Assembly: GCF_011947285.1 (NCBI RefSeq)
Contig: NZ_JAAOZT010000010.1
Coordinates: forward strand, 1 to 64,000
DNA: 64,000 bases
Direction: 5' to 3'
Source: Glaciimonas immobilis
Lineage (GTDB): Bacteria; Pseudomonadota; Gammaproteobacteria; Burkholderiales; Burkholderiaceae_D
A program made the translations under genes and the position numbers. Below the pieces are notes generated by a model. The model made no database searches. It worked only from the letters and a program-made list of their open reading frames with translations, and was not told the DNA's origin. Below, one piece after another: positions 1 through 64,000 of the stretch (within the stretch, counting starts at the first letter, position 1; each line of letters starts with the position of its first letter).

Positions 1-60
<60 letters not shown>

Positions 61-69
<9 letters not shown>

Positions 70-398
70 TCAACCATCCAATTAACAAGGCTGCGGCGGT
101 TGCGGTTGCTGTTGACCTGCCCCGTCATAGGTGATGCCGGTTATTTCGGCTGTCAGTCGGGAATTGTCGGAATACATGTTTGAGCGCCAGCGAGTTGGTA
201 TTTCGACCCGGCTGATAGTCGAAATAATCGGGGACCCGACCAAAGGGAGGGCAGCACCTCTGCGGTCGCCTTCTTTTTGGTTACTTTTTCTGCGGGGGCG
301 CCTAGCCGAAGCAAGAAAGAAGTAACTGGCCGCCGGGCCACTCCCGGCCAGCATCCACGGAGCACTAACCATTTTAGCTATCGAATAACCGAACCAAC
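61..398. repeat. Long direct repeat, copy A
   Basis: This stretch recurs with high identity at 496-826. Shared blocks include the ATTAACAAGGCTGCGGCGG start, the GTCATAGGTGATGCCGG segment, a GGTTACTTTTTCTGCGGGGG...AGAAAGAAGTAACTGG near-palindrome (about 280-330) able to form a stem, and CACTAACCATTTTAGCTATC at the end. The middle (about 200-250) is the most divergent part. Short open frames cross it on both strands, but none starts with a convincing ribosome site. It reads as a noncoding dispersed repeat rather than a gene. Confidence 0.8.
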
Positions 399-495
399 CA
401 AACCAACCAAATGGGTCAACGTCGGCGGCGCTCCATTCCCGTCTGATGACTAAAACAATGAGAGAAAGGTACTAAACTATTCGCGCTCTCAATCG

Positions 496-826
496 CCAAG
501 ACAATCAACCCTCCAATTAACAAGGCTGCGGCGGTTGCGGTTGTTGTTGACGTACCCCGTCATAGGTGATGCCGGTTATTTCGGCTGTCAGTCGGGAATT
601 GTGGGAATACATGTTTGAGCCACAGGCGAGTTTGTATTTCCACCCGACTGATGGCTAAAACGCTTGGGGAACCGAAGGGCAGCGTCGTTGCGGTCGCCTT
701 CTTTTTGGTTACTTTTTCTGCGGGGGCGCCTAGCCGAAGCAAGAAAGAAGTAACTGGCCGCCGGGCCACTCCCGGCAAGCATCCACGGAGCACTAACCAT
801 TTTAGCTATCGATCAACCGAACCAAG
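496..826. repeat. Long direct repeat, copy B
   Basis: Second copy of the 61-398 repeat in the same orientation, starting with CCAAGACAATCAACC and ending with the CACTAACCATTTTAGCTATC block. It differs from copy A by scattered substitutions and a rearranged centre. The two copies are separated by about 97 bp of unrelated sequence. Confidence 0.8.
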
Positions 827-840
827 AAAAACTGGGTGAG

Positions 841-922
841 CGCTAACCATTTTAGCTATCGATCAACCGAACCAAGCAAAACTGGCTGTCGCACCACCCC
901 CGATCAGCATCCACGGAGCACA
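841..922. repeat. Partial third copy of the repeat end
   Basis: The 36-bp end block of copy B (791-826, CTAACCATTTTAGCTATCGA...CCAAG) is repeated at 841-876. It is followed by a CATCCACGGAGCAC segment that in copies A and B lies just before this block. This looks like a partial tandem duplication of the repeat boundary. Confidence 0.7.
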
Positions 923-1041
923 AATCTAATTCATACATTAAATGTCAACACGCCCTAGTCATGTTGCTAATATTAAACATTAATTTGCCTAATATTTTAG
1001 ACATTTTTCGGATCGTCTATATTGCGTTATCGGAGGTCTCC

Positions 1042-1347
1042 ATGATGGACATCAAAACATTGGGCACAAAAGTGCGGCAACGACGGCTAGCCGTTGGCCT
1101 GGCGCAACAACGGCTAGCCAAGCGGGCAGACCTGTCACGTCAGACGCGGCGACTTACGGGGGCTATCGGCAGGAAATGTGGAAATGACAGAAGCTCAGCT
1201 CACGCCGGGGATTTGGCAATCACTTCTTCCGAAAGCCTTGCACCAGGCCACAACAGTGTCGCTATCCATGATCTGCATGGACTTCCTGTAAGTGCCAAAG
1301 ACTACTCAAAGGATGGTGAAATTGTGCGCCTCCGTTATCGTAATTGA
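1042..1347 (+). pseudogene. XRE-family (HipB-like) regulator remnant
   Basis: From the ATG at 1042 (Shine-Dalgarno CGGAGG just upstream) the protein starts M-M-D-I-K-T-L-G followed by V-R-Q-R-R-L-A-V-G-L-A-Q-Q-R-L-A-K and A-D-L-S-R-Q-T. This is the first two helices of an XRE/Cro helix-turn-helix of the kind found in HipB-like antitoxins. After S-R-Q-T the frame loses all resemblance and ends after about 100 residues, so the recognition helix and dimerisation part are missing or frameshifted. No hipA-like toxin gene follows. The helix-turn-helix start is clear from sequence; calling it broken is inferred from the abrupt loss of similarity. Confidence 0.6.
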
Positions 1348-1581
1348 CCTATCAGTACCGAAACGTCGTCTAGTCGAACGATTTTTGCGCATATCTAGCA
1401 ATGTAGGCCTATCGCTACGTGTTATGACAAATGCGCTTCGCGCTTAGCTTGATGGGGGGCGCTCGTGGCGCTCACGGCTTCGGTACTGTGGTTGAAATAG
1501 ATGTCAACATACCCTAATAGTCTGCTTTCAGCGCCGGGACTGCGTAGAATGGCGAACATAATTTAATCAGGAACTGAAATA

Positions 1582-1851
1582 ATGAAAAAATCAGGCATGG
1601 CAAAAATGCAAGCAATGAAACTTTCCGGCAAAATGAAGCAGCCGGGCACTGACGCCGCGTTCGGTCAGGTCGCTCCGGTGGCGCTGGATCGTCGTGAACA
1701 ACGTAAACTGGATCAGTCGCTAGGATTGGTGCCATTCGCAGTCAAACTCAATAGCGACCTGGTACAGCAAATACAAACGCTGGCACAAGAGCGCGAAGTT
1801 GGCGTGAATGAACTGGTCGCAGAATTGTTGATCAAGGCATTGGCAGCGTAA
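1582..1851 (+). CDS. Small conserved hypothetical protein with RHH-like C-terminus
   Basis: An 89-residue protein preceded by AGGAACTGAAATA before the ATG. The N-terminus is rich in Lys and Met, the middle is polar, and the last 40 residues (V-K-L-N-S-D-L-V-Q-Q-I-Q then R-E-V-G-V-N-E-L-V-A-E-L-L) resemble a short ribbon-helix-helix: a beta strand followed by two amphipathic helices. That would suit a small DNA-binding or antitoxin-like protein. No toxin gene is adjacent, since the next gene is a YbaK deacylase 130 bp downstream. I do not recognise a named family, so the function is unassigned. Confidence 0.7.
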   Translation: MKKSGMAKMQAMKLSGKMKQPGTDAAFGQVAPVALDRREQRKLDQSLGLVPFAVKLNSDLVQQIQTLAQEREVGVNELVAELLIKALAA

Positions 1852-1981
1852 TAATTCAGCAAGGACTGATTAAACCGCTCGCCTGCATTTGATGCTAACT
1901 TGGCAATAAGTTACTTAGCATAAATAGTGGCAAGCAACCGCCCGGCGGCAGGTACCGCACAATGACCATTGATCGCGCCAC

Positions 1982-2488
1982 ATGTTGATACCAAAAACGA
2001 TAATTCCCGATAGCGCCCGGCGTGTAGCCGATTTGCTGGCAGCAATGGGGCATGACAAGTTGGTGGTGATGTTGCCAGCAAGTGGCAAAACCTCGGCAGA
2101 AGCTGCGGCCGGGTTGGGATGCAGCGTTGCCGAGATCGCTAAGTCCATCGTTTTTCGCCGCCTCAGCGATGATGCTGCGGTGATGGTGGTTGCCAGCGGC
2201 AGCAATCGTGTGGACGAGGCTAAGGTTGCGGCGATCGTTGGCGCGCTGGGTAAAGCCGACGCCCGGTTCGTTAAGGAGCGGATAGGTTACGCTATCGGCG
2301 GCGTGTGTCCAATCGGTCACGTTGGCAAAACTATCATGCTAATTGATCAGGATTTGCTGGCGCTGGATAACGTCTGGGCGGCGGCGGGTCACCCGCACGC
2401 GGTATTCAATCTGACGCCGCAACAATTGGTCGCCATGACCGCCGCGCCGGTAGCCGATGTGGCACTGGTCACACTTCCGAATTTATAA
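1982..2488 (+). CDS. YbaK/EbsC-family aminoacyl-tRNA deacylase
   Basis: A 168-residue protein covering a complete YbaK/aminoacyl-tRNA editing domain. Family members hydrolyse mischarged tRNAs in trans, such as Cys-tRNA(Pro) or Ala-tRNA(Pro). Family marks include the S-A-E-A-A-A-G-L-G-C helix region with I-A-K-S-I-V-F (about residues 35-60), the strand V-M-V-V-A-S-G-S-N-R-V-D, K-E-R-I-G-Y-A-I-G-G-V-C-P-I-G-H (about 100-115) holding the conserved G-x-x-P-x-G, and a C-terminal A-A-G-H-P-H-A-V-F motif. The ribosome site before the ATG is weak. A metallo-beta-lactamase-fold hydrolase starts 6 bp after the stop, so the two are probably co-transcribed. The exact tRNA substrate cannot be told. Confidence 0.9.
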   Translation: MLIPKTIIPDSARRVADLLAAMGHDKLVVMLPASGKTSAEAAAGLGCSVAEIAKSIVFRRLSDDAAVMVVASGSNRVDEAKVAAIVGALGKADARFVKERIGYAIGGVCPIGHVGKTIMLIDQDLLALDNVWAAAGHPHAVFNLTPQQLVAMTAAPVADVALVTLPNL

Positions 2489-2494
2489 CTGTCC

Positions 2495-3421
2495 ATGAGC
2501 GGGTCCTTGCGTGATTTATTTCCGCCGACGATACATGTGTTGCAACGCGGCTGGTTATCGTCCAATAACATTCTCTTTGTTGGTCGCGAACAAACCGCGC
2601 TGATCGATAGCGGCTATGCCACGCATGCACCTCAAACGGTCGCGCTGGTTGCAGAAGTATTACAAGGCCGCTCGCTCGACTGGCTGATCAACACGCATAT
2701 CCACTCCGACCATTGCGGGGGCAACGCAGCCCTGCAACAAGCTTACGGTTGTCGCACCTCCATCCCCGCGGCAGAAGCCTCCAGAGTGCGCGATTGGGAC
2801 CAGAGCGCTTTAGGTTATCTCGCGACCGGTCAGCAATGCGCCCGCTTTAACTTCGACGATACGTTGCAAGGTGGTGACGAGATCATGCTTGGGGACGTGG
2901 GCTGGCAAGTGCTGGCCGCACCGGGGCACGATCCGCATTCACTGATTTTTTATTGCCCGCAATATCGGACGCTGATTTCTGCCGATGCATTGTGGGAAAA
3001 AGGCTTCGGCGTGATTTTCCCCGAGCTCGATGGCGAGTCGGGATTTGCAGAAGCGCGGGCGACGCTGGAGATGATTGCAGAGCTTGATATTGCGCTGGTG
3101 ATTCCCGGTCACGGTCAACCGTTTACCGATATCGCGAGTGCGCTGACTTTCGCCAACTCACGATTAGATTATCTTTCTGCCGAGCCTGCTCGCAACGCGC
3201 AAAATGCGCTCAAAGTGTTGCTCAAGTTTTTGCTATTGGAGCATCAGCAACTTAGTCTGGCAGAAGTCAGCCGGATCGTCGCAACCACGCCGCTGATCGT
3301 CTCGACCAATGCGCGTCACTTACATCTCTCGGACACCGAGTTGACCACTTGGCTCATCGCCCAATTGGTCCGCGCCGGTGCGGCTAAAGTGGACGGCGAT
3401 AGCTTGCTGAATGCAGATTAA
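2495..3421 (+). CDS. Metallo-beta-lactamase-fold hydrolase
   Basis: A 308-residue MBL-fold protein with the zinc motif T-H-I-H-S-D-H-C-G-G (H68, H70, D72, H73). A second histidine lies in A-P-G-H-D-P-H-S (about residue 150), an aspartate ligand in S-A-D-A-L-W, and a final histidine in V-I-P-G-H-G-Q-P (about 208), so both metal sites look complete. The C-terminal 90 residues form a helical extension of the kind seen in glyoxalase-II/RNase Z-like hydrolases such as LACTB2-type proteins. It follows the YbaK gene by 6 bp. The substrate is unknown: a thioester, lactone or nucleic acid are all possible. Confidence 0.88.
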   Translation: MSGSLRDLFPPTIHVLQRGWLSSNNILFVGREQTALIDSGYATHAPQTVALVAEVLQGRSLDWLINTHIHSDHCGGNAALQQAYGCRTSIPAAEASRVRDWDQSALGYLATGQQCARFNFDDTLQGGDEIMLGDVGWQVLAAPGHDPHSLIFYCPQYRTLISADALWEKGFGVIFPELDGESGFAEARATLEMIAELDIALVIPGHGQPFTDIASALTFANSRLDYLSAEPARNAQNALKVLLKFLLLEHQQLSLAEVSRIVATTPLIVSTNARHLHLSDTELTTWLIAQLVRAGAAKVDGDSLLNAD

Positions 3422-3444
3422 TCTGTACGCCTCTACAGATTAAT
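3417..3444 (+). terminator. Hairpin overlapping the MBL stop codon
   Basis: A perfect 11-bp inverted repeat, ATTAATCTGTA / TACAGATTAAT, with a 6-nt loop (CGCCTC). The left arm contains the TAA stop of the MBL gene. A short A-rich stretch, not a T-run, follows, so this may be a Rho-assisted or mRNA-stabilising hairpin rather than a classic intrinsic terminator. Confidence 0.5.
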
Positions 3445-3862
3445 GTGAAAAATTTCTAAGAGTTTTCTCGAATGGTATAAGACTTTTCTAAAATTTCGAC
3501 TTTATCCCGATACCCAGCAGTCAATGTGCTAAATTGCGCCATTTGGCGGATAAACTCCAGCGTGACCACTAACTTCTACATGGTCCAACGCGCCACAACC
3601 AGACGTCTGATTTGCTCATCGATCGATACCTGCCGTCAGGGCACATAAATCGAAGCGCAGCTTGCTTATGCGTCGCAAACCAGTCGCCTCCTGGTTGCAG
3701 TTAAGTAGCCAATAAGTAGCTAAAAAGTAGCCAATAAGTTGTGCAAAAGCAGTCGTGATGACTTCGCGTTTGCACACAATTTTTTAGCACAGCGGTCTTA
3801 CGGAGTCCTATAATCCCGATCCCAAAAATCCATTCCTTTCTTTTATCGGAGACAACCCAGCA
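3445..3862. other. Intergenic region with a 15-bp direct repeat
   Basis: About 420 bp without a gene, between the MBL hydrolase and the alanine symporter. It carries two exact copies of AAGTAGCCAATAAGT (3703-3717 and 3725-3739), 22 bp apart centre to centre, a spacing of about two helical turns. A site for a regulator of the symporter gene is possible but unproven. The region just before 3863 supplies the ribosome site ATCGGAGAC. Confidence 0.5.
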
Positions 3863-5278
3863 ATGATTGAAACCTTCCTTCATCCCATCGTGAACTTCCT
3901 TAATCAGATTTTATGGGACTACGTTCTCATTTATTTGCTGCTAAGCGTCGGAGCATTCTTTACGATTCGTTTTGGCTTTATTCAGTCGCGAGTATTTCGC
4001 TCGAACCTTTTTAAGCGCGAGCCAGGACAATCTGTTGAAGGGATAACCGGATTTCAAGCCTTTGCCACCGGCATCGCTAGTCGGGTTGGTACCGGTAACA
4101 TTGTGGGGGTCGCGGTCGCATTGACCGTCGGCGGTCCGGGTGCAATTTTCTGGATGTGGGTGGTGGCACTGCTTGGCATGTCTTCCGCTTTTGTGGAAGC
4201 GACCTTAGCCCAGATTTTCAAGGTCCGCAGTGAGGACGGCGGATTTCGTGGCGGACCCAGTTATTACATTCAGATTGGCTTGCGCTCCCGTATCTTCGGC
4301 ATCGTATTTGCACTCTCGCTGATCCTGGCTTTTGGCTTTGTGTTCAATGCGGTGCAAGTCCAGTCGATTGCGGAAACGATGAATATTTCCTTTGGGATTC
4401 CACGGCATTGGGTTGGTCTCGCGCTCATGTTATTGACTGCGCCGGTTATTTTCGGTGGTATTCGACGCGTGGCAAAGTTTGCCGCAGTGATTGTGCCGAT
4501 CATGGCGCTTGGTTACCTCGGGGTAGCGGCCTTCGTACTGGTGACGCATGTGAATGAACTGCCGGGCATCTTGAGTTTGATTTTTAGAAGCGCGTTCGGC
4601 CTTGAGCAAGCAGTCGGCGGCACCGCCGGATACGCGGTCACGGTAGCAATGATGACAGGTATAAAACGGGGATTGTTTTCCAACGAGGCAGGGATGGGCT
4701 CAGCCCCAAACGCGGCAGCAGCAGCAGTGACTTCGCACCCGGTCTCGCAAGGTTTATTGCAAATGTTGGGCGTCGTGGTGGACACGATGATTATTTGTAC
4801 CGCTACGGCATTGATTATTTTATTGTCCGGCGAATACGTTCCCGGTAGCGGCACGCAGGGTGCCAGTCTGACCCATGCCGCGATTACTGCGCATTTAGGC
4901 AGCGGCGGCGGCATATTTCTGACCGTAGCGATTTTCTTCTTTGCCTACTCATCAGTGTTGGGTAATTACGCCTATGCAGAGGGTAATGTGCAGTTCATCA
5001 GTAAGCATCCGATGCTGTTGTTGGTATTCCGCCTTGGCGTACTTGGTATGGTGATGTTCGGCGCTACCGGCAGCTTGCCGTTGGTGTGGAATATGGCCGA
5101 TACCAGTATGGGTTTAATGGCGGTAATTAATCTGATCGCGATTGTGCTATTGAGTAAACATGCTTACGCCGCGTGGCGAGATTATCTGGCGCAAAAGAAG
5201 CGCGGTGTTGCGGTACCTCAATTCACCCGGGATTCTATTCCGGCGCTGCGGGATACGTTGCCTAAGGATGTCTGGTAG
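3863..5278 (+). CDS. Alanine/glycine:cation symporter (AGCS family)
   Basis: A 471-residue inner-membrane protein with about 11 hydrophobic segments, the usual length of the sodium:alanine symporter family (AgcS/DagA/AlsT). Signature stretches are present: T-G-F-Q-A-F-A-T-G-I-A (about 63), V-G-T-G-N-I-V-G-V-A (about 75), N-E-A-G-M-G-S-A-P-N-A-A-A-A-A (about 275) and the Y-A-Y-A-E-G-N region near residue 370. The start at 3863 follows GGAG at a slightly long spacing. It would import alanine or glycine with Na+ or H+. It stands alone on the plus strand and converges with the VOC gene downstream. Confidence 0.93.
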   Translation: MIETFLHPIVNFLNQILWDYVLIYLLLSVGAFFTIRFGFIQSRVFRSNLFKREPGQSVEGITGFQAFATGIASRVGTGNIVGVAVALTVGGPGAIFWMWVVALLGMSSAFVEATLAQIFKVRSEDGGFRGGPSYYIQIGLRSRIFGIVFALSLILAFGFVFNAVQVQSIAETMNISFGIPRHWVGLALMLLTAPVIFGGIRRVAKFAAVIVPIMALGYLGVAAFVLVTHVNELPGILSLIFRSAFGLEQAVGGTAGYAVTVAMMTGIKRGLFSNEAGMGSAPNAAAAAVTSHPVSQGLLQMLGVVVDTMIICTATALIILLSGEYVPGSGTQGASLTHAAITAHLGSGGGIFLTVAIFFFAYSSVLGNYAYAEGNVQFISKHPMLLLVFRLGVLGMVMFGATGSLPLVWNMADTSMGLMAVINLIAIVLLSKHAYAAWRDYLAQKKRGVAVPQFTRDSIPALRDTLPKDVW

Positions 5279-5315
5279 GTTTAGCGTAATTGATTATGGG
5301 AGTTTTCCTTTGTGT

Positions 5316-5705
5316 TTACTCCAGCGGCTGATGACAAACAGCTTGGATGTTGTGGCCGTCGGGATCGAGCACAAAGGCACCGTAGTATTTGGGGTGGAAA
5401 TGCGTCCGCAGTCCAGGTTTGCCGTTGTCTTTGCCGCCAGCCAGTAAAGCCACGCTGTAAAACTCATCCACAAGTTTTCTGTCATTGACGCGAAATGCGA
5501 CATGAATCGACGGTTGGTTTGGCGTGCCTTTACTGATCCAGAAGTCCGGCTTGCCTGCTTCACCGAATCCAGCAACATCGGTGTGTCCGATAACAGCGGC
5601 AGGGAATTTTGCCAAAAGGTCATAGCCGATGGCCGCGAGAGCGGATTGATAGAACTTCTTGCTGCGCTCGAAATCGCTGACAACTACGCCAGTGTGATCA
5701 ATCAT
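5316..5705 (-). CDS. VOC-family (glyoxalase-like) protein
   Basis: 129 residues from the ATG at 5705, which has GGAGTAAC at ideal spacing; the frame is open 15 codons further upstream but has no ribosome site there. The sequence M-I-D-H-T-G-V-V-V-S-D-F-E-R-S-K-K-F-Y starts the beta-alpha-beta-beta-beta fold of the vicinal-oxygen-chelate superfamily. The metal-type histidine H4, the A-P-like middle strand, and Y-Y-G-A-F-V-L-D-P-D-G-H-N-I-Q-A-V near the end are standard for glyoxalase/bleomycin-resistance-like proteins. Substrate unknown. It lies 17 bp after the ancestral end of the hepT frame on the same strand, so it may be read from that promoter. Confidence 0.88.
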   Translation of the reverse strand: MIDHTGVVVSDFERSKKFYQSALAAIGYDLLAKFPAAVIGHTDVAGFGEAGKPDFWISKGTPNQPSIHVAFRVNDRKLVDEFYSVALLAGGKDNGKPGLRTHFHPKYYGAFVLDPDGHNIQAVCHQPLE

Positions 5706-5721
5706 GCTGTTACTCCGTCGA

Positions 5722-6081
5722 TTAAATTTTGTTTGATGTGTTTTGCACAAGGGATAGTTGCTTCAATAATTCTGGTAACGCGGTTTGTATCGTCTCTCAC
5801 ACCACATCGAGGTTAATGTCAAAGTAGCCGTGGGCGATGCGGTTGCGCATGCCTCGCATGCTGCGCCATGCGACTTCAGGGTGAGCTAGCGTGAACTCGG
5901 CGTATCCCTCCTTTACTTTCGTAGCGGCCTCGCCGATGATGATGAAGCTCATGACGACGGCCTGCTGGGTGCGCTTATCGGCAAGGAAGTCGTCTTTGCT
6001 CAGACCCTCCACGAAGGCGCACACATCGGTTGCAGCCTGCTGTATGTGTTCGAGGTAATCGGGCAGTCGTTTCTCATTCAT
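5722..6081 (-). pseudogene. hepT: HepT-like toxin (DUF86) with in-frame nonsense codon
   Basis: Family members are HEPN ribonuclease toxins paired with an MntA nucleotidyltransferase antitoxin. The intact part is 94 residues from the ATG at 6081 and includes M-R-G-M-R-N-R-I-A-H-G-Y, the R-x4-H-x-Y HEPN active site. Translation then reads D-V-V-stop (TGA at 5797-5799) where the family normally has D-V-V-W. The same frame continues for 24 sense codons (E-T-I-Q-T-A-L-P-E-L-L...) to a TAA at 5722-5724, giving the usual length of about 119 residues. So a TGG-to-TGA change removes the last helix. The start overlaps the mntA stop by 4 bp (ATGA). The shortened toxin may be dead, or may survive as a truncated protein. 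Confidence 0.8.
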
Positions 6082-6374
6082 ACCGGTTGCGCCTCCGCGA
6101 GCACCTTTGCTCGAAACTTTGGCGGCAAGTCGCCTGGTGTCAGCAAATCAACGTGAATGCCGAGCAGTGACTCCAGATCGTCTTGTAGACCGCCTAAGTC
6201 CAATAACGTGGCACCAGGCAGCGCATCAACCAACAGATCAAGGTCGCTACCATCCCGGTCGGTGCCATGCAGCACCGAACCGAAGACGCGCAGGTTCGCC
6301 GTACGAAAGCGGTTCACCGCTTCGCGCACTGCACTTCGCTTCATGTCAAGGACAACGGACGGTCGCATGGGCAT
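6078..6374 (-). CDS. mntA: MntA-like minimal nucleotidyltransferase (antitoxin)
   Basis: A 98-residue minimal nucleotidyltransferase with the motif G-S-V-L-H-G-T-D-R-D-G-S-D-L-D-L-L-V-D (about residues 32-50), the G-S-x10-D-x-D signature that binds Mg-ATP. In HepT/MntA systems this enzyme adds AMP groups to a tyrosine of the HepT active site and so neutralises it. The gene overlaps hepT by 4 bp, which is the canonical operon arrangement. Two starts are possible (M1 at 6374 or M3 two codons later); the first is given. All catalytic residues seem intact although its partner is truncated. Confidence 0.85.
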   Translation of the reverse strand: MPMRPSVVLDMKRSAVREAVNRFRTANLRVFGSVLHGTDRDGSDLDLLVDALPGATLLDLGGLQDDLESLLGIHVDLLTPGDLPPKFRAKVLAEAQPV

Positions 6375-6654
6375 CCTTTCTTATCGAAACTCACTGAAAA
6401 TGGTAAGGGATCGAGAATAACATTTCAAGAATTATTTTCGCGAATCGCAACGCCTTGATTGCGCGCGTCGCGTCGGTGGTCGGTTGTCGCGTCAAATAAA
6501 GAGAATCAGGAAGTGATGTCTTCCGATTTGGAAATAGCCGCCAAAGATGCGCTTCACCAAAGTTTGCAATTAGAGCGCTAAATCTAGCACGACCGTACTT
6601 TTTAATTCTTTTCACTTTATAATCATTTCTTTGATTCCCATTGAAGAGGTCGTT

Positions 6655-7614
6655 ATGTCACTGCCTGCTGTGTTGCAAAACCTGAGTCTTCCTGTTATCG
6701 GTTCTCCGATGTTTATCGCCAGCGGGCCTGCTTTAGTTGCAGCGCAATGCAAGGCGGGGATTGTCGGGTCCTTTCCAGCGTTAAACGCCCGCCCAGCGGC
6801 GGAGCTGGATGTCTGGCTGACACAATTGCAAGCAGAGTTGGCCGCCTATCAGGCCGAACACCCACACGCCAAAGTAGGTCCGATCGCCGTCAATCAGATT
6901 GTCCACCAATCGAACGACCGTCTGGCGCATGACGTAGAAATGTGCGTCAAGCATCGTGTTCCGATTATCATTTCCAGTCTGCGCGCGCCACCAAAAGAGA
7001 TGATGGACGCCATTCATAGTTACGGCGGGATTGTTTTGCATGACGTGATTTCAATCCGTCACGCAGAAAAAGCATTAGAAGCTGGCGTTGATGGCCTGAT
7101 TCTGGTCGCGTCCGGCGCGGGCGGTCATGCCGGGCCTTTATCGCCGTTCGCACTGGTTGGCGAAGTCAGAAAGTTCTACTCGGGCACGATTGCATTGTCT
7201 GGCGCGATTGCTACCGGCGACGCTATTCTTGCGGCACAAGCAATGGGCGCGGATCTGGCCTACATCGGCTCGCGCTGGTTAGCGACCAAAGAGTCTAATG
7301 TGGATGAAGCGTACCGGCAGGCCATCGTTGACTCATCCGCGAATGACATTGTGTACACAAACTTATTTACCGGCATCCACGGCAATTACCTGAAAAAATC
7401 GATCGTCAACGCAGGACTCGATCCCGATAATCTGCCAGAAGCGGATAAAAACAAAATGAATTTCGGTTCTGGGGCGTCCGGTGCCAAAGCCTGGCGTGAT
7501 ATTTGGGGCGCAGGTCAGGGCGTTGGCTTAATGGATGACGTGCCGACAGTAGCGGCGATGGTAGATCGCCTGCAAGCGGAATATCAGGCTGCACGTCGGC
7601 GATTGGCGCTTTAG
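6655..7614 (+). CDS. Nitronate monooxygenase-like FMN enzyme (NAD(P)H-dependent flavin oxidoreductase)
   Basis: 319 residues from the ATG at 6655, which is preceded by GAAGAGG; an in-frame ATG at 6631 lacks a ribosome site. The fold is the FMN-binding TIM barrel of the 2-nitropropane dioxygenase/nitronate monooxygenase family. Marks are P-V-I-G-S-P-M-F-I-A-S-G-P at the N-terminus, G-A-G-G-H-A-G (about residue 156) with the family catalytic-type histidine, L-S-G-A-I-A-T-G-D-A-I-L-A-A-Q-A-M-G-A-D-L-A-Y-I-G-S-R (phosphate-binding loop) and the C-terminal W-G-A-G-Q-G-V-G loop. Members oxidise nitronates or reduce quinones. The true substrate cannot be assigned from sequence, and no operon partner is present. 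Confidence 0.88.
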   Translation: MSLPAVLQNLSLPVIGSPMFIASGPALVAAQCKAGIVGSFPALNARPAAELDVWLTQLQAELAAYQAEHPHAKVGPIAVNQIVHQSNDRLAHDVEMCVKHRVPIIISSLRAPPKEMMDAIHSYGGIVLHDVISIRHAEKALEAGVDGLILVASGAGGHAGPLSPFALVGEVRKFYSGTIALSGAIATGDAILAAQAMGADLAYIGSRWLATKESNVDEAYRQAIVDSSANDIVYTNLFTGIHGNYLKKSIVNAGLDPDNLPEADKNKMNFGSGASGAKAWRDIWGAGQGVGLMDDVPTVAAMVDRLQAEYQAARRRLAL

Positions 7615-7991
7615 GCCGTTACGTTATGTAGGTATTAATAATTTGAGGTTTCGTAGAGCAAAGTACAATGCCCCATCGCCCGCACACAGGATCGTGCAGC
7701 GATGATTGTTAGCTGAGACAGCATTAATGTTGTGTTCTCTGCCGCTTCTTATAATGCGCCGGTGACGCTTACCCAAACTAGCGTCTATTTTTGGCTTAAG
7801 AATTTCGCAGTTAGAAATGAAGGGTAGCTACCTAACGCCGCCAGAAAATGCCGTCACACTATAATTTCAAGCCTGTAGTGTCGGCGAGAATTGTTCATCA
7901 AACTTCGTTGAGAATTTAATTACCTCGGAAATCCACTGATTAAGTGCGGTCAAGTCAGAGCTTGCCACCGCACCAGGTTCAGCCTCCTCCC
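7615..7991. other. Intergenic region, nothing recognised
   Basis: About 375 bp between two convergent genes. No open frame with a ribosome site, no strong hairpin and no repeat shared with the rest of the window was seen. Confidence 0.6.
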
Positions 7992-8741
7992 TTACCTCTG
8001 CGATTCCACCAACTCCTGCTCCACAATAATATCCAGCGTCCACTTAACCGCGCTGGCATCGGCGGCAGGATTGGGCACCTGTTCTTCTAATATGCGCAAC
8101 CGATATTGGACGCCGGGAGATGGTTTAAAACCGATGATGTCGCCATACCAGAGTTGCCACGGGGCTTTTTTGTCCTCACGTATCTGATAACAAGTAGTCT
8201 GCATGACGCCGGTGGAGCAAGGTACTTTTTTGGCGGCCACGTAAATGAATTTTATTTTGGCCGTGGCACCGACTTTTTCACGCGCCTGAAAAGTCATGGT
8301 TTTGCCGTCGACGGTTTGCATACTTAACTTTTTGCCAGTGATTTTGTAGTTATTCACGGCTTGCAGCTTTTCAAGGAAGTCGGCCTCAAAGCGCATCGCT
8401 GGTTCGTCGCACGCCATGCGGGTAGTGACTGCTTCCACAATCGTCAGTCGACCGGGGCCGCGGATCGAGAAAGGCGCGGTGAACTGATTGCACCAGGCGC
8501 GACCACTGACGCGGCCCTCGCCCTTTTCGACGCTAAAATTGAGCACAACCGGATCGCCGTTATCACCGTTTGGGATGATATGTTCAGGCCAGCTGGTGAG
8601 CTCCCAACGCGATGACAATAATTGTGGATCATCCGTCGCTGTGCTTTCAGACGAAAGGCTGGCGCAGCCAGCGAGTGTCACGCTAGCAACACAAATAATG
8701 GTGAGAGTGCGAGCGAAAATACGAGCAGACAAAAATGGCAT
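7992..8741 (-). CDS. META / DUF4377 domain lipoprotein
   Basis: A 249-residue lipoprotein. The N-terminus is a signal peptide ending in the lipobox L-A-G-C with the lipidated Cys at residue 26. Residues about 40-150 form a META domain: S-S-R-W-E-L-T-S-W near the start, then S-G-R-A-W-C-N-Q-F and T-R-M-A-C, the usual G-C-N and M-A-C marks. Residues about 160-245 match a DUF4377-like domain, with Y-V-A-A-K-K-V-P-C and Q-T-T-C-Y-Q-I-R followed by W-Q-L-W-Y-G-D-I-I-G-F. Such proteins resemble HslJ and sit in the outer membrane or periplasm; they are linked to heat shock and novobiocin tolerance in E. coli. The precise role is unknown. The gene is monocistronic and reads toward 7992. Confidence 0.87.
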   Translation of the reverse strand: MPFLSARIFARTLTIICVASVTLAGCASLSSESTATDDPQLLSSRWELTSWPEHIIPNGDNGDPVVLNFSVEKGEGRVSGRAWCNQFTAPFSIRGPGRLTIVEAVTTRMACDEPAMRFEADFLEKLQAVNNYKITGKKLSMQTVDGKTMTFQAREKVGATAKIKFIYVAAKKVPCSTGVMQTTCYQIREDKKAPWQLWYGDIIGFKPSPGVQYRLRILEEQVPNPAADASAVKWTLDIIVEQELVESQR

Positions 8742-8991
8742 GACGGCGGGCTCCAGGGCATTGTAAGCGGGAATTGGTATTGCAAATTGACACTATTTTA
8801 TAGGAGTTAGAGTGTTTTTAGCGATAGCCTCTATTTTGGCCTGTGTGGAACTAGGTCGCAATCATCAATGTTGGTCAATATAGTTACCCGCCCAGCCCTA
8901 TCCCAGAGGGCCTTCCGGTGCGTATTAAACTGGCTTAAAGCGATTAATCCGATTCTTAAGCGACCAAGTACGCCTTCAATCATCGCCAGAC

Positions 8992-10143
8992 TTACTCTAA
9001 CCATCTGGCCCGGCTGGCCGCTAAGGCCACGGCCAGACATAGCACGCCGACTAGCACTAGCGCTGCGTGCAGGCCAAATCCATGGGCCAAAAAACCGATC
9101 ATTGGTGGCCCGATCAAACCACCGCCATAACTCAGTGTGGCGACCCCAGCCAGCGCGGTGGAACCATGGCGACCCGCAGCGCTAAATACAAAAGGGAAGA
9201 CAGTCGCAACGCCAACGCCGGTTAACGCAAAGCCAGCGATTGAGCTGGCGACGTTGGGCGCGACGAGTGCGATAAACATTCCGACACTTGCGACCAATGC
9301 GCCAGCGGTAACGACCTTGCGTGCATTAAAGCGTTCCTTGAGACGATCGCCTATCAGTCGGGTGATCAACATCATGCCAGCAAAGGCCGCAAAAGCCAGC
9401 GGCGCTACGCCGTCGGTGGCATGCAGCCAGTCTTTCATATAGACGCCACTCCAGTCGGCGACTGAACCCTCGACAATGGCACCGCAAAATCCGATGACGC
9501 CCAGCACGATCAATGGCCCATGCGGCATGGAAAAATATTTCTTGCCGACAGATGGCTCCGGGCGGTCATTAGGTAAGGCGTTGTAGCAAAGACGCAGTGG
9601 CACCGCGAACACGATGGATAACAATCCGAAATGGCAAAACGGGGACATCTCAATCCCCGCAAAAGCGCTTCCGATCAGCGCGCCGGATAGCGTCCCTACG
9701 CAGAACCATGCGTGTAACAGTGACATGATGGAGCGTCCAGCAACTTTCTCCGCGGTTGCCCCGAGCGCATTAATAGCGACATCGAAGCAGCCGGAACCCA
9801 GACCGAGGCAGGTCATGGCCAGCATCAGCCACGCCATATTGGGGGCCAGCGCCAGACAAGGCATCGTGAGCAATAATCCGATACCGGCATACCCCGCACT
9901 GTGACGCGCGCCGAAATGACCTGTCAGCCACGCCGCCAACGGAAACGAACCCACTGCACCAATCCCGGCGCAGAGCAACACCAGACTCAGCTCGGCAGGG
10001 TCGAGTTGCAAGGCATCGCGTATTGCCGGTATGCGCGAGGCCCAAGTGGCATAAACCATCCCCAGCAAAACGAACAGCAGCGGAAGTGCTACCAGACGTA
10101 ATCGGCTGATATGAGGTGCGGGAAACACAATTTCACTAGACAT
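8992..10143 (-). CDS. MFS transporter (YbjJ-like)
   Basis: 383 residues from the ATG at 10143 (M-S-S-E-I-V-F); an in-frame ATG seven codons upstream is less likely. There are 12 hydrophobic segments. The loop after helix 2, G-H-F-G-A-R-H-S-A, and a six-plus-six helix layout are typical of the major facilitator superfamily. The N-terminal A-T-W-A-S-R-I-P-A-I-R-D-A-L and C-F-D-V-A-I-N-A are like the YbjJ/FucP-related branch of sugar or drug carriers. The substrate is not predictable. On the same strand, hisC lies upstream, separated by a 120-bp repeat element. The C-terminus ends in S-R-A-R-W-L-E. Confidence 0.85.
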   Translation of the reverse strand: MSSEIVFPAPHISRLRLVALPLLFVLLGMVYATWASRIPAIRDALQLDPAELSLVLLCAGIGAVGSFPLAAWLTGHFGARHSAGYAGIGLLLTMPCLALAPNMAWLMLAMTCLGLGSGCFDVAINALGATAEKVAGRSIMSLLHAWFCVGTLSGALIGSAFAGIEMSPFCHFGLLSIVFAVPLRLCYNALPNDRPEPSVGKKYFSMPHGPLIVLGVIGFCGAIVEGSVADWSGVYMKDWLHATDGVAPLAFAAFAGMMLITRLIGDRLKERFNARKVVTAGALVASVGMFIALVAPNVASSIAGFALTGVGVATVFPFVFSAAGRHGSTALAGVATLSYGGGLIGPPMIGFLAHGFGLHAALVLVGVLCLAVALAASRARWLE

Positions 10144-10220
10144 TGGTATCAAGATACGTGACAAAAACCGGGCGCGCAGGCGGCTAGGAGAACAACGTTG
10201 TTGAGCGATCCAAAAACGCA

Positions 10221-10340
10221 GGAGTCACGCAAAACCGTCCCAGCAACGAAGTTGTCAACCCTGCCGACGCAGACAGTACGCCAGTACCAAGCATGCGGCA
10301 AGGAAAGCACAACGCCGATGGGGCGATTTTGCGCAATTCC
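10221..10340 (+). repeat. Dispersed element with terminal inverted repeats, copy 1
   Basis: 120 bp beginning GGAGTCACGCAAAACCGTCC and ending TTTTGCGCAATTCC; the two ends are imperfect inverted repeats of GGACTTACGCAAA. The interior (CCGACGCAGACAGTACGCCAGTACC, GGAAAGCACAACGCC) matches the copies at 28742-28852 and, reversed, 44889-44988. It abuts the hisC stop codon with no spacing. It encodes no protein. Confidence 0.85.
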
Positions 10341-11414
10341 TTATAGTAAATGCTTTGGCAATGCGGTCAGCAACGCGTGACAATCGCTATCCGAGCCCAC
10401 AGTAATGCGTAAAAATTGGGCAATGCGCTCATTGGTGAAATGACGCACGATGACGCCATCGGCGCGCAATCCCGCAGAAAGGATTGCAGCATCGTGGTGC
10501 GGATGACGGGCAAAGACGAAATTGGCGGCAGAGGGCAATACCTCGAAACCAAGGGCGTTCAAACCGGTAACCAGCCCGGTGCGGGTATTCATGACGGCCA
10601 GACGCGTGCGGTCGAAATGGGCTTGGTCCTGCATTGCCGCGGTGGCACCGGCAATCGCCAGTCGATCCAGCGGATAGGAGTTGAAGCTATTTTTGACCCG
10701 CTCAAGTGCTGCGATCAGATCGGGATGACCCACAGCAAACCCAACCCGTAGGCCAGCCAGCGAACGCGATTTGGACAAAGTCTGTACGACTAGCAGATTA
10801 GGATAACGTGATACGAGTGGAATCGCGCTGTCGCCGCCAAAGTCGATGTAAGCCTCATCCACAATCACGACGCTGTCGGGCTGTGCCGCGACCAGACGCT
10901 CAACTTCGGATAAAGGCAACAGACATCCGGTGGGCGCATTTGGATTCGGAAAAATGATACCGCCGTTTTTGCCCGCCTCAAGATAATCATCTACCTCAAT
11001 CATGAAGTCGTCGGAAAGCGGTATCGTCTTATAAGCGACCTGATACAAGCGTGAGTAGGTCGGATAAAAACTGTACGTAATGTCTGGATACAGAATCGGC
11101 TCATCGTGCTGCAACAATGCCTGGAACGCGTGCGCCAATACCTCATCGGAACCATTGCCAACAAAGATGTGCGCAGGCGTTACACCGTATTCTGCATTTT
11201 GCGCGGCGATAGCGAGCTTAAGCGGTTCCGAGTCAGGATTTGGATACAGTCGCAACGTGTCGGCGGCTTCGCGCTGAATCGCTGCGATCGCCAGCGGTGA
11301 CGGGCCGTACGGATTTTCGTTAGTATTCAGTTTGATCAAATTATTGATCTTTGGCTGCTCGCCTGGGGTGTAAGGCGTCAGACGACTGACAATGGGACTC
11401 CAAAATTTGCTCAT
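10341..11414 (-). CDS. hisC: Histidinol-phosphate aminotransferase
   Basis: 357 residues from the ATG at 11414 (M-S-K-F-W-S-P-I-V); the frame is open 24 codons upstream but those lack family similarity. It is a fold-type I PLP aminotransferase that converts imidazole-acetol phosphate plus glutamate to histidinol phosphate. Seen motifs are [11 protein letters not shown] (about 25-35), V-G-N-G-S-D-E-V-L (about 84), F-P-N-P-N-A-P-T-G (substrate/cofactor loop), V-D-E-A-Y-I-D-F, and [15 protein letters not shown] with the PLP lysine. It is not among other his genes, so it may be a second HisC paralog or serve aromatic amino acids. The gene ends directly against a repeat element. Confidence 0.92.
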
Positions 11415-11739
11415 GGGATCAATCAAGTGGGTGGCGGATGCGTAAGCCGATATAGTAGCAAACCCGCGCAAAGTATCACGCTGCATTGCTGCCTTATTAT
11501 TCTCGGTACTGGCGAATAGAGTGCTGTGGAGGACTTATTGCAATGAATTGTACCTAACTACTCAGATCGGGGCTGATATTGCAACTAAATGGGGGATTCT
11601 GTACCTAACTGCGAACTTTAGATGGGCCGAGACTTTAGGGGGTACTAGACGCAAGTCAAAATATACCGGGTCTGTAGCGTGCATTCATCTCTCTATGATC
11701 TGCTTTTTAGCTTGTTTGTAATTGAATAGGAGTTTACTT
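11415..11739. other. Intergenic region between hisC and mscS-like gene
   Basis: About 325 bp between divergent genes, so it should hold both promoters. An open frame of 66 codons crosses it without a ribosome site or recognisable sequence. The 11-mer TGTACCTAACT occurs twice (about 11549-11559 and 11600-11610), 51 bp apart. Nothing else is evident. Confidence 0.5.
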
Positions 11740-12660
11740 TTGAATACTTTTGCCATTGACCAACTTCGTACGCTTTGGACGTTTTTGGCTACATCTTCAT
11801 TGCACTACGCGGTGAATGCGTTACTGGCAATTATTATATTGATGTTGGGATGGTGGTTCTCATCCAAGCTGTCGCGTGCTTTTGAGCGCTTGATGATACG
11901 CTCCAAAGTGGATGCGACGTTGCGACCGGTCTTACGCAGCGTGCTCCTGTGGCTTATCCGGTTGATCACGGTTATCGCGGTATTGGGACAGTTTGGTGTA
12001 CAAACAGCCAGTATTATTGCTGTATTGGGCGCAGCCAGTTTGGCAATAGGTCTGGCTTTGCAAGGCACATTGCAAAACATTGCGGCTGGCATGATGCTGC
12101 TATTTTTGCGACCTTTTCAGGTCGGTGAATACATCGCAAACAGTAACGCGGAGGGCACGGTCAACGAAATCGGCCTTTTTGCCACGAAGCTGACCAAAGC
12201 CGATGGCGTATGTCTGTTTGTGCCGAACAATCAATTATGGAACAGTGCGGTAACCAATTTTAGTCGGCATGACCGGCGCCGTATGGATTTGCCAATTGGC
12301 ATCGATTATAAAAACGATCCGGCCATAGCGATCCGTGCATTAACTGACATGCTGGAGGCCGACGCACGCATCTTAAAGACCCCAGCGCCGTTGGTCGTCG
12401 TCAGCGATCATGCCGAAAGCGCGGTAATGCTGAAAATACGGTTTTGGACCATGACCTCTGATTATTGGGCAGTGTGCTGGGATATCAACCAGCGTATCAA
12501 GCCGACACTGGATACGATTGGATTTTCGATCCCATTTCCGGTGCAAGAATTACGGCGGGAAAACAAGGCACATCAATCATCCTTGCCATTACCAGATCCC
12601 GCATCTTCAAAAGGGAGTTTAGGATCAACTCCGCAACCGACTAGCGGCACCGTTAATTAA
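11740..12660 (+). CDS. Small-conductance mechanosensitive channel (MscS family)
   Basis: 306 residues using the TTG at 11740, which lies 6-7 nt after AGGAGT; a TTG six codons earlier overlaps that ribosome site and is unlikely. Three N-terminal transmembrane helices are followed by the pore-lining TM3 (I-A-V-L-G-A-A-S-L-A-I-G-L-A-L-Q-G-T-L-Q-N, about residues 97-117), with the Ala/Gly packing and Q-N ending typical of MscS. The beta domain follows (G-T-V-N-E-I-G-L-F, V-P-N-N-Q-L-W-N). It acts as a tension-gated valve in the inner membrane against hypo-osmotic shock. The tail of about 30 residues is Pro/Ser rich. A strong terminator lies 128 bp downstream. Confidence 0.92.
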   Translation: MNTFAIDQLRTLWTFLATSSLHYAVNALLAIIILMLGWWFSSKLSRAFERLMIRSKVDATLRPVLRSVLLWLIRLITVIAVLGQFGVQTASIIAVLGAASLAIGLALQGTLQNIAAGMMLLFLRPFQVGEYIANSNAEGTVNEIGLFATKLTKADGVCLFVPNNQLWNSAVTNFSRHDRRRMDLPIGIDYKNDPAIAIRALTDMLEADARILKTPAPLVVVSDHAESAVMLKIRFWTMTSDYWAVCWDINQRIKPTLDTIGFSIPFPVQELRRENKAHQSSLPLPDPASSKGSLGSTPQPTSGTVN

Positions 12661-12787
12661 TAGGAAATGAACGGCATCGCTAAGTGTGAGCGGAGATGAA
12701 AGGTCAGGCGAGGCAATAAATCATCGAAAAGGCTAAGCGGCTCGACGGGCGTCTCAGACCTTGTGAGAAAAATCTGAAGACAAAATA

Positions 12788-12826
12788 AATGGCGGATGGG
12801 AGCTAATCCCATCCGCCATTTTTTTA
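12788..12826 (+). terminator. Rho-independent terminator after the MscS gene
   Basis: A perfect 14-bp stem AATGGCGGATGGGA / TCCCATCCGCCATT with a 5-nt loop (GCTAA), followed on the plus strand by a run of seven T residues. It is the clearest intrinsic terminator in the window. Confidence 0.93.
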
Positions 12827-12905
12827 ATCCCGGTGACGGCCTGCAATGCAGTGAGAGCGTGTACCAGTTCTAAGACAACATCACGCGCGCGAAGCGTCAG
12901 TAAGA

Positions 12906-13208
12906 TTAATCGTTAGTGGCCGAGGCGGATTTTTTGTCGTCAAATTGACATGTCAAGCCAACCCGGAAGCCTCGACTGGTGGATGGCACGACCGCCAGTT
13001 CATTTTGCGCGGTGTACATGTTTTTTTCAAGGAAAGTACTGTAATTCTTAATGAAAAGGTTACTTACCTTAGCAAATACCTGCCAGTTTGACGCTAAGTT
13101 GTAATGCGTGTCCAGATTGAAGATCGTGTAGCCCCCAACGGACCATTCGCGTCCTGATTGTTTTCGTTTCCATGTGCATACTTTTCCGGCTGCAAGCGTT
13201 GATTTCAT
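12906..13208 (-). pseudogene. TonB-dependent receptor C-terminal fragment
   Basis: A 100-residue frame resembling the last strands of a TonB-dependent outer-membrane receptor: G-G-Y-T-I-F-N-L-D-T-H-Y-N-L-A-S-N-W-Q-V-F-A-K-V-S-N-L-F (about 26-53), then V-P-S-T-S-R-G-F-R-V-G-L-T-C-Q-F-D near the end, where complete receptors have P-R-x-F-x-x-G-x-x-Y-x-F. The plug and most of the barrel are absent, and no related frame is visible upstream to 13430. It happens to start with an ATG behind GGGGAGTG, so a short peptide might still be made, but it cannot be a working receptor. Confidence 0.75.
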
Positions 13209-13429
13209 CTATTCACTCCCCTGCCAAGAAATCAGAACAGGAAAAAGAAGCACAATGCATGCCTGTGAATATTGTCTAGTCTGGTGCTAAGGTTAGCAAA
13301 GTACACACGGTGGCGATCCGGGCGAAGTATTCAGTAATCAGATCGCTAGTTTTGTTTCACGGGACACAGTGATCGCAACAATAAAGCGAGCGGAGGGTGG
13401 TCTGCATATCGACGATACGTTGATAAGAA

Positions 13430-14557
13430 TCAATAGGTGTAAAACATCCGCTGAATTTCCTGCGGACTAGTCGTTCTGGTCAATCCCAGCATGAGCAATA
13501 CGCGCGCTTTTTGAGCATTGAGCGTATCCGCCACCACGAAGTCCAGTGCGTCGTCGCTGGCCTCGCCGTTCCGGGCGACAATACCTTGGCCGACACGGCT
13601 GGCACGTACGATGATAACGCCTTTTTTGCGGGCAGCAAGGAGCGGCACTTTCATCTGGGCGGCGACACTGCCATTCCCCACACCTGCATGAATGATGCCT
13701 TTGGCACCCGCTGCCACCTGCCCATCGAGAGCCGCGCTGTCCATGTCAGCGTAGCCGTAGACGATGTCCACTCTGGGTAAAACAGCCAAATTACTGATAT
13801 CGAATTCCGTATCCAGCGTATTTTTTCGCGTCGACTGACGGTAGAAATACACTTTACGTCCTTGAACATAGCCGAGCACGCCCAGCTCGGTCGATTTAAA
13901 GGCATCGGTTGTAGAGGTATTGGTCTTGGTGACGTCACGGGCCGCATTAATCTGGTCGTTTAATGCCACCAGAACGCCCTTGCCGATGGCTTCTTTGCTA
14001 CCTGCAAGCAACACCGCATTGTATAAATTGAGCGGACCGTCTGCCGACAGCGCGTTGGATGGACGCATGGCACCGACCATCACGACCGGCTTGTGACTCT
14101 TCACCGTGAGGTCGAGAAAATAGGCAGTTTCTTCGATGGTGTCGGTGCCGTGGGTAATCACGATCCCGTCTACGTGGGGCTGAGCCAGCAGTACGTTAAC
14201 CCGCTTTGCCAGCTTTAACCATTGATCAACCGTCATGCTTTCGCTGGCAACCTGAAATATCTGCTCAGTTTTTATGTTGGCGACTTTATTCAACTCCGGG
14301 ATTGAGGCAATTAATGTATCAATGGCGACGGTTGCGGCCTTGTAGCCTACCATCGCCGTCCTGTTAGCACCCGTTCCGGCAATCGTGCCGCCGGTGCCGA
14401 GGACCGTCACGTTGGGTAAACCTTGGGTCGGACTTTCAGCTGACACGGGCTGCAACTCTTGGGCGACGACGCTGGTAACAGCGCCCGATAAAAGTAGCGT
14501 AAAAAACAGCCGCCGGATACAGGCCGGAAAAGGGGCGTTCAATGTATGCGATTGCAT
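13430..14557 (-). CDS. ansB: Type II (periplasmic) L-asparaginase
   Basis: 375 residues from the ATG at 14557 (M-Q-S-H-T-L-N-A-P-F), chosen because a signal peptide of about 32 residues ending V-V-A-Q follows; the frame is open 15 codons further upstream. It hydrolyses asparagine, and often glutamine, to the acid and ammonia in the periplasm. The two threonine motifs are present: L-G-T-G-G-T-I-A-G (about 53-61) and H-G-T-D-T-I-E-E-T (about 134-142), together with M-R-P-S-N-A-L-S-A-D-G-P-L-N-L-Y-N-A. It starts 22 bp after argO on the same strand, so the exporter and asparaginase are probably one transcript. Confidence 0.93.
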   Translation of the reverse strand: MQSHTLNAPFPACIRRLFFTLLLSGAVTSVVAQELQPVSAESPTQGLPNVTVLGTGGTIAGTGANRTAMVGYKAATVAIDTLIASIPELNKVANIKTEQIFQVASESMTVDQWLKLAKRVNVLLAQPHVDGIVITHGTDTIEETAYFLDLTVKSHKPVVMVGAMRPSNALSADGPLNLYNAVLLAGSKEAIGKGVLVALNDQINAARDVTKTNTSTTDAFKSTELGVLGYVQGRKVYFYRQSTRKNTLDTEFDISNLAVLPRVDIVYGYADMDSAALDGQVAAGAKGIIHAGVGNGSVAAQMKVPLLAARKKGVIIVRASRVGQGIVARNGEASDDALDFVVADTLNAQKARVLLMLGLTRTTSPQEIQRMFYTY

Positions 14558-14579
14558 GGATGCCTCAGGTGTAAACGCC

Positions 14580-15188
14580 TCACAGCAAAAGTGAAGTTGC
14601 AATCCCCCACATTACCACGGCAATGATGCTGTCAAGTATTCGCCATGCCACAGGCTTGGCAAAAAGCGGTGCTGCAAACCGTGCGCCGAATCCCAGGCTG
14701 ATAAACCAGAGCGACGAGGCTAGTATCGCGCCAGCGGCGAACAATACCCGACCCATGCCGATCTCTTGCCCACCCACGGATCCCAATAAAACAACGGTGT
14801 CCAGCAACGCGTGGGGATTGAGTAAGCTAAATGCCAGCGCACTGGCGATTACTGCCGCGTAACGCTGCGGTGCCAGTGGCGCGGTGGTGGTCATCAGCGC
14901 GCCCGGCTTCCAGGCAGCCATGGCGGAGCGAATACCGCACCACGTCAAAAACGCAGCGCCGCCCCATTTGGAGAACGCAAATAACGCTGGATTTTCAGCA
15001 ATCAATGCGCCGACGCCAGCCACCCCTAACGCAATCAGCAAGGCATCGCATAGCCCGCAAATCAACACCGATGTGAGTACATACTGACGTTGCAACCCCT
15101 GCCGCAAGATGAACGCGTTCTGAGCGCCGATAGCGATGATCAGGCCACCGCCCAGTCCCAACCCTTTGATAAATGCTGCGCTTTCCAT
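14580..15188 (-). CDS. argO: LysE/ArgO-family amino-acid exporter
   Basis: A 202-residue inner-membrane protein with six hydrophobic segments. The N-terminus carries the family hallmark G-A-Q-N-A-F-I-L-R-Q-G-L-Q (about 21-33), followed by C-G-L-C-D-A-L-L-I-A-L-G-V-A-G. The middle has N-P-H-A-L-L-D-T-V-V-L-L-G-S. The family exports arginine and lysine (LysE, ArgO). It faces the LysR-type gene argP across 164 bp, exactly the arrangement of argO/argP or lysE/lysG, in which the regulator senses intracellular Arg/Lys. The asparaginase gene follows within 22 bp. Confidence 0.93.
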   Translation of the reverse strand: MESAAFIKGLGLGGGLIIAIGAQNAFILRQGLQRQYVLTSVLICGLCDALLIALGVAGVGALIAENPALFAFSKWGGAAFLTWCGIRSAMAAWKPGALMTTTAPLAPQRYAAVIASALAFSLLNPHALLDTVVLLGSVGGQEIGMGRVLFAAGAILASSLWFISLGFGARFAAPLFAKPVAWRILDSIIAVVMWGIATSLLL

Positions 15189-15253
15189 GTTGACTCCCTT
15201 GTTAATGAAGAAAGTTTACTGCGCGATCTAACATAAGTAAAATGAATGAATCT

Positions 15254-15270
15254 ACTACTTAATAAGTAGT
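15254..15270. promoter_or_regulatory. Inverted repeat in the argO-argP divergent region
   Basis: ACTACTT-AAT-AAGTAGT, a perfect 7-bp inverted repeat with a 3-nt centre, 66 bp upstream of argO and 83 bp upstream of argP. The position and dyad fit a binding site for the LysR-type regulator encoded next door. The binding itself is inferred. Confidence 0.45.
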
Positions 15271-15283
15271 GCTAATACTAGTA

Positions 15284-15335
15284 CTAATAAATAAGGCTAA
15301 TAAATAAGGCTAATAAATAAGGCTAATAAATAAGG
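15284..15335 (+). repeat. Four perfect 13-bp tandem repeats before argP
   Basis: CTAATAAATAAGG is repeated four times without mismatch (15284, 15297, 15310, 15323), ending 17 bp before the argP ATG. A fifth partial unit (CTTAAAAAG) follows. The array is AT rich and sits in the promoter/leader of argP. The unit length is not a multiple of 10.5, so each gain or loss would rotate upstream sites on the helix. Confidence 0.9.
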
Positions 15336-15352
15336 CTTAAAAAGAGCGCGAT

Positions 15353-16267
15353 ATGAAAAATGTTGATTACCGTGGTTTGGCGGCATTGGATGCCGTCGTT
15401 GGGCTAGGAAGTTTTGAGAAGGCAGCACTATCCTTGCACGTTAGCCAGTCGGCAATATCGCAGCGGATACGGACCTTGGAAGAGCTGAGCGGCCAGTTAT
15501 TAATTGTGCGTGCGCAACCACCGTTTGCCACCACGCTCGGGCAGCGTCTGATTGCGCATTACCGACAGGTTAAGTTAATGGAGGCAGCACTTGAGTCCGA
15601 CATAGGCGAACCGGCCAGCCTGCCGGAGATTGCTATCGCGGTCAACGCAGATACGCTGGCAACATGGTTGCCCGATGCGCTTGCGCCGGTGCTTAAACCG
15701 CCGCAATGCCAATTAACCGTCTTAATAGACGATCAAGACCATACGCTGCAATTATTGCGAGAAGGCAGCGTTTTTGGGTGTGTGACCAGTTCGATGACAC
15801 CAGTGGCAGGCACCACTGCCACGCCGCTGGGGGTGGAACGCTATATTTGCGCGGCATCGCCCGCGTTTGCCAGGACTTGGTTTAAATACGGATTTACCAC
15901 GGCGGCAGTAGCGCAAGCGCCCGCGGTTGTTTTTAACCAAAAAGACGCATTGCATGCGCGGTTTCTGCGTCAGCGTTTGGGATGGCAGAGCGCCTATCCG
16001 CATCATTCGATTGCCTCAGTCGATGCGTTTGAGAAATTTATTCAAAGGGGTTTCGGTTACGGGATGTTGCCGACGGTGCAGATTGCGACTGCGTTAGCCT
16101 CCGGACAGTTGGTGGACTTATGTCCGGGCGAAGGTATTGATGTGCCGCTGGTGTGGCATGCATGGAATATTCATACGCCGCTAACGGCGTCGTTATCGCG
16201 GCACATCATCGACATTGCCCGGCAGAGTTTGAATTATACGCAGCCCGAGGACGACAACTTAAAATAG
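15353..16267 (+). CDS. argP: LysR-type regulator ArgP (LysG) of the exporter gene
   Basis: A 304-residue LysR-family protein. The N-terminal winged helix (M-K-N-V-D-Y-R-G-L-A-A-L-D-A-V, then F-E-K-A-A-L-S-L-H-V-S-Q-S-A-I-S-Q-R-I) is characteristic of ArgP/IciA/LysG. The effector domain is about residues 85-295. Homologs activate divergent argO when arginine or basic dipeptides accumulate. The ribosome site (AAAAGAGCG) is weak. The 5' leader contains four 13-bp repeats that may tune expression. Confidence 0.92.
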   Translation: MKNVDYRGLAALDAVVGLGSFEKAALSLHVSQSAISQRIRTLEELSGQLLIVRAQPPFATTLGQRLIAHYRQVKLMEAALESDIGEPASLPEIAIAVNADTLATWLPDALAPVLKPPQCQLTVLIDDQDHTLQLLREGSVFGCVTSSMTPVAGTTATPLGVERYICAASPAFARTWFKYGFTTAAVAQAPAVVFNQKDALHARFLRQRLGWQSAYPHHSIASVDAFEKFIQRGFGYGMLPTVQIATALASGQLVDLCPGEGIDVPLVWHAWNIHTPLTASLSRHIIDIARQSLNYTQPEDDNLK

Positions 16268-16322
16268 AAAACAACGGGCAGAATATCGATGGATATTTAT
16301 TATCGCATTCGCCCGCAAAGCC

Positions 16323-17990
16323 CTATCGCGTTACCGGCTTATACCGAATCCGCTTAGGCTTGGCACCTTCTTCACCCAGACGCTTGCGCTTATCGGCTTC
16401 ATATTCCTGATAGTTGCCATCAAAGAACGTGACTTGCGAATTACTCTCGAACGCCAGGATATGGGTAGCAATCCGATCCAGGAACCAGCGATCATGGGAG
16501 ATCACCATGACGCTACCGGCAAACTCCAGCAGGGCGTCTTCCAAGGCGCGCAAAGTTTCAACATCCAGATCGTTAGACGGTTCATCAAGCAACAGAACAT
16601 TGCCACCTTGCAGTAGTGTTTTTGCCAGATGCAGGCGACCACGCTCACCACCGGACAGATTGCCGACGATTTTTTGCTGGTCGCCACCTTTGAAGTTGAA
16701 GCGTCCCAGATAAGCGCGCGATGCCATTTCAAAGCGGCCTACGGTCAGAATGTCGGCACCGCCAGAGACATCCTCAAACACCGTTTTGCCGTCCGATAAC
16801 GCGTCGCGATGTTGGTCAACGATGGAAACGCGTGCAGTCTGGCCGAGTACGACTTCGCCACTGTCCGGCTGTTCCTTGCCGGTAATCATCTTAAATAACG
16901 TCGATTTACCAGCACCGTTAGGACCGATGATGCCGACAATAGCGCCTGCTGGCACGGTAAAACTCAGATCGTCGATTAACAAGCGGTCGCCGAAAGACTT
17001 GGATACGTTCTTGAATTCGATGACTTCGTTACCCAGGCGCTCTGCCACCGGAATAAAAATTTCCGAAGTTTCATTACGCTTTTGGTATTCGTGTTCGCTC
17101 AATTCATTGAAGCGCGCCAAACGTGCCTTACTCTTGGCCTGCCGTCCCTTCGGGTTCTGGCGTACCCATTCCAGCTCTTTGGCGATGGTTTTCTGGCGCG
17201 ATGATTCGGTTGCTTCTTCTTGCTTCAGGCGGTCGCTTTTTTGCTCAAGCCATGAGCTGTAATTGCCCTTCCAAGGAATGCCGTGGCCACGATCCAGTTC
17301 GAGAATCCATTCAGCGGCATTGTCCAAAAAGTAGCGATCATGGGTGATACCCACGACCGTGCCGGGAAAGCGTTGCAAAAATTGCTCCAGCCAATCGACT
17401 GATTCGGCGTCCAGATGGTTGGTCGGCTCGTCCAGCAGAAGCATGTCTGGTTTGGATAATAGCAAACGACACAATGCAACCCGACGTTTCTCTCCACCGG
17501 ATAGTACGCCGATGATGGCGTCCCATGGTGGCAAACGTAATGCGTCCGCGGCCATCTCAAGCTGTAATTCCAGATTGCCACCGTCGGAGGTCGATATGAT
17601 GGCCTCCAGACGACCTTGCTCAGTTGCCAACGCATCGAAATCAGCATCCGGTTCTGCGTAGGCAGCATACACGGCATCCAGCTTAGCGCGGGCTTCAAAG
17701 GCCTCGCCCAGACCGCCTTCAACCGCTTGTCGCACAGTTTGTTCGGGATCTAGCTGCGGTTCTTGGGGCAAGTAACCGATGTTCAAGCCCGGCATAGGCG
17801 TCGCTTCGCCCTGAATGTCGGTATCGATGCCAGCCATAATTTTAAGCAAGGTCGATTTGCCAGAGCCGTTCAGGCCTAGCACACCGATCTTTGCACCGGG
17901 GAAAAACGACAGTGAGATATCCTTCAGAATTTGTCGTTTTGGCGGCACGATCTTGCCGACCTTGTTCATTGTATATACGTATTGCGCCAT
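16323..17990 (-). CDS. ettA: Energy-dependent translational throttle protein EttA (ABC-F)
   Basis: 555 residues from the ATG at 17990 (M-A-Q-Y-V-Y-T-M-N-K-V-G-K-I-V), identical in length to the E. coli protein; an ATG 16 codons upstream is discarded. It has two ABC domains, each with Walker A (G-L-N-G-S-G-K-S-T about 39; G-P-N-G-A-G-K-S-T about 356), signatures L-S-G-G-E-K-R-R-V and L-S-G-G-E-R-G-R-L, and Walker B ending D-E-P-T-N-H-L-D and D-E-P-S-N-D-L-D. The toothed arm and P-site linker (about 240-320, rich in Lys/Arg/Gln) are present. EttA binds the ribosomal E site and gates the first peptide bond by ATP/ADP ratio. It converges with argP. Confidence 0.96.
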   Translation of the reverse strand: MAQYVYTMNKVGKIVPPKRQILKDISLSFFPGAKIGVLGLNGSGKSTLLKIMAGIDTDIQGEATPMPGLNIGYLPQEPQLDPEQTVRQAVEGGLGEAFEARAKLDAVYAAYAEPDADFDALATEQGRLEAIISTSDGGNLELQLEMAADALRLPPWDAIIGVLSGGEKRRVALCRLLLSKPDMLLLDEPTNHLDAESVDWLEQFLQRFPGTVVGITHDRYFLDNAAEWILELDRGHGIPWKGNYSSWLEQKSDRLKQEEATESSRQKTIAKELEWVRQNPKGRQAKSKARLARFNELSEHEYQKRNETSEIFIPVAERLGNEVIEFKNVSKSFGDRLLIDDLSFTVPAGAIVGIIGPNGAGKSTLFKMITGKEQPDSGEVVLGQTARVSIVDQHRDALSDGKTVFEDVSGGADILTVGRFEMASRAYLGRFNFKGGDQQKIVGNLSGGERGRLHLAKTLLQGGNVLLLDEPSNDLDVETLRALEDALLEFAGSVMVISHDRWFLDRIATHILAFESNSQVTFFDGNYQEYEADKRKRLGEEGAKPKRIRYKPVTR

Positions 17991-18301
17991 GATGATCTTC
18001 TCGTGAAGTGTCAGAAAAAGGAGGTGAGGCCGAGGCAAACTGCCATCGCATCCACTTTGTCTAAAAGCGCTCAGTCTTACCGAAATAACAAGCTATCTCG
18101 GCAAACGGGATGACGATATGTGGGCAGTGCGTGCGAAGCCCAGAAAAAAATTGTGCGGTAACCGCTCGCAGGATGATAAGGATAACCGAAGTGCCCGGGG
18201 ATGACTATCTACTATCGACCATCAACTGTCGCCGCACGATCAAGATCGTCTCCTCAGTCGCTGGCGATTGCGCTAGCTTTTGAATTTTTACGCAGATCAG
18301 A
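17991..18301. other. Intergenic region upstream of ettA
   Basis: About 310 bp between rarD (reading away from ettA on the same strand) and the ettA start. It should hold the ettA promoter at its left end. No open frame, repeat or strong hairpin stands out. Confidence 0.5.
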
Positions 18302-19180
18302 TTACTTCCGGATGCTTGGTCGCGCACGCCACAAGCCCTCTGCCGTATACAATGCCAGCGCGCTCCAGATTACTGCGAATCCCAGCATTTTGTCTCCATC
18401 CAGCTGTTCTTTGTAAATCAGGACGCCCAGCAGTAACTGAATAGTCGGCGTAATGTACTGCAATAAGCCTAGCAGTGACAGCGGAATCCGGCGTGCGCCA
18501 GCAGCGAACAGCAGGAGTGGAATCGAGGTAATAGGACCCGCCGCCGCCAGCAACCAACGCGACGAGGACGATGCGGCCATGAAACTATTTTGACCGTGAA
18601 GCGTGCTATAAAACAGATAAGCCAAAGTTAGCGGTAACACCAGTGCAGTTTCTAACGCCAGGCCGGGAAGGGCGCCAAGACTGGCGGTTTTGCGCAGCAA
18701 GCCGTAGCCGCCAAAGCTAGCGGCCAGCGCCAGCGAAATCCACGGCGGATGTCCGGTTTGCCAGCTAAGCCAGACGACGGTACTGGCGGCGACGATGATC
18801 GATAGCCACTGAATAAATCGGGGCCGCTCCCCTAAAAACATAAAGCCCAGTCCGACACTGACCAGCGGACTAATGAAATAACCCAAACTGGCATCTACCA
18901 AATGGTCGTTATTGCATGCCCAGACATAAGTGACCCAATTTGTCGCCAGTAAAAGTGCGCTGGCGGTAAAGCCGCCGATAACGCGCGGTTGCCGCAGAAC
19001 CGGGACTATCCAGTCCCATTGCCTGCGAAAAGCCAGAACCACCAGCAGGAACAGAAATGACCACAGCATCCGATGCATGACGATGTCTACGGGCGGTATA
19101 TCCTGCAATGCCTTGAAGTAAACCGGGAAAAGGCCCCATAAGGCGTAAGAAGCGAACGCGTAAAGCATACCTGCTTGCAT
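18302..19180 (-). CDS. rarD: RarD-type EamA-family permease
   Basis: A 292-residue inner-membrane protein with ten hydrophobic helices arranged as two EamA repeats. The start M-Q-A-G-M-L-Y-A-F-A-S-Y-A-L-W-G-L-F-P-V-Y is the RarD signature. E-R-P-R-F-I-Q-W and L-G-Y-F-I-S-P-L-V-S-V-G-L-G (about 98-111) are also family features. E. coli RarD was named for chloramphenicol sensitivity; its natural substrate is unknown. The gene stands alone, with a Bcr/CflA pump gene upstream on the same strand after 190 bp that hold a hairpin. Confidence 0.92.
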   Translation of the reverse strand: MQAGMLYAFASYALWGLFPVYFKALQDIPPVDIVMHRMLWSFLFLLVVLAFRRQWDWIVPVLRQPRVIGGFTASALLLATNWVTYVWACNNDHLVDASLGYFISPLVSVGLGFMFLGERPRFIQWLSIIVAASTVVWLSWQTGHPPWISLALAASFGGYGLLRKTASLGALPGLALETALVLPLTLAYLFYSTLHGQNSFMAASSSSRWLLAAAGPITSIPLLLFAAGARRIPLSLLGLLQYITPTIQLLLGVLIYKEQLDGDKMLGFAVIWSALALYTAEGLWRARPSIRK

Positions 19181-19316
19181 GAGTGAGCTGACTGTAAGAT
19201 GTACCGTGTTGACCGGGAGTGCTTGCGTATTCTACTCAAAAAAATTGCGGGCATTTTATCCGCAACTAAACTGCTTGTTAAAAGGCTTGTTAGCACGCTT
19301 CTTAGTACGCCTGTTT

Positions 19317-19340
19317 TAACACCTGTTAATACAGGTGTTA
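19317..19340 (-). terminator. Hairpin downstream of the Bcr/CflA gene
   Basis: Perfect 10-bp inverted repeat TAACACCTGT / ACAGGTGTTA with a 4-nt loop, 30 bp past the end of the minus-strand efflux gene. It lacks a clear T-run on either strand. It may be a weak terminator of that gene or an operator upstream of rarD. Confidence 0.45.
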
Positions 19341-19369
19341 GCGACCGTAATGGTTGGGCGATAATTGCT

Positions 19370-20608
19370 TTACGATTTAGCGCCAGACTTTAGCAAGCGA
19401 TGATATTCCGGGCTGGCGATAATGCGATGCAACAGCAATGCCCCGAGCGCGCAGATTGCCATCACCGTCATCAATGGCAGCGCAGTCCCATCGTGCCATA
19501 AACTCATACTGACGCCGGACATGATGCCGAGAGAAAATTGTAGCGTGCCCATTAATGCCGAAGCGGTCCCGGCTTGATGACCTTGATGCGCCAGAGCGAT
19601 GGCCGATGCGTTGGGACTGATAAAGCCGTAGCACGCAAGAAAACCAAAAAAGCCGATCAGCAGTAACGGCAAATTATTGACGCCTGCGGCAACCAGTAGC
19701 GCAATGACCAGCGTTAAACCGGCAGGCAACCACAACGCACGTCCTAATATTTTATCCGGTGTGTGCTTGCCGACCAGTCGTGCGTTCACCTGCGATGCGC
19801 CGATCAGGCCGACAGCGTTGACCCCAAATACCCAGCCGAAATTTTCTGGCTTAATACCGTGCAATTCGATCAGTACAAAAGGGGAGCCACTGATATACGC
19901 GAACATACCTCCCTGCAACAGGCCGCCGCATAAAGCGTAAGCCAAAAATTGGCGATCAACCAGTAACGCGCCATATTGCTTTAATATCCGGCCCAGATGC
20001 AAAGGGGTCGATTCTTTGCGCACAAGGGTTTCTTGCATAGTGGTATGAATCATGATCAGACAGAGCAGTCCGAAGCACGTAAGGCCAGCAAAGATCACGC
20101 GCCATCCCCACAGCTTTAACACCATTCCCCCGATCAGCGGCGCAAGAATGGGCGAGATGCCCATGACCAGCATCAATAACGAAAACGCTTTGGCAGATCC
20201 CGCCGCGCCCATGCGGTCCCGGATCACGGCCCGGCCGACGACCATCCCCGCGCAGCCGCCCAACCCTTGCATGAAGCGGCCGATGATCAGCATCGTGACA
20301 TTCGGTGCGAACAGGCAGGCCAGCGATGCCAACGTATATAAGCCAAGTCCGAAGTAGAGCGGCGGCTTGCGACCGAAGTGATCGCTCAGCGGTCCGTAAA
20401 AAATTTGACCAACCGCCAACCCTACCAAAAAACTGGCGAGGGTCAGTTGCACCAGATTGCTTCCGACTGCCAAATCTTTTGCGATAGTGGGGAAACTTGG
20501 GAGGTACATATCAATCGAAAGGGAGCCAATCGCGGTCAGTGCGCCGAGCAGGATAAGCCAGCCAGGCAGCAATTTCTCTTGCGCTGTAGGGTCGTTGTTG
20601 TTAGCCAT
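19370..20608 (-). CDS. Bcr/CflA-family multidrug efflux MFS transporter
   Basis: 412 residues from the ATG at 20608 (M-A-N-N-N-D-P); the open frame extends 27 codons upstream but resembles nothing there. There are 12 transmembrane helices. D-M-Y-L-P-S-F-P (about 33-40) at the end of helix 1 and G-P-L-S-D-H-F-G-R-K-P-P-L (motif A, about 71-83) are diagnostic for the Bcr/CflA (DHA1) drug:H+ antiporters, along with R-F-M-Q-G-L-G-G-C-A-G in helix 4. It probably exports bicyclomycin-like or other amphiphilic compounds. Confidence 0.92.
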   Translation of the reverse strand: MANNNDPTAQEKLLPGWLILLGALTAIGSLSIDMYLPSFPTIAKDLAVGSNLVQLTLASFLVGLAVGQIFYGPLSDHFGRKPPLYFGLGLYTLASLACLFAPNVTMLIIGRFMQGLGGCAGMVVGRAVIRDRMGAAGSAKAFSLLMLVMGISPILAPLIGGMVLKLWGWRVIFAGLTCFGLLCLIMIHTTMQETLVRKESTPLHLGRILKQYGALLVDRQFLAYALCGGLLQGGMFAYISGSPFVLIELHGIKPENFGWVFGVNAVGLIGASQVNARLVGKHTPDKILGRALWLPAGLTLVIALLVAAGVNNLPLLLIGFFGFLACYGFISPNASAIALAHQGHQAGTASALMGTLQFSLGIMSGVSMSLWHDGTALPLMTVMAICALGALLLHRIIASPEYHRLLKSGAKS

Positions 20609-21101
20609 GAATAGTGTTGAAGTGTGCGGGGAGAGACCGTTTACGTTGACTAAAAAAAGCGCCCTAGCAAAATATTTTGTGCCGATCACGCTGTGTCGAT
20701 GCCATCAAAGCCTGACAATTAGTGTCGACAGAAAAGAATCCGGTGGAAACAGAGAGATACTTTGCAAAAATTTTTACTAAGCGGCGAATAAGCGCCAACG
20801 TATTTTAAAGCATACTGGATTTTTTTGCCGCGAGGCAAATAAGTGACGTCTCTATATCGCGCTGAAAGTAAAGTTGTGGCGGTTGAATAAACGCTGCTAA
20901 AGCACCTGTAGCGGTAATCTAATTCATCAAAAAATAAGCGCAGAAAACCACCAAAAAATAAGTCGGTCCAGAAAGAAATAACGGGTTAACCATTTTAGGT
21001 TGTCGCCGCAAAACGCAAACAGAACACCATTAATATTTTGGTGCCAGCCACAGAACCGCAGAACTTTACGCTGCCTGAAGCGTCAACTAATCGACTGAAT
21101 C
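20609..21101. other. Intergenic region, divergent promoters
   Basis: About 490 bp between the efflux gene and the divergent GGDEF/EAL gene. It is AT rich, with several near-repeats of the form CCAAAAAATAAG / CAAAAAATAAGCG around 20930-20965. No gene or strong hairpin was found. Confidence 0.5.
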
Positions 21102-23222
21102 TTGATTGCACTTCATGAGCAATTTTATTTAATGAACGCACCTATTCCAGCGCTCTATTTATTGTCCTTCGTTGTTGCCGTGACTGCTTCCTATATTGCA
21201 TTGATACTGGCCGGGCGCGTTAGTCGTGCTCGCAGAGGCCAGGCGCTGGCATGGTTAATGGGCGGCGGTATTACCATGGGCACCGGCATTTGGGGAATGC
21301 ACTTTATGGGCATGATTGCCTTTTATTTGCCGATAGCGGTGTCCTATAGCATCAGGGAAACCGTCCTTTCGTGGGTGACGGCAATAGCGTTGTCGTTATT
21401 CGCCTTATTACTGCTCAAGGCGACGCGCCGGGGAAGTCGCAGTCTTATTGCCGGCGGCGTCATCATCGGCCTTGGTCTCGTGACAATGCACTACGTCGCA
21501 ATAGAAGCTATCACGCCAGGTCAGGGAATTACTTATGATCCGGCGCTGTTTTTAGTCTCGGTCGCGGTGGGAATAGTCGGTTCGATTGTCGCCTTATGGC
21601 TAGCATTTCGCTTACGCGGAGGTGTCGCCTGGCACTCCACGCTGACGCGATTTTCTGCTGCGTTCATCATGGGCCTGGCGATTACCGGAATGCAATTCAC
21701 CAACATGGCGGCGTCCCGTTTTGGCGCACAGCCACTAGATGTGCTGAACGATGGACTGGACCACAACTGGCTCACGTTTTCTGTCGCTGGCTTTACTATG
21801 ACGATTCTCGCGTTCGTGCTCTTATTGGCGCTGATTGATATGCGTAGTCGCCGCTATGCAAATGCGCTGAGCGCCTCGCTTAAAACAGTCCACTCAAAGC
21901 TGGCTTTTTTAGGCACGCACGACGCGTTAACCAGCTTGCCTAATCGCTTATTATTGATTAAAAAAATCGCTAAAATTATCGCCGCCAACAATACCGACAA
22001 GCCACTGTTGGCTATCCTGCACCTCAATATCGACCGCCTGAAAACTGTCAATGAATCACTGGGACGTGCTGTGGGCGATCAGTTACTCAACGCGTTTGTG
22101 CTGCGTATCAGCCAAAAGCTTAATGCCAGCGATATGTTGGTGCGTCTGAGCGGCGACGAGTTCGTGGTGCTCAGGGAGTTAGCGGACCAGTCCGACGCCG
22201 CGCGACTGGCAGAAAACCTGATGACGTTGCTGAGGCCTCCGCTGTATGTGCCTTTGCATGAGGTACACCTGACGGCGTCAATCGGCATTAGCACCTATCC
22301 GCACGATGGCGATACCGCGGAATCATTATTGGCCCGCGCCGACATGGCGATGTCGCATGTGAAGCTGCATGGTCGCAACAACTACCAATTTTTTACTCCG
22401 GAAATGCACGAGCGCAATCGTAATCGAGTGAATTTGGAAAGCGGTTTGCGTCCGGCTTTGCGCGAGAATGAATTTCGGATGTATTACCAGCCCAAGGTCG
22501 ATATACAGTCGGGAAAAATTGTCGGCGTGGAAGGGCTTTTACGTTGGCAGCACCCTGAATACGGTTTGGTGCCACCGACCAGATTCATTCCGCTGGCAGA
22601 AGAAAGTGGGCTGATCGTAGCGCTCGGAGAATGGGTACTGGAGGCCGCATGTCGCCAAAGCCGTCTATGGCAAAACCGGGAATTGATGTTGGATGCGGCG
22701 GCAGGCAGGCCCATCCCTATCTCAGTGAACCTGTCGGCACATCAGTTTTTACAACGCGATCTGGTCGATAGCACGATTACTATTTTATCGCGGCATGGAA
22801 TTTCCACAGCTAGCATTATTCTGGAGTTGACCGAGGGATCTCTGATGGGTAATCCGGAAGCCGCCATTGATGTTCTGCGTGAACTGGCACACTTGGGTGT
22901 GCGAGTGTCGGTTGATGATTTTGGGACCGGCTATTCCAGCCTGAGTTATTTACGCCGCTTTCCGCTGAGTGAAATTAAGATTGATCGCTCTTTTGTCCAG
23001 TTACTCGATAGCAATCAAGAGGACCGCGCAATTGTTCATACTATCGTCACGCTGGCGCATAGCCTGCAATTGACGGTCATAGCGGAGGGCGTCGCTAAAA
23101 TCGAACAGTTGCGATTTTTGAGACAGATTGGATGTGACCAGTATCAGGGATTTTTGTTCAGCGAACCGGTGCCTGCGGGAGTGATCACTGAAATGCTGGC
23201 GCGCCAGCAATCGACAGAATAG
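21102..23222 (+). CDS. MHYT-GGDEF-EAL cyclic-di-GMP signalling protein
   Basis: 706 residues from TTG at 21102, or 696 from ATG at 21132 (M-N-A-P-I-P-A); neither has a strong ribosome site, and the longer form keeps the usual family N-terminus. Residues about 10-240 form the seven-helix MHYT sensor, with M-H-F-M-G-M, M-H-Y-V-A and M-Q-F-T-N (the Met/His pairs thought to bind a metal or gas). A GGDEF domain follows (about 265-425), whose active site reads L-S-G-D-E-F, not G-G-D-E-F. An EAL domain (about 445-700) reads V-E-G-L-L-R-W with D-D-F-G-T-G intact. It likely sits in the inner membrane and degrades or senses c-di-GMP. No partner gene is adjacent. Confidence 0.93.
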   Translation: MIALHEQFYLMNAPIPALYLLSFVVAVTASYIALILAGRVSRARRGQALAWLMGGGITMGTGIWGMHFMGMIAFYLPIAVSYSIRETVLSWVTAIALSLFALLLLKATRRGSRSLIAGGVIIGLGLVTMHYVAIEAITPGQGITYDPALFLVSVAVGIVGSIVALWLAFRLRGGVAWHSTLTRFSAAFIMGLAITGMQFTNMAASRFGAQPLDVLNDGLDHNWLTFSVAGFTMTILAFVLLLALIDMRSRRYANALSASLKTVHSKLAFLGTHDALTSLPNRLLLIKKIAKIIAANNTDKPLLAILHLNIDRLKTVNESLGRAVGDQLLNAFVLRISQKLNASDMLVRLSGDEFVVLRELADQSDAARLAENLMTLLRPPLYVPLHEVHLTASIGISTYPHDGDTAESLLARADMAMSHVKLHGRNNYQFFTPEMHERNRNRVNLESGLRPALRENEFRMYYQPKVDIQSGKIVGVEGLLRWQHPEYGLVPPTRFIPLAEESGLIVALGEWVLEAACRQSRLWQNRELMLDAAAGRPIPISVNLSAHQFLQRDLVDSTITILSRHGISTASIILELTEGSLMGNPEAAIDVLRELAHLGVRVSVDDFGTGYSSLSYLRRFPLSEIKIDRSFVQLLDSNQEDRAIVHTIVTLAHSLQLTVIAEGVAKIEQLRFLRQIGCDQYQGFLFSEPVPAGVITEMLARQQSTE

Positions 23223-23308
23223 CTTAGCCGCCTTGATCGTGGTCGTCCTTCTAAGCACCGCTTGATCGCGACGGGGAACAATCAGACGACGGCAAAGCGG
23301 CGCTATGG

Positions 23309-24547
23309 CTAGGCCTGTAAAAAATCCAGCAGCGTCATCGAGACTACTTTAGTCGCCTTGCGCAAATCATCAAGCGCCAAATTTTCGTCGGCCTGCTTGG
23401 CGTTAGACTCACTCAATGTGCGAGGACCAGCGCCGTACAGGACGACTGGAATACCTTGTTCGCCATACAGCCTGGCGTCTGTGTAAAGCGCTGAACCCTC
23501 GGTAGTAATCGGCTCGCCAAATATCGCTTCTGCATTTTTTTGCAGGCTTGCAGATAGTTTTTCATGCCCCGGGAGTGGACGTAGCGCACGCGCCAGCAAC
23601 AAACGTTTTATTTCTACGCGGATGCCCGGTTGTCCGGCAACGGCGTCTGCGATCATGGCGCGTACGTCGCTTTCAACCTGAGTCGGGTCTTCTTCCGGGA
23701 TCATGCGGCGATCCATTTTGAGCACAACCTTCCCCGGTACGACGTTGGTGTTGGTGCCGCCATCAATGCGACCGACGATCATGGTCGGATGCGTAATGCC
23801 GGGTATGGCTGAATTGATTGCCTTAAGGCCCGGCAACCGCGCGTAAATCGCTTGCAAAATCAGCGTCGCAGCCTGCAACGCATCATGACCGGTTTCCGGC
23901 GCTGACCCATGGGTCGCTTTGCCGTGCACGGTGATCTCAAATTGCAAACACGCATTGTGCGCGGTCACCACGTTATAGCTGAAGCCGGGTGCAATCACAT
24001 AATCCGGCGTGGTCAGCTTATTCTCCAGCAACCAGCCCGGACCGAGCAAACCGCCGAATTCTTCATCATAAGTAAAGTGTAATTCCAACGATCCTTTTAA
24101 CGGGACGCCTAGCGCTTCCAGCGCGCGCACCGCAAAAATAAAAGTAGCGAAATCACCTTTCGATACCGCCGTAGCCCGACCGTATATGCGCCCATCCACA
24201 ATCTCGCCGCCATACGGAAGTGTGGTCCAGCCGTCGCCCGGCGGGACCACGTCGCCATGCGCATTGAGCGCGATGGTGGGGCCGCTGGCATCGTAACGCC
24301 GCCGAACGATCAGATTGGTAATGCTTTCCATGCCGTACGCATGCACGGTCTCTGCTGGCACCGGATGTTTTTCAACTGCCCATCCCATGGCGCCAATCAA
24401 CTCTGCCACCACCTCTGCGTGGGGCGCATTGTTGCCGGGCGGTGTGTCGGTGGGGATACGGACAATGGTCTGAAGGAAAGCGACTTCCTCATCGAAGTGG
24501 TCATCAATCCATGTGGATAGTTGCGTAGCGGTGTCTGGGTTTGCCAT
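23309..24547 (-). CDS. M20-family (ArgE/DapE) metallopeptidase or deacylase
   Basis: 412 residues. Metal-site residues are seen in N-A-H-G-D-V-V-P-P-G (H97, D99), K-G-D-F-A (D131), T-Y-D-E-E-F-G-G (general base E161, metal E162) and the late H ligand region. A dimerisation domain lies in the middle, with H-G-K-A-T-H-G-S-A-P (about 208-217) as in ArgE/DapE/CPG2. Members cleave N-acyl amino acids or succinyl-diaminopimelate; the exact substrate cannot be read. It is the last gene of a minus-strand run below the molybdenum hydroxylase, 197 bp after it, so shared transcription is uncertain. Confidence 0.88.
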   Translation of the reverse strand: MANPDTATQLSTWIDDHFDEEVAFLQTIVRIPTDTPPGNNAPHAEVVAELIGAMGWAVEKHPVPAETVHAYGMESITNLIVRRRYDASGPTIALNAHGDVVPPGDGWTTLPYGGEIVDGRIYGRATAVSKGDFATFIFAVRALEALGVPLKGSLELHFTYDEEFGGLLGPGWLLENKLTTPDYVIAPGFSYNVVTAHNACLQFEITVHGKATHGSAPETGHDALQAATLILQAIYARLPGLKAINSAIPGITHPTMIVGRIDGGTNTNVVPGKVVLKMDRRMIPEEDPTQVESDVRAMIADAVAGQPGIRVEIKRLLLARALRPLPGHEKLSASLQKNAEAIFGEPITTEGSALYTDARLYGEQGIPVVLYGAGPRTLSESNAKQADENLALDDLRKATKVVSMTLLDFLQA

Positions 24548-24624
24548 GATGTACGGGAATATGGGGTAAGGAAGGGTTTTTTATTTTACGTCCATATGCA
24601 CGTTTGTTCTCAATCTGGTCGTTG

Positions 24625-24692
24625 TTTTTGACGGTTAATACGGGTTAATACTGGTTGATTTTTGACGGTTGATACTAGTTGATACCAGAATA
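24625..24692. repeat. Two 34-bp imperfect tandem repeats
   Basis: TTTTTGACGGTTAATAC...GGTTGA (24625-24658) is followed directly by TTTTTGACGGTTGATAC...AGAATA (24659-24692). Inside each unit a GGTTAATAC-like 10-mer is itself repeated. It lies between the molybdenum hydroxylase and the M20 gene. Confidence 0.65.
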
Positions 24693-24744
24693 CTTAACGT
24701 ATCCAGGGACGGAACGTGCGGATATGCCCGCACGTTCCATTTGC

Positions 24745-27009
24745 TTAAGCTTTCTGCGTAAGTTGATTGCCAATCGGCAGCGTCCGCAAGCGTTTCCCCA
24801 TTGCACTAAAAATCGCATTAACGACGGCTGGTGCGACCGGTGGCACGCCCGGTTCACCGACGCCGGTAGATTTTTCGGTCGAGGTTACGATAAATACTTC
24901 GATCTTTGGCATCTCATTAATGCGCAAGACCTGATAGTCATGGAAATTCGACTGTTCGACCACACCGTCTTTCAGGGTGATTGCACCGTGCAGGGCAGCG
25001 GCCAGACCGAAGCCGATACCGCCTTCCATTTGCGCCTTAATGACGTCGGGATTGACCGCGACGCCGCAATCGACCGCGCAAACAATGCGATCGACCTTAA
25101 AAGTGCCATTCGCTTTGACCGTGATTTCGGCTACTTGCGCGACGAAAGTATTGAACGACTCATGTACCGCCAGACCCCGCCCGCGCCGCTCGCCTTTGGC
25201 GCCCGGTGCCAGCGGTTTGGACCAGCCTGCCTGCCGCGCCGCCAGCTGCAGCACGCCACTATGGCGCGGATGGCTGGTGAGCATCGACAGGCGAAACGCC
25301 AGTGGGTCCTTGCCAGCGGCAATGGCCGCTTCATCCATCAACCCTTCGGATGAAAAGGCGCTATGCGTATGGCCGACCGAGCGAAACCACTGAATCGGCA
25401 CACCAACATCTTGGGGCGTATATAGCTCGACCTGAAGATTGGGTATGTTGTAAGGCAAATCAGCTTGCCCTTCCACTGAGGTCGGATCAATACCATCCTT
25501 AATCACGCCCGCAAATGCGCTACCCTCCATGATCGACTGTCCGGCCATGCGGACATGCCAGGCCGACAAACGTCCCTGCGCGTCGAGTGCCAGGCGCGCA
25601 CGGTGCACGTTTATTGGGCGGTAATAGCCGCCGCGGGTATCGTCTTCACGCATCCATACCATCTTGACTGGCACCCTAACGCCTTGTTCGCGTGCCGATT
25701 TAGCGATGGAGACTGCTTCCAGCAGATAATCGCTGTGCGGATTGGCACGGCGACCAAAACTCCCGCCCGCATAGAGCTGGTTGATCTTGATCTTTTCCGC
25801 TGGGAGGTTCAAAAATTTTGCAACTGAACCTTGGTCGATGGTCTGAAACTGCTCACCGTTCCAGATTTCGCAAGTAGTCTCGCCAAGCTGGACCAGACAA
25901 TTCAACGGTTCCATCGCCGCATGCGCCAGGAACGGTACTTCATAGTCCGCTTCGATCAAGATGGCGGGCTTCACTAGCGCCGTATCGACGTTCCCGACTT
26001 TTTTAGCGATCATGCCCGGCTTCTTAAGTGCGGCGCGATACTGCGCCAGAATTTCGGGCGATCCCTTTTTATAAGCATGGGTTTCATCCCATTCAACTTC
26101 CAGCGCATTGCGTCCCTGACGCGCAGCCCAGGTATTGGTGGCCAGCACGGCGACGCCTGCAAAGCTGCGCGGCGTGCCGGCAAACTGTACGACTGCCACG
26201 ACGCCAGGGATCGCTTTAGCCTTGACAGCATTGACAGTCTTGACGGTCGCACCAAAGCGGACCGGATGCAACGGTACGGCGACCAGCATGCCGGGCAACT
26301 TCATATCTTGCGTAAACATTGCGGTGCCATCGGTCTTGGTCGGACTGTCCAGGCGCGGCAATGTGGGGTTGCCTACCAGCTTGAAATCCTTCGGTGATTT
26401 CAATTTAACGTCGGTCGGCACTGGTTGTGTCGCCGCTGCGGCGGCTAGCTCACCAAAACCCGCGGCACGGCGCGATGCGGCATGATGCACGACACTTTTA
26501 GTGATGGTAATGCTTTCTGGTGCGACGTTCCATTTGGCGGCCGCTGCCGATACCAGCATCGCACGCGCGGTGGCTCCCGCCTTGCGCATTTGTTCGTAGG
26601 AATTGGCAATGGAGCTACTGCCGCCCGTGCCCTGGATACCCCATCCCGTGTTTTGATAGAGTTTGGTGTCGGCTGGCGCGCCTTCGGCGCGCACATGGCG
26701 CCAGTCTGCATCCAGTTCTTCGGCGATCAAAGTGGCGAGACCGGTGTACACGCCTTGTCCCATTTCAAGATGTTTAGCTAAAATTGTGATGCTGCCATCG
26801 GCGCTGATCTGAACAAATGCGTTAGGTTCAAAAGCAGCGCCGGTGCCGGTGGCGGCCATTAGCGAGCCAAGTTGCAAGCCTAAAACGAGGCCGCCACTGG
26901 TTTGCATGAAGCGCCGACGGCTGACATTGGTGATAGGAAAATGACTCGGCACGTCCGGTGACGTGAACTGAGACGCTGCGGTCTGGAATGCGCGATCTAT
27001 GGATTTCAT
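24745..27009 (-). CDS. Molybdopterin-binding subunit of an IorB-like aldehyde/N-heterocycle oxidoreductase
   Basis: 754 residues, the length of the isoquinoline 1-oxidoreductase beta-type large subunits. A Tat signal is present ([11 protein letters not shown] at about 30-40, then a hydrophobic stretch), so the folded enzyme is exported to the periplasm. Features include [35 protein letters not shown] and, near the end, G-V-G-E-P-G-V-P-P with the Glu expected to activate the substrate water. It hydroxylates an aldehyde or N-heterocycle using a molybdopterin (often cytosine dinucleotide) cofactor. The small iron-sulfur subunit gene lies 24 bp upstream. The substrate is unknown, and no cytochrome subunit follows. 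Confidence 0.9.
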
Positions 27010-27033
27010 CTTGGTGTCCTGTTTTTGCCTGGA

Positions 27034-27501
27034 TTATGCCAGCGTCTTGGCGGCTTCGTGGATCGCCGCGCGAATGCGAACGTACGTGGCGCAGCGGCAA
27101 ATATTGCCGGTCATGGCTTGATCAATATCGGCATCGGTAGGCCGCTTGTTCTGACTCAACAGCGATACTGCAGACATAATCTGGCCCGACTGACAATAGC
27201 CGCATTGGACTACGTCAAGCTTGCGCCACGCTGCCTGCACTGCTTGTCCAACATGACTGGCATGGTCAACATCAATGCCTTCGATGGTGGTGATTTTTTT
27301 GCCGGTCGCGGCAGAAATCGGGGTGATGCACGAGCGGATTGCAGCACCATCCAGATGGACCGTGCAAGCGCCACATAATCCCATGCCGCATCCAAACTTG
27401 GTACCGGTAAGGTTGGCGACATCACGCAATGCCCATAGCAAAGGCATGTCGGCAGGAACGTCAATGTGCGTTTCTTTGCCGTTAATGTTCAGGCTGACCA
27501 T
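27034..27501 (-). CDS. [2Fe-2S] subunit of the molybdenum hydroxylase
   Basis: 155 residues. The N-terminal plant-ferredoxin-type cluster is formed by G-C-G-M-G-L-C-G-A-C-T-V (about 37-48) plus a fourth Cys near I-R-S-C-I. The second cluster uses C-G-Y-C-Q-S-G (about 99-105) and G-N-I-C-R-C (about 132-137). This two-cluster layout is that of CoxS/IorA/XdhA small subunits, which pass electrons from the molybdenum centre onward. It has no export signal and would travel with the Tat-exported partner encoded 24 bp downstream. Confidence 0.93.
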   Translation of the reverse strand: MVSLNINGKETHIDVPADMPLLWALRDVANLTGTKFGCGMGLCGACTVHLDGAAIRSCITPISAATGKKITTIEGIDVDHASHVGQAVQAAWRKLDVVQCGYCQSGQIMSAVSLLSQNKRPTDADIDQAMTGNICRCATYVRIRAAIHEAAKTLA

Positions 27502-27925
27502 TGTGTTTCTTTCTTTAAGTAATTTTGTATTGCATTGAATCCAGACGACATCTTCGATTGCGCATGTTTTCCATGCGCCGTACTTTTTGACGCATCCTTA
27601 TGTCACTGGGTGCGCCCTCAAACCTGGGTAATGCGTAGCTGGTTGTAATGCGAAAGGATCGGCTTATCGTCTGGAAAGTCGACAGAGTTGATGGATGTAT
27701 AAACTTTCTTTTCATCAATACGAGGAGAGTACTCTAAAACCGAGAACCGGTTTTGAATCCGCCAAAAAGGGCGGGGATGAGGCTGCCGGCACTGCTTTGG
27801 CCTCTGGAATGGGGCATGCGGGCGAACTTACAGCGGGTGTGATTTGCGGAATCGGTGAGTAGCCGATCCTAAGAGTTGACCGCGTCTACTGCGTCGATTT
27901 TTCCACCCCACCACTCTATCGCGAT
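27502..27925. other. Intergenic region upstream of the hydroxylase genes
   Basis: About 420 bp between the GntR gene and the small subunit gene, all reading leftward. It should contain the hydroxylase promoter. An inverted repeat AAAACCG-AGAAC-CGGTTTT lies at 27735-27753. No gene was seen. Confidence 0.5.
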
Positions 27926-28663
27926 TTACAACGTCTTGCTGAGGGCCGCCCGCAAATCAAAATTCGATGATTGCTCCGGTTGCACGCGCTCCTCGCAATT
28001 ATGCAGATGATGCGCCATTTGGGCCTGCGCCTGCGCTGCATCGCCGCTTTCCAGCGCTAGCAATACACTCTCATGCTCGTCAAACGAACAGGCGTTTTGA
28101 CCCGGCACTTCTATCTTTGCGATTAGCAACGTGGTGCGCGACACCAGCTTGCGCAACACTTCCACCAACAAGACGTTGTCGGTCAGTGCGGCCAGTTCCA
28201 GATGAAATTGTGCCGACAATCGGATCCAGCGTGGCCGGTCTCCGTTAACATAGGCAGCCCGCTCTTCATCGACCAGTTTACGCAGTGTCGCCAATTGCTT
28301 CGGCGTGACGCTTTTTGCGACTTTATCTAGTGTCGCGTGTTCAATGATCTTGCGTAGTTCGAACATGTCCCGCGCTTCAGCGGTGGTCGGGCTGGCAATG
28401 AACGCGCCGCGATTGGCCTCCAGCTCAACCAGACCTTCGGTCGCCAGACGGCTTAAAACCTTGCGCACTGTATGCCGCGCCGTGTCATAAATTTGGCACA
28501 GGACTTGTTCTGTCAGCTTGGTGCGCGGGGGTAAGCGATGTTCCATGATGGCGTCGTAGACGTCATGGTAAATACGCTCTTCGGCATTGGTGTGGGGTTT
28601 GGACGGCGCGATTTTGGTGGCTGCAATACTTGCGAGGCGCAATGGTTTGACGGGTTTGTTCAT
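27926..28663 (-). CDS. GntR-family (FCD) transcriptional regulator
   Basis: 245 residues from the ATG at 28663 (M-N-K-P-V-K-P-L-R). The frame is open 47 codons further up, but that part is translated from the adjacent repeat element and is not native. The winged helix (A-E-E-R-I-Y-H-D-V-Y-D-A-I then L-T-E-Q-V-L and R-H-T-V-R-K-V-L-S-R-L-A-T-E-G-L-V) is followed by an all-helical FCD effector domain with conserved Asp/His metal-type residues (F-E-L-R-K-I-I-E, F-H-L-E-L-A, D-E-H-E-S-V-L). It lies between the hydroxylase pair and the nucleoside transporter genes and could control either. Confidence 0.88.
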   Translation of the reverse strand: MNKPVKPLRLASIAATKIAPSKPHTNAEERIYHDVYDAIMEHRLPPRTKLTEQVLCQIYDTARHTVRKVLSRLATEGLVELEANRGAFIASPTTAEARDMFELRKIIEHATLDKVAKSVTPKQLATLRKLVDEERAAYVNGDRPRWIRLSAQFHLELAALTDNVLLVEVLRKLVSRTTLLIAKIEVPGQNACSFDEHESVLLALESGDAAQAQAQMAHHLHNCEERVQPEQSSNFDLRAALSKTL

Positions 28664-28741
28664 TTTGTTCGCGTTGGAAAAAGTCGTAGTCACATTCTCT
28701 TTGTGCCGATACGTATGTTTAAAGTTCAATAACCCTGGGCA

Positions 28742-28852
28742 GGACTTACGCAAAACCGTCCCCGCAACGAGCTTGTCAATCCTGCCGACCAAGACAGTAC
28801 GCAAGTACGGCTAGGGAAGCACTACGCGGCTGGGGGAACTTTGCGTAAGTCC
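28742..28852 (+). repeat. Dispersed element with terminal inverted repeats, copy 2
   Basis: 111 bp bounded by perfect 13-bp inverted repeats GGACTTACGCAAA (28742-28754) and TTTGCGTAAGTCC (28840-28852). The interior includes ACCGTCCCCGCAACGAGC and GACAGTACGCAAGTACGG. It is the best-preserved of the three copies. It lies between the GntR gene and the BMP gene, 10 bp from the end of the latter, and has no coding capacity of its own. Confidence 0.93.
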
Positions 28853-28861
28853 AAGTTATAT

Positions 28862-29947
28862 TTACTTAGGCAATGAACCTTCTACACCAGCAACCAGCCA
28901 GTTAATTCCCATCAGATCGTTCATAGGCATTACTGCGCCGGCCGCGACTTTTACTGCACCGGTATTGTCTTTCAGAGGACCTGCAAACGGCACCAGTTTG
29001 CCATCGACGATGTCTTTTTTCTTTTCATTAAAAAGCTTGGCCACATCCGCTGGTACCGAGGCATTCAATGGCGAGAGAACAACGAGGTTTTCTTTGATGC
29101 CCCACAGGGTCTGTGCCGGTTTCCAGGTACCCGCTAACTGGCTCTTAACTTCCTGGATGTAATAAACACCCCAGTTTTCGGTATTGGCGGTGAGTTGTGC
29201 TTTAGGGCCGTACTTGGCCATGTCCGTATCCCAACCGAATGCGTGTACACCTTTTTCTTCAGCAACCTGAACCACGGCTGGTGAATCGGTATTTTGTGCC
29301 AGCATATCAGCGCCCTGCGCTACCAATGTTTCTGCCGCTTGACGTTCTTTGCCCGGGTCATACCAGGTATTTACCCATACGACTTTGGTCTTGATCTTAG
29401 GATTGACGCTCTGCGCACCCAATGTATAGGCGTTGATGTTGCGCACCACTTCCGGGACCGGAAACGAACCGACAAAACCCAATGTATTGGACTTCGTCAT
29501 TTTTCCTGCGATCATACCGAGCAAATAAGCGCCTTCATAAAAGCGCGTTTGATACGTGCCGACATTGGCCGCGGTTTTATAGCCGGTGGCGTGCATGAAA
29601 TGGACTTTAGGGAAGGATTTTGCGACCTTCATCGTCGGGTCCATATAGCCAAACGACGTAGTAAAGATCATTTGGTTACCATCAACCGCCAACTGGCGAA
29701 TTACGCGTTCAGCATCCGCTGTTTCCGGCACGTTTTCAACGAAAGTCGTCTTGATTTTGTTGCCGAATTCTTTCTCTAAGGCGCGTCGTCCCTGATCGTG
29801 CTGAAACGTCCAGCCACCGTCACCGACTGGCCCCAGATATACAAAAGCCACTTTCAGCGGCTCGGCAGCTTGCGCAACGGGAAGCGCGCCCAAAGTCAAA
29901 CCGGTAGCTGCCGCAATGACCGCTAATGTGGAACGTAATCTAAACAT
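28862..29947 (-). CDS. BMP-family ABC transporter substrate-binding protein
   Basis: 361 residues with a signal peptide of about 27 residues ending A-Q-A. The mature part starts L-K-V-A-F-V-Y-L-G-P-V-G-D-G-G-W-T-F-Q-H-D-Q-G-R, the basic membrane protein/PnrA-like fold that binds nucleosides or related purines. G-W-D-T-D-M (about 216) and a G-V-Y-Y-I-Q-E-V region are also typical. The ATPase and two permease genes that would complete the importer lie on the opposite strand at 31.6-35.2 kb, beyond a Tsx-like porin gene. The gene ends 10 bp from the repeat element. Confidence 0.92.
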   Translation of the reverse strand: MFRLRSTLAVIAAATGLTLGALPVAQAAEPLKVAFVYLGPVGDGGWTFQHDQGRRALEKEFGNKIKTTFVENVPETADAERVIRQLAVDGNQMIFTTSFGYMDPTMKVAKSFPKVHFMHATGYKTAANVGTYQTRFYEGAYLLGMIAGKMTKSNTLGFVGSFPVPEVVRNINAYTLGAQSVNPKIKTKVVWVNTWYDPGKERQAAETLVAQGADMLAQNTDSPAVVQVAEEKGVHAFGWDTDMAKYGPKAQLTANTENWGVYYIQEVKSQLAGTWKPAQTLWGIKENLVVLSPLNASVPADVAKLFNEKKKDIVDGKLVPFAGPLKDNTGAVKVAAGAVMPMNDLMGINWLVAGVEGSLPK

Positions 29948-30167
29948 CGTGAACTCCTTTTACGTGAATCCGGTTTCCGTATGCTGACTTGCGGAGAACC
30001 GGACAAAAAGCTGCTCAGGCAAATAAAAAACCTGTCGCAGGATCGATTGTCAGGGTTAAAGTGCGCTCAAAAGCCGCATAGTTTTTAGGACTACTTTGGC
30101 TTCTTCGCGCGCTTTAGCTAATTTATAGCCAACTGACGCCCGCTCGTTGCAAATTGCAAACGGGTTC

Positions 30168-31004
30168 TTAGAAGTGGTATTCGGCCCGGATCATTGGCGT
30201 TTTTGCTAAAGAACCGCGCACAGTTGATGGTGTGCCGAACTTGTTGCGCCAGTATTGGTATTCAACACCAACGCGCAAAGTGTTTTTACCCATTCCCATT
30301 GGCGTGCCGAGGTCGTACATGACTTGACCATCAAAATTCAATTCCGGCGCTGTGCCGCCACCGTATTCATTGGTGCCCTTGGCTGCGATGTAATTCACAT
30401 ATCCTTCGAACGCGAATCCGGTCGAAGCAATTGGGAGTCCCCAGGCTGCGCTCAACATAGGATGCAGATCGTAGGTGTAACGGCTGGAGATGCCAACTGG
30501 CTGATTGCTTTCCTGTATTAACAGCAAACTGATGTTAAGGAAACCTGGCACGTCCATCATCAACGTAGGTCCCAATACCAGCATACGTTTTTTGGAAGCA
30601 TAACCAGGATCGTTCTTAGTGTTCCAATCAAAACCGGCAGTGACGCCCAGGCCGCGAACGGGGCCGAAGGACAGGTTTTTGCCTGAAACTTTGCCCAGAT
30701 CAAGTGTGTTGCGATAGACGATATAGGCTTCTTGCGCGTTACTATCCTTGCTGTTGGATTGCAATAGATCGACGTTGAAAAAGTTAGTACCATATTTGTA
30801 ACCGCTGGCATGGGTCAGATTGATGATGCTTTTTGCGATGCCGGTACCGACGTACGGCTCAGCAAATTGCGTACCGTAGCGATAGCCGATCGATGTGTCG
30901 CTCCATTCTGCTGCGCTGGCGTGTTGAACACTGACCAACGCCGCTGCCACTGTCAACGCATTGACCGCCAATTTACCCATTTTCATTGCTGCTTGCTTTG
31001 CCAT
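30168..31004 (-). CDS. Tsx-like nucleoside-specific outer-membrane channel
   Basis: 278 residues from the ATG at 31004 (M-A-K-Q-A-A-M-K-M-G-K); nine upstream codons in frame lack a ribosome site. The signal peptide ends S-A-A (about residue 32). The mature part begins E-W-S-D-T-S-I-G-Y-R-Y-G-T-Q-F-A-E-P, like the Tsx family, and alternating beta strands run to a terminal A-E-Y-H-F with the C-terminal Phe needed for outer-membrane assembly. It should pass nucleosides into the periplasm for the BMP protein encoded just downstream. It is divergent from the transporter ATPase gene. Confidence 0.85.
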   Translation of the reverse strand: MAKQAAMKMGKLAVNALTVAAALVSVQHASAAEWSDTSIGYRYGTQFAEPYVGTGIAKSIINLTHASGYKYGTNFFNVDLLQSNSKDSNAQEAYIVYRNTLDLGKVSGKNLSFGPVRGLGVTAGFDWNTKNDPGYASKKRMLVLGPTLMMDVPGFLNISLLLIQESNQPVGISSRYTYDLHPMLSAAWGLPIASTGFAFEGYVNYIAAKGTNEYGGGTAPELNFDGQVMYDLGTPMGMGKNTLRVGVEYQYWRNKFGTPSTVRGSLAKTPMIRAEYHF

Positions 31005-31359
31005 TTTTTTTCCAGAAGTGTTGATAACCAAAAAAGGAATTAAGGAGCCCCGTTTCTCCTCATTGCGATAATGCGTGTGAGATTGCAGCGTTAAATCAAA
31101 CTGCTGATGTCTATAATTTTATTGCCAGCAATTCTTGTGCCAATTGTAGACAATCGTTGCTCATAGTAGAAAATTGTTTATGCATATACGGTATCAATTC
31201 CTTATGATGAGTATCGGTGCAGAAATTATGCATATTTGCCTTATTTTGGTCAGTAGCCCGGAGATTTGCACTATTGCGGTGCGTAAACTATTGCGAAGTC
31301 GGATGGAGGTGCAAAGTTATGTGACACTTTTCGTCAAAATATTGCCGTCAATTAGCGAC

Positions 31360-31377
31360 AATTTTGTCGACAAAATT
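31360..31377. promoter_or_regulatory. 18-bp perfect palindrome in the porin-transporter divergent region
   Basis: AATTTTGTCGACAAAATT is a perfect palindrome. It lies in the 590-bp gap between the Tsx-like gene and the ABC ATPase gene, 356 bp from the former and 217 bp from the latter. A second TGTCGAC occurs at 31462-31468, and ATTGT-AG-ACAAT at 31143-31154. It is a candidate operator for a GntR-type repressor; the partner is inferred. The rest of the gap holds no credible gene. Confidence 0.5.
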
Positions 31378-31593
31378 AAATTAATTTTGATCATCCTCTC
31401 GATTTAACCAACGATGAAGAATTTATTTTTCAGGGAAGAAATTCGCTTGGCAGAGATCGACTGTCGACGGCGTTTCTCTCCCAGGGAATAACTCTCTTTG
31501 ACCGTACTGGCATGACAATTGCAGGTCTCCTATGTGCGCGTAGACGCGGAACAAGCTGCTGACCGCTTTTTAATATTTTTACGGATTATTCCA

Positions 31594-33204
31594 ATGGACC
31601 AACTGCCGGTTTATTTTGATTTGCCGCCACGCCTGGTCTTGACCGGCATCACCAAGCGGTATCCTTCCGTCGTTGCTAACGACGACATCGGCCTAAGTGT
31701 GCGACCCGGTGAGATTCATGCCCTGTTAGGTGAGAACGGCGCGGGCAAAAGCACGCTCATGAAGATCGTCTATGGCGTGACCAAGCCGGATGAGGGCAGC
31801 ATTTTATGGGAGGGTCGTTACCTTGATATCGCCAGCCCGTCGCAGGCGCGGCGGTTAGGTATCGGCATGGTGTTCCAGCATTTCTCATTGTTCGAGACAT
31901 TGACCGTCGCTGAGAATATTGCTCTGGCGCTAGACGGGCAAATGGCGCCGCCGTTGTTGGCAGCGCGGATTACCGAAGTCTCAGAAAAATACGGTCTGCC
32001 GATTGATCCGCATCGATTGGTCCACAGCATGTCGGTGGGTGAGCGCCAGCGCGTTGAAATCGTGCGGTGTCTGTTGCAGGAACCAAAGTTGCTGATTATG
32101 GATGAGCCGACATCGGTGCTGACGCCGCAAGCGGTGCTGGTCTTGTTCGCTACCTTGCGTCAGCTGGCGGCGGAAGGCTGCAGCATTCTTTATATTAGTC
32201 ACAAACTTGATGAGATTCGGGCTTTGTGCGACACGGCCACCGTCTTGCGCGGCGGACGTGTCAGCGGCACTGCTACGCCAAAAAATGAAACCAACGATAG
32301 TCTTGCGCGCATGATGATTGGCGGCGAGCTGGCTGAATGCCATTTGACGCCGCAAGCCACCGGAGAAGTCCGACTGGCGCTGGATCAGCTATCGCTCGGG
32401 ACCATCGATCCGTTTGGAACCACGCTCAAGGCCATTAGTCTGGCCGTAAAAAGCGGCGAAATACTGGGCATCGCGGGCGTATCCGGCAACGGCCAGAAAG
32501 AATTGCTGGCAGCGCTCTCGGGCGAAAGTCTCAGTCCACAAGGTCCGATGATTACGTTAATGGGCGAACAGGTCGGCCATTTACATCCGGCCCAGCGGCG
32601 CAGACTCGGTTTGACCTTTGTGCCGGAAGAACGGCTGGGACGTGGCGCAGTACCCGCCATGAGCCTCGCCCAAAATGTATTATTGACAGGCGCCCGTCAT
32701 GGCCTGGTACGCAAAGGCCTGATGCAACACGGTGCCATACGTCAGTTTGCGCGCGATGTGATAACGCGTTTCGGCGTCAAATGCGGTGACGAACAATCGG
32801 TGGCGTCCAGTCTGTCTGGCGGCAATCTGCAAAAATTTATTGTCGGTCGCGAGACCATGCTGAATCCCAAAATGATGATCATTGCGCAGCCGACATGGGG
32901 CGTGGATGTCGGGGCGGCACAACTGATTCGGCAGGCACTGATAGATTTGCGTCTGCAAGGCGTGGCGTTGTTGGTGATTTCGGAAGAGCTTGAAGAACTG
33001 TTCACCATCAGCGACCGCATTTGCGTATTGGCCGCCGGTCGGTTATCGCCAGCGGTACGACTCGCCGACACCAATATTGAGCAGATCGGTAACTGGATGA
33101 GCGGCAATTTTGACGGTCTGCCGCCGGATTCCGGCACTGATCGCTATGCCTCACATCAACTGAACAAACAGATTAAACAGGAGAGTCATCTTGCTCAAAC
33201 TTGA
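31594..33204 (+). CDS. Nucleoside-type ABC transporter ATPase (two fused NBDs)
   Basis: 536 residues from the ATG at 31594 (M-D-Q-L-P-V-Y-F-D); 25 earlier in-frame codons are unlike the family. There are two ABC domains. The first has Walker A G-E-N-G-A-G-K-S-T, signature S-V-G-E-R-Q-R-V-E and Walker B L-L-I-M-D-E-P-T-S-V-L. The second has a degenerate Walker A (G-V-S-G-N-G-Q-K-E-L) and signature L-S-G-G-N-L-Q-K. This asymmetric pair is typical of the BMP/ribose importer ATPases (NupO, YufO, RbsA). It overlaps the next permease gene by 14 bp. Confidence 0.93.
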   Translation: MDQLPVYFDLPPRLVLTGITKRYPSVVANDDIGLSVRPGEIHALLGENGAGKSTLMKIVYGVTKPDEGSILWEGRYLDIASPSQARRLGIGMVFQHFSLFETLTVAENIALALDGQMAPPLLAARITEVSEKYGLPIDPHRLVHSMSVGERQRVEIVRCLLQEPKLLIMDEPTSVLTPQAVLVLFATLRQLAAEGCSILYISHKLDEIRALCDTATVLRGGRVSGTATPKNETNDSLARMMIGGELAECHLTPQATGEVRLALDQLSLGTIDPFGTTLKAISLAVKSGEILGIAGVSGNGQKELLAALSGESLSPQGPMITLMGEQVGHLHPAQRRRLGLTFVPEERLGRGAVPAMSLAQNVLLTGARHGLVRKGLMQHGAIRQFARDVITRFGVKCGDEQSVASSLSGGNLQKFIVGRETMLNPKMMIIAQPTWGVDVGAAQLIRQALIDLRLQGVALLVISEELEELFTISDRICVLAAGRLSPAVRLADTNIEQIGNWMSGNFDGLPPDSGTDRYASHQLNKQIKQESHLAQT

Positions 33205-34291
33205 ACGGCGGGCGGATCCGTCGCCGCTGATGCGCGTTGCCTCACCGTTGATCGCGGCGGCGGCCATGCTGCTAACCGGGATTATCATCTTTACCATTCT
33301 TGGCAAGGATCCAGAACAAGCGTTTTATGTTTTTTTTATTAAACCGCTGACCACCTTGTATGGCGTTGGTGAATGGCTGCTGAAGGCCACGCCTTTGCTG
33401 TTATGCGCACTAGGATTGGCGCTAGGTTTTCGTGCCAATGTCTGGAATATTGGTGCCGAAGGCCAGCTCACCATGGGCGCGATTGCTGGCGGCGGCGTCG
33501 CGTTATGGCTCGGTGACAGCACCGCAATCTGGGTCTTGCCGCTGATGTTTGTCGCGGGTGCGTTGGGTGGCATGGCATGGGCGGCGATTCCTGCCTTCCT
33601 GCGCAACCGGTTTAATACCAGTGAAATTTTGGTTACCCTCATGCTGGTCTACATCGCCCAATTGCTTCTGTCGTATCTGGTGCATGGTCCGTGGCGCGAT
33701 CCGATGGGCTTTAATTTTCCGCAATCCAAAACTTTCAGCGACGCCCACCTGGTGCCGCTGTTAATCGAAGGTGCGCGCACTAATTGGGGCTTCGTCCTAG
33801 GGTTGCTACTGGCCGTTGCTTCCTGGTTGTTCTCTAGCAAAACCTTCGCCGGTTACCGCATGCAGGTCGCCGGTCTCGCACCAGCTGCCGCAGCCTACGC
33901 GGGATTCTCCAACAAACGCAATGTGTGGGTGGCACTGCTCATCAGCGGTGGCACCGCAGGACTCGCCGGACTATGCGAAGTAGCAGGCCCCATCGGACAG
34001 TTGCAAGCGCAAATTTCTCCCGGATACGGTTTTGCGGCCATCATCGTCGCGTGGATCGGACGCCTGCATCCGGTCGGTATCGTGCTCGGCGCGCTCCTGA
34101 TGTCGCTGTTATATCTGGGTGGAGAATCGGCCCAGATGCAAATGGCCCTGCCATCCGCCATCACCGGCTTGTTTCAGGGATTGCTGCTGTTTTATTTGCT
34201 GGCGGCTGATTTGTTCATCACTTTCCGTCTAAAAAATGTGCATGTTGTTCGCTCACAGGCCTCTGTCGCAGTCATCAAGGAAGCCGTATGA
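33191..34291 (+). CDS. ABC transporter permease (nucleoside type, first)
   Basis: 366 residues starting at a TTG (33191) with GGAGAG upstream, overlapping the ATPase gene by 14 bp. It is a BPD_transp_2-type permease with about nine hydrophobic helices. Motifs include A-L-G-L-A-L-G-F-R-A-N-V-W-N-I-G-A-E-G-Q (about 78-97), the NIGAEGQ mark of YufP/NupP-like proteins, and N-T-S-E-I-L-V-T-L-M-L-V-Y. The stop overlaps the second permease start (ATGA). It should import nucleosides or a related ligand with the adjacent subunits. Confidence 0.93.
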   Translation: MLKLERRADPSPLMRVASPLIAAAAMLLTGIIIFTILGKDPEQAFYVFFIKPLTTLYGVGEWLLKATPLLLCALGLALGFRANVWNIGAEGQLTMGAIAGGGVALWLGDSTAIWVLPLMFVAGALGGMAWAAIPAFLRNRFNTSEILVTLMLVYIAQLLLSYLVHGPWRDPMGFNFPQSKTFSDAHLVPLLIEGARTNWGFVLGLLLAVASWLFSSKTFAGYRMQVAGLAPAAAAYAGFSNKRNVWVALLISGGTAGLAGLCEVAGPIGQLQAQISPGYGFAAIIVAWIGRLHPVGIVLGALLMSLLYLGGESAQMQMALPSAITGLFQGLLLFYLLAADLFITFRLKNVHVVRSQASVAVIKEAV

Positions 34292-35217
34292 ATGCCGCCA
34301 GCCCGATCCTGCCCATCATCACCAGTACGGTAATTGCTGCCACGCCGTTGATTTACGCCGCAATCGGTGAAACCGTCGTTGAAAAAGCAGGCGTCCTCAA
34401 TCTCGGTATCGAAGGCATGATGCTGGTCGGTGCCGTCGCCGGATTCGCCGCCGCATTGACGACCGGCAGCGCCACCGCTGGCTTTGTCGCCGCCGCTGCC
34501 GCAGGCGTCGCGATGTCGCTGATTTTTGCTTTTCTCACGCTTACCATGCAAGCCAATCAGGTTGCTACCGGGTTAGCACTCACGCTATTCGGCATCGGCT
34601 TGTCAGCGTTCCTCGGCCATGATCTGGCTGGCACGCCGATTCAGGGTTTGAAAGGCATCGATATCCCGGTTTTGTCGCAGTTACCAGTGCTTGGTCAGTT
34701 ATTGTTCCACTATGACGTGATGGTCTATCTTTCACTCGTGCTGTGCGCGTCGGTATACTGGTTTTTGACCAAAAGCCATGCAGGATTAAAAATGCGCGCA
34801 GTAGGCGAATCCCCGACCGTCGCGCATGCCATCGGTCATCCTGTGATTTTTATTCGCTATCTGGCAGTGATGTTTGGCGGCGCAACCGCAGGCATGGCGG
34901 GTGCTTATCTTTCCATCGTGCAGACCCCAATGTGGGTGGAAGGCATGACCGCGGGCAAAGGCTGGATTGCGTTGGCGCTGGTAGTGTTCGGCACCTGGAA
35001 ACCTTTGCGCGTGGTCTGCGGCGCATACCTGTTCGGCGGCGTCACAGTGCTGCAGTTATACGCACAAGGTTTTGGATTGGGCATTCCGTCGGAACTGTTG
35101 TCGATGCTGCCGTACATCGCGACCATAGTGGTGCTGGTGATTATTTGCCGCGATCCGAAGACTATTCTGCTGAATCAGCCGGTGTCGCTGGGGCGGAGTT
35201 TTCATCCTGATGCTTGA
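34288..35217 (+). CDS. ABC transporter permease (nucleoside type, second)
   Basis: 309 residues beginning in a 4-bp overlap with the previous permease. It has A-T-P-L-I-Y-A-A-I-G-E-T-V-V-E-K-A-G-V-L-N-L-G-I-E-G-M-M-L (about 18-46), the signature of the YufQ/NupQ branch of BPD_transp_2 permeases, then G-E-S-P-T-V-A-H-A-I-G and G-K-G-W-I-A-L-A-L-V-V-F-G-T-W. It forms the transmembrane pore with its 366-residue partner. The operon appears to end here or continue into the aldose epimerase gene 109 bp later. Confidence 0.93.
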   Translation: MNAASPILPIITSTVIAATPLIYAAIGETVVEKAGVLNLGIEGMMLVGAVAGFAAALTTGSATAGFVAAAAAGVAMSLIFAFLTLTMQANQVATGLALTLFGIGLSAFLGHDLAGTPIQGLKGIDIPVLSQLPVLGQLLFHYDVMVYLSLVLCASVYWFLTKSHAGLKMRAVGESPTVAHAIGHPVIFIRYLAVMFGGATAGMAGAYLSIVQTPMWVEGMTAGKGWIALALVVFGTWKPLRVVCGAYLFGGVTVLQLYAQGFGLGIPSELLSMLPYIATIVVLVIICRDPKTILLNQPVSLGRSFHPDA

Positions 35218-35326
35218 TGAAATTTTGTGGTCTGTCGTGCATGAGGCGTGAACCACAATTGTTTGGAAATGGCATTAAATTTTCTTTGGTACAAAATGGC
35301 AACGATGTCTGGATCGGAGATAATGG

Positions 35327-36418
35327 ATGTTCGATGGCATATTCATCAGAACACCTCAATTAATTCCAAACATGATCCAACTCCCTGTTTCCAGTACCAA
35401 AACCGCTACCGGCGAGATTCTATATACGCTGCGCAATGCCAGCGATATGCGCGTTGTTATCAGTAATCGCGGCGGCACGCTGATCTCGTGGCATGCGCCG
35501 GACCGTTACGGTCGCATCGCGGATGTCTTGCTCGGCTATCCGGACACCAAAGGTTATGTCACCAACCTACCATTTTTCGGTGGCCTGATCGGGCGGTGGG
35601 CTAACCGGATAGCTGATGGGCACTTCATGCTTGATGGTGCCGATTTTTTGGTGGACCGGAATAATGGCACCAATCATTTACACGGGGGTGACGCTGGGTT
35701 TCATCTGGCGCTATGGGACGTGCATGTTGACAATAATGGCTTGCGGTTGCGGCACACTTCTAAAGACGGTGAAGCCGGTTTTCCCGGTAATCTTCAGGTT
35801 GAGGTGCGCTATCGGCTTGACGAGGAGGGTGAACTCACCATCGATTATCAGGCGATCACGGATGCACCGACACCAGTCAACCTGACGTCGCATGCCTACT
35901 TCAATCTCAATGGCGGGTGTAGCGATATCAGCGATCATATGCTCTCAATTGATGCAGATTATTTTCTCAAGGTGGACCAAAGATTGATCCCGACGGAACG
36001 CGCGGAGGTCGCGGGCAGCACCTTTGATTTTCGCCAGCCTTCGCTTATCGGTCCCCGCCTGGCGTCGTCCGATGCGCAACTTGGATTGGCAGGTGGGTTT
36101 GATCATTGCTACTGCCTGCATTGGAATGAAGGAATGATGCACGGCGCATTGCGCGAGGTCGCACAGGTGTACGATCCTGGCTCGGGACGTGCGTTAACCG
36201 TCGCCACCACCGAAACCGGTCTGCAATTTTATAGCGGTAATTTTCTGGATGGCGTCGTAGGGCGTGGCGCACAACCGTATGCGGTGCATGATGGTTTTTG
36301 CCTTGAGGCGCAGGCCTTTCCGGATCAGATCAACGGCCCCGATGCCGAAGCGGTGATATTGCGCCCCGGTCAAATCTACCGGCAAACAACGGTGTATAGA
36401 TTAAGCGTACGGGATTGA
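35327..36418 (+). CDS. galM: Aldose 1-epimerase
   Basis: 363 residues from the ATG at 35327, behind GGAGATAATG; an internal ATG at 35372 would remove 15 residues and lacks a ribosome site. It has the beta-sandwich mutarotase fold, with N-R-I-A-D-G, N-H-L-H-G-G (His near 104-106), T-S-H-A-Y-F-N-L-N-G (His about 183) and F-C-L-E-A-Q-A-F-P-D-Q (catalytic Glu about 326). It interconverts alpha and beta forms of free sugars. Its position after the transporter permeases suggests that a sugar, perhaps ribose freed from nucleosides, is processed. That link is inferred from position only. Confidence 0.92.
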   Translation: MFDGIFIRTPQLIPNMIQLPVSSTKTATGEILYTLRNASDMRVVISNRGGTLISWHAPDRYGRIADVLLGYPDTKGYVTNLPFFGGLIGRWANRIADGHFMLDGADFLVDRNNGTNHLHGGDAGFHLALWDVHVDNNGLRLRHTSKDGEAGFPGNLQVEVRYRLDEEGELTIDYQAITDAPTPVNLTSHAYFNLNGGCSDISDHMLSIDADYFLKVDQRLIPTERAEVAGSTFDFRQPSLIGPRLASSDAQLGLAGGFDHCYCLHWNEGMMHGALREVAQVYDPGSGRALTVATTETGLQFYSGNFLDGVVGRGAQPYAVHDGFCLEAQAFPDQINGPDAEAVILRPGQIYRQTTVYRLSVRD

Positions 36419-36521
36419 AAATGTGGGACAATCCTGCGAGCAACTTGCTAATAACGCACGGTCAACGCAGGGTCGCTGGTGGGACTGCGCTGCTTACCCT
36501 TAACCCGCATGGAGTCCACAT

Positions 36522-36986
36522 ATGATTATTTCGACTGAGCTTGAATACGTAGGATTTTGGGCAAGAGTCTGGGCTAGTTTAATTGATACCGTTCTGTTGA
36601 TGATCGTTGTCTTTGCGATATCATTCGCCATTTACGGACGCATGGAAATGGCCGAGGGTGTCACATTTACTGGCTTTAAGAATATTCTGATTGCCTATGT
36701 ATTACCTGCTGCCATTGTTATCGTATTTTGGACCGCAAAGCATGCGACGCCGGGCAAGATGGTCATCGGCGCGACCATTGTCGATGCCGCGACAGGTGCG
36801 CCTCCCAGCATGAAGCAGCACATCATTCGCTACGTGGGTTACTACGTTTCTGCTTTTGTCTTTTGTATTGGTTTTATCTGGGTCGGTATAGATAAAAGAA
36901 AACAAGGATGGCACGACAAGATTGCCGGGACGGTTGTAGTCAGGAAGAGAAACAGAGGGACCGAACCGGTCCAATTTGGCGTCTAA
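36522..36986 (+). CDS. RDD-family membrane protein
   Basis: 154 residues. The RDD signature is visible as Y-V-G-F-W-A-R-V-W-A-S-L-I-D-T-V-L-L (about 9-26), with the Arg and two Asp-type positions that name the family, and a later P-G-K-M-V-I-G-A loop and G-W-H-D-K-I-A-G-T-V-V-V (about 128-140). There are three or four transmembrane helices. No established function exists for most RDD proteins. It lies alone 100 bp after galM, with a hairpin shortly downstream. Confidence 0.88.
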   Translation: MIISTELEYVGFWARVWASLIDTVLLMIVVFAISFAIYGRMEMAEGVTFTGFKNILIAYVLPAAIVIVFWTAKHATPGKMVIGATIVDAATGAPPSMKQHIIRYVGYYVSAFVFCIGFIWVGIDKRKQGWHDKIAGTVVVRKRNRGTEPVQFGV

Positions 36987-37008
36987 TCGCCGAAAGATGT
37001 ATTAAACC

Positions 37009-37034
37009 GGCGGGTGCCTGCGTGGCAACCCGCC
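37009..37034 (+). terminator. GC-rich hairpin after the RDD gene
   Basis: GGCGGGTGCC pairs with GGCAACCCGCC (one bulged A) over a 5-nt loop, 23 bp past the RDD stop. No T-run follows. A second small inverted repeat, GAGTCTG-TTGAT-CAGACTC, lies at 37066-37084. They may act together as a weak terminator. Confidence 0.45.
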
Positions 37035-37149
37035 CGAATAAACCGTACAAAAGCTTCCCGACGGAGAGTCTGTTGATCAGACTCGGTATCGCCTCTTAGT
37101 GGCGTAAGTACTTACCATTTCCAATGCTGCGCCATTGCTTCGAGCTTGC

Positions 37150-37503
37150 TTAATCGTCATCATCATGTTCATCCTTCCAACCCTTGTGGTGGCCACGGTG
37201 GTAATCACGACGATCTTCGCGAAAACGGTTTTCTTGCCATTGACGTCCACGCCATTCCGGTTCTTGTTGTTGCTCTATATACACTGGGCGAGGTTGCAGG
37301 TAGACAGGGCGCGGCTGGACGTATATAGGGCGCGGCGCAATATAGACCGGCTCGGGCTGAACATAAACAGGTTCGGGGGCCACGAAAATACCCGGCAAAC
37401 CGATATTCACACCCACATCCACGTGCGCCATCGCAGGGCTTGCTGCCATCAATAAAGCGGCGCTTGCAAGAAGGCCAGCTGCAATGCTGATAATTTTTTT
37501 CAT
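37150..37503 (-). CDS. Exported PXPV-repeat protein
   Basis: 117 residues with a signal peptide ending A-M-A (about 25). The mature part has a run of near-identical repeats in which P-x-P-V-Y-(V/I/L) recurs five or six times (about 40-80: Y-V-Q-P-E-P, Y-I-A-P-R-P, Y-V-Q-P-R-P, Y-L-Q-P-R-P), then an acidic and histidine-rich tail (H-K-G-W-K-D-E-H-D-D-D-D). This is the small PXPV-repeat family common in betaproteobacteria. Its role is unknown; a periplasmic or cell-wall-associated location is likely. The Asp/His tail could bind metal. Confidence 0.87.
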   Translation of the reverse strand: MKKIISIAAGLLASAALLMAASPAMAHVDVGVNIGLPGIFVAPEPVYVQPEPVYIAPRPIYVQPRPVYLQPRPVYIEQQQEPEWRGRQWQENRFREDRRDYHRGHHKGWKDEHDDDD

Positions 37504-37797
37504 GTTTTTTCCTTCGGTTTGATGCTTTTTAGCACCTTTCAGGGCAATTTTTGCACTGAATAAATATTTATTACGGTCGGACTAGCCGTCAATAAAACGA
37601 CTGACTTCACTTATTCGGGCAACGCCATATAAGCAGAAAGATAATCGGAAATACGCGGGAATATAACAAGACGGGTCGCGCCAATAACGCTGTTGGGTGC
37701 CGCAATTGTCGATTAGTCGACGCATCGACCAATTTTATCATTGCTTAGCGGACAATATGTAGGCCGCGCCCGTCTATTTTGCTGACAACTTACTTGA

Positions 37798-38109
37798 TTA
37801 CTTCCCTAACGAAACACCTGCTTTTGCATCGACGTCTGCATCACCGGCATTTGCTTTGGCTTTCGAGTTGACCGATGCGTGATGCGACTTCATTTTGTTG
37901 ACGGCTGTTGAGGCATCGCTTTTGGTGTCCTCTACGCCAGCCTTTGCTTTTGTGTCTGCAGCGACGACGGCATTCGGTACCTTGATATCCGGACTAGCAG
38001 ATATCGAAGTCGATGTCGTGGCACCGATTGTTGACGCTGGCAACGCAGCTTGTGCAAAGGCAGTAGTAACAAACAAACCAGCGATTAAAGCAGCATGTAA
38101 TTTTTTCAT
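37798..38109 (-). CDS. Small exported hypothetical protein
   Basis: 103 residues with an N-terminal signal peptide (M-K-K-L-H-A-A-L-I-A-G-L-F-V-T-T-A-F-A-Q-A). The mature part is low in complexity, rich in Ala, Lys, Asp and Ser (A-D-T-K-A-K-A-G-V-E-D-T-K-S-D-A-S-T), with no cysteine or aromatic core. It is predicted disordered, or a helical Ala/Lys/Asp repeat like other small periplasmic stress proteins. No family is recognised. It is separated from the PXPV gene by about 290 bp in which nothing was found. Confidence 0.75.
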   Translation of the reverse strand: MKKLHAALIAGLFVTTAFAQAALPASTIGATTSTSISASPDIKVPNAVVAADTKAKAGVEDTKSDASTAVNKMKSHHASVNSKAKANAGDADVDAKAGVSLGK

Positions 38110-38426
38110 TTGTATCCCGTCGAGTGTTTAAATGCCTCAAGTGATTCTTGAGGAGTTAGGATATTAACGACGGCAGCAATGATAGCGTTGACGTTCATTA
38201 CAACCCGTTACAATGTATCGGTCAGGCGCGGAATGATTTTATATCGCCGGTTTATTCGATTCACAATAAACACTGCTATTTGGCCCCCATTACACAAAGC
38301 GAACATTTATCATCTACGTAGTTGTTCCCAGAACATTCAAGAATATGTCAGGCCCAGACCGGAGTAGCCGAGTTCGGCCTAACGCCTAAAGACGCATTTG
38401 CGTCAACCACGCCAGGAGAGCAATCT
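38110..38426. other. Divergent intergenic region upstream of the dehydrogenase
   Basis: About 315 bp between the small exported protein gene and the tartrate/D-malate dehydrogenase. It should contain both promoters. The open frame of the dehydrogenase extends 35 codons into it without family similarity. No TGGTAT/ATACCA box like those of the apionate locus was found here. Confidence 0.5.
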
Positions 38427-39524
38427 ATGAACACCACATACAAAATCGCCGTTCTTGCAGGCGATGGCATCGGTAAAGAAGTCATGCCGGAAGGCTTACG
38501 CGTTGTTACGGCTGCCGCAAAGCGGTTTGGCATTACGCTGGAATTCACCGAATTTGGGTGGGCCAGTTGCGATTATTATGCGCAAACCGGCAACATGATG
38601 CCTACCGACTGGAAGGCGCAATTATCGGGCATGGACGCCATTTACTTCGGTGCGGTGGGCTGGCCCGACATCGTCCCCGATCATATTTCACTATGGGGTT
38701 CGTTGTTAAAGTTTCGACGCGAATTTGACCAATATATTAACTTGCGCCCGGCGCAGACATTTGAAGGCGTTCGCAGTCCGCTGGCCGATCGTGGTGCCGG
38801 TCCCATCGACATGATGATCGTGCGTGAGAACACTGAAGGCGAATACTCATCGGTCGGCGGTATCATGTATGAGGGCACGCCTAACGAAATCGTGATGCAG
38901 CAGTCAATATTTTCTCGTCGCGGTAGTGATCGTGTACTGAAATTTGCGTTCGAACTGGCAAAAACCCGTGCGCGCAAACACGTCACGGTCGCCACCAAAA
39001 GCAACGGTATCTCAATCTCCATGCCTTGGTGGGACGCGCGCGCTGCCGAGATGGCCGGTCAGTATCCGGAGATCACCTGGGACAAGCAGCACATCGATAT
39101 TCTTTGCGCCCGTTTTGTATTGCAGCCACAACGATTTGACGTGGTAGTAGCGTCGAATTTGTTCGGCGACATTCTGTCCGACCTCGGCCCGGCATGTACT
39201 GGCACAATCGGCCTGGCACCCTCCGCAAACATGAATCCGGAGCGCGATTTTCCTTCGCTGTTTGAGCCAGTGCACGGCTCGGCACCGGATATCTACGGCA
39301 AGAACATCGCCAATCCGATCGCCATGATCTGGTCTGGTGCGATGATGCTCGATTTCCTCGGTGGTAACGACAGTGACGGACAATGCCGGTTAGCCCACGA
39401 CGCCATCGTGGCTGCGATCAAATCCACGCTGGCGACCGGGCCGCATACCGCCGATATGGGCGGCAATGCATCCACGACTGAGATTGGCGTAGCTATCGCA
39501 GCGCTGGTCACCGACGCCGCGTAA
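38427..39524 (+). CDS. Tartrate / D-malate dehydrogenase (decarboxylating)
   Basis: 365 residues from the ATG at 38427, preceded by CCAGGAGAG at good spacing. It belongs to the NAD-dependent isopropylmalate/isocitrate dehydrogenase fold; the 365-residue length and Y-K-I-A-V-L-A-G-D-G-I-G-K-E-V start fit the TtuC/DmlA branch rather than LeuB. Metal-binding aspartates lie in S-N-L-F-G-D-I-L-S-D-L-G-P (about 250-262) and the NAD loop is H-G-S-A-P-D-I-Y-G-K-N-I-A-N-P (about 290). Substrates of the branch are meso- or L-tartrate and D-malate, giving glycerate or pyruvate. It precedes the OprB porin on the same strand and faces the apionate operon. Confidence 0.9.
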   Translation: MNTTYKIAVLAGDGIGKEVMPEGLRVVTAAAKRFGITLEFTEFGWASCDYYAQTGNMMPTDWKAQLSGMDAIYFGAVGWPDIVPDHISLWGSLLKFRREFDQYINLRPAQTFEGVRSPLADRGAGPIDMMIVRENTEGEYSSVGGIMYEGTPNEIVMQQSIFSRRGSDRVLKFAFELAKTRARKHVTVATKSNGISISMPWWDARAAEMAGQYPEITWDKQHIDILCARFVLQPQRFDVVVASNLFGDILSDLGPACTGTIGLAPSANMNPERDFPSLFEPVHGSAPDIYGKNIANPIAMIWSGAMMLDFLGGNDSDGQCRLAHDAIVAAIKSTLATGPHTADMGGNASTTEIGVAIAALVTDAA

Positions 39525-39957
39525 TCCAGGCCCCGCCTCGCTTGACCAGAATGTCGGTTTGGGTATGGCGGCGGCGGGCCGCTCCCAGCTAATCCTTAGC
39601 TAGCGATGACATGACGCGTACGCGGCGGCTAAGGCGCTAAGTGCCCGCTCGGTGCGACTGCGCCAGAACCTTGCATCATATTGCGACGTTCTCCTGATGT
39701 TCATCTTAAGTTGCACCGGGCTTCCCCCTAAAAATACTAACGCTTCGCCGCCGTACATCTTTGTCGGTATCGAATCACCGAATGCGCTTGCCCGGCTTGC
39801 CTATGCAAGCGACAGGGACATTTGTAGCATGAAGATGCTACGCCATTATGTCGTTGTCGTGACGCAACAATATCCGCACATGCGTGGTTTTGAGCCGCCT
39901 GCTTCCTTGACTAAAAAAATAGCGAGCAATAAACTCGCCCTGTTTCCTGGAGGCCCC
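39525..39957. other. Intergenic region before the OprB porin
   Basis: About 430 bp between the dehydrogenase stop and the porin start. The porin reading frame is open through most of it, but the ribosome site (CTGGAGGCC) and signal peptide place the start at 39958. No hairpin with a T-run or known motif was seen. Confidence 0.5.
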
Positions 39958-41313
39958 ATGTTTATAAATAAAAAGAATGTCATCGGCTTCATGCTGGCGC
40001 AGCTAATTGCTATTCCATTGCTGACAAAGGCACAGGAGGAGCCAGTCGTAGTTGCGCAGGAATCCGAAAAAATCATTCCCGCCGAGACGTGGAACGCAAA
40101 ATTTCAATCGACCTACATCTGGCAACGCAAGCCTTCGTTCGATGCCCCCTATAGTGGCGCGAATAGCCTTTTGCCGCAGCGTGAAAAAGCCTATTCCTTG
40201 ACCGCCACTGCGTATTTTGGGGTGCGGCTTTGGGGCGGTGCGGAGTTGTATTTCAATCCAGAAATGGTCCAGGCCGTGCCGCTATCCGGCTTGCACGGCT
40301 TAGGTGGCATGACCAATAGCGAGCAGCAAAAAACTAGCGGTCCCAACCCAAAATTCTACCGTGCGCGCTTGTTTTTGCGTCAGACATTCGATTTCGGTGG
40401 TGGCGCAGATCCGGTGGAATCCGGCCAGAATCAACTGGCGGGTATGGTCGATAAACGGCGGCTGGTATTCACACTTGGTAACGTGAGCGTGACAGACATT
40501 TTTGATAACAACGCCTATGCGCATGACGCCCGGACGCAGTTTGTGAATTGGTCGTTTTTAACTTACGGTGCCTATGATTATGCTGGCGACGCGCGCGGTT
40601 ATACGTGGGGCGGGGCGGTCGAATATTATTACGATGAGTGGGCGTTCCGCTATGGTCGATTTATGGTGCCGATCATGTCGAACGGTCAGCCTTTGGAAAC
40701 CCGCTTAGCAAATTTCTATGGCGATCAAGTGGAGCTGGAACGTGGCTACACGCTAGCGAATCAATCCGGAAAAATACGTTTTCTGGTATTCCGCAACAAA
40801 GAAAACATGGGAAGTTTTAGCGATGCGAACGCCGCAGCGAACGGTGGTATTCCCTCGGTCGCTGCCGTGCGCAAAGATAGTTTCAAGGTCGGTTACGGTG
40901 TAAGTCTGGAGCACGCTCTGCGCTCTGATATCGGACTATTTGCCCGGGCCAGTCGCAACGATGGCAAGACCGAAACCTATTCTTTTACCGAGATCGAACG
41001 TTCGGTGACCGCTGGCGTAGCAATCAAAGGCGAGCAATGGGGACGCTCCAAAGATACTGTCGGTCTGGCCGTGGCGCAGAACGGACTAAGCAAAGCGCAC
41101 CGCGATTATTTGTCTTCAGGCGGCCTTGGCGCTTTTATTGGCGACGGGCAACTGAATTACAAACCCGAAAAAATTGTCGAGATGTACTACAACATCCATC
41201 TCATCCAAGACACTTATTTGATGTTCGATTATCAACGTATTGCTAACCCGGCGTATAACGCTGATCGCGGTCCAGTCAACGTGGCAACGGTACGGTTGCA
41301 CGCTGAGTTTTAA
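39958..41313 (+). CDS. OprB-family carbohydrate-selective porin
   Basis: 451 residues from the ATG at 39958 (M-F-I-N-K-K-N-V), behind TGGAGG. The signal peptide ends T-K-A-Q (about 25). The mature sequence has the OprB pattern: W-N-A-K-F-Q-S-T-Y-I-W-Q then G-G-A-E-L-Y-F-N-P-E, F-T-L-G-N-V-S-V-T-D-I-F-D-N-N and W-S-F-L-T-Y-G-A-Y-D-Y. The barrel strands end in R-L-H-A-E-F with the terminal Phe. It would let sugars or sugar acids across the outer membrane. Convergent with the GntR gene of the apionate operon, it may supply that pathway, but this is from position only. Confidence 0.87.
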   Translation: MFINKKNVIGFMLAQLIAIPLLTKAQEEPVVVAQESEKIIPAETWNAKFQSTYIWQRKPSFDAPYSGANSLLPQREKAYSLTATAYFGVRLWGGAELYFNPEMVQAVPLSGLHGLGGMTNSEQQKTSGPNPKFYRARLFLRQTFDFGGGADPVESGQNQLAGMVDKRRLVFTLGNVSVTDIFDNNAYAHDARTQFVNWSFLTYGAYDYAGDARGYTWGGAVEYYYDEWAFRYGRFMVPIMSNGQPLETRLANFYGDQVELERGYTLANQSGKIRFLVFRNKENMGSFSDANAAANGGIPSVAAVRKDSFKVGYGVSLEHALRSDIGLFARASRNDGKTETYSFTEIERSVTAGVAIKGEQWGRSKDTVGLAVAQNGLSKAHRDYLSSGGLGAFIGDGQLNYKPEKIVEMYYNIHLIQDTYLMFDYQRIANPAYNADRGPVNVATVRLHAEF

Positions 41314-41372
41314 ACCGCTATGGATTCATTCGGCGTCCCGGTTACTGGTTTGTCGTGTGAGTTAAGCGAACC

Positions 41373-42080
41373 TTAACTTTGCACGAAGCGTCGATAAAGT
41401 TCGTTTGCACGGTTGAGGTGGCTATGCATTGCCTCGGCAGCGGCATCGCCGTCATGTGCAGCAATTGCGTCGATGATGCGCTGGTGTTCGGATAGTGTTA
41501 GTTCTTCTGCTCCTGGCGCACGCACCATGGTTTGATAATATTCGCGTGCCCAGCCGAACATGGATTCGACGATTGCAGGGAAGATAGGATTCCCGCTGAT
41601 CGCCGCAATCTCGCAGTGAAATTCCATGTCGCGATCAATGAATTCCTCCAGATTGACCATCGAGGCGCGATGCTGAACTATTTTAAGTCGAAGTCGTGCA
41701 ACCTGTTCATCGGTCGCCCGCTCGGCGGCCAATCTGGCGGTGCCGGTCTCCAGAAAGATGCGTGCTTCTTTGAGATGTTGCAGCATGTCCGGTTGTGTAC
41801 GCAATAAATGCATCGCGCCACCAGCAATCTGCCCGATCAATTGTTCGGCCGTCGGCACCACTACTCTGGCCCGCTCACCGTGGGCGATTTCGACGATACC
41901 CGAGCGCTCCATTGCTTGCAGCGCCTCCCGCACGGCTGGTCGTCCCACGCCGTACAGTTCCATCAATTCGCGCTCCGAAGGTAAATGCGCCCCTAGCGGA
42001 ATAGACCCGGAACGAATCCGTTCCATCAGACGATCCAGGACTTCGTGATAGAGCTTGCGGCGAGGAATGATTTCGGTCAT
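41373..42080 (-). CDS. GntR/FadR-family (FCD) regulator of the apionate operon
   Basis: 235 residues. The N-terminal winged helix (L-Y-H-E-V-L-D-R-L-M-E-R-I, L-P-S-E-R-E-L-M-E-L-Y-G-V-G-R-P-A-V-R-E-A-L) is followed by an FCD domain (about 90-230) with the D-x-x-F-H metal motif D-M-E-F-H and a later H-x3-H-type histidine. The family represses catabolic genes until a sugar acid is bound. It is downstream of and probably co-transcribed with oiaK (157 bp gap). Its own promoter region contains a doubled GGTAT box matched before the MFS gene, suggesting self-regulation and control of the operon. Confidence 0.88.
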   Translation of the reverse strand: MTEIIPRRKLYHEVLDRLMERIRSGSIPLGAHLPSERELMELYGVGRPAVREALQAMERSGIVEIAHGERARVVVPTAEQLIGQIAGGAMHLLRTQPDMLQHLKEARIFLETGTARLAAERATDEQVARLRLKIVQHRASMVNLEEFIDRDMEFHCEIAAISGNPIFPAIVESMFGWAREYYQTMVRAPGAEELTLSEHQRIIDAIAAHDGDAAAEAMHSHLNRANELYRRFVQS

Positions 42081-42135
42081 GGAGGGCGTGAAGGCGACGT
42101 AAAGAAAAAGAGGACAAGCAAAGTGAGGTGCTGAC

Positions 42136-42148
42136 TATACCATACCAG
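42136..42148 (-). promoter_or_regulatory. Candidate GntR operator before the regulator gene
   Basis: On the minus strand this reads CTGGTATGGTATA, two overlapping TGGTAT boxes, 56 bp upstream of the regulator start. The same TGGTAT box occurs as an inverted pair at 47490-47508 before the MFS gene. FadR-type GntR proteins often bind TGGTAT/ATACCA half-sites. Confidence 0.5.
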
Positions 42149-42236
42149 TCTGGCGCTCCTACGATGACGTAGTCTTATGCTGGTTACGGTTTATGCAAAT
42201 ATGCGCACTACATCAGTCTTAGGATTCACTTTATTC

Positions 42237-43631
42237 TTAGGTATTTATCGGCCTTCCCGCCACCACCTCCCCAAAGAACCCGTCACCGCCGATTTGCCCA
42301 CCCTTCAGCACAATCTGTAATCCGTCCCGGCGTGGATTATCCGACCAGACGCGGCATAACGGCGCGCCCGGTGCCAAACCAGCGATCACACTGAGCGCGC
42401 TGATGTCGAGTGCGCTGGCGACTTCGCCCGAACTGTCGCCACCTGCTACGACGATGCGTTGCAAATCTGCCTGATCGAGCAAACGCCGCATGACCTCGGC
42501 CAGCGCGGTGCCTACCGAGCGCGCAGCGTCAGCGCGACTTAGCTTGGCTGTGGCTGCCATTGCGTCAAAACCCAGTACGCTGGCATCGTTAGGTCCTTCG
42601 GCGCTATAGACGACAGCGCTGATACCGCGTTGTATTGCGGCGCTGGCGCTGTCTACTACGCGATTGATTTCCGCATCGCGCATGCTCGGATTAAGAGCGC
42701 GATCCAGCACCAGCCGTTCGGTATGAAACCCGTTTTCACGGGCCCAGCGAATTTGTCCCGCCGTAACGGGGGAGCAACTGCCGCTCACCACCGCTATCGC
42801 CGCTACGCTTTCTGCCGTGGGCAAACCGGCCTGTTGCGGCAGCAATCCCAGCGCACGCCAATACGCGGCAAGTGCGTACTGCAAACCGGAGGATGAAGCG
42901 CTGAAAACACCTTCGCCGCGTTGCTCCCACAGCAGGCGTCCTGCGGCGAGCAAGGTTGCGTCATCCAGGACGTCAATCAGCACGACAGGTGTGTCGGCAC
43001 CCGCACGCGTACTTAATACTGCATCAGCGGTTTCACTGCCTTGCTGCAATACCACCATATCGATCAATGCGATACGGCGTGCGGTTTGCTGGCCCAAGTG
43101 CAGGCGCAAATCGGCTTCGCCCATCGGCGTGACAGGGTGATGCGCCATTGTGGGATGGCGGTCCAGCCGATGGCCGACGCCATCTACGGCAGCAAACAAA
43201 TTGCCGAAAACCTGATAGCGTTTTAAACGCGGTGCGCCGACAATCATGGGAGACCAAAGACCGGGCATATGCCGTACGCCGAGATCGATCGCACAACCGA
43301 TTGATCCGGTTTCGGCCGAAGAATCGAAGGTTGAGCATACTTTGTATTGCAGAATCGGTGCGCCCAACGCCGCCAGACGCGCAAAAAGGGCCGGTAAATG
43401 CTCCTTCATCCATGCCGGACTGCGACCGCGGGAAGAACCGGCCAATCCGATGCAACGCACGTCTGGAAACCGCGCCAGCATCGCTGCGGTAGGCGGTGTC
43501 AGAAACAGCACGGTCGGTACGCCAGCGGCGGTCATCGCCTCCATCGCATCGGTTGATCCGGTGAAATCATCGCCGTAGTAGGCCAGTAGCAAGCCATCGG
43601 GCCATGCGGTGGAGGGTGCAGAAATCGTCAT
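42237..43631 (-). CDS. oiaK: DUF1537 four-carbon acid-sugar kinase, likely 3-oxo-isoapionate kinase
   Basis: 464 residues of the four-carbon acid-sugar kinase family (N- and C-terminal DUF1537/SBD-NBD domains). The N-terminal Y-Y-G-D-D-F-T-G-S-T-D-A-M-E (about 18-31) is the substrate-binding signature. The C-terminal nucleotide domain has V-V-A-G-G-D-S-S-G-E-V-A-S-A-L (about 393-407) and G-L-A-P-G-A-P-L. Members phosphorylate C4-C5 sugar acids with ATP. Sitting in a 4-bp overlap with a RuBisCO-like gene and near an apnO-like gene, it matches the kinase that makes 3-oxo-isoapionate 4-phosphate. The substrate is inferred from that neighbourhood. Confidence 0.85.
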   Translation of the reverse strand: MTISAPSTAWPDGLLLAYYGDDFTGSTDAMEAMTAAGVPTVLFLTPPTAAMLARFPDVRCIGLAGSSRGRSPAWMKEHLPALFARLAALGAPILQYKVCSTFDSSAETGSIGCAIDLGVRHMPGLWSPMIVGAPRLKRYQVFGNLFAAVDGVGHRLDRHPTMAHHPVTPMGEADLRLHLGQQTARRIALIDMVVLQQGSETADAVLSTRAGADTPVVLIDVLDDATLLAAGRLLWEQRGEGVFSASSSGLQYALAAYWRALGLLPQQAGLPTAESVAAIAVVSGSCSPVTAGQIRWARENGFHTERLVLDRALNPSMRDAEINRVVDSASAAIQRGISAVVYSAEGPNDASVLGFDAMAATAKLSRADAARSVGTALAEVMRRLLDQADLQRIVVAGGDSSGEVASALDISALSVIAGLAPGAPLCRVWSDNPRRDGLQIVLKGGQIGGDGFFGEVVAGRPINT

Positions 43632-44872
43632 TGCCAGAATCCCAGTGCCTCGCGCAAGGCCGGACTACGTTCCGCCTGTTGTGTCAGTGGGACGCCTGCG
43701 ATTGCAGCAACCCACGCTTCGCGCAGCGCAGCAACGCCTGCCGCGACACCGCTTGGATGACCAAAAATCCCGCCGCCTGCGGTATGGATCAGATCGGCAC
43801 AACCAAGTGCCGCATAGGTATCGGCAGCTTGCAAGCCGGTTTGGCCGGAACTGAATACCGGCATCGCGATCATTGGTGCGCTGGCCATAACGGGCGTTAG
43901 CACCGAGCGCGCTGCGGCGATGACGCTTTCATCCGACTCGCTGAATTTGTTGCGCAGGCCGTTGACATGCAAATGATCGGCACCGGCAAGACGCCAGATT
44001 TTTTGCCACGGCGCGAAGTCCCAGCCCAATTGCGGCGAGCGGCTCAAATAGCCCCATCCAGCCCGATGGGCGTGGATCGGCAATTGCGAATGACGGCGCA
44101 GTTCGCGCAAACCAACCAGTCCGACCGAGTTCAGACACACCATGACGCAGGTGCCGCCCTCGGCTAAGACCAAATCATGCCGCCGCCGCATCTCGTCCAG
44201 ATCGCCGGTTAGATTGAATGCGACCATGGCTTTTTTGCCAGTGCGTTCAGCATTGTCGTTGACCACGCGCATCACGGCGCGTACACGTTCGTCGAAAGGA
44301 CAATAGGTGCCGTCGGCCTGCAACTCATCATCTTTAATAAAATCAATGCCGCCGGTCACCAGCTCATGCACGTGATGCGCAGTCTCAGCGACAGACAGAC
44401 CAACGCTAGGCTTGATAATGGTGCCGATCAACGGGCCGTTTTGAACGTTGGTCAGTTTGCGGGTGCCTTCGATCCCAAACGCCGGGCCCGGATAAGCGGT
44501 ACCGAACGCGGACGGCAGTTCAAGATCAGTCAGCCGCAGGCCCGATACCTGACGTAATTCAAAAAGATTGCCAGCAATCGTGGACATCAAATTGGGTAAC
44601 GATGGCCCGATATTTTCTAACGGCCATGACAGTTCAAGCTTGCAACGACTGTAGGTGTTGGATGTCATGCCTCCGGCCAGACTTGGCGCGGCCACTACGT
44701 CCAGCACCTCAAGCTTTTCTACCCGCGCGCCCGAGCGTGCTTTTAGCGCGGGGGTTTCGGACGGCAGCGCGATAAACGTGCCGCTAGATTGTTCACCGGC
44801 GATCACCTCTGCCGCACGGGCGGGATCGTCTCCTGTTTCTAGCCAGTAACTGGCATATATCCGCTCACCCAC
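43628..44872 (-). CDS. RuBisCO-like protein, likely 3-oxo-isoapionate-4-phosphate lyase
   Basis: 414 residues of the RuBisCO large-subunit superfamily. Catalytic sites are largely retained: K154 in I-I-K-P-S-V-G, K180-D181-D182-E183 in D-F-I-K-D-D-E-L (carbamylated Lys and metal ligands), His in H-A-H-R-A-G-W-G (267-274), S-S-G at 341-343, and the phosphate loop G-G-G-I-F-G-H-P (366-373). Loop 6 reads N-G-L-R-N-K-F instead of G-K-L-E-G, so it is not a carboxylase. In D-apiose pathways RuBisCO-like proteins decarboxylate 3-oxo-isoapionate 4-phosphate, or cleave it to 3-phosphoglycerate plus glycolate. The start is ATG at 44872. The stop overlaps the kinase start. Confidence 0.9.
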   Translation of the reverse strand: MGERIYASYWLETGDDPARAAEVIAGEQSSGTFIALPSETPALKARSGARVEKLEVLDVVAAPSLAGGMTSNTYSRCKLELSWPLENIGPSLPNLMSTIAGNLFELRQVSGLRLTDLELPSAFGTAYPGPAFGIEGTRKLTNVQNGPLIGTIIKPSVGLSVAETAHHVHELVTGGIDFIKDDELQADGTYCPFDERVRAVMRVVNDNAERTGKKAMVAFNLTGDLDEMRRRHDLVLAEGGTCVMVCLNSVGLVGLRELRRHSQLPIHAHRAGWGYLSRSPQLGWDFAPWQKIWRLAGADHLHVNGLRNKFSESDESVIAAARSVLTPVMASAPMIAMPVFSSGQTGLQAADTYAALGCADLIHTAGGGIFGHPSGVAAGVAALREAWVAAIAGVPLTQQAERSPALREALGFWQ

Positions 44873-44888
44873 TTTTGTTCCTTTAATC

Positions 44889-44988
44889 GGACTCCCGCAA
44901 AGTCGCCCCCACTGCGTTGTGCTTTCCTAGTCGTACTAGCGTACTGCCTTCGTCGGCACGCCTTGCTGGGACGAGTTTGCGGAAGTCC
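44889..44988 (-). repeat. Dispersed element with terminal inverted repeats, copy 3
   Basis: 100 bp with ends GGACTCCCGCAAA (44889-44901) and TTTGCGGAAGTCC (44976-44988), an inverted pair with one mismatch. The interior is the reverse complement of copies 1 and 2. It lies in the 250-bp gap between apnO and the RuBisCO-like gene, 17 bp from the start codon of the latter, thus inside the operon leader. Confidence 0.88.
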
Positions 44989-45121
44989 TTTGTTCATTAG
45001 GCGCTGTAACCCGCTCGATTTGCGTCAGCCTGTATTTATCGCGACCATTCGTGCGATCCAATTATCGCGTGCAATCGCATGAATGGTGCACAACATTTAC
45101 TTCTTAAACTTATTTTACTGC

Positions 45122-45952
45122 TTACGTAATCCGACGAATACTTTCGCTGATTTCATCGCGGTCAAATACTTTTAGCCAGTCATCGCGCATCAGGCGGGGT
45201 TTGCCGAATTCGATTGCTTTGTTGCAGGCGTCTGAGAAAGCACCGGGGATTTCGTTGAAAATGACGGCGCCCAGGATGTTCATATGGCCTAGTAGAAAGT
45301 CGCGTGCGGCTTCTTTTGGGACACCGCGGCGGACGGTTTCGTCCATCGCGTCGCGCATCACTGACAGCAACGTGGCGCAGATGGTTTCGGACAGGCCAGG
45401 CTCTAATATCGCCATCTGGTCTACTGTCAGACGATATGATCGCATGATCGGGGCGTAGATGACTTTCGCTACTGCTTCGCCGAGGTCGAAGGCTTCTTCC
45501 GGGCCTTGCATTAGCGCGCTGGTGATGGATTGTTTGGCCGCAGCGCCGCCAAAGTAGTCACGTCGGGCTTCTTCTGTCGTCTCATCGTTATAGATCGGCG
45601 GATGGCAAGGGTGCGCAACAAAGTAGGTCAGATCCGGTCGCACTGGCAGATGGCCGGCAAACGGTGCCGCCGCGTCAAGCGTCATGACCATGACGCCGGG
45701 GCGCAATTTAGGGGCAATCTCGGTGGCAATCTTGCCGATTAATGTGTCCGGGACGGCCAGGATGACGACATCGACATTATCCAACGCCGAGTCAACACTG
45801 ACGCAATCGATGCCCAGTTCGTCCTTCAATCGCTTTTGTCCGGCAGCACCGACTTCGACGTGCGAGACTTGATAGTCGGACGACTGCAAGTTCTTAGCCA
45901 GACGCACACCCATTTTGCCGCCAGCACCGAAAAGCGCGATTCTTTCGTTCAT
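45122..45952 (-). CDS. apnO: D-apionate oxidoisomerase-like dehydrogenase
   Basis: 276 residues from the ATG at 45952 (M-N-E-R-I-A-L-F-G-A-G-G-K-M-G), placed 6 nt after TTGGAG; four further in-frame codons are discarded. The N-terminal NAD-binding G-A-G-G-K-M-G loop is followed by a phosphogluconate-dehydrogenase-type C-terminal domain. F-V-A-H-P-C-H-P-P-I-Y-N-D-E (about 110-123) is a family hallmark, as is R-D-Y-F-G-G. The D-apionate oxidoisomerase ApnO oxidises D-apionate with NAD and moves a hydroxymethyl group to give 3-oxo-isoapionate. The adjoining kinase and RuBisCO-like genes supply the next two steps, which supports the call. Confidence 0.82.
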   Translation of the reverse strand: MNERIALFGAGGKMGVRLAKNLQSSDYQVSHVEVGAAGQKRLKDELGIDCVSVDSALDNVDVVILAVPDTLIGKIATEIAPKLRPGVMVMTLDAAAPFAGHLPVRPDLTYFVAHPCHPPIYNDETTEEARRDYFGGAAAKQSITSALMQGPEEAFDLGEAVAKVIYAPIMRSYRLTVDQMAILEPGLSETICATLLSVMRDAMDETVRRGVPKEAARDFLLGHMNILGAVIFNEIPGAFSDACNKAIEFGKPRLMRDDWLKVFDRDEISESIRRIT

Positions 45953-46055
45953 GATTAACTCCAATTTGGTTAAATATAATAAGGTCGAAGTAGAGCGAGA
46001 GTGTTGCCTGGGGACTACTTCACGAGTACCGGAGACTTTAATTCCGTATTTATGC

Positions 46056-47393
46056 TTAAGCCTTATGCATGCCGATAGGGTTGTTTTTAACAGCTGGTTT
46101 AGCCAACGTAGTGAGCGAGAAGGCGAGCACCGCCGATAGCAGCATCAATGCGCCAACGATGAACATGGGAGCCTGATATGAGCCGGTAGCGTCCTTTACC
46201 GCGCCGGTAACATACGGTGCGGCGAAACCCGCGATGTTGCCGATAGTATTAATCAGTGCGATCCCGGCAGCAGCACCAGCACCGGACAAAAAGCGTCCGG
46301 GGATGGACCAGAAGGTCGGCAGTGCTGAAAAGATTGCACATGCGGTCACGGTGATGACCGCGATAGTCGCGACCGGGGATTGCATGAACAGGGCGAGCGG
46401 GATACTGATCGCTCCAACCAGCGCCGGCACCCCAACATGCCAGGTTCTGACGCCGCGGCGCGTCGCGTCGCGACTCCACAGAAACAGTGCGGCAGCGGCG
46501 GGAAGGTAAGGCACGGCGGTGATGATGCCTTTTTGGACGACGTTGAATTTGGTCCCGAACTGTCCTTCAAAGCCGCCGATGATGGTCGGCAGGAAGAACG
46601 CCAACGCATATAAACCGTAAATCAGGCCGAAGTAAATTAGCGCCATGACCCATACACGTTTATCCAGCAAGGCTTTAAGAGCAAACGGATTGTGCGAGCC
46701 TTCCTTGTGCTGCTCTTCCTTTGCCAGCTCAGTGGTGAGCCAGTTTTTTTCCGCGGCGTTGAGCCATTTGGCATCCGCGGGTTTGTCGGCCAGATAAAAC
46801 CAGGCAACGATACCGACTGCAATCGCCGGAACACCAACACCGAAGAACATCAGTCGCCAGCCTTCTAGCCCGAACGCGCCATGCGCACTCATCAGCCATG
46901 CAGCTAGTGGCGCGCCGATCACGATGGTGAGCGGCTGCGCCAGATAGAACAGCGAAAGGATGTGGCTGCGATGTTTGGCCGGTACCCATAAGCTGAGAAA
47001 TAGAATCGCGCCCGGGAAAAATCCGGCTTCAGCGATACCCAGCAAAACCCGCAATATATACAGTTCAGGAATACTGCTGACCCAGGTGAACAGCAGCGTG
47101 ACGATGCCCCACGTGACCATGATGCGCGCCAGCCAACGGCGTGCACCAAATTTATAGAGCGCCAGATTGCTAGGAATTTCCAAAAAAATATAGCCGACAA
47201 AAAACACCCCCGCCGCAAAACCAAACTGCGCGGCGGTCAGACCTAAATCTTTGTTCAGTCCGTTAGGACCGGCAAACGAAATCGCGGTGCGGTCCAAAAA
47301 GTTGATAAAAAACATTAACGCTACAAAAGGTACCAGCCGTAGCGATACCTTTCTGATAGCGGATTTTTCGATAGCATTGGTTGCGGTATTCAC
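46056..47393 (-). CDS. MFS sugar-acid transporter (ACS family)
   Basis: 445 residues using the GTG at 47393, which has AAGGAG at ideal spacing; the frame stays open 50 codons upstream but is not hydrophobic or family-like. There are 12 transmembrane helices. The anion:cation symporter (TtuB/ExuT-like) branch is shown by N-F-L-D-R-T-A-I-S-F-A in helix 1, Y-I-F-L-E-I-P-S-N-L, R-V-L-L-G-I-A-E-A-G-F-F-P-G-A-I and W-V-P-A-K-H-R-S. Such carriers take up organic acids and sugar acids with protons. First in the operon, it likely imports D-apionate. A TGGTAT-N7-ATACCA dyad lies about 97 bp upstream of the start. Confidence 0.9.
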   Translation of the reverse strand: MNTATNAIEKSAIRKVSLRLVPFVALMFFINFLDRTAISFAGPNGLNKDLGLTAAQFGFAAGVFFVGYIFLEIPSNLALYKFGARRWLARIMVTWGIVTLLFTWVSSIPELYILRVLLGIAEAGFFPGAILFLSLWVPAKHRSHILSLFYLAQPLTIVIGAPLAAWLMSAHGAFGLEGWRLMFFGVGVPAIAVGIVAWFYLADKPADAKWLNAAEKNWLTTELAKEEQHKEGSHNPFALKALLDKRVWVMALIYFGLIYGLYALAFFLPTIIGGFEGQFGTKFNVVQKGIITAVPYLPAAAALFLWSRDATRRGVRTWHVGVPALVGAISIPLALFMQSPVATIAVITVTACAIFSALPTFWSIPGRFLSGAGAAAGIALINTIGNIAGFAAPYVTGAVKDATGSYQAPMFIVGALMLLSAVLAFSLTTLAKPAVKNNPIGMHKA

Positions 47394-47489
47394 AACTGTC
47401 TCCTTACGTTGATTAATTTTTATTATTTTTAATAGGGGGTATTGGGGCGATATCGTCCGACACGACGATATAAACTCCGGCATCTCAAC

Positions 47490-47508
47490 TGGTATAACGA
47501 GCATACCA
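47490..47508. promoter_or_regulatory. Candidate GntR operator before the MFS gene
   Basis: TGGTAT-AACGAGC-ATACCA, a perfect 6-bp inverted repeat spaced by 7 nt, 97 bp upstream of the GTG start of the MFS gene and 250 bp upstream of the divergent glycosyltransferase. It shares the TGGTAT half-site with the regulator promoter at 42136-42148. The rest of the gap 47394-47758 is AT rich and holds no gene. Confidence 0.55.
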
Positions 47509-47758
47509 CTGTGAATTGAGTTGATACAAGTTATTTTTAGCATGCAGGGTTGCCGCGAGGATGTTCGTAAGGTTTTAAATTGTATTTTTAATATTGATAT
47601 TGGACGTAAGGGGTCAAAAATTTATAAATAATTAACAAAAAGTTGCAGTATCAAGAAAATATTTCTTATGGAAAACTTAAGCCCTTACTTGGTTGAGAAA
47701 AAGGTTGTTGCGGAATGCGCGACCGGACGACTTTGCACTTTCATTGGAATTAATAACT

Positions 47759-49519
47759 ATGTTCGACAAGCGCTCACCGGGACACCACTCGGCAGCAGTT
47801 TTGCTCACAATGTTACCTGCGGTTGGCTGGCTGTACTGGTTAGCGGTATACAACCAAAATTTGCCGAGTTATTGCAGTCTGGGATTGATCTGCACAACGT
47901 TCCTCCTTAGCAAGACGGGAACGTGGTTTCGCTGGACGCCCGCGTATGTCGTGTGCGTCGCTCAAGCGGCTATTGCCGTCGTCTGGTATGCGGTAAATAT
48001 TGTTCTGCGGGCAGAGAGTTTCCCTGAGGAGCTGTGGGTGGCTTTATTTGCAAGTGTCGGCTGCATTCTCTTTTTGATCGTGGCGGCATCGATGTTGGAT
48101 CTGGTTTGGTTTCTGGGGAGGAGAAGGTTCCCAGTCCGGGACGCAATACGCCAATGCGAACCACCCGCAACATGGCCTGGGGTGTGCTTTCAGGTACCGG
48201 CCTATGACGAGCCGCCGGAGATGGTTATCAACACCATCAGCCAATTAATGCAGCAGGATTATCCCGGCAAATGGATGGTGCAGGTTATCGACAACAACAC
48301 GCCTGATGTGCTGACCTGGCATCCGGTGCGGGATTTTTGTGCAGAGTACGGGGACCGTATCGCATTCATGCATCTGGACAATTGGCCGGGGCACAAAGCG
48401 GGCGCGCTGAACGAGGGCATTCGTCGTCTGCCATCCTGGGTCGAGCATGTTGCAATAGTGGATGCAGACTATCTTGTCGCGCCTGATTTTTTGCAAATGG
48501 TGGTGAGGCAGCTCGCAGACATCCGCGTCGCATTTGTCCAGACGCCCCAAAGTTACCACGGCTGGCGAGGTTCTCGTTTTCGCGAAAGCGTTTTTTATAT
48601 GTACGAAGAATATTACCAGACGCGCAAGCCCGGACGTCGAGAGGTAAATGGTGTTATCTGCGTCGGTACGATGGCTGTGATCCGGCGCTCGGCGATAGAA
48701 GAAGCCGGTTTTTGGGACGAGACTTCGTGCACCGAAGATGCGGAAGTATCGGTGCGACTTTTAGGCAACGGCTGGCTTGGTCTCTATGATGATCGGGTGA
48801 AGGGTGTAGGAATTATGCCGCTCGATTTTAACGGATTGCGCCGCCAGCGCTTTCGCTGGGCACTTGGCATGATGCATATTTTCAGAAAACACTGGCGATT
48901 GTTATTCGGACTGCCGCAAAATGGTCAGCTCACCCTTTCGCAACAGCTTTCTCTCTGGGGACTTGCCAACCAGTATCTGGCAGCGTGGGTTCCCGTGGCC
49001 TCCATTGGACTTCTGACTTTAGCGGTGGGAGATGTGATGTTAGGGAATGGCAGTGTGAGAGTGCAGGCGTTATTACTATTGCCTTTAGCTGCATTGTTCC
49101 TTCAGGTATGGACCACGATAGCGTGCATATTGCTGGCAACGCGAGATGATACCCGGCCCATTGTCATCGCAGGCACCATTGCAGTCGGTTGGTCGCTCTC
49201 CTGGGTGACGGCCTGGGCCTGTATCTGCGCATTTGTTTCCCGCAGGGTGGTATTTCTGCGAACCCCCAAAACGGGGCGCGACAGCACAGGGTGGCAAGTA
49301 CTCCGAACAGCACTTCCGGAAACGGTCCTTGCTACGGCATCCACCTTGCTTATGTTGTGGTCATTAGAAAAATGTCCCGGTTATTTTTCGCTCATCGCCG
49401 GGTTGTTGGCCATTATGTTCGCCTGCGCGCCCTTAGTAACCATAGCGTATGTGCGTAATAAGAGAGAGTCAGACAAAATCGGCATCCCGAAAATTAGTGA
49501 ACATGAAACTAGCGCTTAG
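47759..49519 (+). CDS. Membrane GT2 family glycosyltransferase (processive type)
   Basis: 586 residues from the ATG at 47759 (M-F-D-K-R-S-P-G), preceded by GGAAT; the TTG at 47693 would add 22 residues. About four N-terminal helices are followed by a cytoplasmic GT-A domain (about residues 130-390). The nucleotide-sugar site has P-A-Y-D-E-P-P-E, the metal site V-D-A-D-Y-L-V, the acceptor/catalytic base T-E-D-A-E, and the processive Q-R-F-R-W motif. A block of four to five C-terminal helices follows. This is the architecture of cellulose- or curdlan-like synthases. The polymer cannot be named, and no helper genes (BcsB, deacetylase, export) adjoin it. Confidence 0.87.
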   Translation: MFDKRSPGHHSAAVLLTMLPAVGWLYWLAVYNQNLPSYCSLGLICTTFLLSKTGTWFRWTPAYVVCVAQAAIAVVWYAVNIVLRAESFPEELWVALFASVGCILFLIVAASMLDLVWFLGRRRFPVRDAIRQCEPPATWPGVCFQVPAYDEPPEMVINTISQLMQQDYPGKWMVQVIDNNTPDVLTWHPVRDFCAEYGDRIAFMHLDNWPGHKAGALNEGIRRLPSWVEHVAIVDADYLVAPDFLQMVVRQLADIRVAFVQTPQSYHGWRGSRFRESVFYMYEEYYQTRKPGRREVNGVICVGTMAVIRRSAIEEAGFWDETSCTEDAEVSVRLLGNGWLGLYDDRVKGVGIMPLDFNGLRRQRFRWALGMMHIFRKHWRLLFGLPQNGQLTLSQQLSLWGLANQYLAAWVPVASIGLLTLAVGDVMLGNGSVRVQALLLLPLAALFLQVWTTIACILLATRDDTRPIVIAGTIAVGWSLSWVTAWACICAFVSRRVVFLRTPKTGRDSTGWQVLRTALPETVLATASTLLMLWSLEKCPGYFSLIAGLLAIMFACAPLVTIAYVRNKRESDKIGIPKISEHETSA

Positions 49520-49558
49520 GTGGACGCCTATGGGGACGCCTAAGGGGAAAAGCGCCCC

Positions 49559-49584
49559 ACTGGCGATACCAAATAATCGCCAGT
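49559..49584. terminator. Hairpin between the glycosyltransferase and the gluconate dehydrogenase relic
   Basis: Perfect 9-bp stem ACTGGCGAT / ATCGCCAGT with an 8-nt loop, 40 bp after the glycosyltransferase stop. No T-run follows on either strand, so it may serve both convergent genes only weakly. Confidence 0.45.
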
Positions 49585-49667
49585 AAAATCACCACTAGCC
49601 CAAAAATTCTCGCCAGAAAAAATTGTCCTTCGTTCTCCCTAGCTTGATGATTGAACGAGCCTCTTAC

Positions 49668-50261
49668 TTAAGGCTTTGCCGCAAAAGTGCCCGAGCGTCC
49701 GGGCGCGAATGATGCTTCGGTGACAGCCTTCACCGGCACCGATATTTTGCGTATCTTCGCCACTTGCGCCGCTTTCGCTACGCCGCCGGTATTACTCCAA
49801 CTAGCTTGAATATAGGTGACCACTTGCGCTACCTGCTCGTCATTCAACAACGCTGCATACGGCGCCATCGTCAAGCCTACCAAAGCACTGCGATACATTT
49901 CTCGCGGATTCATATGAAACTGGTAGCCGAATTGTTCCGGCGCCACCACAAAGGGAGCTTGCATATACCAAAGTGCACCATAGGCGTAGGGCATGTTCAT
50001 TTGCAGATCGATAAATTCATGGACGCCCGATTCCAGCACGCCGGGACCTTCAGGGGCCGCCGGAATCAGGCCGTCAACCAATGTCCGCAAGACCGCCCAT
50101 TCCTCTTCGGTAAATTAGGTCGGTTTGAACGCATCTTGGGCGCTCGATACCGCAGATGCGATACCGGTCGCGCCGCCAACCAGTAAGACGACGGCGGGTG
50201 CTGCCGCCGCAGCATTGCGCAAAAAGTGGCGACGCGTGGGGGAAATGCCGATAATTTTCAT
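49668..50261 (-). pseudogene. Fused relic of gluconate 2-dehydrogenase (subunit 3 joined to cytochrome c end)
   Basis: From the ATG at 50261 the frame begins with a Tat signal, P-T-R-R-H-F-L-R-N-A-A-A-A-A-P, as in gluconate 2-dehydrogenase subunit 3. After F-K-P-T comes an in-frame TAA (50115-50117), then F-T-E-E-E-W-A-V-L continues the same protein through G-A-L-W-Y-M-Q-A-P-F. From about N-P-R-E-M-Y-R-S-A-L the similarity switches to the end of the cytochrome c subunit (M-A-P-Y-A-A-L-L-N-D-E-Q-V-A-Q-V-V-T-Y-I). The large FAD subunit and all CXXCH haem motifs are gone. So a nonsense codon plus an internal deletion of several kilobases is inferred. Confidence 0.78.
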
Positions 50262-50360
50262 GCAAGGTTCCTTAGAGATGGTTTCGCTATTTACTACCGT
50301 GCACAATAATTATTGCGTGGTTATTCCAATATATTTGGGGAGATATACGTGAAAACTAGT

Positions 50361-50404
50361 TTTGTATACAAAAGTATCATAAGGGAAAATGGTTTGCATG
50401 CAAA
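50361..50404. promoter_or_regulatory. Twin MarR-type operators
   Basis: Two perfect palindromes with one consensus: TTTGTATACAAA (50361-50372, inside a 14-bp palindrome) and TTTGCATGCAAA (50393-50404, inside GGTTTGCATGCAAACC). Their centres are 32 bp apart, about three helical turns. They lie 41 bp before the MarR gene and about 100 bp before the gluconate dehydrogenase relic. Confidence 0.65.
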
Positions 50405-50445
50405 CCTAATTTGACGGCGAATATTGCATCATGCACAATAGGTAA

Positions 50446-50931
50446 ATGGATACTGTTACCGAATTTTCACGTTTGCTTGGGCCTTTGCGGCGTGCAGTGA
50501 TGAAGAAAGCACGTGAGGCGGCAGCGCTACCCGACCTGCCGGAGGCACAGATTGAGCTGTTGAGAGTGCCCGCTGAAAGAGGCGCCATGAGCCCCAGTGA
50601 AGCCGCGGCACGTCTGCGCATCGCGCCCTCTACTATCAGCAATTTGGTACGCGCTATGCAGGTAGCTGATTTGATTGAGCGAATTCCGTCACCCGCTGAT
50701 TTACGCACAGTCACGCTCGTGCCTTCAGCTAGCGCGCGTGACCTGCTTAATCGTTATGACCGCACAAGTGCAATCGCCATCAAAAAAGCCGCCGATCATC
50801 TGGATGCAGATCAGCAGTTACAGTTTGAGCGCGCGATACCAGTTTTGAGAGCGCTTCTGACGGCGCTGGAGTTGCCGGAGGTATTGGGCATATTACCTAC
50901 CGACACGCCCGACAATAGCCCGGACAATTAA
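50446..50931 (+). CDS. MarR-family transcriptional regulator
   Basis: 161 residues with the MarR winged helix: L-P-E-A-Q-I-E-L-L-R-V-P-A-E-R-G-A-M-S-P-S-E-A-A-A-R-L-R-I-A-P-S-T-I-S-N-L-V-R-A-M (about 33-73), wing residues in R-I-P-S-P-A-D-L-R-T-V-T-L-V-P, and dimerisation helices at both ends. It probably represses its own gene and the divergent gluconate dehydrogenase relic through the twin palindromes between them. The ligand is unknown. With the dehydrogenase gone, the regulator may now control targets elsewhere. The C-terminus is short and acidic. Confidence 0.9.
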   Translation: MDTVTEFSRLLGPLRRAVMKKAREAAALPDLPEAQIELLRVPAERGAMSPSEAAARLRIAPSTISNLVRAMQVADLIERIPSPADLRTVTLVPSASARDLLNRYDRTSAIAIKKAADHLDADQQLQFERAIPVLRALLTALELPEVLGILPTDTPDNSPDN

Positions 50932-51273
50932 TCACCGCGATAACCTAAAGGACAGATGCCTCTGCTCCGATGCCATTCTTGACCATGGCGCTCCTCCATT
51001 CTCCGTGTCACTTTCATCGCCAACGTTATATTTCCAGACCACGCCGGACGACTTCGTTGCTCAATATGTGTCTCCGTCATGGGTCGTGGAAGAAGCGGCT
51101 ATGATGAGACAGGCACCACGCCAATGGATTTGTGGTATTGCATGCATTCGGTCGCGCTAAAATTGCGCGGATAATTTGCGCTATCGCTTAGAGGGGCTAG
51201 TCTGGTGACAGATAAGGTCATTAAAAGTGGCATGTAAAATTATCAATAAGCAGGTAATGCATAGGAGTATCAA
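50932..51273. other. Intergenic region before msrA
   Basis: About 340 bp holding the msrA promoter and the ribosome site ATAGGAG. No gene, repeat or clear hairpin was found. Confidence 0.5.
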
Positions 51274-51999
51274 ATGAACATTTCACACTCACGTTATGCC
51301 GCCCCCGTTGTGCGGATTCTTTCTACGCTATTGATAGGTGTTGCCGTTGTCACCGGTAGCGTAGGGCCAGTATGCGCATACGCTGCCGAGTCGGCGGTAA
51401 TCATTGCAGCACCCACGGTAAACCAAGCGAAAATAAAAGGTCCTCTGCAAATCGCCGTGTTTGCGGGCGGATGCTTCTGGGGTGTACAAGGCGTATTCGA
51501 ACATGTGCGCGGCGTGCGCAAGGTGGTTTCAGGTTACAGCGGCGGCGATAAGAACAGCGCGCAATACGACACGGTCAGTACGGGAAAGACTGGACACGCC
51601 GAGTCGGTCCAGATTACTTTTGATCCCGCCGAAGTGACTTATGGCGAACTACTGCAGGTGTTTTTTTCAGTGACGCAGGATCCTACCCAGCTTAACCGTC
51701 AGGGGCCAGATTCTGGTACGCAATATCGTTCCAATATTTTCTATGTGGATGACGCGCAAAAAAACATTGCTCAAGCATATATAGCGCAACTCACTAAAGC
51801 ACATGCCTTCAGCGGAAGCATCGTCACGCGCATAGATCCGCTAAAAAGTTTCTATCCTGCAGAGGCCTACCATCAGGACTTTCTGCTTCACAATCCTACG
51901 TTTCCTTATATTGTGTATAACGATTTGCCAAAGATTGAGAATCTGAAAAAAGTCTTCCCAAAGCTGTATACCAGCGTGGCTGTTGCTAGCGGGTATTAA
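51274..51999 (+). CDS. msrA: Peptide methionine sulfoxide reductase, exported form
   Basis: 241 residues. The N-terminus is a cleavable signal peptide (hydrophobic stretch about 13-35 ending C-A-Y-A-A-E), so this MsrA works in the periplasm. The catalytic cysteine is C67 in A-G-G-C-F-W-G-V-Q, and the substrate region G-Y-S-G-G-D and H-A-E-S-V-Q-I-T-F-D-P are intact. T-Q-D-P-T-Q-L-N-R-Q-G-P-D-S-G-T-Q-Y-R-S confirms the family. Resolving cysteines near the C-terminus, found in cytosolic MsrA, are not evident, so a periplasmic thiol donor may be used. It reduces methionine-S-sulfoxide in proteins after oxidative stress. Confidence 0.93.
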   Translation: MNISHSRYAAPVVRILSTLLIGVAVVTGSVGPVCAYAAESAVIIAAPTVNQAKIKGPLQIAVFAGGCFWGVQGVFEHVRGVRKVVSGYSGGDKNSAQYDTVSTGKTGHAESVQITFDPAEVTYGELLQVFFSVTQDPTQLNRQGPDSGTQYRSNIFYVDDAQKNIAQAYIAQLTKAHAFSGSIVTRIDPLKSFYPAEAYHQDFLLHNPTFPYIVYNDLPKIENLKKVFPKLYTSVAVASGY

Positions 52000-52417
52000 T
52001 TCAGCTTTTTAATCAAACACGCTAGTTAATTAGGTTTGACGCGGAACATTTAAAAAATCCAAAAAAGATTTCTCAAACAATGTTCGGCCGGAGCTTAAAG
52101 AGGGGCCGAACACGGTAACAGAAGGGCCGAACCCAGTAACTACCACGGTAATTTTTTGTTGTCTTTTTTGGAAGGGAACATTTATCCTTGTCTGTATCTA
52201 ATGTCAATAGCGGCCACAGTAGCGGTGCGAAAAAAGGGTTGGTGCGGCTCTTATCGGTGTATTAGCTGGAAGTAATATTCAGGCTAACGTTAGCAACAGA
52301 GTGCCTGGCACTATAGCTACCACCATTGTAGGGAGAGTGTGTCCGCAGCTATTCTGTACCGGGCCTGCTAAAAATAGGTGACGGTCAAATCATGAATGGG
52401 ACTTTCAGGAGATCACC
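52000..52417. other. Intergenic region with a short direct repeat
   Basis: About 420 bp with no gene. GGGCCGAACACGGTAAC and GGGCCGAACCCAGTAAC (about 52102-52140) form an imperfect direct repeat. The right end carries the ribosome site TTTCAGGAGAT of the next gene. Confidence 0.5.
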
Positions 52418-52846
52418 ATGCAATTAAATCCCTATCTCAGTTTTAATGGTCGGTGTGAGGAAGCATTTACATTTTATGCATCTTGTCTGGATGGCGAAGT
52501 TGTCGCAATGATGACTTACGGCGAGACCCCGATGGCAGACCAGATGGCACCAGGGTGGGAGTACAAAATCGCGCACGGTCGTCTGATGGTTGGTGACAAG
52601 CTATTGATGGGTGTGGATACCCCGCCAGATCGTTACGAAGCAGCCAAAGGCTTTCACGTACTGCTAGGGTTTGATGATCCGGAAGAAGCGGGCCGCGTGT
52701 TCACCGCATTAGCAACGGATGGCACCATACAATTGCCAATTGCGGAGACTTTCTGGGCGCAGCAGTTTGGTATTCTGATTGATCGGTTCGGCACGCCATG
52801 GATGATTAATTGTGAGAAAAGAGCTGACGGCGGCGATGCTGCTTAG
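52418..52846 (+). CDS. PhnB-like VOC-family protein
   Basis: 142 residues with a strong ribosome site (AGGAGATCACC). The start M-Q-L-N-P-Y-L-S-F-N-G-R-C-E-E-A-F-T-F-Y is typical of the PhnB/glyoxalase-like branch (formerly annotated 3-demethylubiquinone methyltransferase). G-F-H-V-L-L-G-F-D-D-P-E-E-A-G-R-V-F follows in the middle, and F-G-I-L-I-D-R-F-G-T-P-W-M-I-N ends the fold. No metal-binding set typical of true glyoxalase I is obvious. The function in the cell is unknown, and it is not linked to phn genes here. Confidence 0.9.
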   Translation: MQLNPYLSFNGRCEEAFTFYASCLDGEVVAMMTYGETPMADQMAPGWEYKIAHGRLMVGDKLLMGVDTPPDRYEAAKGFHVLLGFDDPEEAGRVFTALATDGTIQLPIAETFWAQQFGILIDRFGTPWMINCEKRADGGDAA

Positions 52847-53085
52847 TGTAATTGCAGTTATCTCACCCGTGGGAACGGGACGCAGGTAAATGGGAAACGG
52901 TTTAGTCATCCCCGATGATGTGATGTTTCCCAGGACATCCGCTACGATGGCGGTGGTCAAAGTGGTCATTTAGGGCGACAATCGTGCATCCGGTGGTTTA
53001 ATCAACACAGTCAACGCAAGCAACCCCACCATCGCTATTCCGAGCGCTAATACATCGAATTTGATTCAATCAAAATAATCCCCTT

Positions 53086-54444
53086 ATGCCATTTTCTTTA
53101 TTGGGTCTACAGCCCTCCCTCATTCGTGCCGTTAGTCAAAAAGGCTATCTCACGCCGACCGCCATTCAGGAAGCCGCGATCCCCGCCATTTTGCAAGGCC
53201 ACGACGTGGTGGGTTCTGCCCAAACCGGCTCGGGCAAAACCGCAGCGTTCGCTTTGCCGATTTTGCAACTATTGCAAGATATCCAGACTGAAAACGCACC
53301 ACCCGGACGCGACACACGTGCTACGCGTCCAACGCGGGCATTGATTCTGGTGCCGACCCGAGAACTCGCGGCGCAAGTGGGCGAGTCAATCCAGACCTTG
53401 ATGCAATACAGCGGTCAGTCACTTAAAATGAAGACGTTATTTGGTGGCGTATCAATTAACCCGCAGATGATGGCATTACGGGGCGGGGCTGATATCGTGA
53501 TCGCCACGCCCGGGCGATTGCTGGACTTGCTGGATCACAACGCGTTGAAGATATCAGCGGTGGCGATGTTGGTGCTGGACGAGGCTGATCGCTTGCTGGA
53601 CCTCGGCTTTGCGGATGAAATCGGGCGAATTCTGGCGCTACTGCCCAAGCATCGCCAGAACATCTTTTTCTCCGCGACCTTTCCGCCTGCGGTTGAGGCA
53701 TTGTCCAAAAAGATTCTTAACAATCCCAAACGCATCGCAATCATCGCAACCGAAACGGCGCAACCAGCCATTTCGCAACGTGCGATTGCGGTCGATCCAA
53801 AACGTCGCACGCAGCTACTGGTACATCTGTTGAAACAAAATGAATGGGACCGCGTACTGGCTTTCGTCGCCACTAAATATGCCGCCGATTACGTGACCGA
53901 AAAACTGCACCGTTCAGGCGTGAAGGCCGCGGCGTTTCATGGCGAGTTCAGCCAAGGTGCGCGCACCCGCATATTGGCCGAATTCAAGGCCGGTGAGCTG
54001 CAGGTATTGGTTGCCACCGATGTGGCCGCGCGCGGTATTGATATTCCACAATTGCCGGTCGTCTTGAATTATGACTTGCCGCGTTCTGCTGTTGACTACA
54101 CGCATCGCATCGGTCGCACCGGTCGCGCGGGCGAATCGGGTATCGCGATTAGTTTTGTCAGTGCCGATACAGAAGCGCATTTTCGGCTGATAGAAAAGCG
54201 TCATGATATGCGCTGTCCACGGGAACAGATTGCGGGCTTTGAGCCGGTAGAGACGCTGGCGGCCGACTCGCCGTCTGCGCTGACCGCAAGTAATCCGTGG
54301 AATGCGGCGCTCAATGCGCTGAATTCCAGGGATGCAACATCGGAAAACTCGCCCGACAACCCTGTTAACGGGGGGATTAAAGGCAAACGCAAGAGCAAAA
54401 AAGACAAACTGCGGGAAGCGGCGACGACCGACCCGATAGAATAA
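53086..54444 (+). CDS. DEAD-box ATP-dependent RNA helicase (RhlE-like)
   Basis: 452 residues. All helicase motifs are visible: Q-motif region T-P-T-A-I-Q-E-A-A-I-P, motif I A-Q-T-G-S-G-K-T (about 45-52), Ia P-T-R-E-L-A, motif II L-D-E-A-D (about 165), motif III S-A-T-F-P, then F-V-A-T-K, T-D-V-A-A-R-G-I-D-I-P and motif VI H-R-I-G-R-T-G-R-A-G. The C-terminal tail of about 70 residues is basic (K-G-K-R-K-S-K-K-D-K), as in RhlE, which helps in ribosome assembly and RNA decay. The upstream ribosome site is poor. A polysaccharide deacetylase gene follows on the same strand. Confidence 0.93.
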   Translation: MPFSLLGLQPSLIRAVSQKGYLTPTAIQEAAIPAILQGHDVVGSAQTGSGKTAAFALPILQLLQDIQTENAPPGRDTRATRPTRALILVPTRELAAQVGESIQTLMQYSGQSLKMKTLFGGVSINPQMMALRGGADIVIATPGRLLDLLDHNALKISAVAMLVLDEADRLLDLGFADEIGRILALLPKHRQNIFFSATFPPAVEALSKKILNNPKRIAIIATETAQPAISQRAIAVDPKRRTQLLVHLLKQNEWDRVLAFVATKYAADYVTEKLHRSGVKAAAFHGEFSQGARTRILAEFKAGELQVLVATDVAARGIDIPQLPVVLNYDLPRSAVDYTHRIGRTGRAGESGIAISFVSADTEAHFRLIEKRHDMRCPREQIAGFEPVETLAADSPSALTASNPWNAALNALNSRDATSENSPDNPVNGGIKGKRKSKKDKLREAATTDPIE

Positions 54445-54654
54445 TGCCGGATGGCGTCAGTGCACGTTTTTAGCAATCTGAACACGCCAGCTAAACCTAT
54501 AATAAGTTTCCTAGCCAAATTTCTCATTAGCGCTGCCTCTTTAAAAAGGCAAGCGCATCACTTTTGTCTGCTGCGTATGTCCACCCTGTTCGCTTTACCT
54601 AACACCATCGCCACCGTGAATCCCGCGCATCCCGCGCTTGCAGCGATTGCTGTT

Positions 54655-55581
54655 ATGACTGGAAGAGGGGGCCGTTTTCGAAAAGCCCTTTTGCGCATGA
54701 TGGCCGTCTTGATAACTGGATTAATGGCCTTGGTAGTCACCGGCTGCGCCATTCAACCGGTTCCGATGTCACCGCAAACAGCAACAGCACTACAGTCGCA
54801 GCCGCCCATTCGATTTTTGCTGACCTTTGACGACGGCCCCGCTCGACCGAAGACGGATAATTCGACGCTCTCCATCCTCGATACGCTGGCAAATAACCCG
54901 GTTCAGCCGGGTATTAAAGCGCTCTTTTTTGTGCAGACGCGTTCGTCGGGCGCGGGCGAGACAGATTTCGGCCACAGCATATTACGACGGGAAGCAGAAG
55001 AAGGGCATCTGCTCGGCTTTCATACCGCCACGCCCCGGCATGCCAACCATCGCTTTCTCAGTCCCGAAAAATTCGAACAATCGCTCAACGATGGAATCAG
55101 CGACATTGTTGCGATTCAGGGCGTCGCGCCAAAATTGGTGCGACCGCCGTTCTGGAACTATGACGCACAGACCTTCGCGGCCTACCAACAACATGGCATG
55201 CATATTTTGCTCACGGATTTGAGTGCAAATGACGGCAAAATCTATGGCTTCAAAGCGAGCTTGCGCCGCCGCTCAAATATGTTGCATATGTTGACCGAGG
55301 TGCGCGCCAGAATCGCCGCCGGGGAGCTGCCAGCGGTTGACGGAAATATCCCTGTCGTGGTGACTTTTCATGATATCAATGGCTACACCGCCGACCACAT
55401 GGCGGAATATCTGCAAATTTTGCTTGATTGTGCTCGCGCCGTTCAGTTGCCGACTGCCGCCAAACCATTTTATGATAACAGCGGTGCGGTGGAGCGCGCC
55501 GCGTTGACGCGAAGTGTTCGGGATGGTTCGCAAAGCCCACACCTGCCCGGTTTCTGGAATTTCTTTTGGGCGTGGTTATAA
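54655..55581 (+). CDS. Polysaccharide deacetylase-type lipoprotein
   Basis: 308 residues from the ATG at 54655 (M-T-G-R-G-G-R-F-R-K), picked because a lipoprotein signal follows, ending V-V-T-G-C; the frame is open to 54451 and other ATGs (54577, 54697) are possible. The NodB/CE4 fold is shown by L-L-T-F-D-D-G-P-A (motif 1 with catalytic Asp and metal Asp), G-F-H-T-A-T-P-R-H (motif 2, with the second His shifted from the usual H-S-x-x-H), and V-R-P-P-F-W-N-Y-D (motif 3). V-V-V-T-F-H-D-I-N supplies the last His. It would remove acetyl groups from an envelope glycan. The substrate is unknown. Confidence 0.8.
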   Translation: MTGRGGRFRKALLRMMAVLITGLMALVVTGCAIQPVPMSPQTATALQSQPPIRFLLTFDDGPARPKTDNSTLSILDTLANNPVQPGIKALFFVQTRSSGAGETDFGHSILRREAEEGHLLGFHTATPRHANHRFLSPEKFEQSLNDGISDIVAIQGVAPKLVRPPFWNYDAQTFAAYQQHGMHILLTDLSANDGKIYGFKASLRRRSNMLHMLTEVRARIAAGELPAVDGNIPVVVTFHDINGYTADHMAEYLQILLDCARAVQLPTAAKPFYDNSGAVERAALTRSVRDGSQSPHLPGFWNFFWAWL

Positions 55582-55822
55582 CGGTCGTTGTGCAACAACC
55601 GCAACACGGCGCAAACACGGTACACAATCGCAGCCCACGTCGCTACAATGGCAAAGTTGTCAGCTTGTGGCAACCTGTTAATCTGCAACGGAAAATCTTG
55701 ACCACGCAACCTCTGCAGTCCGTATTAAGGTACTTCACGCCAGCCGCATTATCCGTTATCAGCACCATTGCTGCCTCGAATCAATTGCCGGTTTAATAAT
55801 AGTTATTTGTAAGGGAAATTAT

Positions 55823-57592
55823 ATGCGTCTCAAAGATTGGCTTAAGCCCCTAATCGCATCCGTTCTTGCGCTAGCCTTAATTGGTAATGGCTACGCAGTC
55901 GGCGTACCCGCGGTTGAAGCAAAGAATGGCATGGTTGTGACCTCCCAGCATTTGGCATCACAAGTAGGCGTGGACATCCTGAAAATGGGCGGTAACGCCG
56001 TGGATGCAGCTGTCGCAGTCGGATACGCTCAAGCGGTGGTTAATCCATGCTGCGGTAATATCGGTGGTGGCGGATTTATGACCATCCATTTGGCCGATGG
56101 ACGCGATACCTTCATCAATTTCCGTGAAAAAGCACCAGCAGCGGCCAGCGCCAACATGTACCTCGATGCAGACGGCAAAGTGATTGGTGACGCCAGTTTG
56201 TACGGCTATCTGGCTGTCGGCGTACCGGGCACAGTGTTGGGACTCGACACTGCGCAGCGCAAATACGGCAAGCTGACGCGTGCTCAGGTAATGCTACCCG
56301 CCATTAAGCTGGCGCGGACTGGATTCATACTCAACCGCGGCGACACCGATATTCTCGATACAACCATCAAAAACTTCAAAAAAGATCCAGAAGCCAGCAG
56401 GATTTTCTTGCGCCGCGATGGTTCGCCATTGCAACCGGGCGACCGTCTGGTACAGAAAGATCTGGCCAGGACGCTTGAGGCGATTTCCAGACACGGGCCT
56501 GACGCCTTTTATAAAGGCGCTATTCCAGAAGCAGTTGAACGCGCCTCCAAGAGCGGCAAAGGGATCATCACTGCAGCCGATTTTGCTGATTACAAAATCA
56601 CAGAAACTGCGCCTGTAAGTTGCGATTACCGTGGTTATGTATTTGTGTCTGCACCACCGCCAAGCTCAGGCGGCGCGACCATGTGCCAGATTTTGAATAC
56701 GTTGGAAGGATATGACTTGAAGTCGATGGGCTTTAACTCCGCCGCTGCCATCCATGTCATGACAGAAGCCATGCGTCATGCTTACATGGACCGCAATACA
56801 TTTCTGGGCGATCCGGAATTTGTAAAAAATCCGCTTGATCGTTTATTAAGCAAGCCTTACGCTGCAGCAATTCGTGAAAAAATCAGCGCCGACAAAGCAA
56901 CCCCATCCGCAGAAGTGCAACCCGGCATGGCACCGCATGAAAAGCCTGAAACCACGCATTACTCTATTGTGGACAAAGATGGTAATGCCGTGTCCACCAC
57001 CTACACCATCAATGGTCGTTTTGGCGCGGTCGTGATTGCGCCGGGCACGGGATTTTTCCTGAACGATGAGATGGATGACTTCACCGTCAAAATTGGCGTA
57101 AAGAATTTATACGGTCTGGTGCAAGGCGCGACTAATTCGATTGCGCCGGGCAAACGTCCGTTGTCATCGATGTCACCAACCTTGATTACCAAAGATGGTA
57201 AGACCTTCATGGTCCTTGGTTCGCCAGGCGGCTCCCGGATTATCACTATCACCCTGGAAACAGCGCTGAATGTGATCGATTTCGGCATGAGTCCGCAAGA
57301 AGCAGTGGATGCGCCGCGTTTTCATCACCAGTGGCTACCGGATGAGGTCTTTTATGAAACCCGTGGCATATCGGCAGATAGTTTGAAAATCCTGCGTGGA
57401 ATGGGTTACAAAATGACCGAACAAACTCCTTGGGGCGCTGCCGAAGTCATTATGATTGGCTTGCCGGGTGCAGCGGGGGTTTCCGCAGCCAGCTCTGGTA
57501 ACGACGCCGGAGTCTCAGGTAAAGTATTGCCGGGGTTCTACTACGGTGCAAACGATGGTCGTCGGCCTGCTGGTGCAGCCATGGGTTATTAA
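55823..57592 (+). CDS. ggt: Gamma-glutamyltransferase (Ggt), periplasmic
   Basis: 589 residues with a signal peptide (hydrophobic about 8-25). Ggt is made as one chain that cuts itself; the nucleophile is the first Thr of T-T-H-Y-S-I-V-D-K-D-G-N-A (T377). Upstream, N-A-V-D-A-A-V-A-V-G-Y-A and N-P-C-C-G-N-I-G-G-G-G-F, and downstream R-P-L-S-S-M-S-P-T and G-S-P-G-G-S-R-I-I, form the substrate pocket. It breaks glutathione and other gamma-glutamyl compounds, freeing glutamate and cysteinyl-glycine. The length matches the family. A clean terminator lies 49 bp downstream. Confidence 0.95.
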   Translation: MRLKDWLKPLIASVLALALIGNGYAVGVPAVEAKNGMVVTSQHLASQVGVDILKMGGNAVDAAVAVGYAQAVVNPCCGNIGGGGFMTIHLADGRDTFINFREKAPAAASANMYLDADGKVIGDASLYGYLAVGVPGTVLGLDTAQRKYGKLTRAQVMLPAIKLARTGFILNRGDTDILDTTIKNFKKDPEASRIFLRRDGSPLQPGDRLVQKDLARTLEAISRHGPDAFYKGAIPEAVERASKSGKGIITAADFADYKITETAPVSCDYRGYVFVSAPPPSSGGATMCQILNTLEGYDLKSMGFNSAAAIHVMTEAMRHAYMDRNTFLGDPEFVKNPLDRLLSKPYAAAIREKISADKATPSAEVQPGMAPHEKPETTHYSIVDKDGNAVSTTYTINGRFGAVVIAPGTGFFLNDEMDDFTVKIGVKNLYGLVQGATNSIAPGKRPLSSMSPTLITKDGKTFMVLGSPGGSRIITITLETALNVIDFGMSPQEAVDAPRFHHQWLPDEVFYETRGISADSLKILRGMGYKMTEQTPWGAAEVIMIGLPGAAGVSAASSGNDAGVSGKVLPGFYYGANDGRRPAGAAMGY

Positions 57593-57640
57593 GATTCTGG
57601 TGATTTCGGTCAAATGGCCGAATCATTGACCTAAAAAATA

Positions 57641-57668
57641 AAAAGGAAGCGTTCGCGCTTCCTTTTTT
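57641..57668 (+). terminator. Rho-independent terminator after ggt
   Basis: AAAAGGAAGCG-TTCG-CGCTTCCTTTT: an 11-bp stem closed by a stable TTCG tetraloop and followed by a T-run. It lies 49 bp past the ggt stop. Confidence 0.93.
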
Positions 57669-57832
57669 TGGATTTTGACATTGACGTGTTCCGGGTCAGG
57701 CTGATGCAATCGTCCGGTTGATCCCTGAATCGCCGCATAGCCTTAATTACGCACGGCAGGCCGACCATTACTTGGGTAAAATTGAATAATACACACCCAA
57801 CCAGCCGCCTTCAATTTACCGAGAAAGTCATC

Positions 57833-58159
57833 ATGCCCACAGTCCGTTTAGAAGGCAGCCTCCTTACCGATTGGGATGCCTTTCATACCGAATCCCAGAA
57901 AGTTTTTGGCTTCCCCGACTTTTATGGTCGCAACATGAGCGCCTGGATCGATTGCCTAAGCTATTTGCGCGATGAAGACGGAATGAGTAAATTCCGGCTG
58001 AAGCCAAATGAAACGCTGATTATCGAACTCCACGACACCGAACTATTGCAAAAAAAAGCCCCTGAAATTCTGGAGGAATTGCGTTTTTGTGTCAGCGCTA
58101 TTAACGAGCGCTATGACGATTACGGTGAGAAGTTGGCGTTGATTTTACGATTGTGTTGA
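57833..58159 (+). CDS. Barstar-family protein (solitary)
   Basis: 108 residues from the ATG at 57833 (M-P-T-V-R-L-E-G-S-L), with GAGAAAG upstream; the frame starts earlier at a TTG without a ribosome site. The barstar fold is shown by D-W-D-A-F-H-T-E-S-Q-K-V-F-G-F-P-D-F-Y-G-R-N-M-S-A-W-I-D-C-L-S (about 13-43), where the F-Y-G-x-N-x-x-A-x-x-D signature falls. Barstar blocks the RNase barnase. No barnase-like gene is next to it here, so it may act on a chromosomal or invading toxin from elsewhere, or in some other inhibitory role. Confidence 0.9.
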   Translation: MPTVRLEGSLLTDWDAFHTESQKVFGFPDFYGRNMSAWIDCLSYLRDEDGMSKFRLKPNETLIIELHDTELLQKKAPEILEELRFCVSAINERYDDYGEKLALILRLC

Positions 58160-59104
58160 GTTTGCCGCCGTTAATCGGATGGGATGCATAATCGCTGCTG
58201 GAATAGATAGCCGCGGTGCCAACTGTGCCAATTGTGCCAATAACGCCTAGGCCATCGACCCTTCGGAATTTGGTTCAATTTCTTCCCCAGTGCCGCCACG
58301 GCCGCGCTGTATCAATCCTCTGCAAGAAGCGATCACAACACGTGTGTTTCTTTTTGGCAGCGTAATTCTCCATGCCTGAAAAGCTTTTTTGCACGAACGG
58401 ATCGTCAATCCAAGGAAAAGCGTTATTGTCTCGGCATCTATAAATTACCGAAACCGCTGCTGTCCGCATAGCATTCGCTAGTTTGCGTGTTGATGATGTG
58501 CTTTCTAACTTTATAATATTTTGTTGATGCAATTTCTATTTAGAAATGTTGTAAAATAAAAATTTGGTCATCGTGGTCGCGACCATGCACAACATTATTG
58601 AAGATTTTAAACATGAAAATCACCACTAAAATCCGCATGCCTCTAGATATCGATCCATTCTTTGGAATATCAGTATCCTGCGATGAACCCTGAAAAATAT
58701 TTACCCGTCCCCACTTTGCCTCGAGGAAAATAAAATATGTGCGTTGCATTGGTTATCGGTGTTGTATTCGTTGTCGCATTCGTATTGCGCAATGGAGCAA
58801 CAATGAGCTATATGCCTGACGCCGTGTCTTTTTTGCGCATTTACAACAAGAAATTCTTGTAACGTTCGCGAACTTTGTCATTTTTCGGGAAATATCGTCT
58901 GTCAATTGCCCCCGTTAGCGATCTCAACGATACCAGCGAGCGCAAGGGCATCCTCGAGCATCAGCTTTACATGGAGACCGTCCGCGTTCAACCTGATTTT
59001 GAGCCGTGGAGGGTTGTAGAGGCTTAATTTTTCAGGCTGTTCAAGTATCTCTTTATTGGCCGCTACCGTGCGACTCGCCTCTCCTTTATTGGATTAGTTT
59101 CTGA
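58160..59104. other. Long intergenic region before rpfF
   Basis: About 945 bp without a gene I can support. Two minus-strand frames of about 70-85 codons exist, but they show no family features or ribosome sites. AT-rich sequence at 58505-58570 could be a promoter. TGGTCGCGACCA (58574-58585) is a perfect 12-bp palindrome near it. Decayed coding sequence is possible, but nothing specific is recognised. Confidence 0.5.
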
Positions 59105-60055
59105 ATGCCATTACTAAATCACCTTAAAACCCGACGTTTTATCGAAGCTGGTACGCTTTCCCAAATGTCTGCCTGGTACGAAGCTGAGCGCAATGTGATG
59201 TGGATGATGTTGCATGCCCATCCGCGCCCCTGTTTCAACCCTGAGCTTCTTAAAGACATCTCTAACCTGACTCGCGCGGCACGCGCTTTCCATTTGCCTA
59301 TTGATTTCTGGGTCACTGGCTCTACGGTCCCTGGCCTCTACAACGTCGGTGGGGATTTGTCCTATTTTGCGCATCATATTCGCTCCGGTGAGCGTGCGCC
59401 GCTGATGGCATATGCCCGCGCTTGCGTGGACGCGGTGTATGAAGCAATGAACGGCTTTGGCGTCGGTGCTATCACGATTGCAATGGTAGAAGGAACGGCG
59501 CTGGGCGGTGGCTTTGAAGCTGCACTGGCCCACGAATACGTGTTAGCACAAAAGGAGGCGAAGTTGGGATTTCCAGAGATCGCCTTTAACCTGTATCCGG
59601 GCATGGGTGCCTACTCCCTGGTGGCGCGCAAAGCACATATGCGTCTTGCAGAGCAGCTAATCAGTACAGGCGAAGCACACAGTGCGGTATGGCATCATGA
59701 AAAAGGTCTGGTCGACCGATTATTCGATGAGGGCGACGCCTATAAGGCGACCCGCACTTTTATTGACGGTATCCGGCCAAAACTTAACGGCATCCGTGCA
59801 ATGCTGCGTACACGCCGGCGGGTGTTGCCTATTACTAAGACCGAATTGCTGGATATTACGGAAGACTGGGCCGAGTCGGCGTTCCAGCTACAAGAAAAAG
59901 ACCTCGCGTACATGGAACGATTGGTGCTGCTACAGAATAAACGCAGTGTTAAGTCTTCGGTTGTTGCGACTAAGGACGTGTCGGTACCGCTGGTAAGTAC
60001 GTCTGTTGCATCGATAACTCCCCTATTTTCGGTCGTACCGCCTACACCTGCATAG
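59105..60055 (+). CDS. rpfF: RpfF-type BDSF synthase (crotonase family)
   Basis: 316 residues of the enoyl-CoA hydratase/isomerase fold. The two acid residues of RpfF occur as E138 in G-G-G-F-E-A-A and E158 in G-F-P-E-I, 20 residues apart as in Xanthomonas RpfF (E141/E161). G-L-Y-N-V-G-G-D-L (oxyanion hole) and I-R-S-G-E-R-A-P-L are also like that family. RpfF dehydrates and frees a 3-hydroxyacyl-ACP to give cis-2-unsaturated fatty acids such as BDSF. A Ser/Val/Pro-rich tail of about 25 residues is extra. It converges with the rpfR gene, the same gene order as in Burkholderia. Confidence 0.92.
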   Translation: MPLLNHLKTRRFIEAGTLSQMSAWYEAERNVMWMMLHAHPRPCFNPELLKDISNLTRAARAFHLPIDFWVTGSTVPGLYNVGGDLSYFAHHIRSGERAPLMAYARACVDAVYEAMNGFGVGAITIAMVEGTALGGGFEAALAHEYVLAQKEAKLGFPEIAFNLYPGMGAYSLVARKAHMRLAEQLISTGEAHSAVWHHEKGLVDRLFDEGDAYKATRTFIDGIRPKLNGIRAMLRTRRRVLPITKTELLDITEDWAESAFQLQEKDLAYMERLVLLQNKRSVKSSVVATKDVSVPLVSTSVASITPLFSVVPPTPA

Positions 60056-60093
60056 GCTTTGGGCCTTGCAACGCACCCAAAAATTAAAGAAAA

Positions 60094-60120
60094 GCCCCGG
60101 AAGTCGCTGACTTCCGGGGC
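60094..60120 (-). terminator. Terminator between rpfF and rpfR
   Basis: A perfect 12-bp stem GCCCCGGAAGTC / GACTTCCGGGGC with a 3-nt loop. Read on the minus strand it is followed by TTTTCTTTAATTTTT, so it ends rpfR transcripts. On the plus strand it could still slow rpfF transcripts. Confidence 0.88.
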
Positions 60121-60201
60121 AGATGGGCTGAGATATTGAGTCTTCAACGGTCAGGACCATAATCGTGCATGCTGAGGAACGGACTAACTATCGCCTTTTC
60201 G

Positions 60202-62223
60202 CTAGCTTGCCCGCTTTGTGACTATGCGCACCACCTTGTTCGAGGACGCTGGCATCCAGGCCATCAAGTCCGACAGCTTCATGGGCTTTGCGAACAGAAA
60301 ACCCTGGGCATAATCGATCCCGATATTCCGTAAAAAATCTGCTTGCTCAGGGGTCTCGATACACTCGGCAACGATTTTAAGATTCAGCGCGTTACCGACT
60401 GCGACCATAGAACGGACGAGCGCCTGCGCCTTGGCATCAGTATGAATCGATTTAATGAAACTTCCATCGAGTTTCAGTACGTCCAGCGGTAAACGGGCCA
60501 ATTGTGATAATGATGAGTACCCCGTACCGAAGTCATCCAGATGCACTTCTGCCCCCAGTTCGCGGAACATGCGAATGAGGCGGTGCGCCAATCTTTCGTC
60601 TTCTGCCAAACAGCTTTCAGTTAATTCGATGTCGACCATTGATGGCGACAGATCGTTGGACAGAATGGCGCGCGTAAAGTCTTCAATGATGGTCGGAATG
60701 CGTAATTGCCGGGCCGATATATTAATCGCTATACGCAAGTTAAGCCCTTGTTTTTTCCAGGCCCCAGCCTGTTTGGCAGCCGTTTCCATGACCCAACGTC
60801 CGAGCGGCACAATCAACCCGGATTCTTCGGCATACGGAATAAATGCTCCCGGCATTATTAAGCCGCGCTTTGGATGATTCCAGCGAATCAGCGCTTCGAC
60901 ACTATCTATTTCGCCAGTCAACAAAGACACTTTTGGTTGATAATATAGTTCGAATTGGTTTTCCGCCAGCGCGTTACGCATGTTCGTGTCGAGCCAAACA
61001 TATTCGCTGATTTTTTCGTTCATCTTCGGCGAGAACACGCAGAACGTGCGTTTGCCCTCGTCCTTTGCGACATACATCGCGGTATCGGCGCTGCGGATCA
61101 ACTCTTCGAGGTTCGCGCCGTGCTCGGGGAACATGGCAATTCCCATCGAGCATCCGGAGTAGACTTCGGCACGCGTGAGCTGGAAAGGTTGCTTCATGCG
61201 CTCAAGAATGCGGTGCGCCGTGGCTTCGACCTTTTCTTGGGACCCCGTTGCCACCATAATGAGAAACTCATCACCTCCTAGCCGCGCAATGACGTCGTTT
61301 TCGGTCAGACAGGTGCGCAGGGCAACCGAGACCTCCTTGATCAGCGTGTCGCCGGTGAGATGGCCGTAGTGGTCGTTTACCTTTTTAAAGTTGTCCAGGT
61401 CGAGAAATAGCAGTCCGAAGGCGTTGGGATTCGGCGCGGTAACCGCAGCGGTAATTTTTTCCTCGATGGCATTGCGGTTCGGCAGACCGGTTAAGGCGTC
61501 GGTAGTGGCCATTTCGACCAATTGCTCCTGCGCACGTAATTCTTCCGTTACATCGGTGCCGGAGCAAACGAGGTATTTTTCTGGTACGCCGCTCCCGGAT
61601 TCGATAATGGTATTGCGCCACTTAATTATGCGGACACCCTTATTGGTATTAATAGGACGCATCGTTTCATACGTTTTTGCTTGCCGGAAGAAATCACTAA
61701 CGCTAGAGCGCGTCTCCTCTCGCTGTGTCTCATTGACAAAGAGATCCAATGCGTTTTTTCCCACAACATCCGACTCCAGGACGCCCGTAACCTCTTCGCA
61801 CAACCGATTGAATCGTTTGATTTTTCCTGCGCTATCAATAATGATAACGAGCGAATTTACCTCAGAGACGACTTGTTCAGCAAAAGTCAGGCTGCTCTCC
61901 AGATCCTTTGCAACCGCGTCCGTGTCGCCGTAATGCGCAGCGGTTCCGCCCCACATCCAGGTATCGATTTTTCGGCCAACCAAATGGAGCCGGATAGGAT
62001 TGCCAAAAATCGCAACGGAAAGCGCAATAGTCGAGGTAACGCCAGTCATCGAGCGTACCTCCCGCGCTTGCGCGGGTGATAGTTCGATAGCAGCCGTGGC
62101 GGTGTTGTTCTCGCCTGACAAATTCAGCGCATCGCTATCGGTGGTTATCTTCCAATATGGACTGTTTGTACCGAAGTGCGTAAAAAGCTGGGGGTTATCA
62201 ATGTCTTCTTCAATATTAAGCAT
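60202..62223 (-). CDS. rpfR: RpfR-type BDSF receptor (PAS-GGDEF-EAL)
   Basis: 673 residues, close to the length of Burkholderia RpfR. Order: an N-terminal domain (about 1-105) that in RpfR binds RpfF, a PAS domain (about 110-225) which senses BDSF, a GGDEF domain with an intact R-L-G-G-D-E-F (about 320) and an EAL domain with V-E-A-L-I-R-W (about 430) and L-D-D-F-G-T-G. In RpfR, BDSF binding favours c-di-GMP breakdown by the EAL domain. Its convergent placement with rpfF and shared terminator region supports the pairing. The start at 62223 has no obvious strong ribosome site in the raw sequence. Confidence 0.92.
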   Translation of the reverse strand: MLNIEEDIDNPQLFTHFGTNSPYWKITTDSDALNLSGENNTATAAIELSPAQAREVRSMTGVTSTIALSVAIFGNPIRLHLVGRKIDTWMWGGTAAHYGDTDAVAKDLESSLTFAEQVVSEVNSLVIIIDSAGKIKRFNRLCEEVTGVLESDVVGKNALDLFVNETQREETRSSVSDFFRQAKTYETMRPINTNKGVRIIKWRNTIIESGSGVPEKYLVCSGTDVTEELRAQEQLVEMATTDALTGLPNRNAIEEKITAAVTAPNPNAFGLLFLDLDNFKKVNDHYGHLTGDTLIKEVSVALRTCLTENDVIARLGGDEFLIMVATGSQEKVEATAHRILERMKQPFQLTRAEVYSGCSMGIAMFPEHGANLEELIRSADTAMYVAKDEGKRTFCVFSPKMNEKISEYVWLDTNMRNALAENQFELYYQPKVSLLTGEIDSVEALIRWNHPKRGLIMPGAFIPYAEESGLIVPLGRWVMETAAKQAGAWKKQGLNLRIAINISARQLRIPTIIEDFTRAILSNDLSPSMVDIELTESCLAEDERLAHRLIRMFRELGAEVHLDDFGTGYSSLSQLARLPLDVLKLDGSFIKSIHTDAKAQALVRSMVAVGNALNLKIVAECIETPEQADFLRNIGIDYAQGFLFAKPMKLSDLMAWMPASSNKVVRIVTKRAS

Positions 62224-62396
62224 CGCTACTCTCTTGTGTCACGCTTCTGAAGGCGTCATCCATTAGATTAATTTGTTCTATAACATTGCGCCAATAATGA
62301 TTCTTTTAATACATTAACCATTCCTTGAACATTAGCAACGTTACCTATATGCACATAATAAGGGAGATTTTGTGATGCATGGACCGATATGTTGTT

Positions 62397-62639
62397 TTAA
62401 GCAGTAAAAAGGCCGGGCGATAGGGGGAAATCCGATTGAAGCTTGGTTCTCTGGCCGCTTTGGGGACTGGAAACGGCCTGTTTAATGCCAAACCCAGCGA
62501 CGGTGTAGTGCGTGACCAGTTGGCGTAAATCGGTGAGCGAGCGTAGCTGATCGCGTCCGTCGTAGCTAAACTTGACCCCGGGTTCTCCCACATTGGTACA
62601 TAGCGGGGCCAATAATAAGTTGGTGGGTGCACTGATCAA
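62397..62639 (-). pseudogene. RHS-repeat protein fragment
   Basis: An 80-residue frame containing S-Y-D-G-R-D-Q-L-R-S-L-T-D-L-R-Q-L-V-T-H-Y-T-V-A-G-F-G, one degenerate YD/RHS repeat of the kind strung along RHS toxins and insecticidal proteins. Nothing of the conserved core or toxic tip is left on either side. The flanking 62224-62396 and 62640-62747 hold nothing recognisable. It is a scrap left by a lost or shuffled RHS gene. Confidence 0.65.
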
Positions 62640-62747
62640 GTTAAGAAACCATAGCGAGGTGTTTTACTAGGGTGCCCCATGAGAGAAGGTATCAAGAATG
62701 TAGGGTGCCATAATCTTTTACAGGCTTTCCTTCACTCCTCCCACCGA

Positions 62748-64000
62748 TTACACTTTAAAAGCAGCCAGTTTCTTCGGTACTGCAATATTCTTCAACGTCA
62801 CATACTGCGGCAAACCGTCTACATACTTTGGATAGTCTTCGCCCTGAATTAACGGTAACAGATAGCGTCTACACTTTTCCGTAATTCCAAACCCATCACG
62901 GCTGATGAAGTCTTTCGGCATAAACTTCTCCACATTTGCCACGTCCTTCAGATCGGCGACACCAATCCGGTATTTGTAAGGCACATCTGACAAGCGCTGA
63001 ATGGTCGGCATCACAGCATTGCTGCCTTTGAGCGCCAGTTCTACTGCGGCCCGACCTAATTGATAAGCTTGCTTTACATCGGTTTTAGAGGCGATGTGGC
63101 GGGCTGAGCGTTGCAGGTAATCCGATACCGCCCAGTGGAATTTATAGCCGAGCGCCTCCTTAATGATATTCGCAACGACTGGCGCTGCGCCGCCCAACTG
63201 CGCATGACCGAACGCATCCGTGGTGCCTTGCTCGGCCAAAAATTTGCCATCCGGATAATGACAGCCTTCCGAGACGACGACGGTGCAATAGCCGAACTTC
63301 ATGACGTTGGCATCGACTTTTGCCAGAAATTTCTTTTGATCGAATACGACTTCGGGAAATAAAATAACGACGGGGATATCATGATCAACCAACAACCCGC
63401 CCGCCGCGGCGATCCAGCCGGCATGACGTCCCATTACTTCAAGCACGAATATTTTGGTAGAGGTTTTTGCCATCGACTTCACATCAAAGGATGCTTCTAG
63501 CGTCGACACCGCCACGTACTTGGCGACCGAGCCAAAGCCCGGACAGCAGTCGGTAATCGGCAAATCGTTATCGATGGTCTTTGGCACGTGGATGGCTTGT
63601 AGCGGATAGCTTAACGACTCGGACAATTGCGATATCTTGAAGCAGGTATCAGCCGAATCGCCGCCCCCGTTATAGAAAAAATAACCAATATTGTGCGCCT
63701 TGAAAATAGCGATCAGGCGCTCGTATTCGCGCTTATTGGCTTCCAGACTTTTTAGTTTGTAGCGGCATGATCCAAAAGCACCGGAAGGCGTATATCGCAG
63801 TGCCGCGATGTCGGCGTCGGATTCTTTGCCGGTATCGATCAAATCTTCGGTGAGTGCGCCAATAATCCCGTTACGACCCGCGTAGACTTTACCGATGATG
63901 TCTTTATGCTTGCGCGCGGTCTCGATCAGGCCGCAGGCGGACGCATTGATCACGGCAGTGACGCCGCCCGATTGTGCGTAAAAAGCGTTCTTTTTAGCCA
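62748..64000 (-). CDS. pfp: PPi-dependent 6-phosphofructokinase (partial, start codon cut by window end)
   Basis: About 416 residues, nearly complete. The frame reads to the window edge, where T and G of the start ATG are the last two bases and A lies just outside; the N-terminus is A-K-K-N-A-F-Y-A-Q-S-G-G-V-T-A-V-I-N. P-K-T-I-D-N-D-L (about 140) is the mark of PPi-type enzymes (ATP-type have P-G-T-I-D-N-D), while the phosphate-donor loop reads N-G-G-G-D-S-A. M-G-R-H-A-G-W-I-A-A binds the sugar phosphate. It makes fructose 1,6-bisphosphate from fructose 6-phosphate using pyrophosphate, and runs in reverse. Confidence 0.9.
   Translation of the reverse strand, partial: AKKNAFYAQSGGVTAVINASACGLIETARKHKDIIGKVYAGRNGIIGALTEDLIDTGKESDADIAALRYTPSGAFGSCRYKLKSLEANKREYERLIAIFKAHNIGYFFYNGGGDSADTCFKISQLSESLSYPLQAIHVPKTIDNDLPITDCCPGFGSVAKYVAVSTLEASFDVKSMAKTSTKIFVLEVMGRHAGWIAAAGGLLVDHDIPVVILFPEVVFDQKKFLAKVDANVMKFGYCTVVVSEGCHYPDGKFLAEQGTTDAFGHAQLGGAAPVVANIIKEALGYKFHWAVSDYLQRSARHIASKTDVKQAYQLGRAAVELALKGSNAVMPTIQRLSDVPYKYRIGVADLKDVANVEKFMPKDFISRDGFGITEKCRRYLLPLIQGEDYPKYVDGLPQYVTLKNIAVPKKLAAFKV

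Follow-up and report, generated by a model that had tools for sequence, protein, structure and literature searches.

A probable D-apionate breakdown operon with a RuBisCO-like protein of the likely OiaT type in Glaciimonas immobilis

Organisation of the locus

The window, that is, the whole stretch of 64,000 nucleotides from Glaciimonas immobilis that was analysed, carries five adjacent genes on the minus strand between positions 47,393 and 41,373, in the order MFS carrier, apnO, RuBisCO-like protein (RLP), oiaK and GntR regulator. All five reading frames are open, and the products matched Pfam families far beyond chance (MFS_1; PGDH_C; RuBisCO_large; SBD_N and NBD_C of the DUF1537 kinases; GntR with FCD), so that the row of five genes described in an earlier note on this DNA was borne out. 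The MFS frame is open from position 47,543, and the GTG codon at 47,393, which stands behind an AAGGAG motif, is the likelier start, giving a carrier of 445 amino acids (46,056–47,393). The outer edge formerly placed at 47,508 is thus slightly off, since positions 47,490–47,508 are occupied by a palindrome upstream of the MFS gene. The carrier gene is followed by apnO, for the D-apionate oxidoisomerase (45,122–45,952; ATG at 45,952; 276 amino acids), the RLP gene (43,628–44,872; GTG at 44,872; 414 amino acids), oiaK, for the 3-oxo-isoapionate kinase (42,237–43,631; 464 amino acids), whose start overlaps the stop of the RLP gene by 4 bases, and the gene of the GntR/FCD regulator (41,373–42,080; 235 amino acids). 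Judged from sequence comparisons, the assignment of this row as an operon for the breakdown of D-apionate, a sugar acid of plant origin, by an already known pathway is well supported; the analysis adds the choice between the two known RuBisCO-like enzymes, points to a likely site of control, and gives evidence for the handling of the acid rather than the sugar.

Genes for a tartrate dehydrogenase (TIGR02089, above the cut-off) and an OprB porin (Pfam) lie beside the operon at 38,322–41,313. Relatives of both were found in two genomes without the operon, G370 and G372, in neither of which an RLP match was found, and a further genome of the genus, G369, has the DNA that matches the tartrate dehydrogenase gene on a different contig from the operon; the two genes were therefore rejected as operon members and are probably neighbours only. 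The presence of the porin without the operon in G370 and G372 suggests that the unit was probably gained or lost as one piece. Farther away in the window, the region 27,926–36,418 contains a GntR regulator, a Bmp/PnrA-type binding protein, an aldose 1-epimerase and, near the binding protein, an ABC importer (31,519–35,217) whose best-scoring model, that of a putative B6 transporter, was matched under its cut-off.

Enzyme assignments and the predicted pathway

The ApnO protein is 88.4% identical over 276 amino acids to PDB entry 5t57, the sequence of which is 100% identical to a translated locus on plasmid pBB1 of Cupriavidus necator N-1. We take the latter protein to be the characterised D-apionate oxidoisomerase, assayed as ApnO, while the depositors of 5t57 named it “semialdehyde dehydrogenase NAD-binding protein.” No other protein of the window genome than the ApnO of the operon matched PGDH_C, and no ApnO model was matched in NCBIfam. 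The kinase scored 839 bits against the OiaK equivalog model NF042436 (cut-off 700), and the second DUF1537 kinase relative in the genome is a distant one (121 bits). D-apionate, the substrate proposed earlier, accordingly emerged as the best-supported candidate from these comparisons, with the 88% identity of ApnO to 5t57 and the OiaK score above its cut-off, and it gained further support from Paraburkholderia, where genes in this same order adjoin others of the apiose type.

The RLP did not pass the NCBIfam model of the decarboxylase OiaX, scoring 450 bits against a cut-off of 700, and ten of its relatives, including those of Xanthobacter, C. necator and Paraburkholderia graminis, also remained under this cut-off at 410–468 bits, whereas the named OiaX proteins of Sinorhizobium (791 bits) and Rhizobium (780 bits) exceeded it. 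It was 73–75% identical to two Xanthobacter proteins, both from strains other than that of the characterised X. autotrophicus protein, against 44% to the two named OiaX proteins. A quick tree was built from 53 selected rows, several distant ones of which are long-branched and unsure in placement; in it, the window protein and both Xanthobacter rows fell into a clade of 29 rows (SH-aLRT 100) that excluded OiaX. At 14 of 15 catalytic positions, in what we take to be RuBisCO numbering and assigned by motif, the RuBisCO residue is kept (E60, N123, K175, K201, D203, E204, H294, R295, H327, K334, S379, G381, G403 and G404), the sole change being serine for K177. The exact same pattern was present in 77 of 102 aligned rows, one RuBisCO gene being counted twice in this alignment (L005 and L111), while in the two OiaX rows positions 60, 123, 177 and 327 are occupied by D, G, A and Q, and position 379, close to an alignment gap, by G. 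The protein also failed the model of carbon-fixing RuBisCO, NF003252 (230 bits, cut-off 438), and its closest relatives belong to the Oxalobacteraceae and Burkholderiaceae.

PMC6302742, in which the D-apiose study of Carter et al. 2018 is cited, names the RLP of A. radiobacter K84 and that of a Xanthobacter together with their activities; from the word order, we read the second-named activity, that of a transcarboxylase/hydrolase, as belonging to Xanthobacter. The RLP of the operon is thus likely to be of the OiaT type, a 3-oxo-isoapionate-4-phosphate transcarboxylase/hydrolase. The model scores, the identities and the residues call for the “C-C cleavage” that had been ascribed to the unit to be specified as a transcarboxylase/hydrolase reaction and not that of the decarboxylase OiaX. 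The kept cleavage residues fit a RuBisCO-like second half-reaction that would yield 3-phosphoglycerate and glycolate.

The reading that we prefer, with a probability of roughly 0.8, is that of an operon under GntR control that serves growth on D-apionate and has an OiaT-type RuBisCO-like ending. The MFS carrier would import D-apionate, ApnO would oxidise and isomerise it to 3-oxo-isoapionate, and OiaK would phosphorylate the latter, after which the RLP would transfer the carboxyl group via a metal-bound enediolate and then hydrolyse the C–C bond in the fashion of RuBisCO, releasing the two products named above. The regulator would probably repress the operon at the sequence TGGTAT-N7-ATACCA until a pathway compound binds. 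We infer the transport substrate, the course of the reactions in Glaciimonas, the likely end products and the repression; both the order of the reactions and the pair of products are reportedly those of the oxidative D-apiose pathways of Carter et al. (2018; Nat Chem Biol 14:696).

As to the fate of these products, the window genome has a glyoxylate carboligase (1191 bits, cut-off 711), and its best match to a glycolate oxidase subunit (glcD) reached 513 bits, under the cut-off of 567.9. On another contig (C23, 212,000–224,000), a RuBisCO large subunit (793 bits, above the cut-off) lies with CbbX and a divergent CbbR-like regulator that is under its own cut-off; the genome therefore has both a RuBisCO and a RuBisCO-like enzyme.

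D-apionate versus the parent sugar, and rival readings

Like the D-apionate branch of the D-apiose pathways, the locus combines ApnO, OiaK and an RLP for 3-oxo-isoapionate-4-phosphate; unlike those pathways, it is accompanied by no detectable homologue of the apiose dehydrogenase ApsD or the apionolactonase ApnL in the window genome, and by no ribose-type ABC importer in the window. The queries were a Gfo/Idh/MocA dehydrogenase of Paraburkholderia sprentiae and the adjoining 653-amino-acid protein, which are recorded as “Gfo/Idh/MocA family oxidoreductase” and “hypothetical protein” and which, from their position, we take to be ApsD and ApnL. No ApsD was found in the window genome at 1e-40, the best match having 29% identity, and ApnL gave no match in it up to E = 10. 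Among the 32 genomes searched, many of them drafts (the genome of L006 not being part of the set), ApsD (63% or more) and ApnL were both found in five (G369, L007, L010, L027 and L034), and neither was found in 23 of the 24 compact-unit genomes covered (without L032), although one of these 23, L051, has a 38% ApsD relative. The acid-only unit thus recurs. The suggestion that the unit is set up for the acid was strengthened by these genome-wide results, and the window genome is likely to handle D-apionate and not the parent sugar.

The MFS carrier is the likely route of D-apionate uptake, its substrate being deduced from the context; the best NCBIfam model was the D-galactonate transporter TIGR00893 (292 bits, under the cut-off of 395). 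When the P. sprentiae binding protein, DUF2291 protein, ABC ATPase, permease, ApsD and ApnL were compared with the whole window by tblastn, the sole match was one of the ABC ATPase (32%, at 31,633), in agreement with the absence of an apiose dehydrogenase, apionolactonase and apiose ABC importer nearby that had been claimed before. The accompanying idea that the MFS carrier replaces the ABC system is not quite right. Among the best 80 of 569 confirmed loci, 34 had the order MFS-ApnO-RLP-OiaK, and homologues of ApsD or ApnL were in the locus in nine of these and absent from it in 25; the carrier is no simple substitute for an importer, because ABC genes stand in all nine ApsD/ApnL-bearing loci.

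Three other readings have to be weighed. That the same operon ends with a plain OiaX-type decarboxylase, producing a four-carbon keto-sugar phosphate, is improbable: the homology to OiaX is real (the 450 bits mentioned above), the OiaX genes of Rhizobium and Sinorhizobium adjoin a DUF1537 kinase and a NanR-type regulator, and the Rhizobium locus even has an ApnO relative and a one-mismatch palindrome before oiaX, but the score under the OiaX cut-off, the separate clade, the far higher identity to Xanthobacter and the retention of E60, N123 and H327 against D, G and Q in the two OiaX rows all speak against it. ApnO cannot separate the two RuBisCO-like types, because a relative of it (71% to 5t57) also occurs in the OiaX locus L113. 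Still less probable is the degradation of some other branched sugar acid, for example one derived from D-hamamelose. According to PMC8914248, an RLP of Ochrobactrum anthropi carries out the final reaction in the assimilation of hamamelose, for which 3-phosphoglycerate and glycolate are named; this RLP reportedly acts as an oxygenase, a word taken from the title of a paper cited there. Moreover, four pairs of RLP and DUF1537 kinase genes (L114, L116, L117 and L119) had no ApnO match in their stretches, from which it follows that the pair probably serves more than one substrate. Against such a substrate for the Glaciimonas operon stand the close identity of its ApnO to 5t57, the score of OiaK above its own cut-off and the association of the unit with ApsD or ApnL homologues in nine loci among the best 80 of 569.

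The use of D-apiose itself is unlikely, yet it is the most plausible of the three: an unrelated dehydrogenase, for example a periplasmic one, would form apionate or its lactone for import by the MFS carrier. The downstream genes are complete although no ApsD or ApnL homologue was found in the window genome, and the same-genus genome G369 has a gene of the glucose/sorbosone dehydrogenase family beyond the MFS end of its unit, after a ParA-like gene (L106, 16,271–17,452). No such dehydrogenase family was detected among the window reading frames scanned with Pfam, and the genes on the porin side in G369 are not sugar dehydrogenases; three reading frames before the porin (144, 782 and 496 amino acids), once considered for a periplasmic molybdenum dehydrogenase, were assigned by Pfam to DUF2946, TonB receptor and PepSY, and this candidate was dropped.

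The ApnO-free pairs lie near SDR, alcohol dehydrogenase or TRAP genes on replicons of Rhizobium, Azospirillum, Streptomyces and Caballeronia, and possibly belong to other sugar acid pathways. The pair found in Haloarcula (L118), by contrast, is accompanied by a 44% relative of ApnO.

Distribution, candidate operator and significance

The RLP gene was found at 1e-60 in three of 60 related genomes (the window genome among them) and in two of five genomes of the genus; of 369 genomes drawn evenly from the class, four had it (again with the window genome). The loci compared were the best 80 of 569 confirmed in the scan of the genome collection, so that the counts lean to close relatives, and several of them lie on short contigs. 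Within this set, 78 loci have RLP next to OiaK, 69 contain ApnO (70 when 5t57 was the query), and the regulator gene comes next in 27 of the 34 loci with the order MFS-ApnO-RLP-OiaK.

The units of Herbaspirillum and Collimonas (L012, L013, L015, L017–L019, L021–L023 and L025) have the same five genes in the same order with the exact palindrome before the MFS gene, and their genomes, like the window genome, gave no ApsD or ApnL match. The pBB1 locus of C. necator N-1 (L090) shares the MFS carrier (79%), ApnO (88%), RLP (80%), OiaK (65%), a GntR gene and the exact palindrome (tblastn), but its regulator gene, the product of which is 64% identical, stands before the MFS gene and not at the end of the unit. 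Nine loci of Paraburkholderia and Burkholderia (e.g., L027 of P. graminis C4D1M) have the same MFS-ApnO-RLP-OiaK order, with RLPs 80–83% identical, and differ in that an ABC importer and homologues of ApsD and ApnL precede the unit. In the Rhodobacteraceae strain LCG007, for which growth on D-apiose was reported, the cluster, as described in PMC11747546, likewise combines D-apionate oxidoisomerase and 3-oxoisoapionate kinase, and differs in having a 3-oxoisoapionate-4-phosphate decarboxylase (EC 4.1.1.121), apiose dehydrogenase and apionolactonase.

The regulator exceeded the cut-off of the NanR subfamily model NF003011 (314 bits against 260), a membership that does not imply a role in sialic acid metabolism. 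The palindrome TGGTAT-N7-ATACCA (47,490–47,508; TGGTATAACGAGCATACCA as read on the plus strand) lies 96 bases before the likely MFS start, is the only exact copy in the 64 kb and overlaps, by eye, a possible −10 box. Ten mononucleotide shuffles of the window contained no exact copy, and a mean of 0.1 with one mismatch. An unbiased search for short palindromes recovered TGGTA-N9-TACCA and GGTAT-N7-ATACC in 13 of 37 upstream regions, against at most two in 20 trials with shuffled upstream regions; it replaced a first operator pattern, TNGTNNNACNA, which occurred in only 2 of the 37. The exact palindrome precedes the unit in G369, C. necator, Collimonas and nine Herbaspirillum loci, and is kept between widely differing flanks. 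With up to one mismatch it was found in 24 of the best 80 of 569 loci and was absent from 56, some of these copies lying before the GntR gene and some elsewhere, so not always before the MFS gene. The NanR-subfamily regulator probably has its operator in this palindrome, which is thus a testable candidate.

These comparisons place a putative D-apionate operon in a betaproteobacterium and indicate that the two RuBisCO-like endings of the pathway are separable by sequence and residues. That the enzymes specific to apiose are missing again and again suggests that bacteria of soil and those associated with plants have access to D-apionate itself, which is a small, concrete question for the turnover of plant cell-wall carbon. 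A broader interpretation, which we hold tentatively and at somewhat less than even odds, is that the catabolism of free D-apionate without the apiose route is a stable, widespread trait of the Oxalobacteraceae and their neighbours under a conserved NanR-type operator, and that the acid-only unit is a module that moves whole and becomes an apiose pathway once joined to ABC, ApsD and ApnL genes.

The gap between apnO and the RLP gene is 249 bases in the Glaciimonas operon, against 16–125 bases in the Herbaspirillum and Collimonas units. Inside it, at 44,886–44,990, lies a palindromic dispersed repeat of about 100 bases (RNA fold z = −6.1); no Rfam family was matched anywhere in the window at gathering thresholds. 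The repeat has 21 further rows in the window genome and more in G369–G372; the corresponding gap of G369 contains an apparent diverged version, and in one stretch of G372 the copies are spaced about 110 bases apart.
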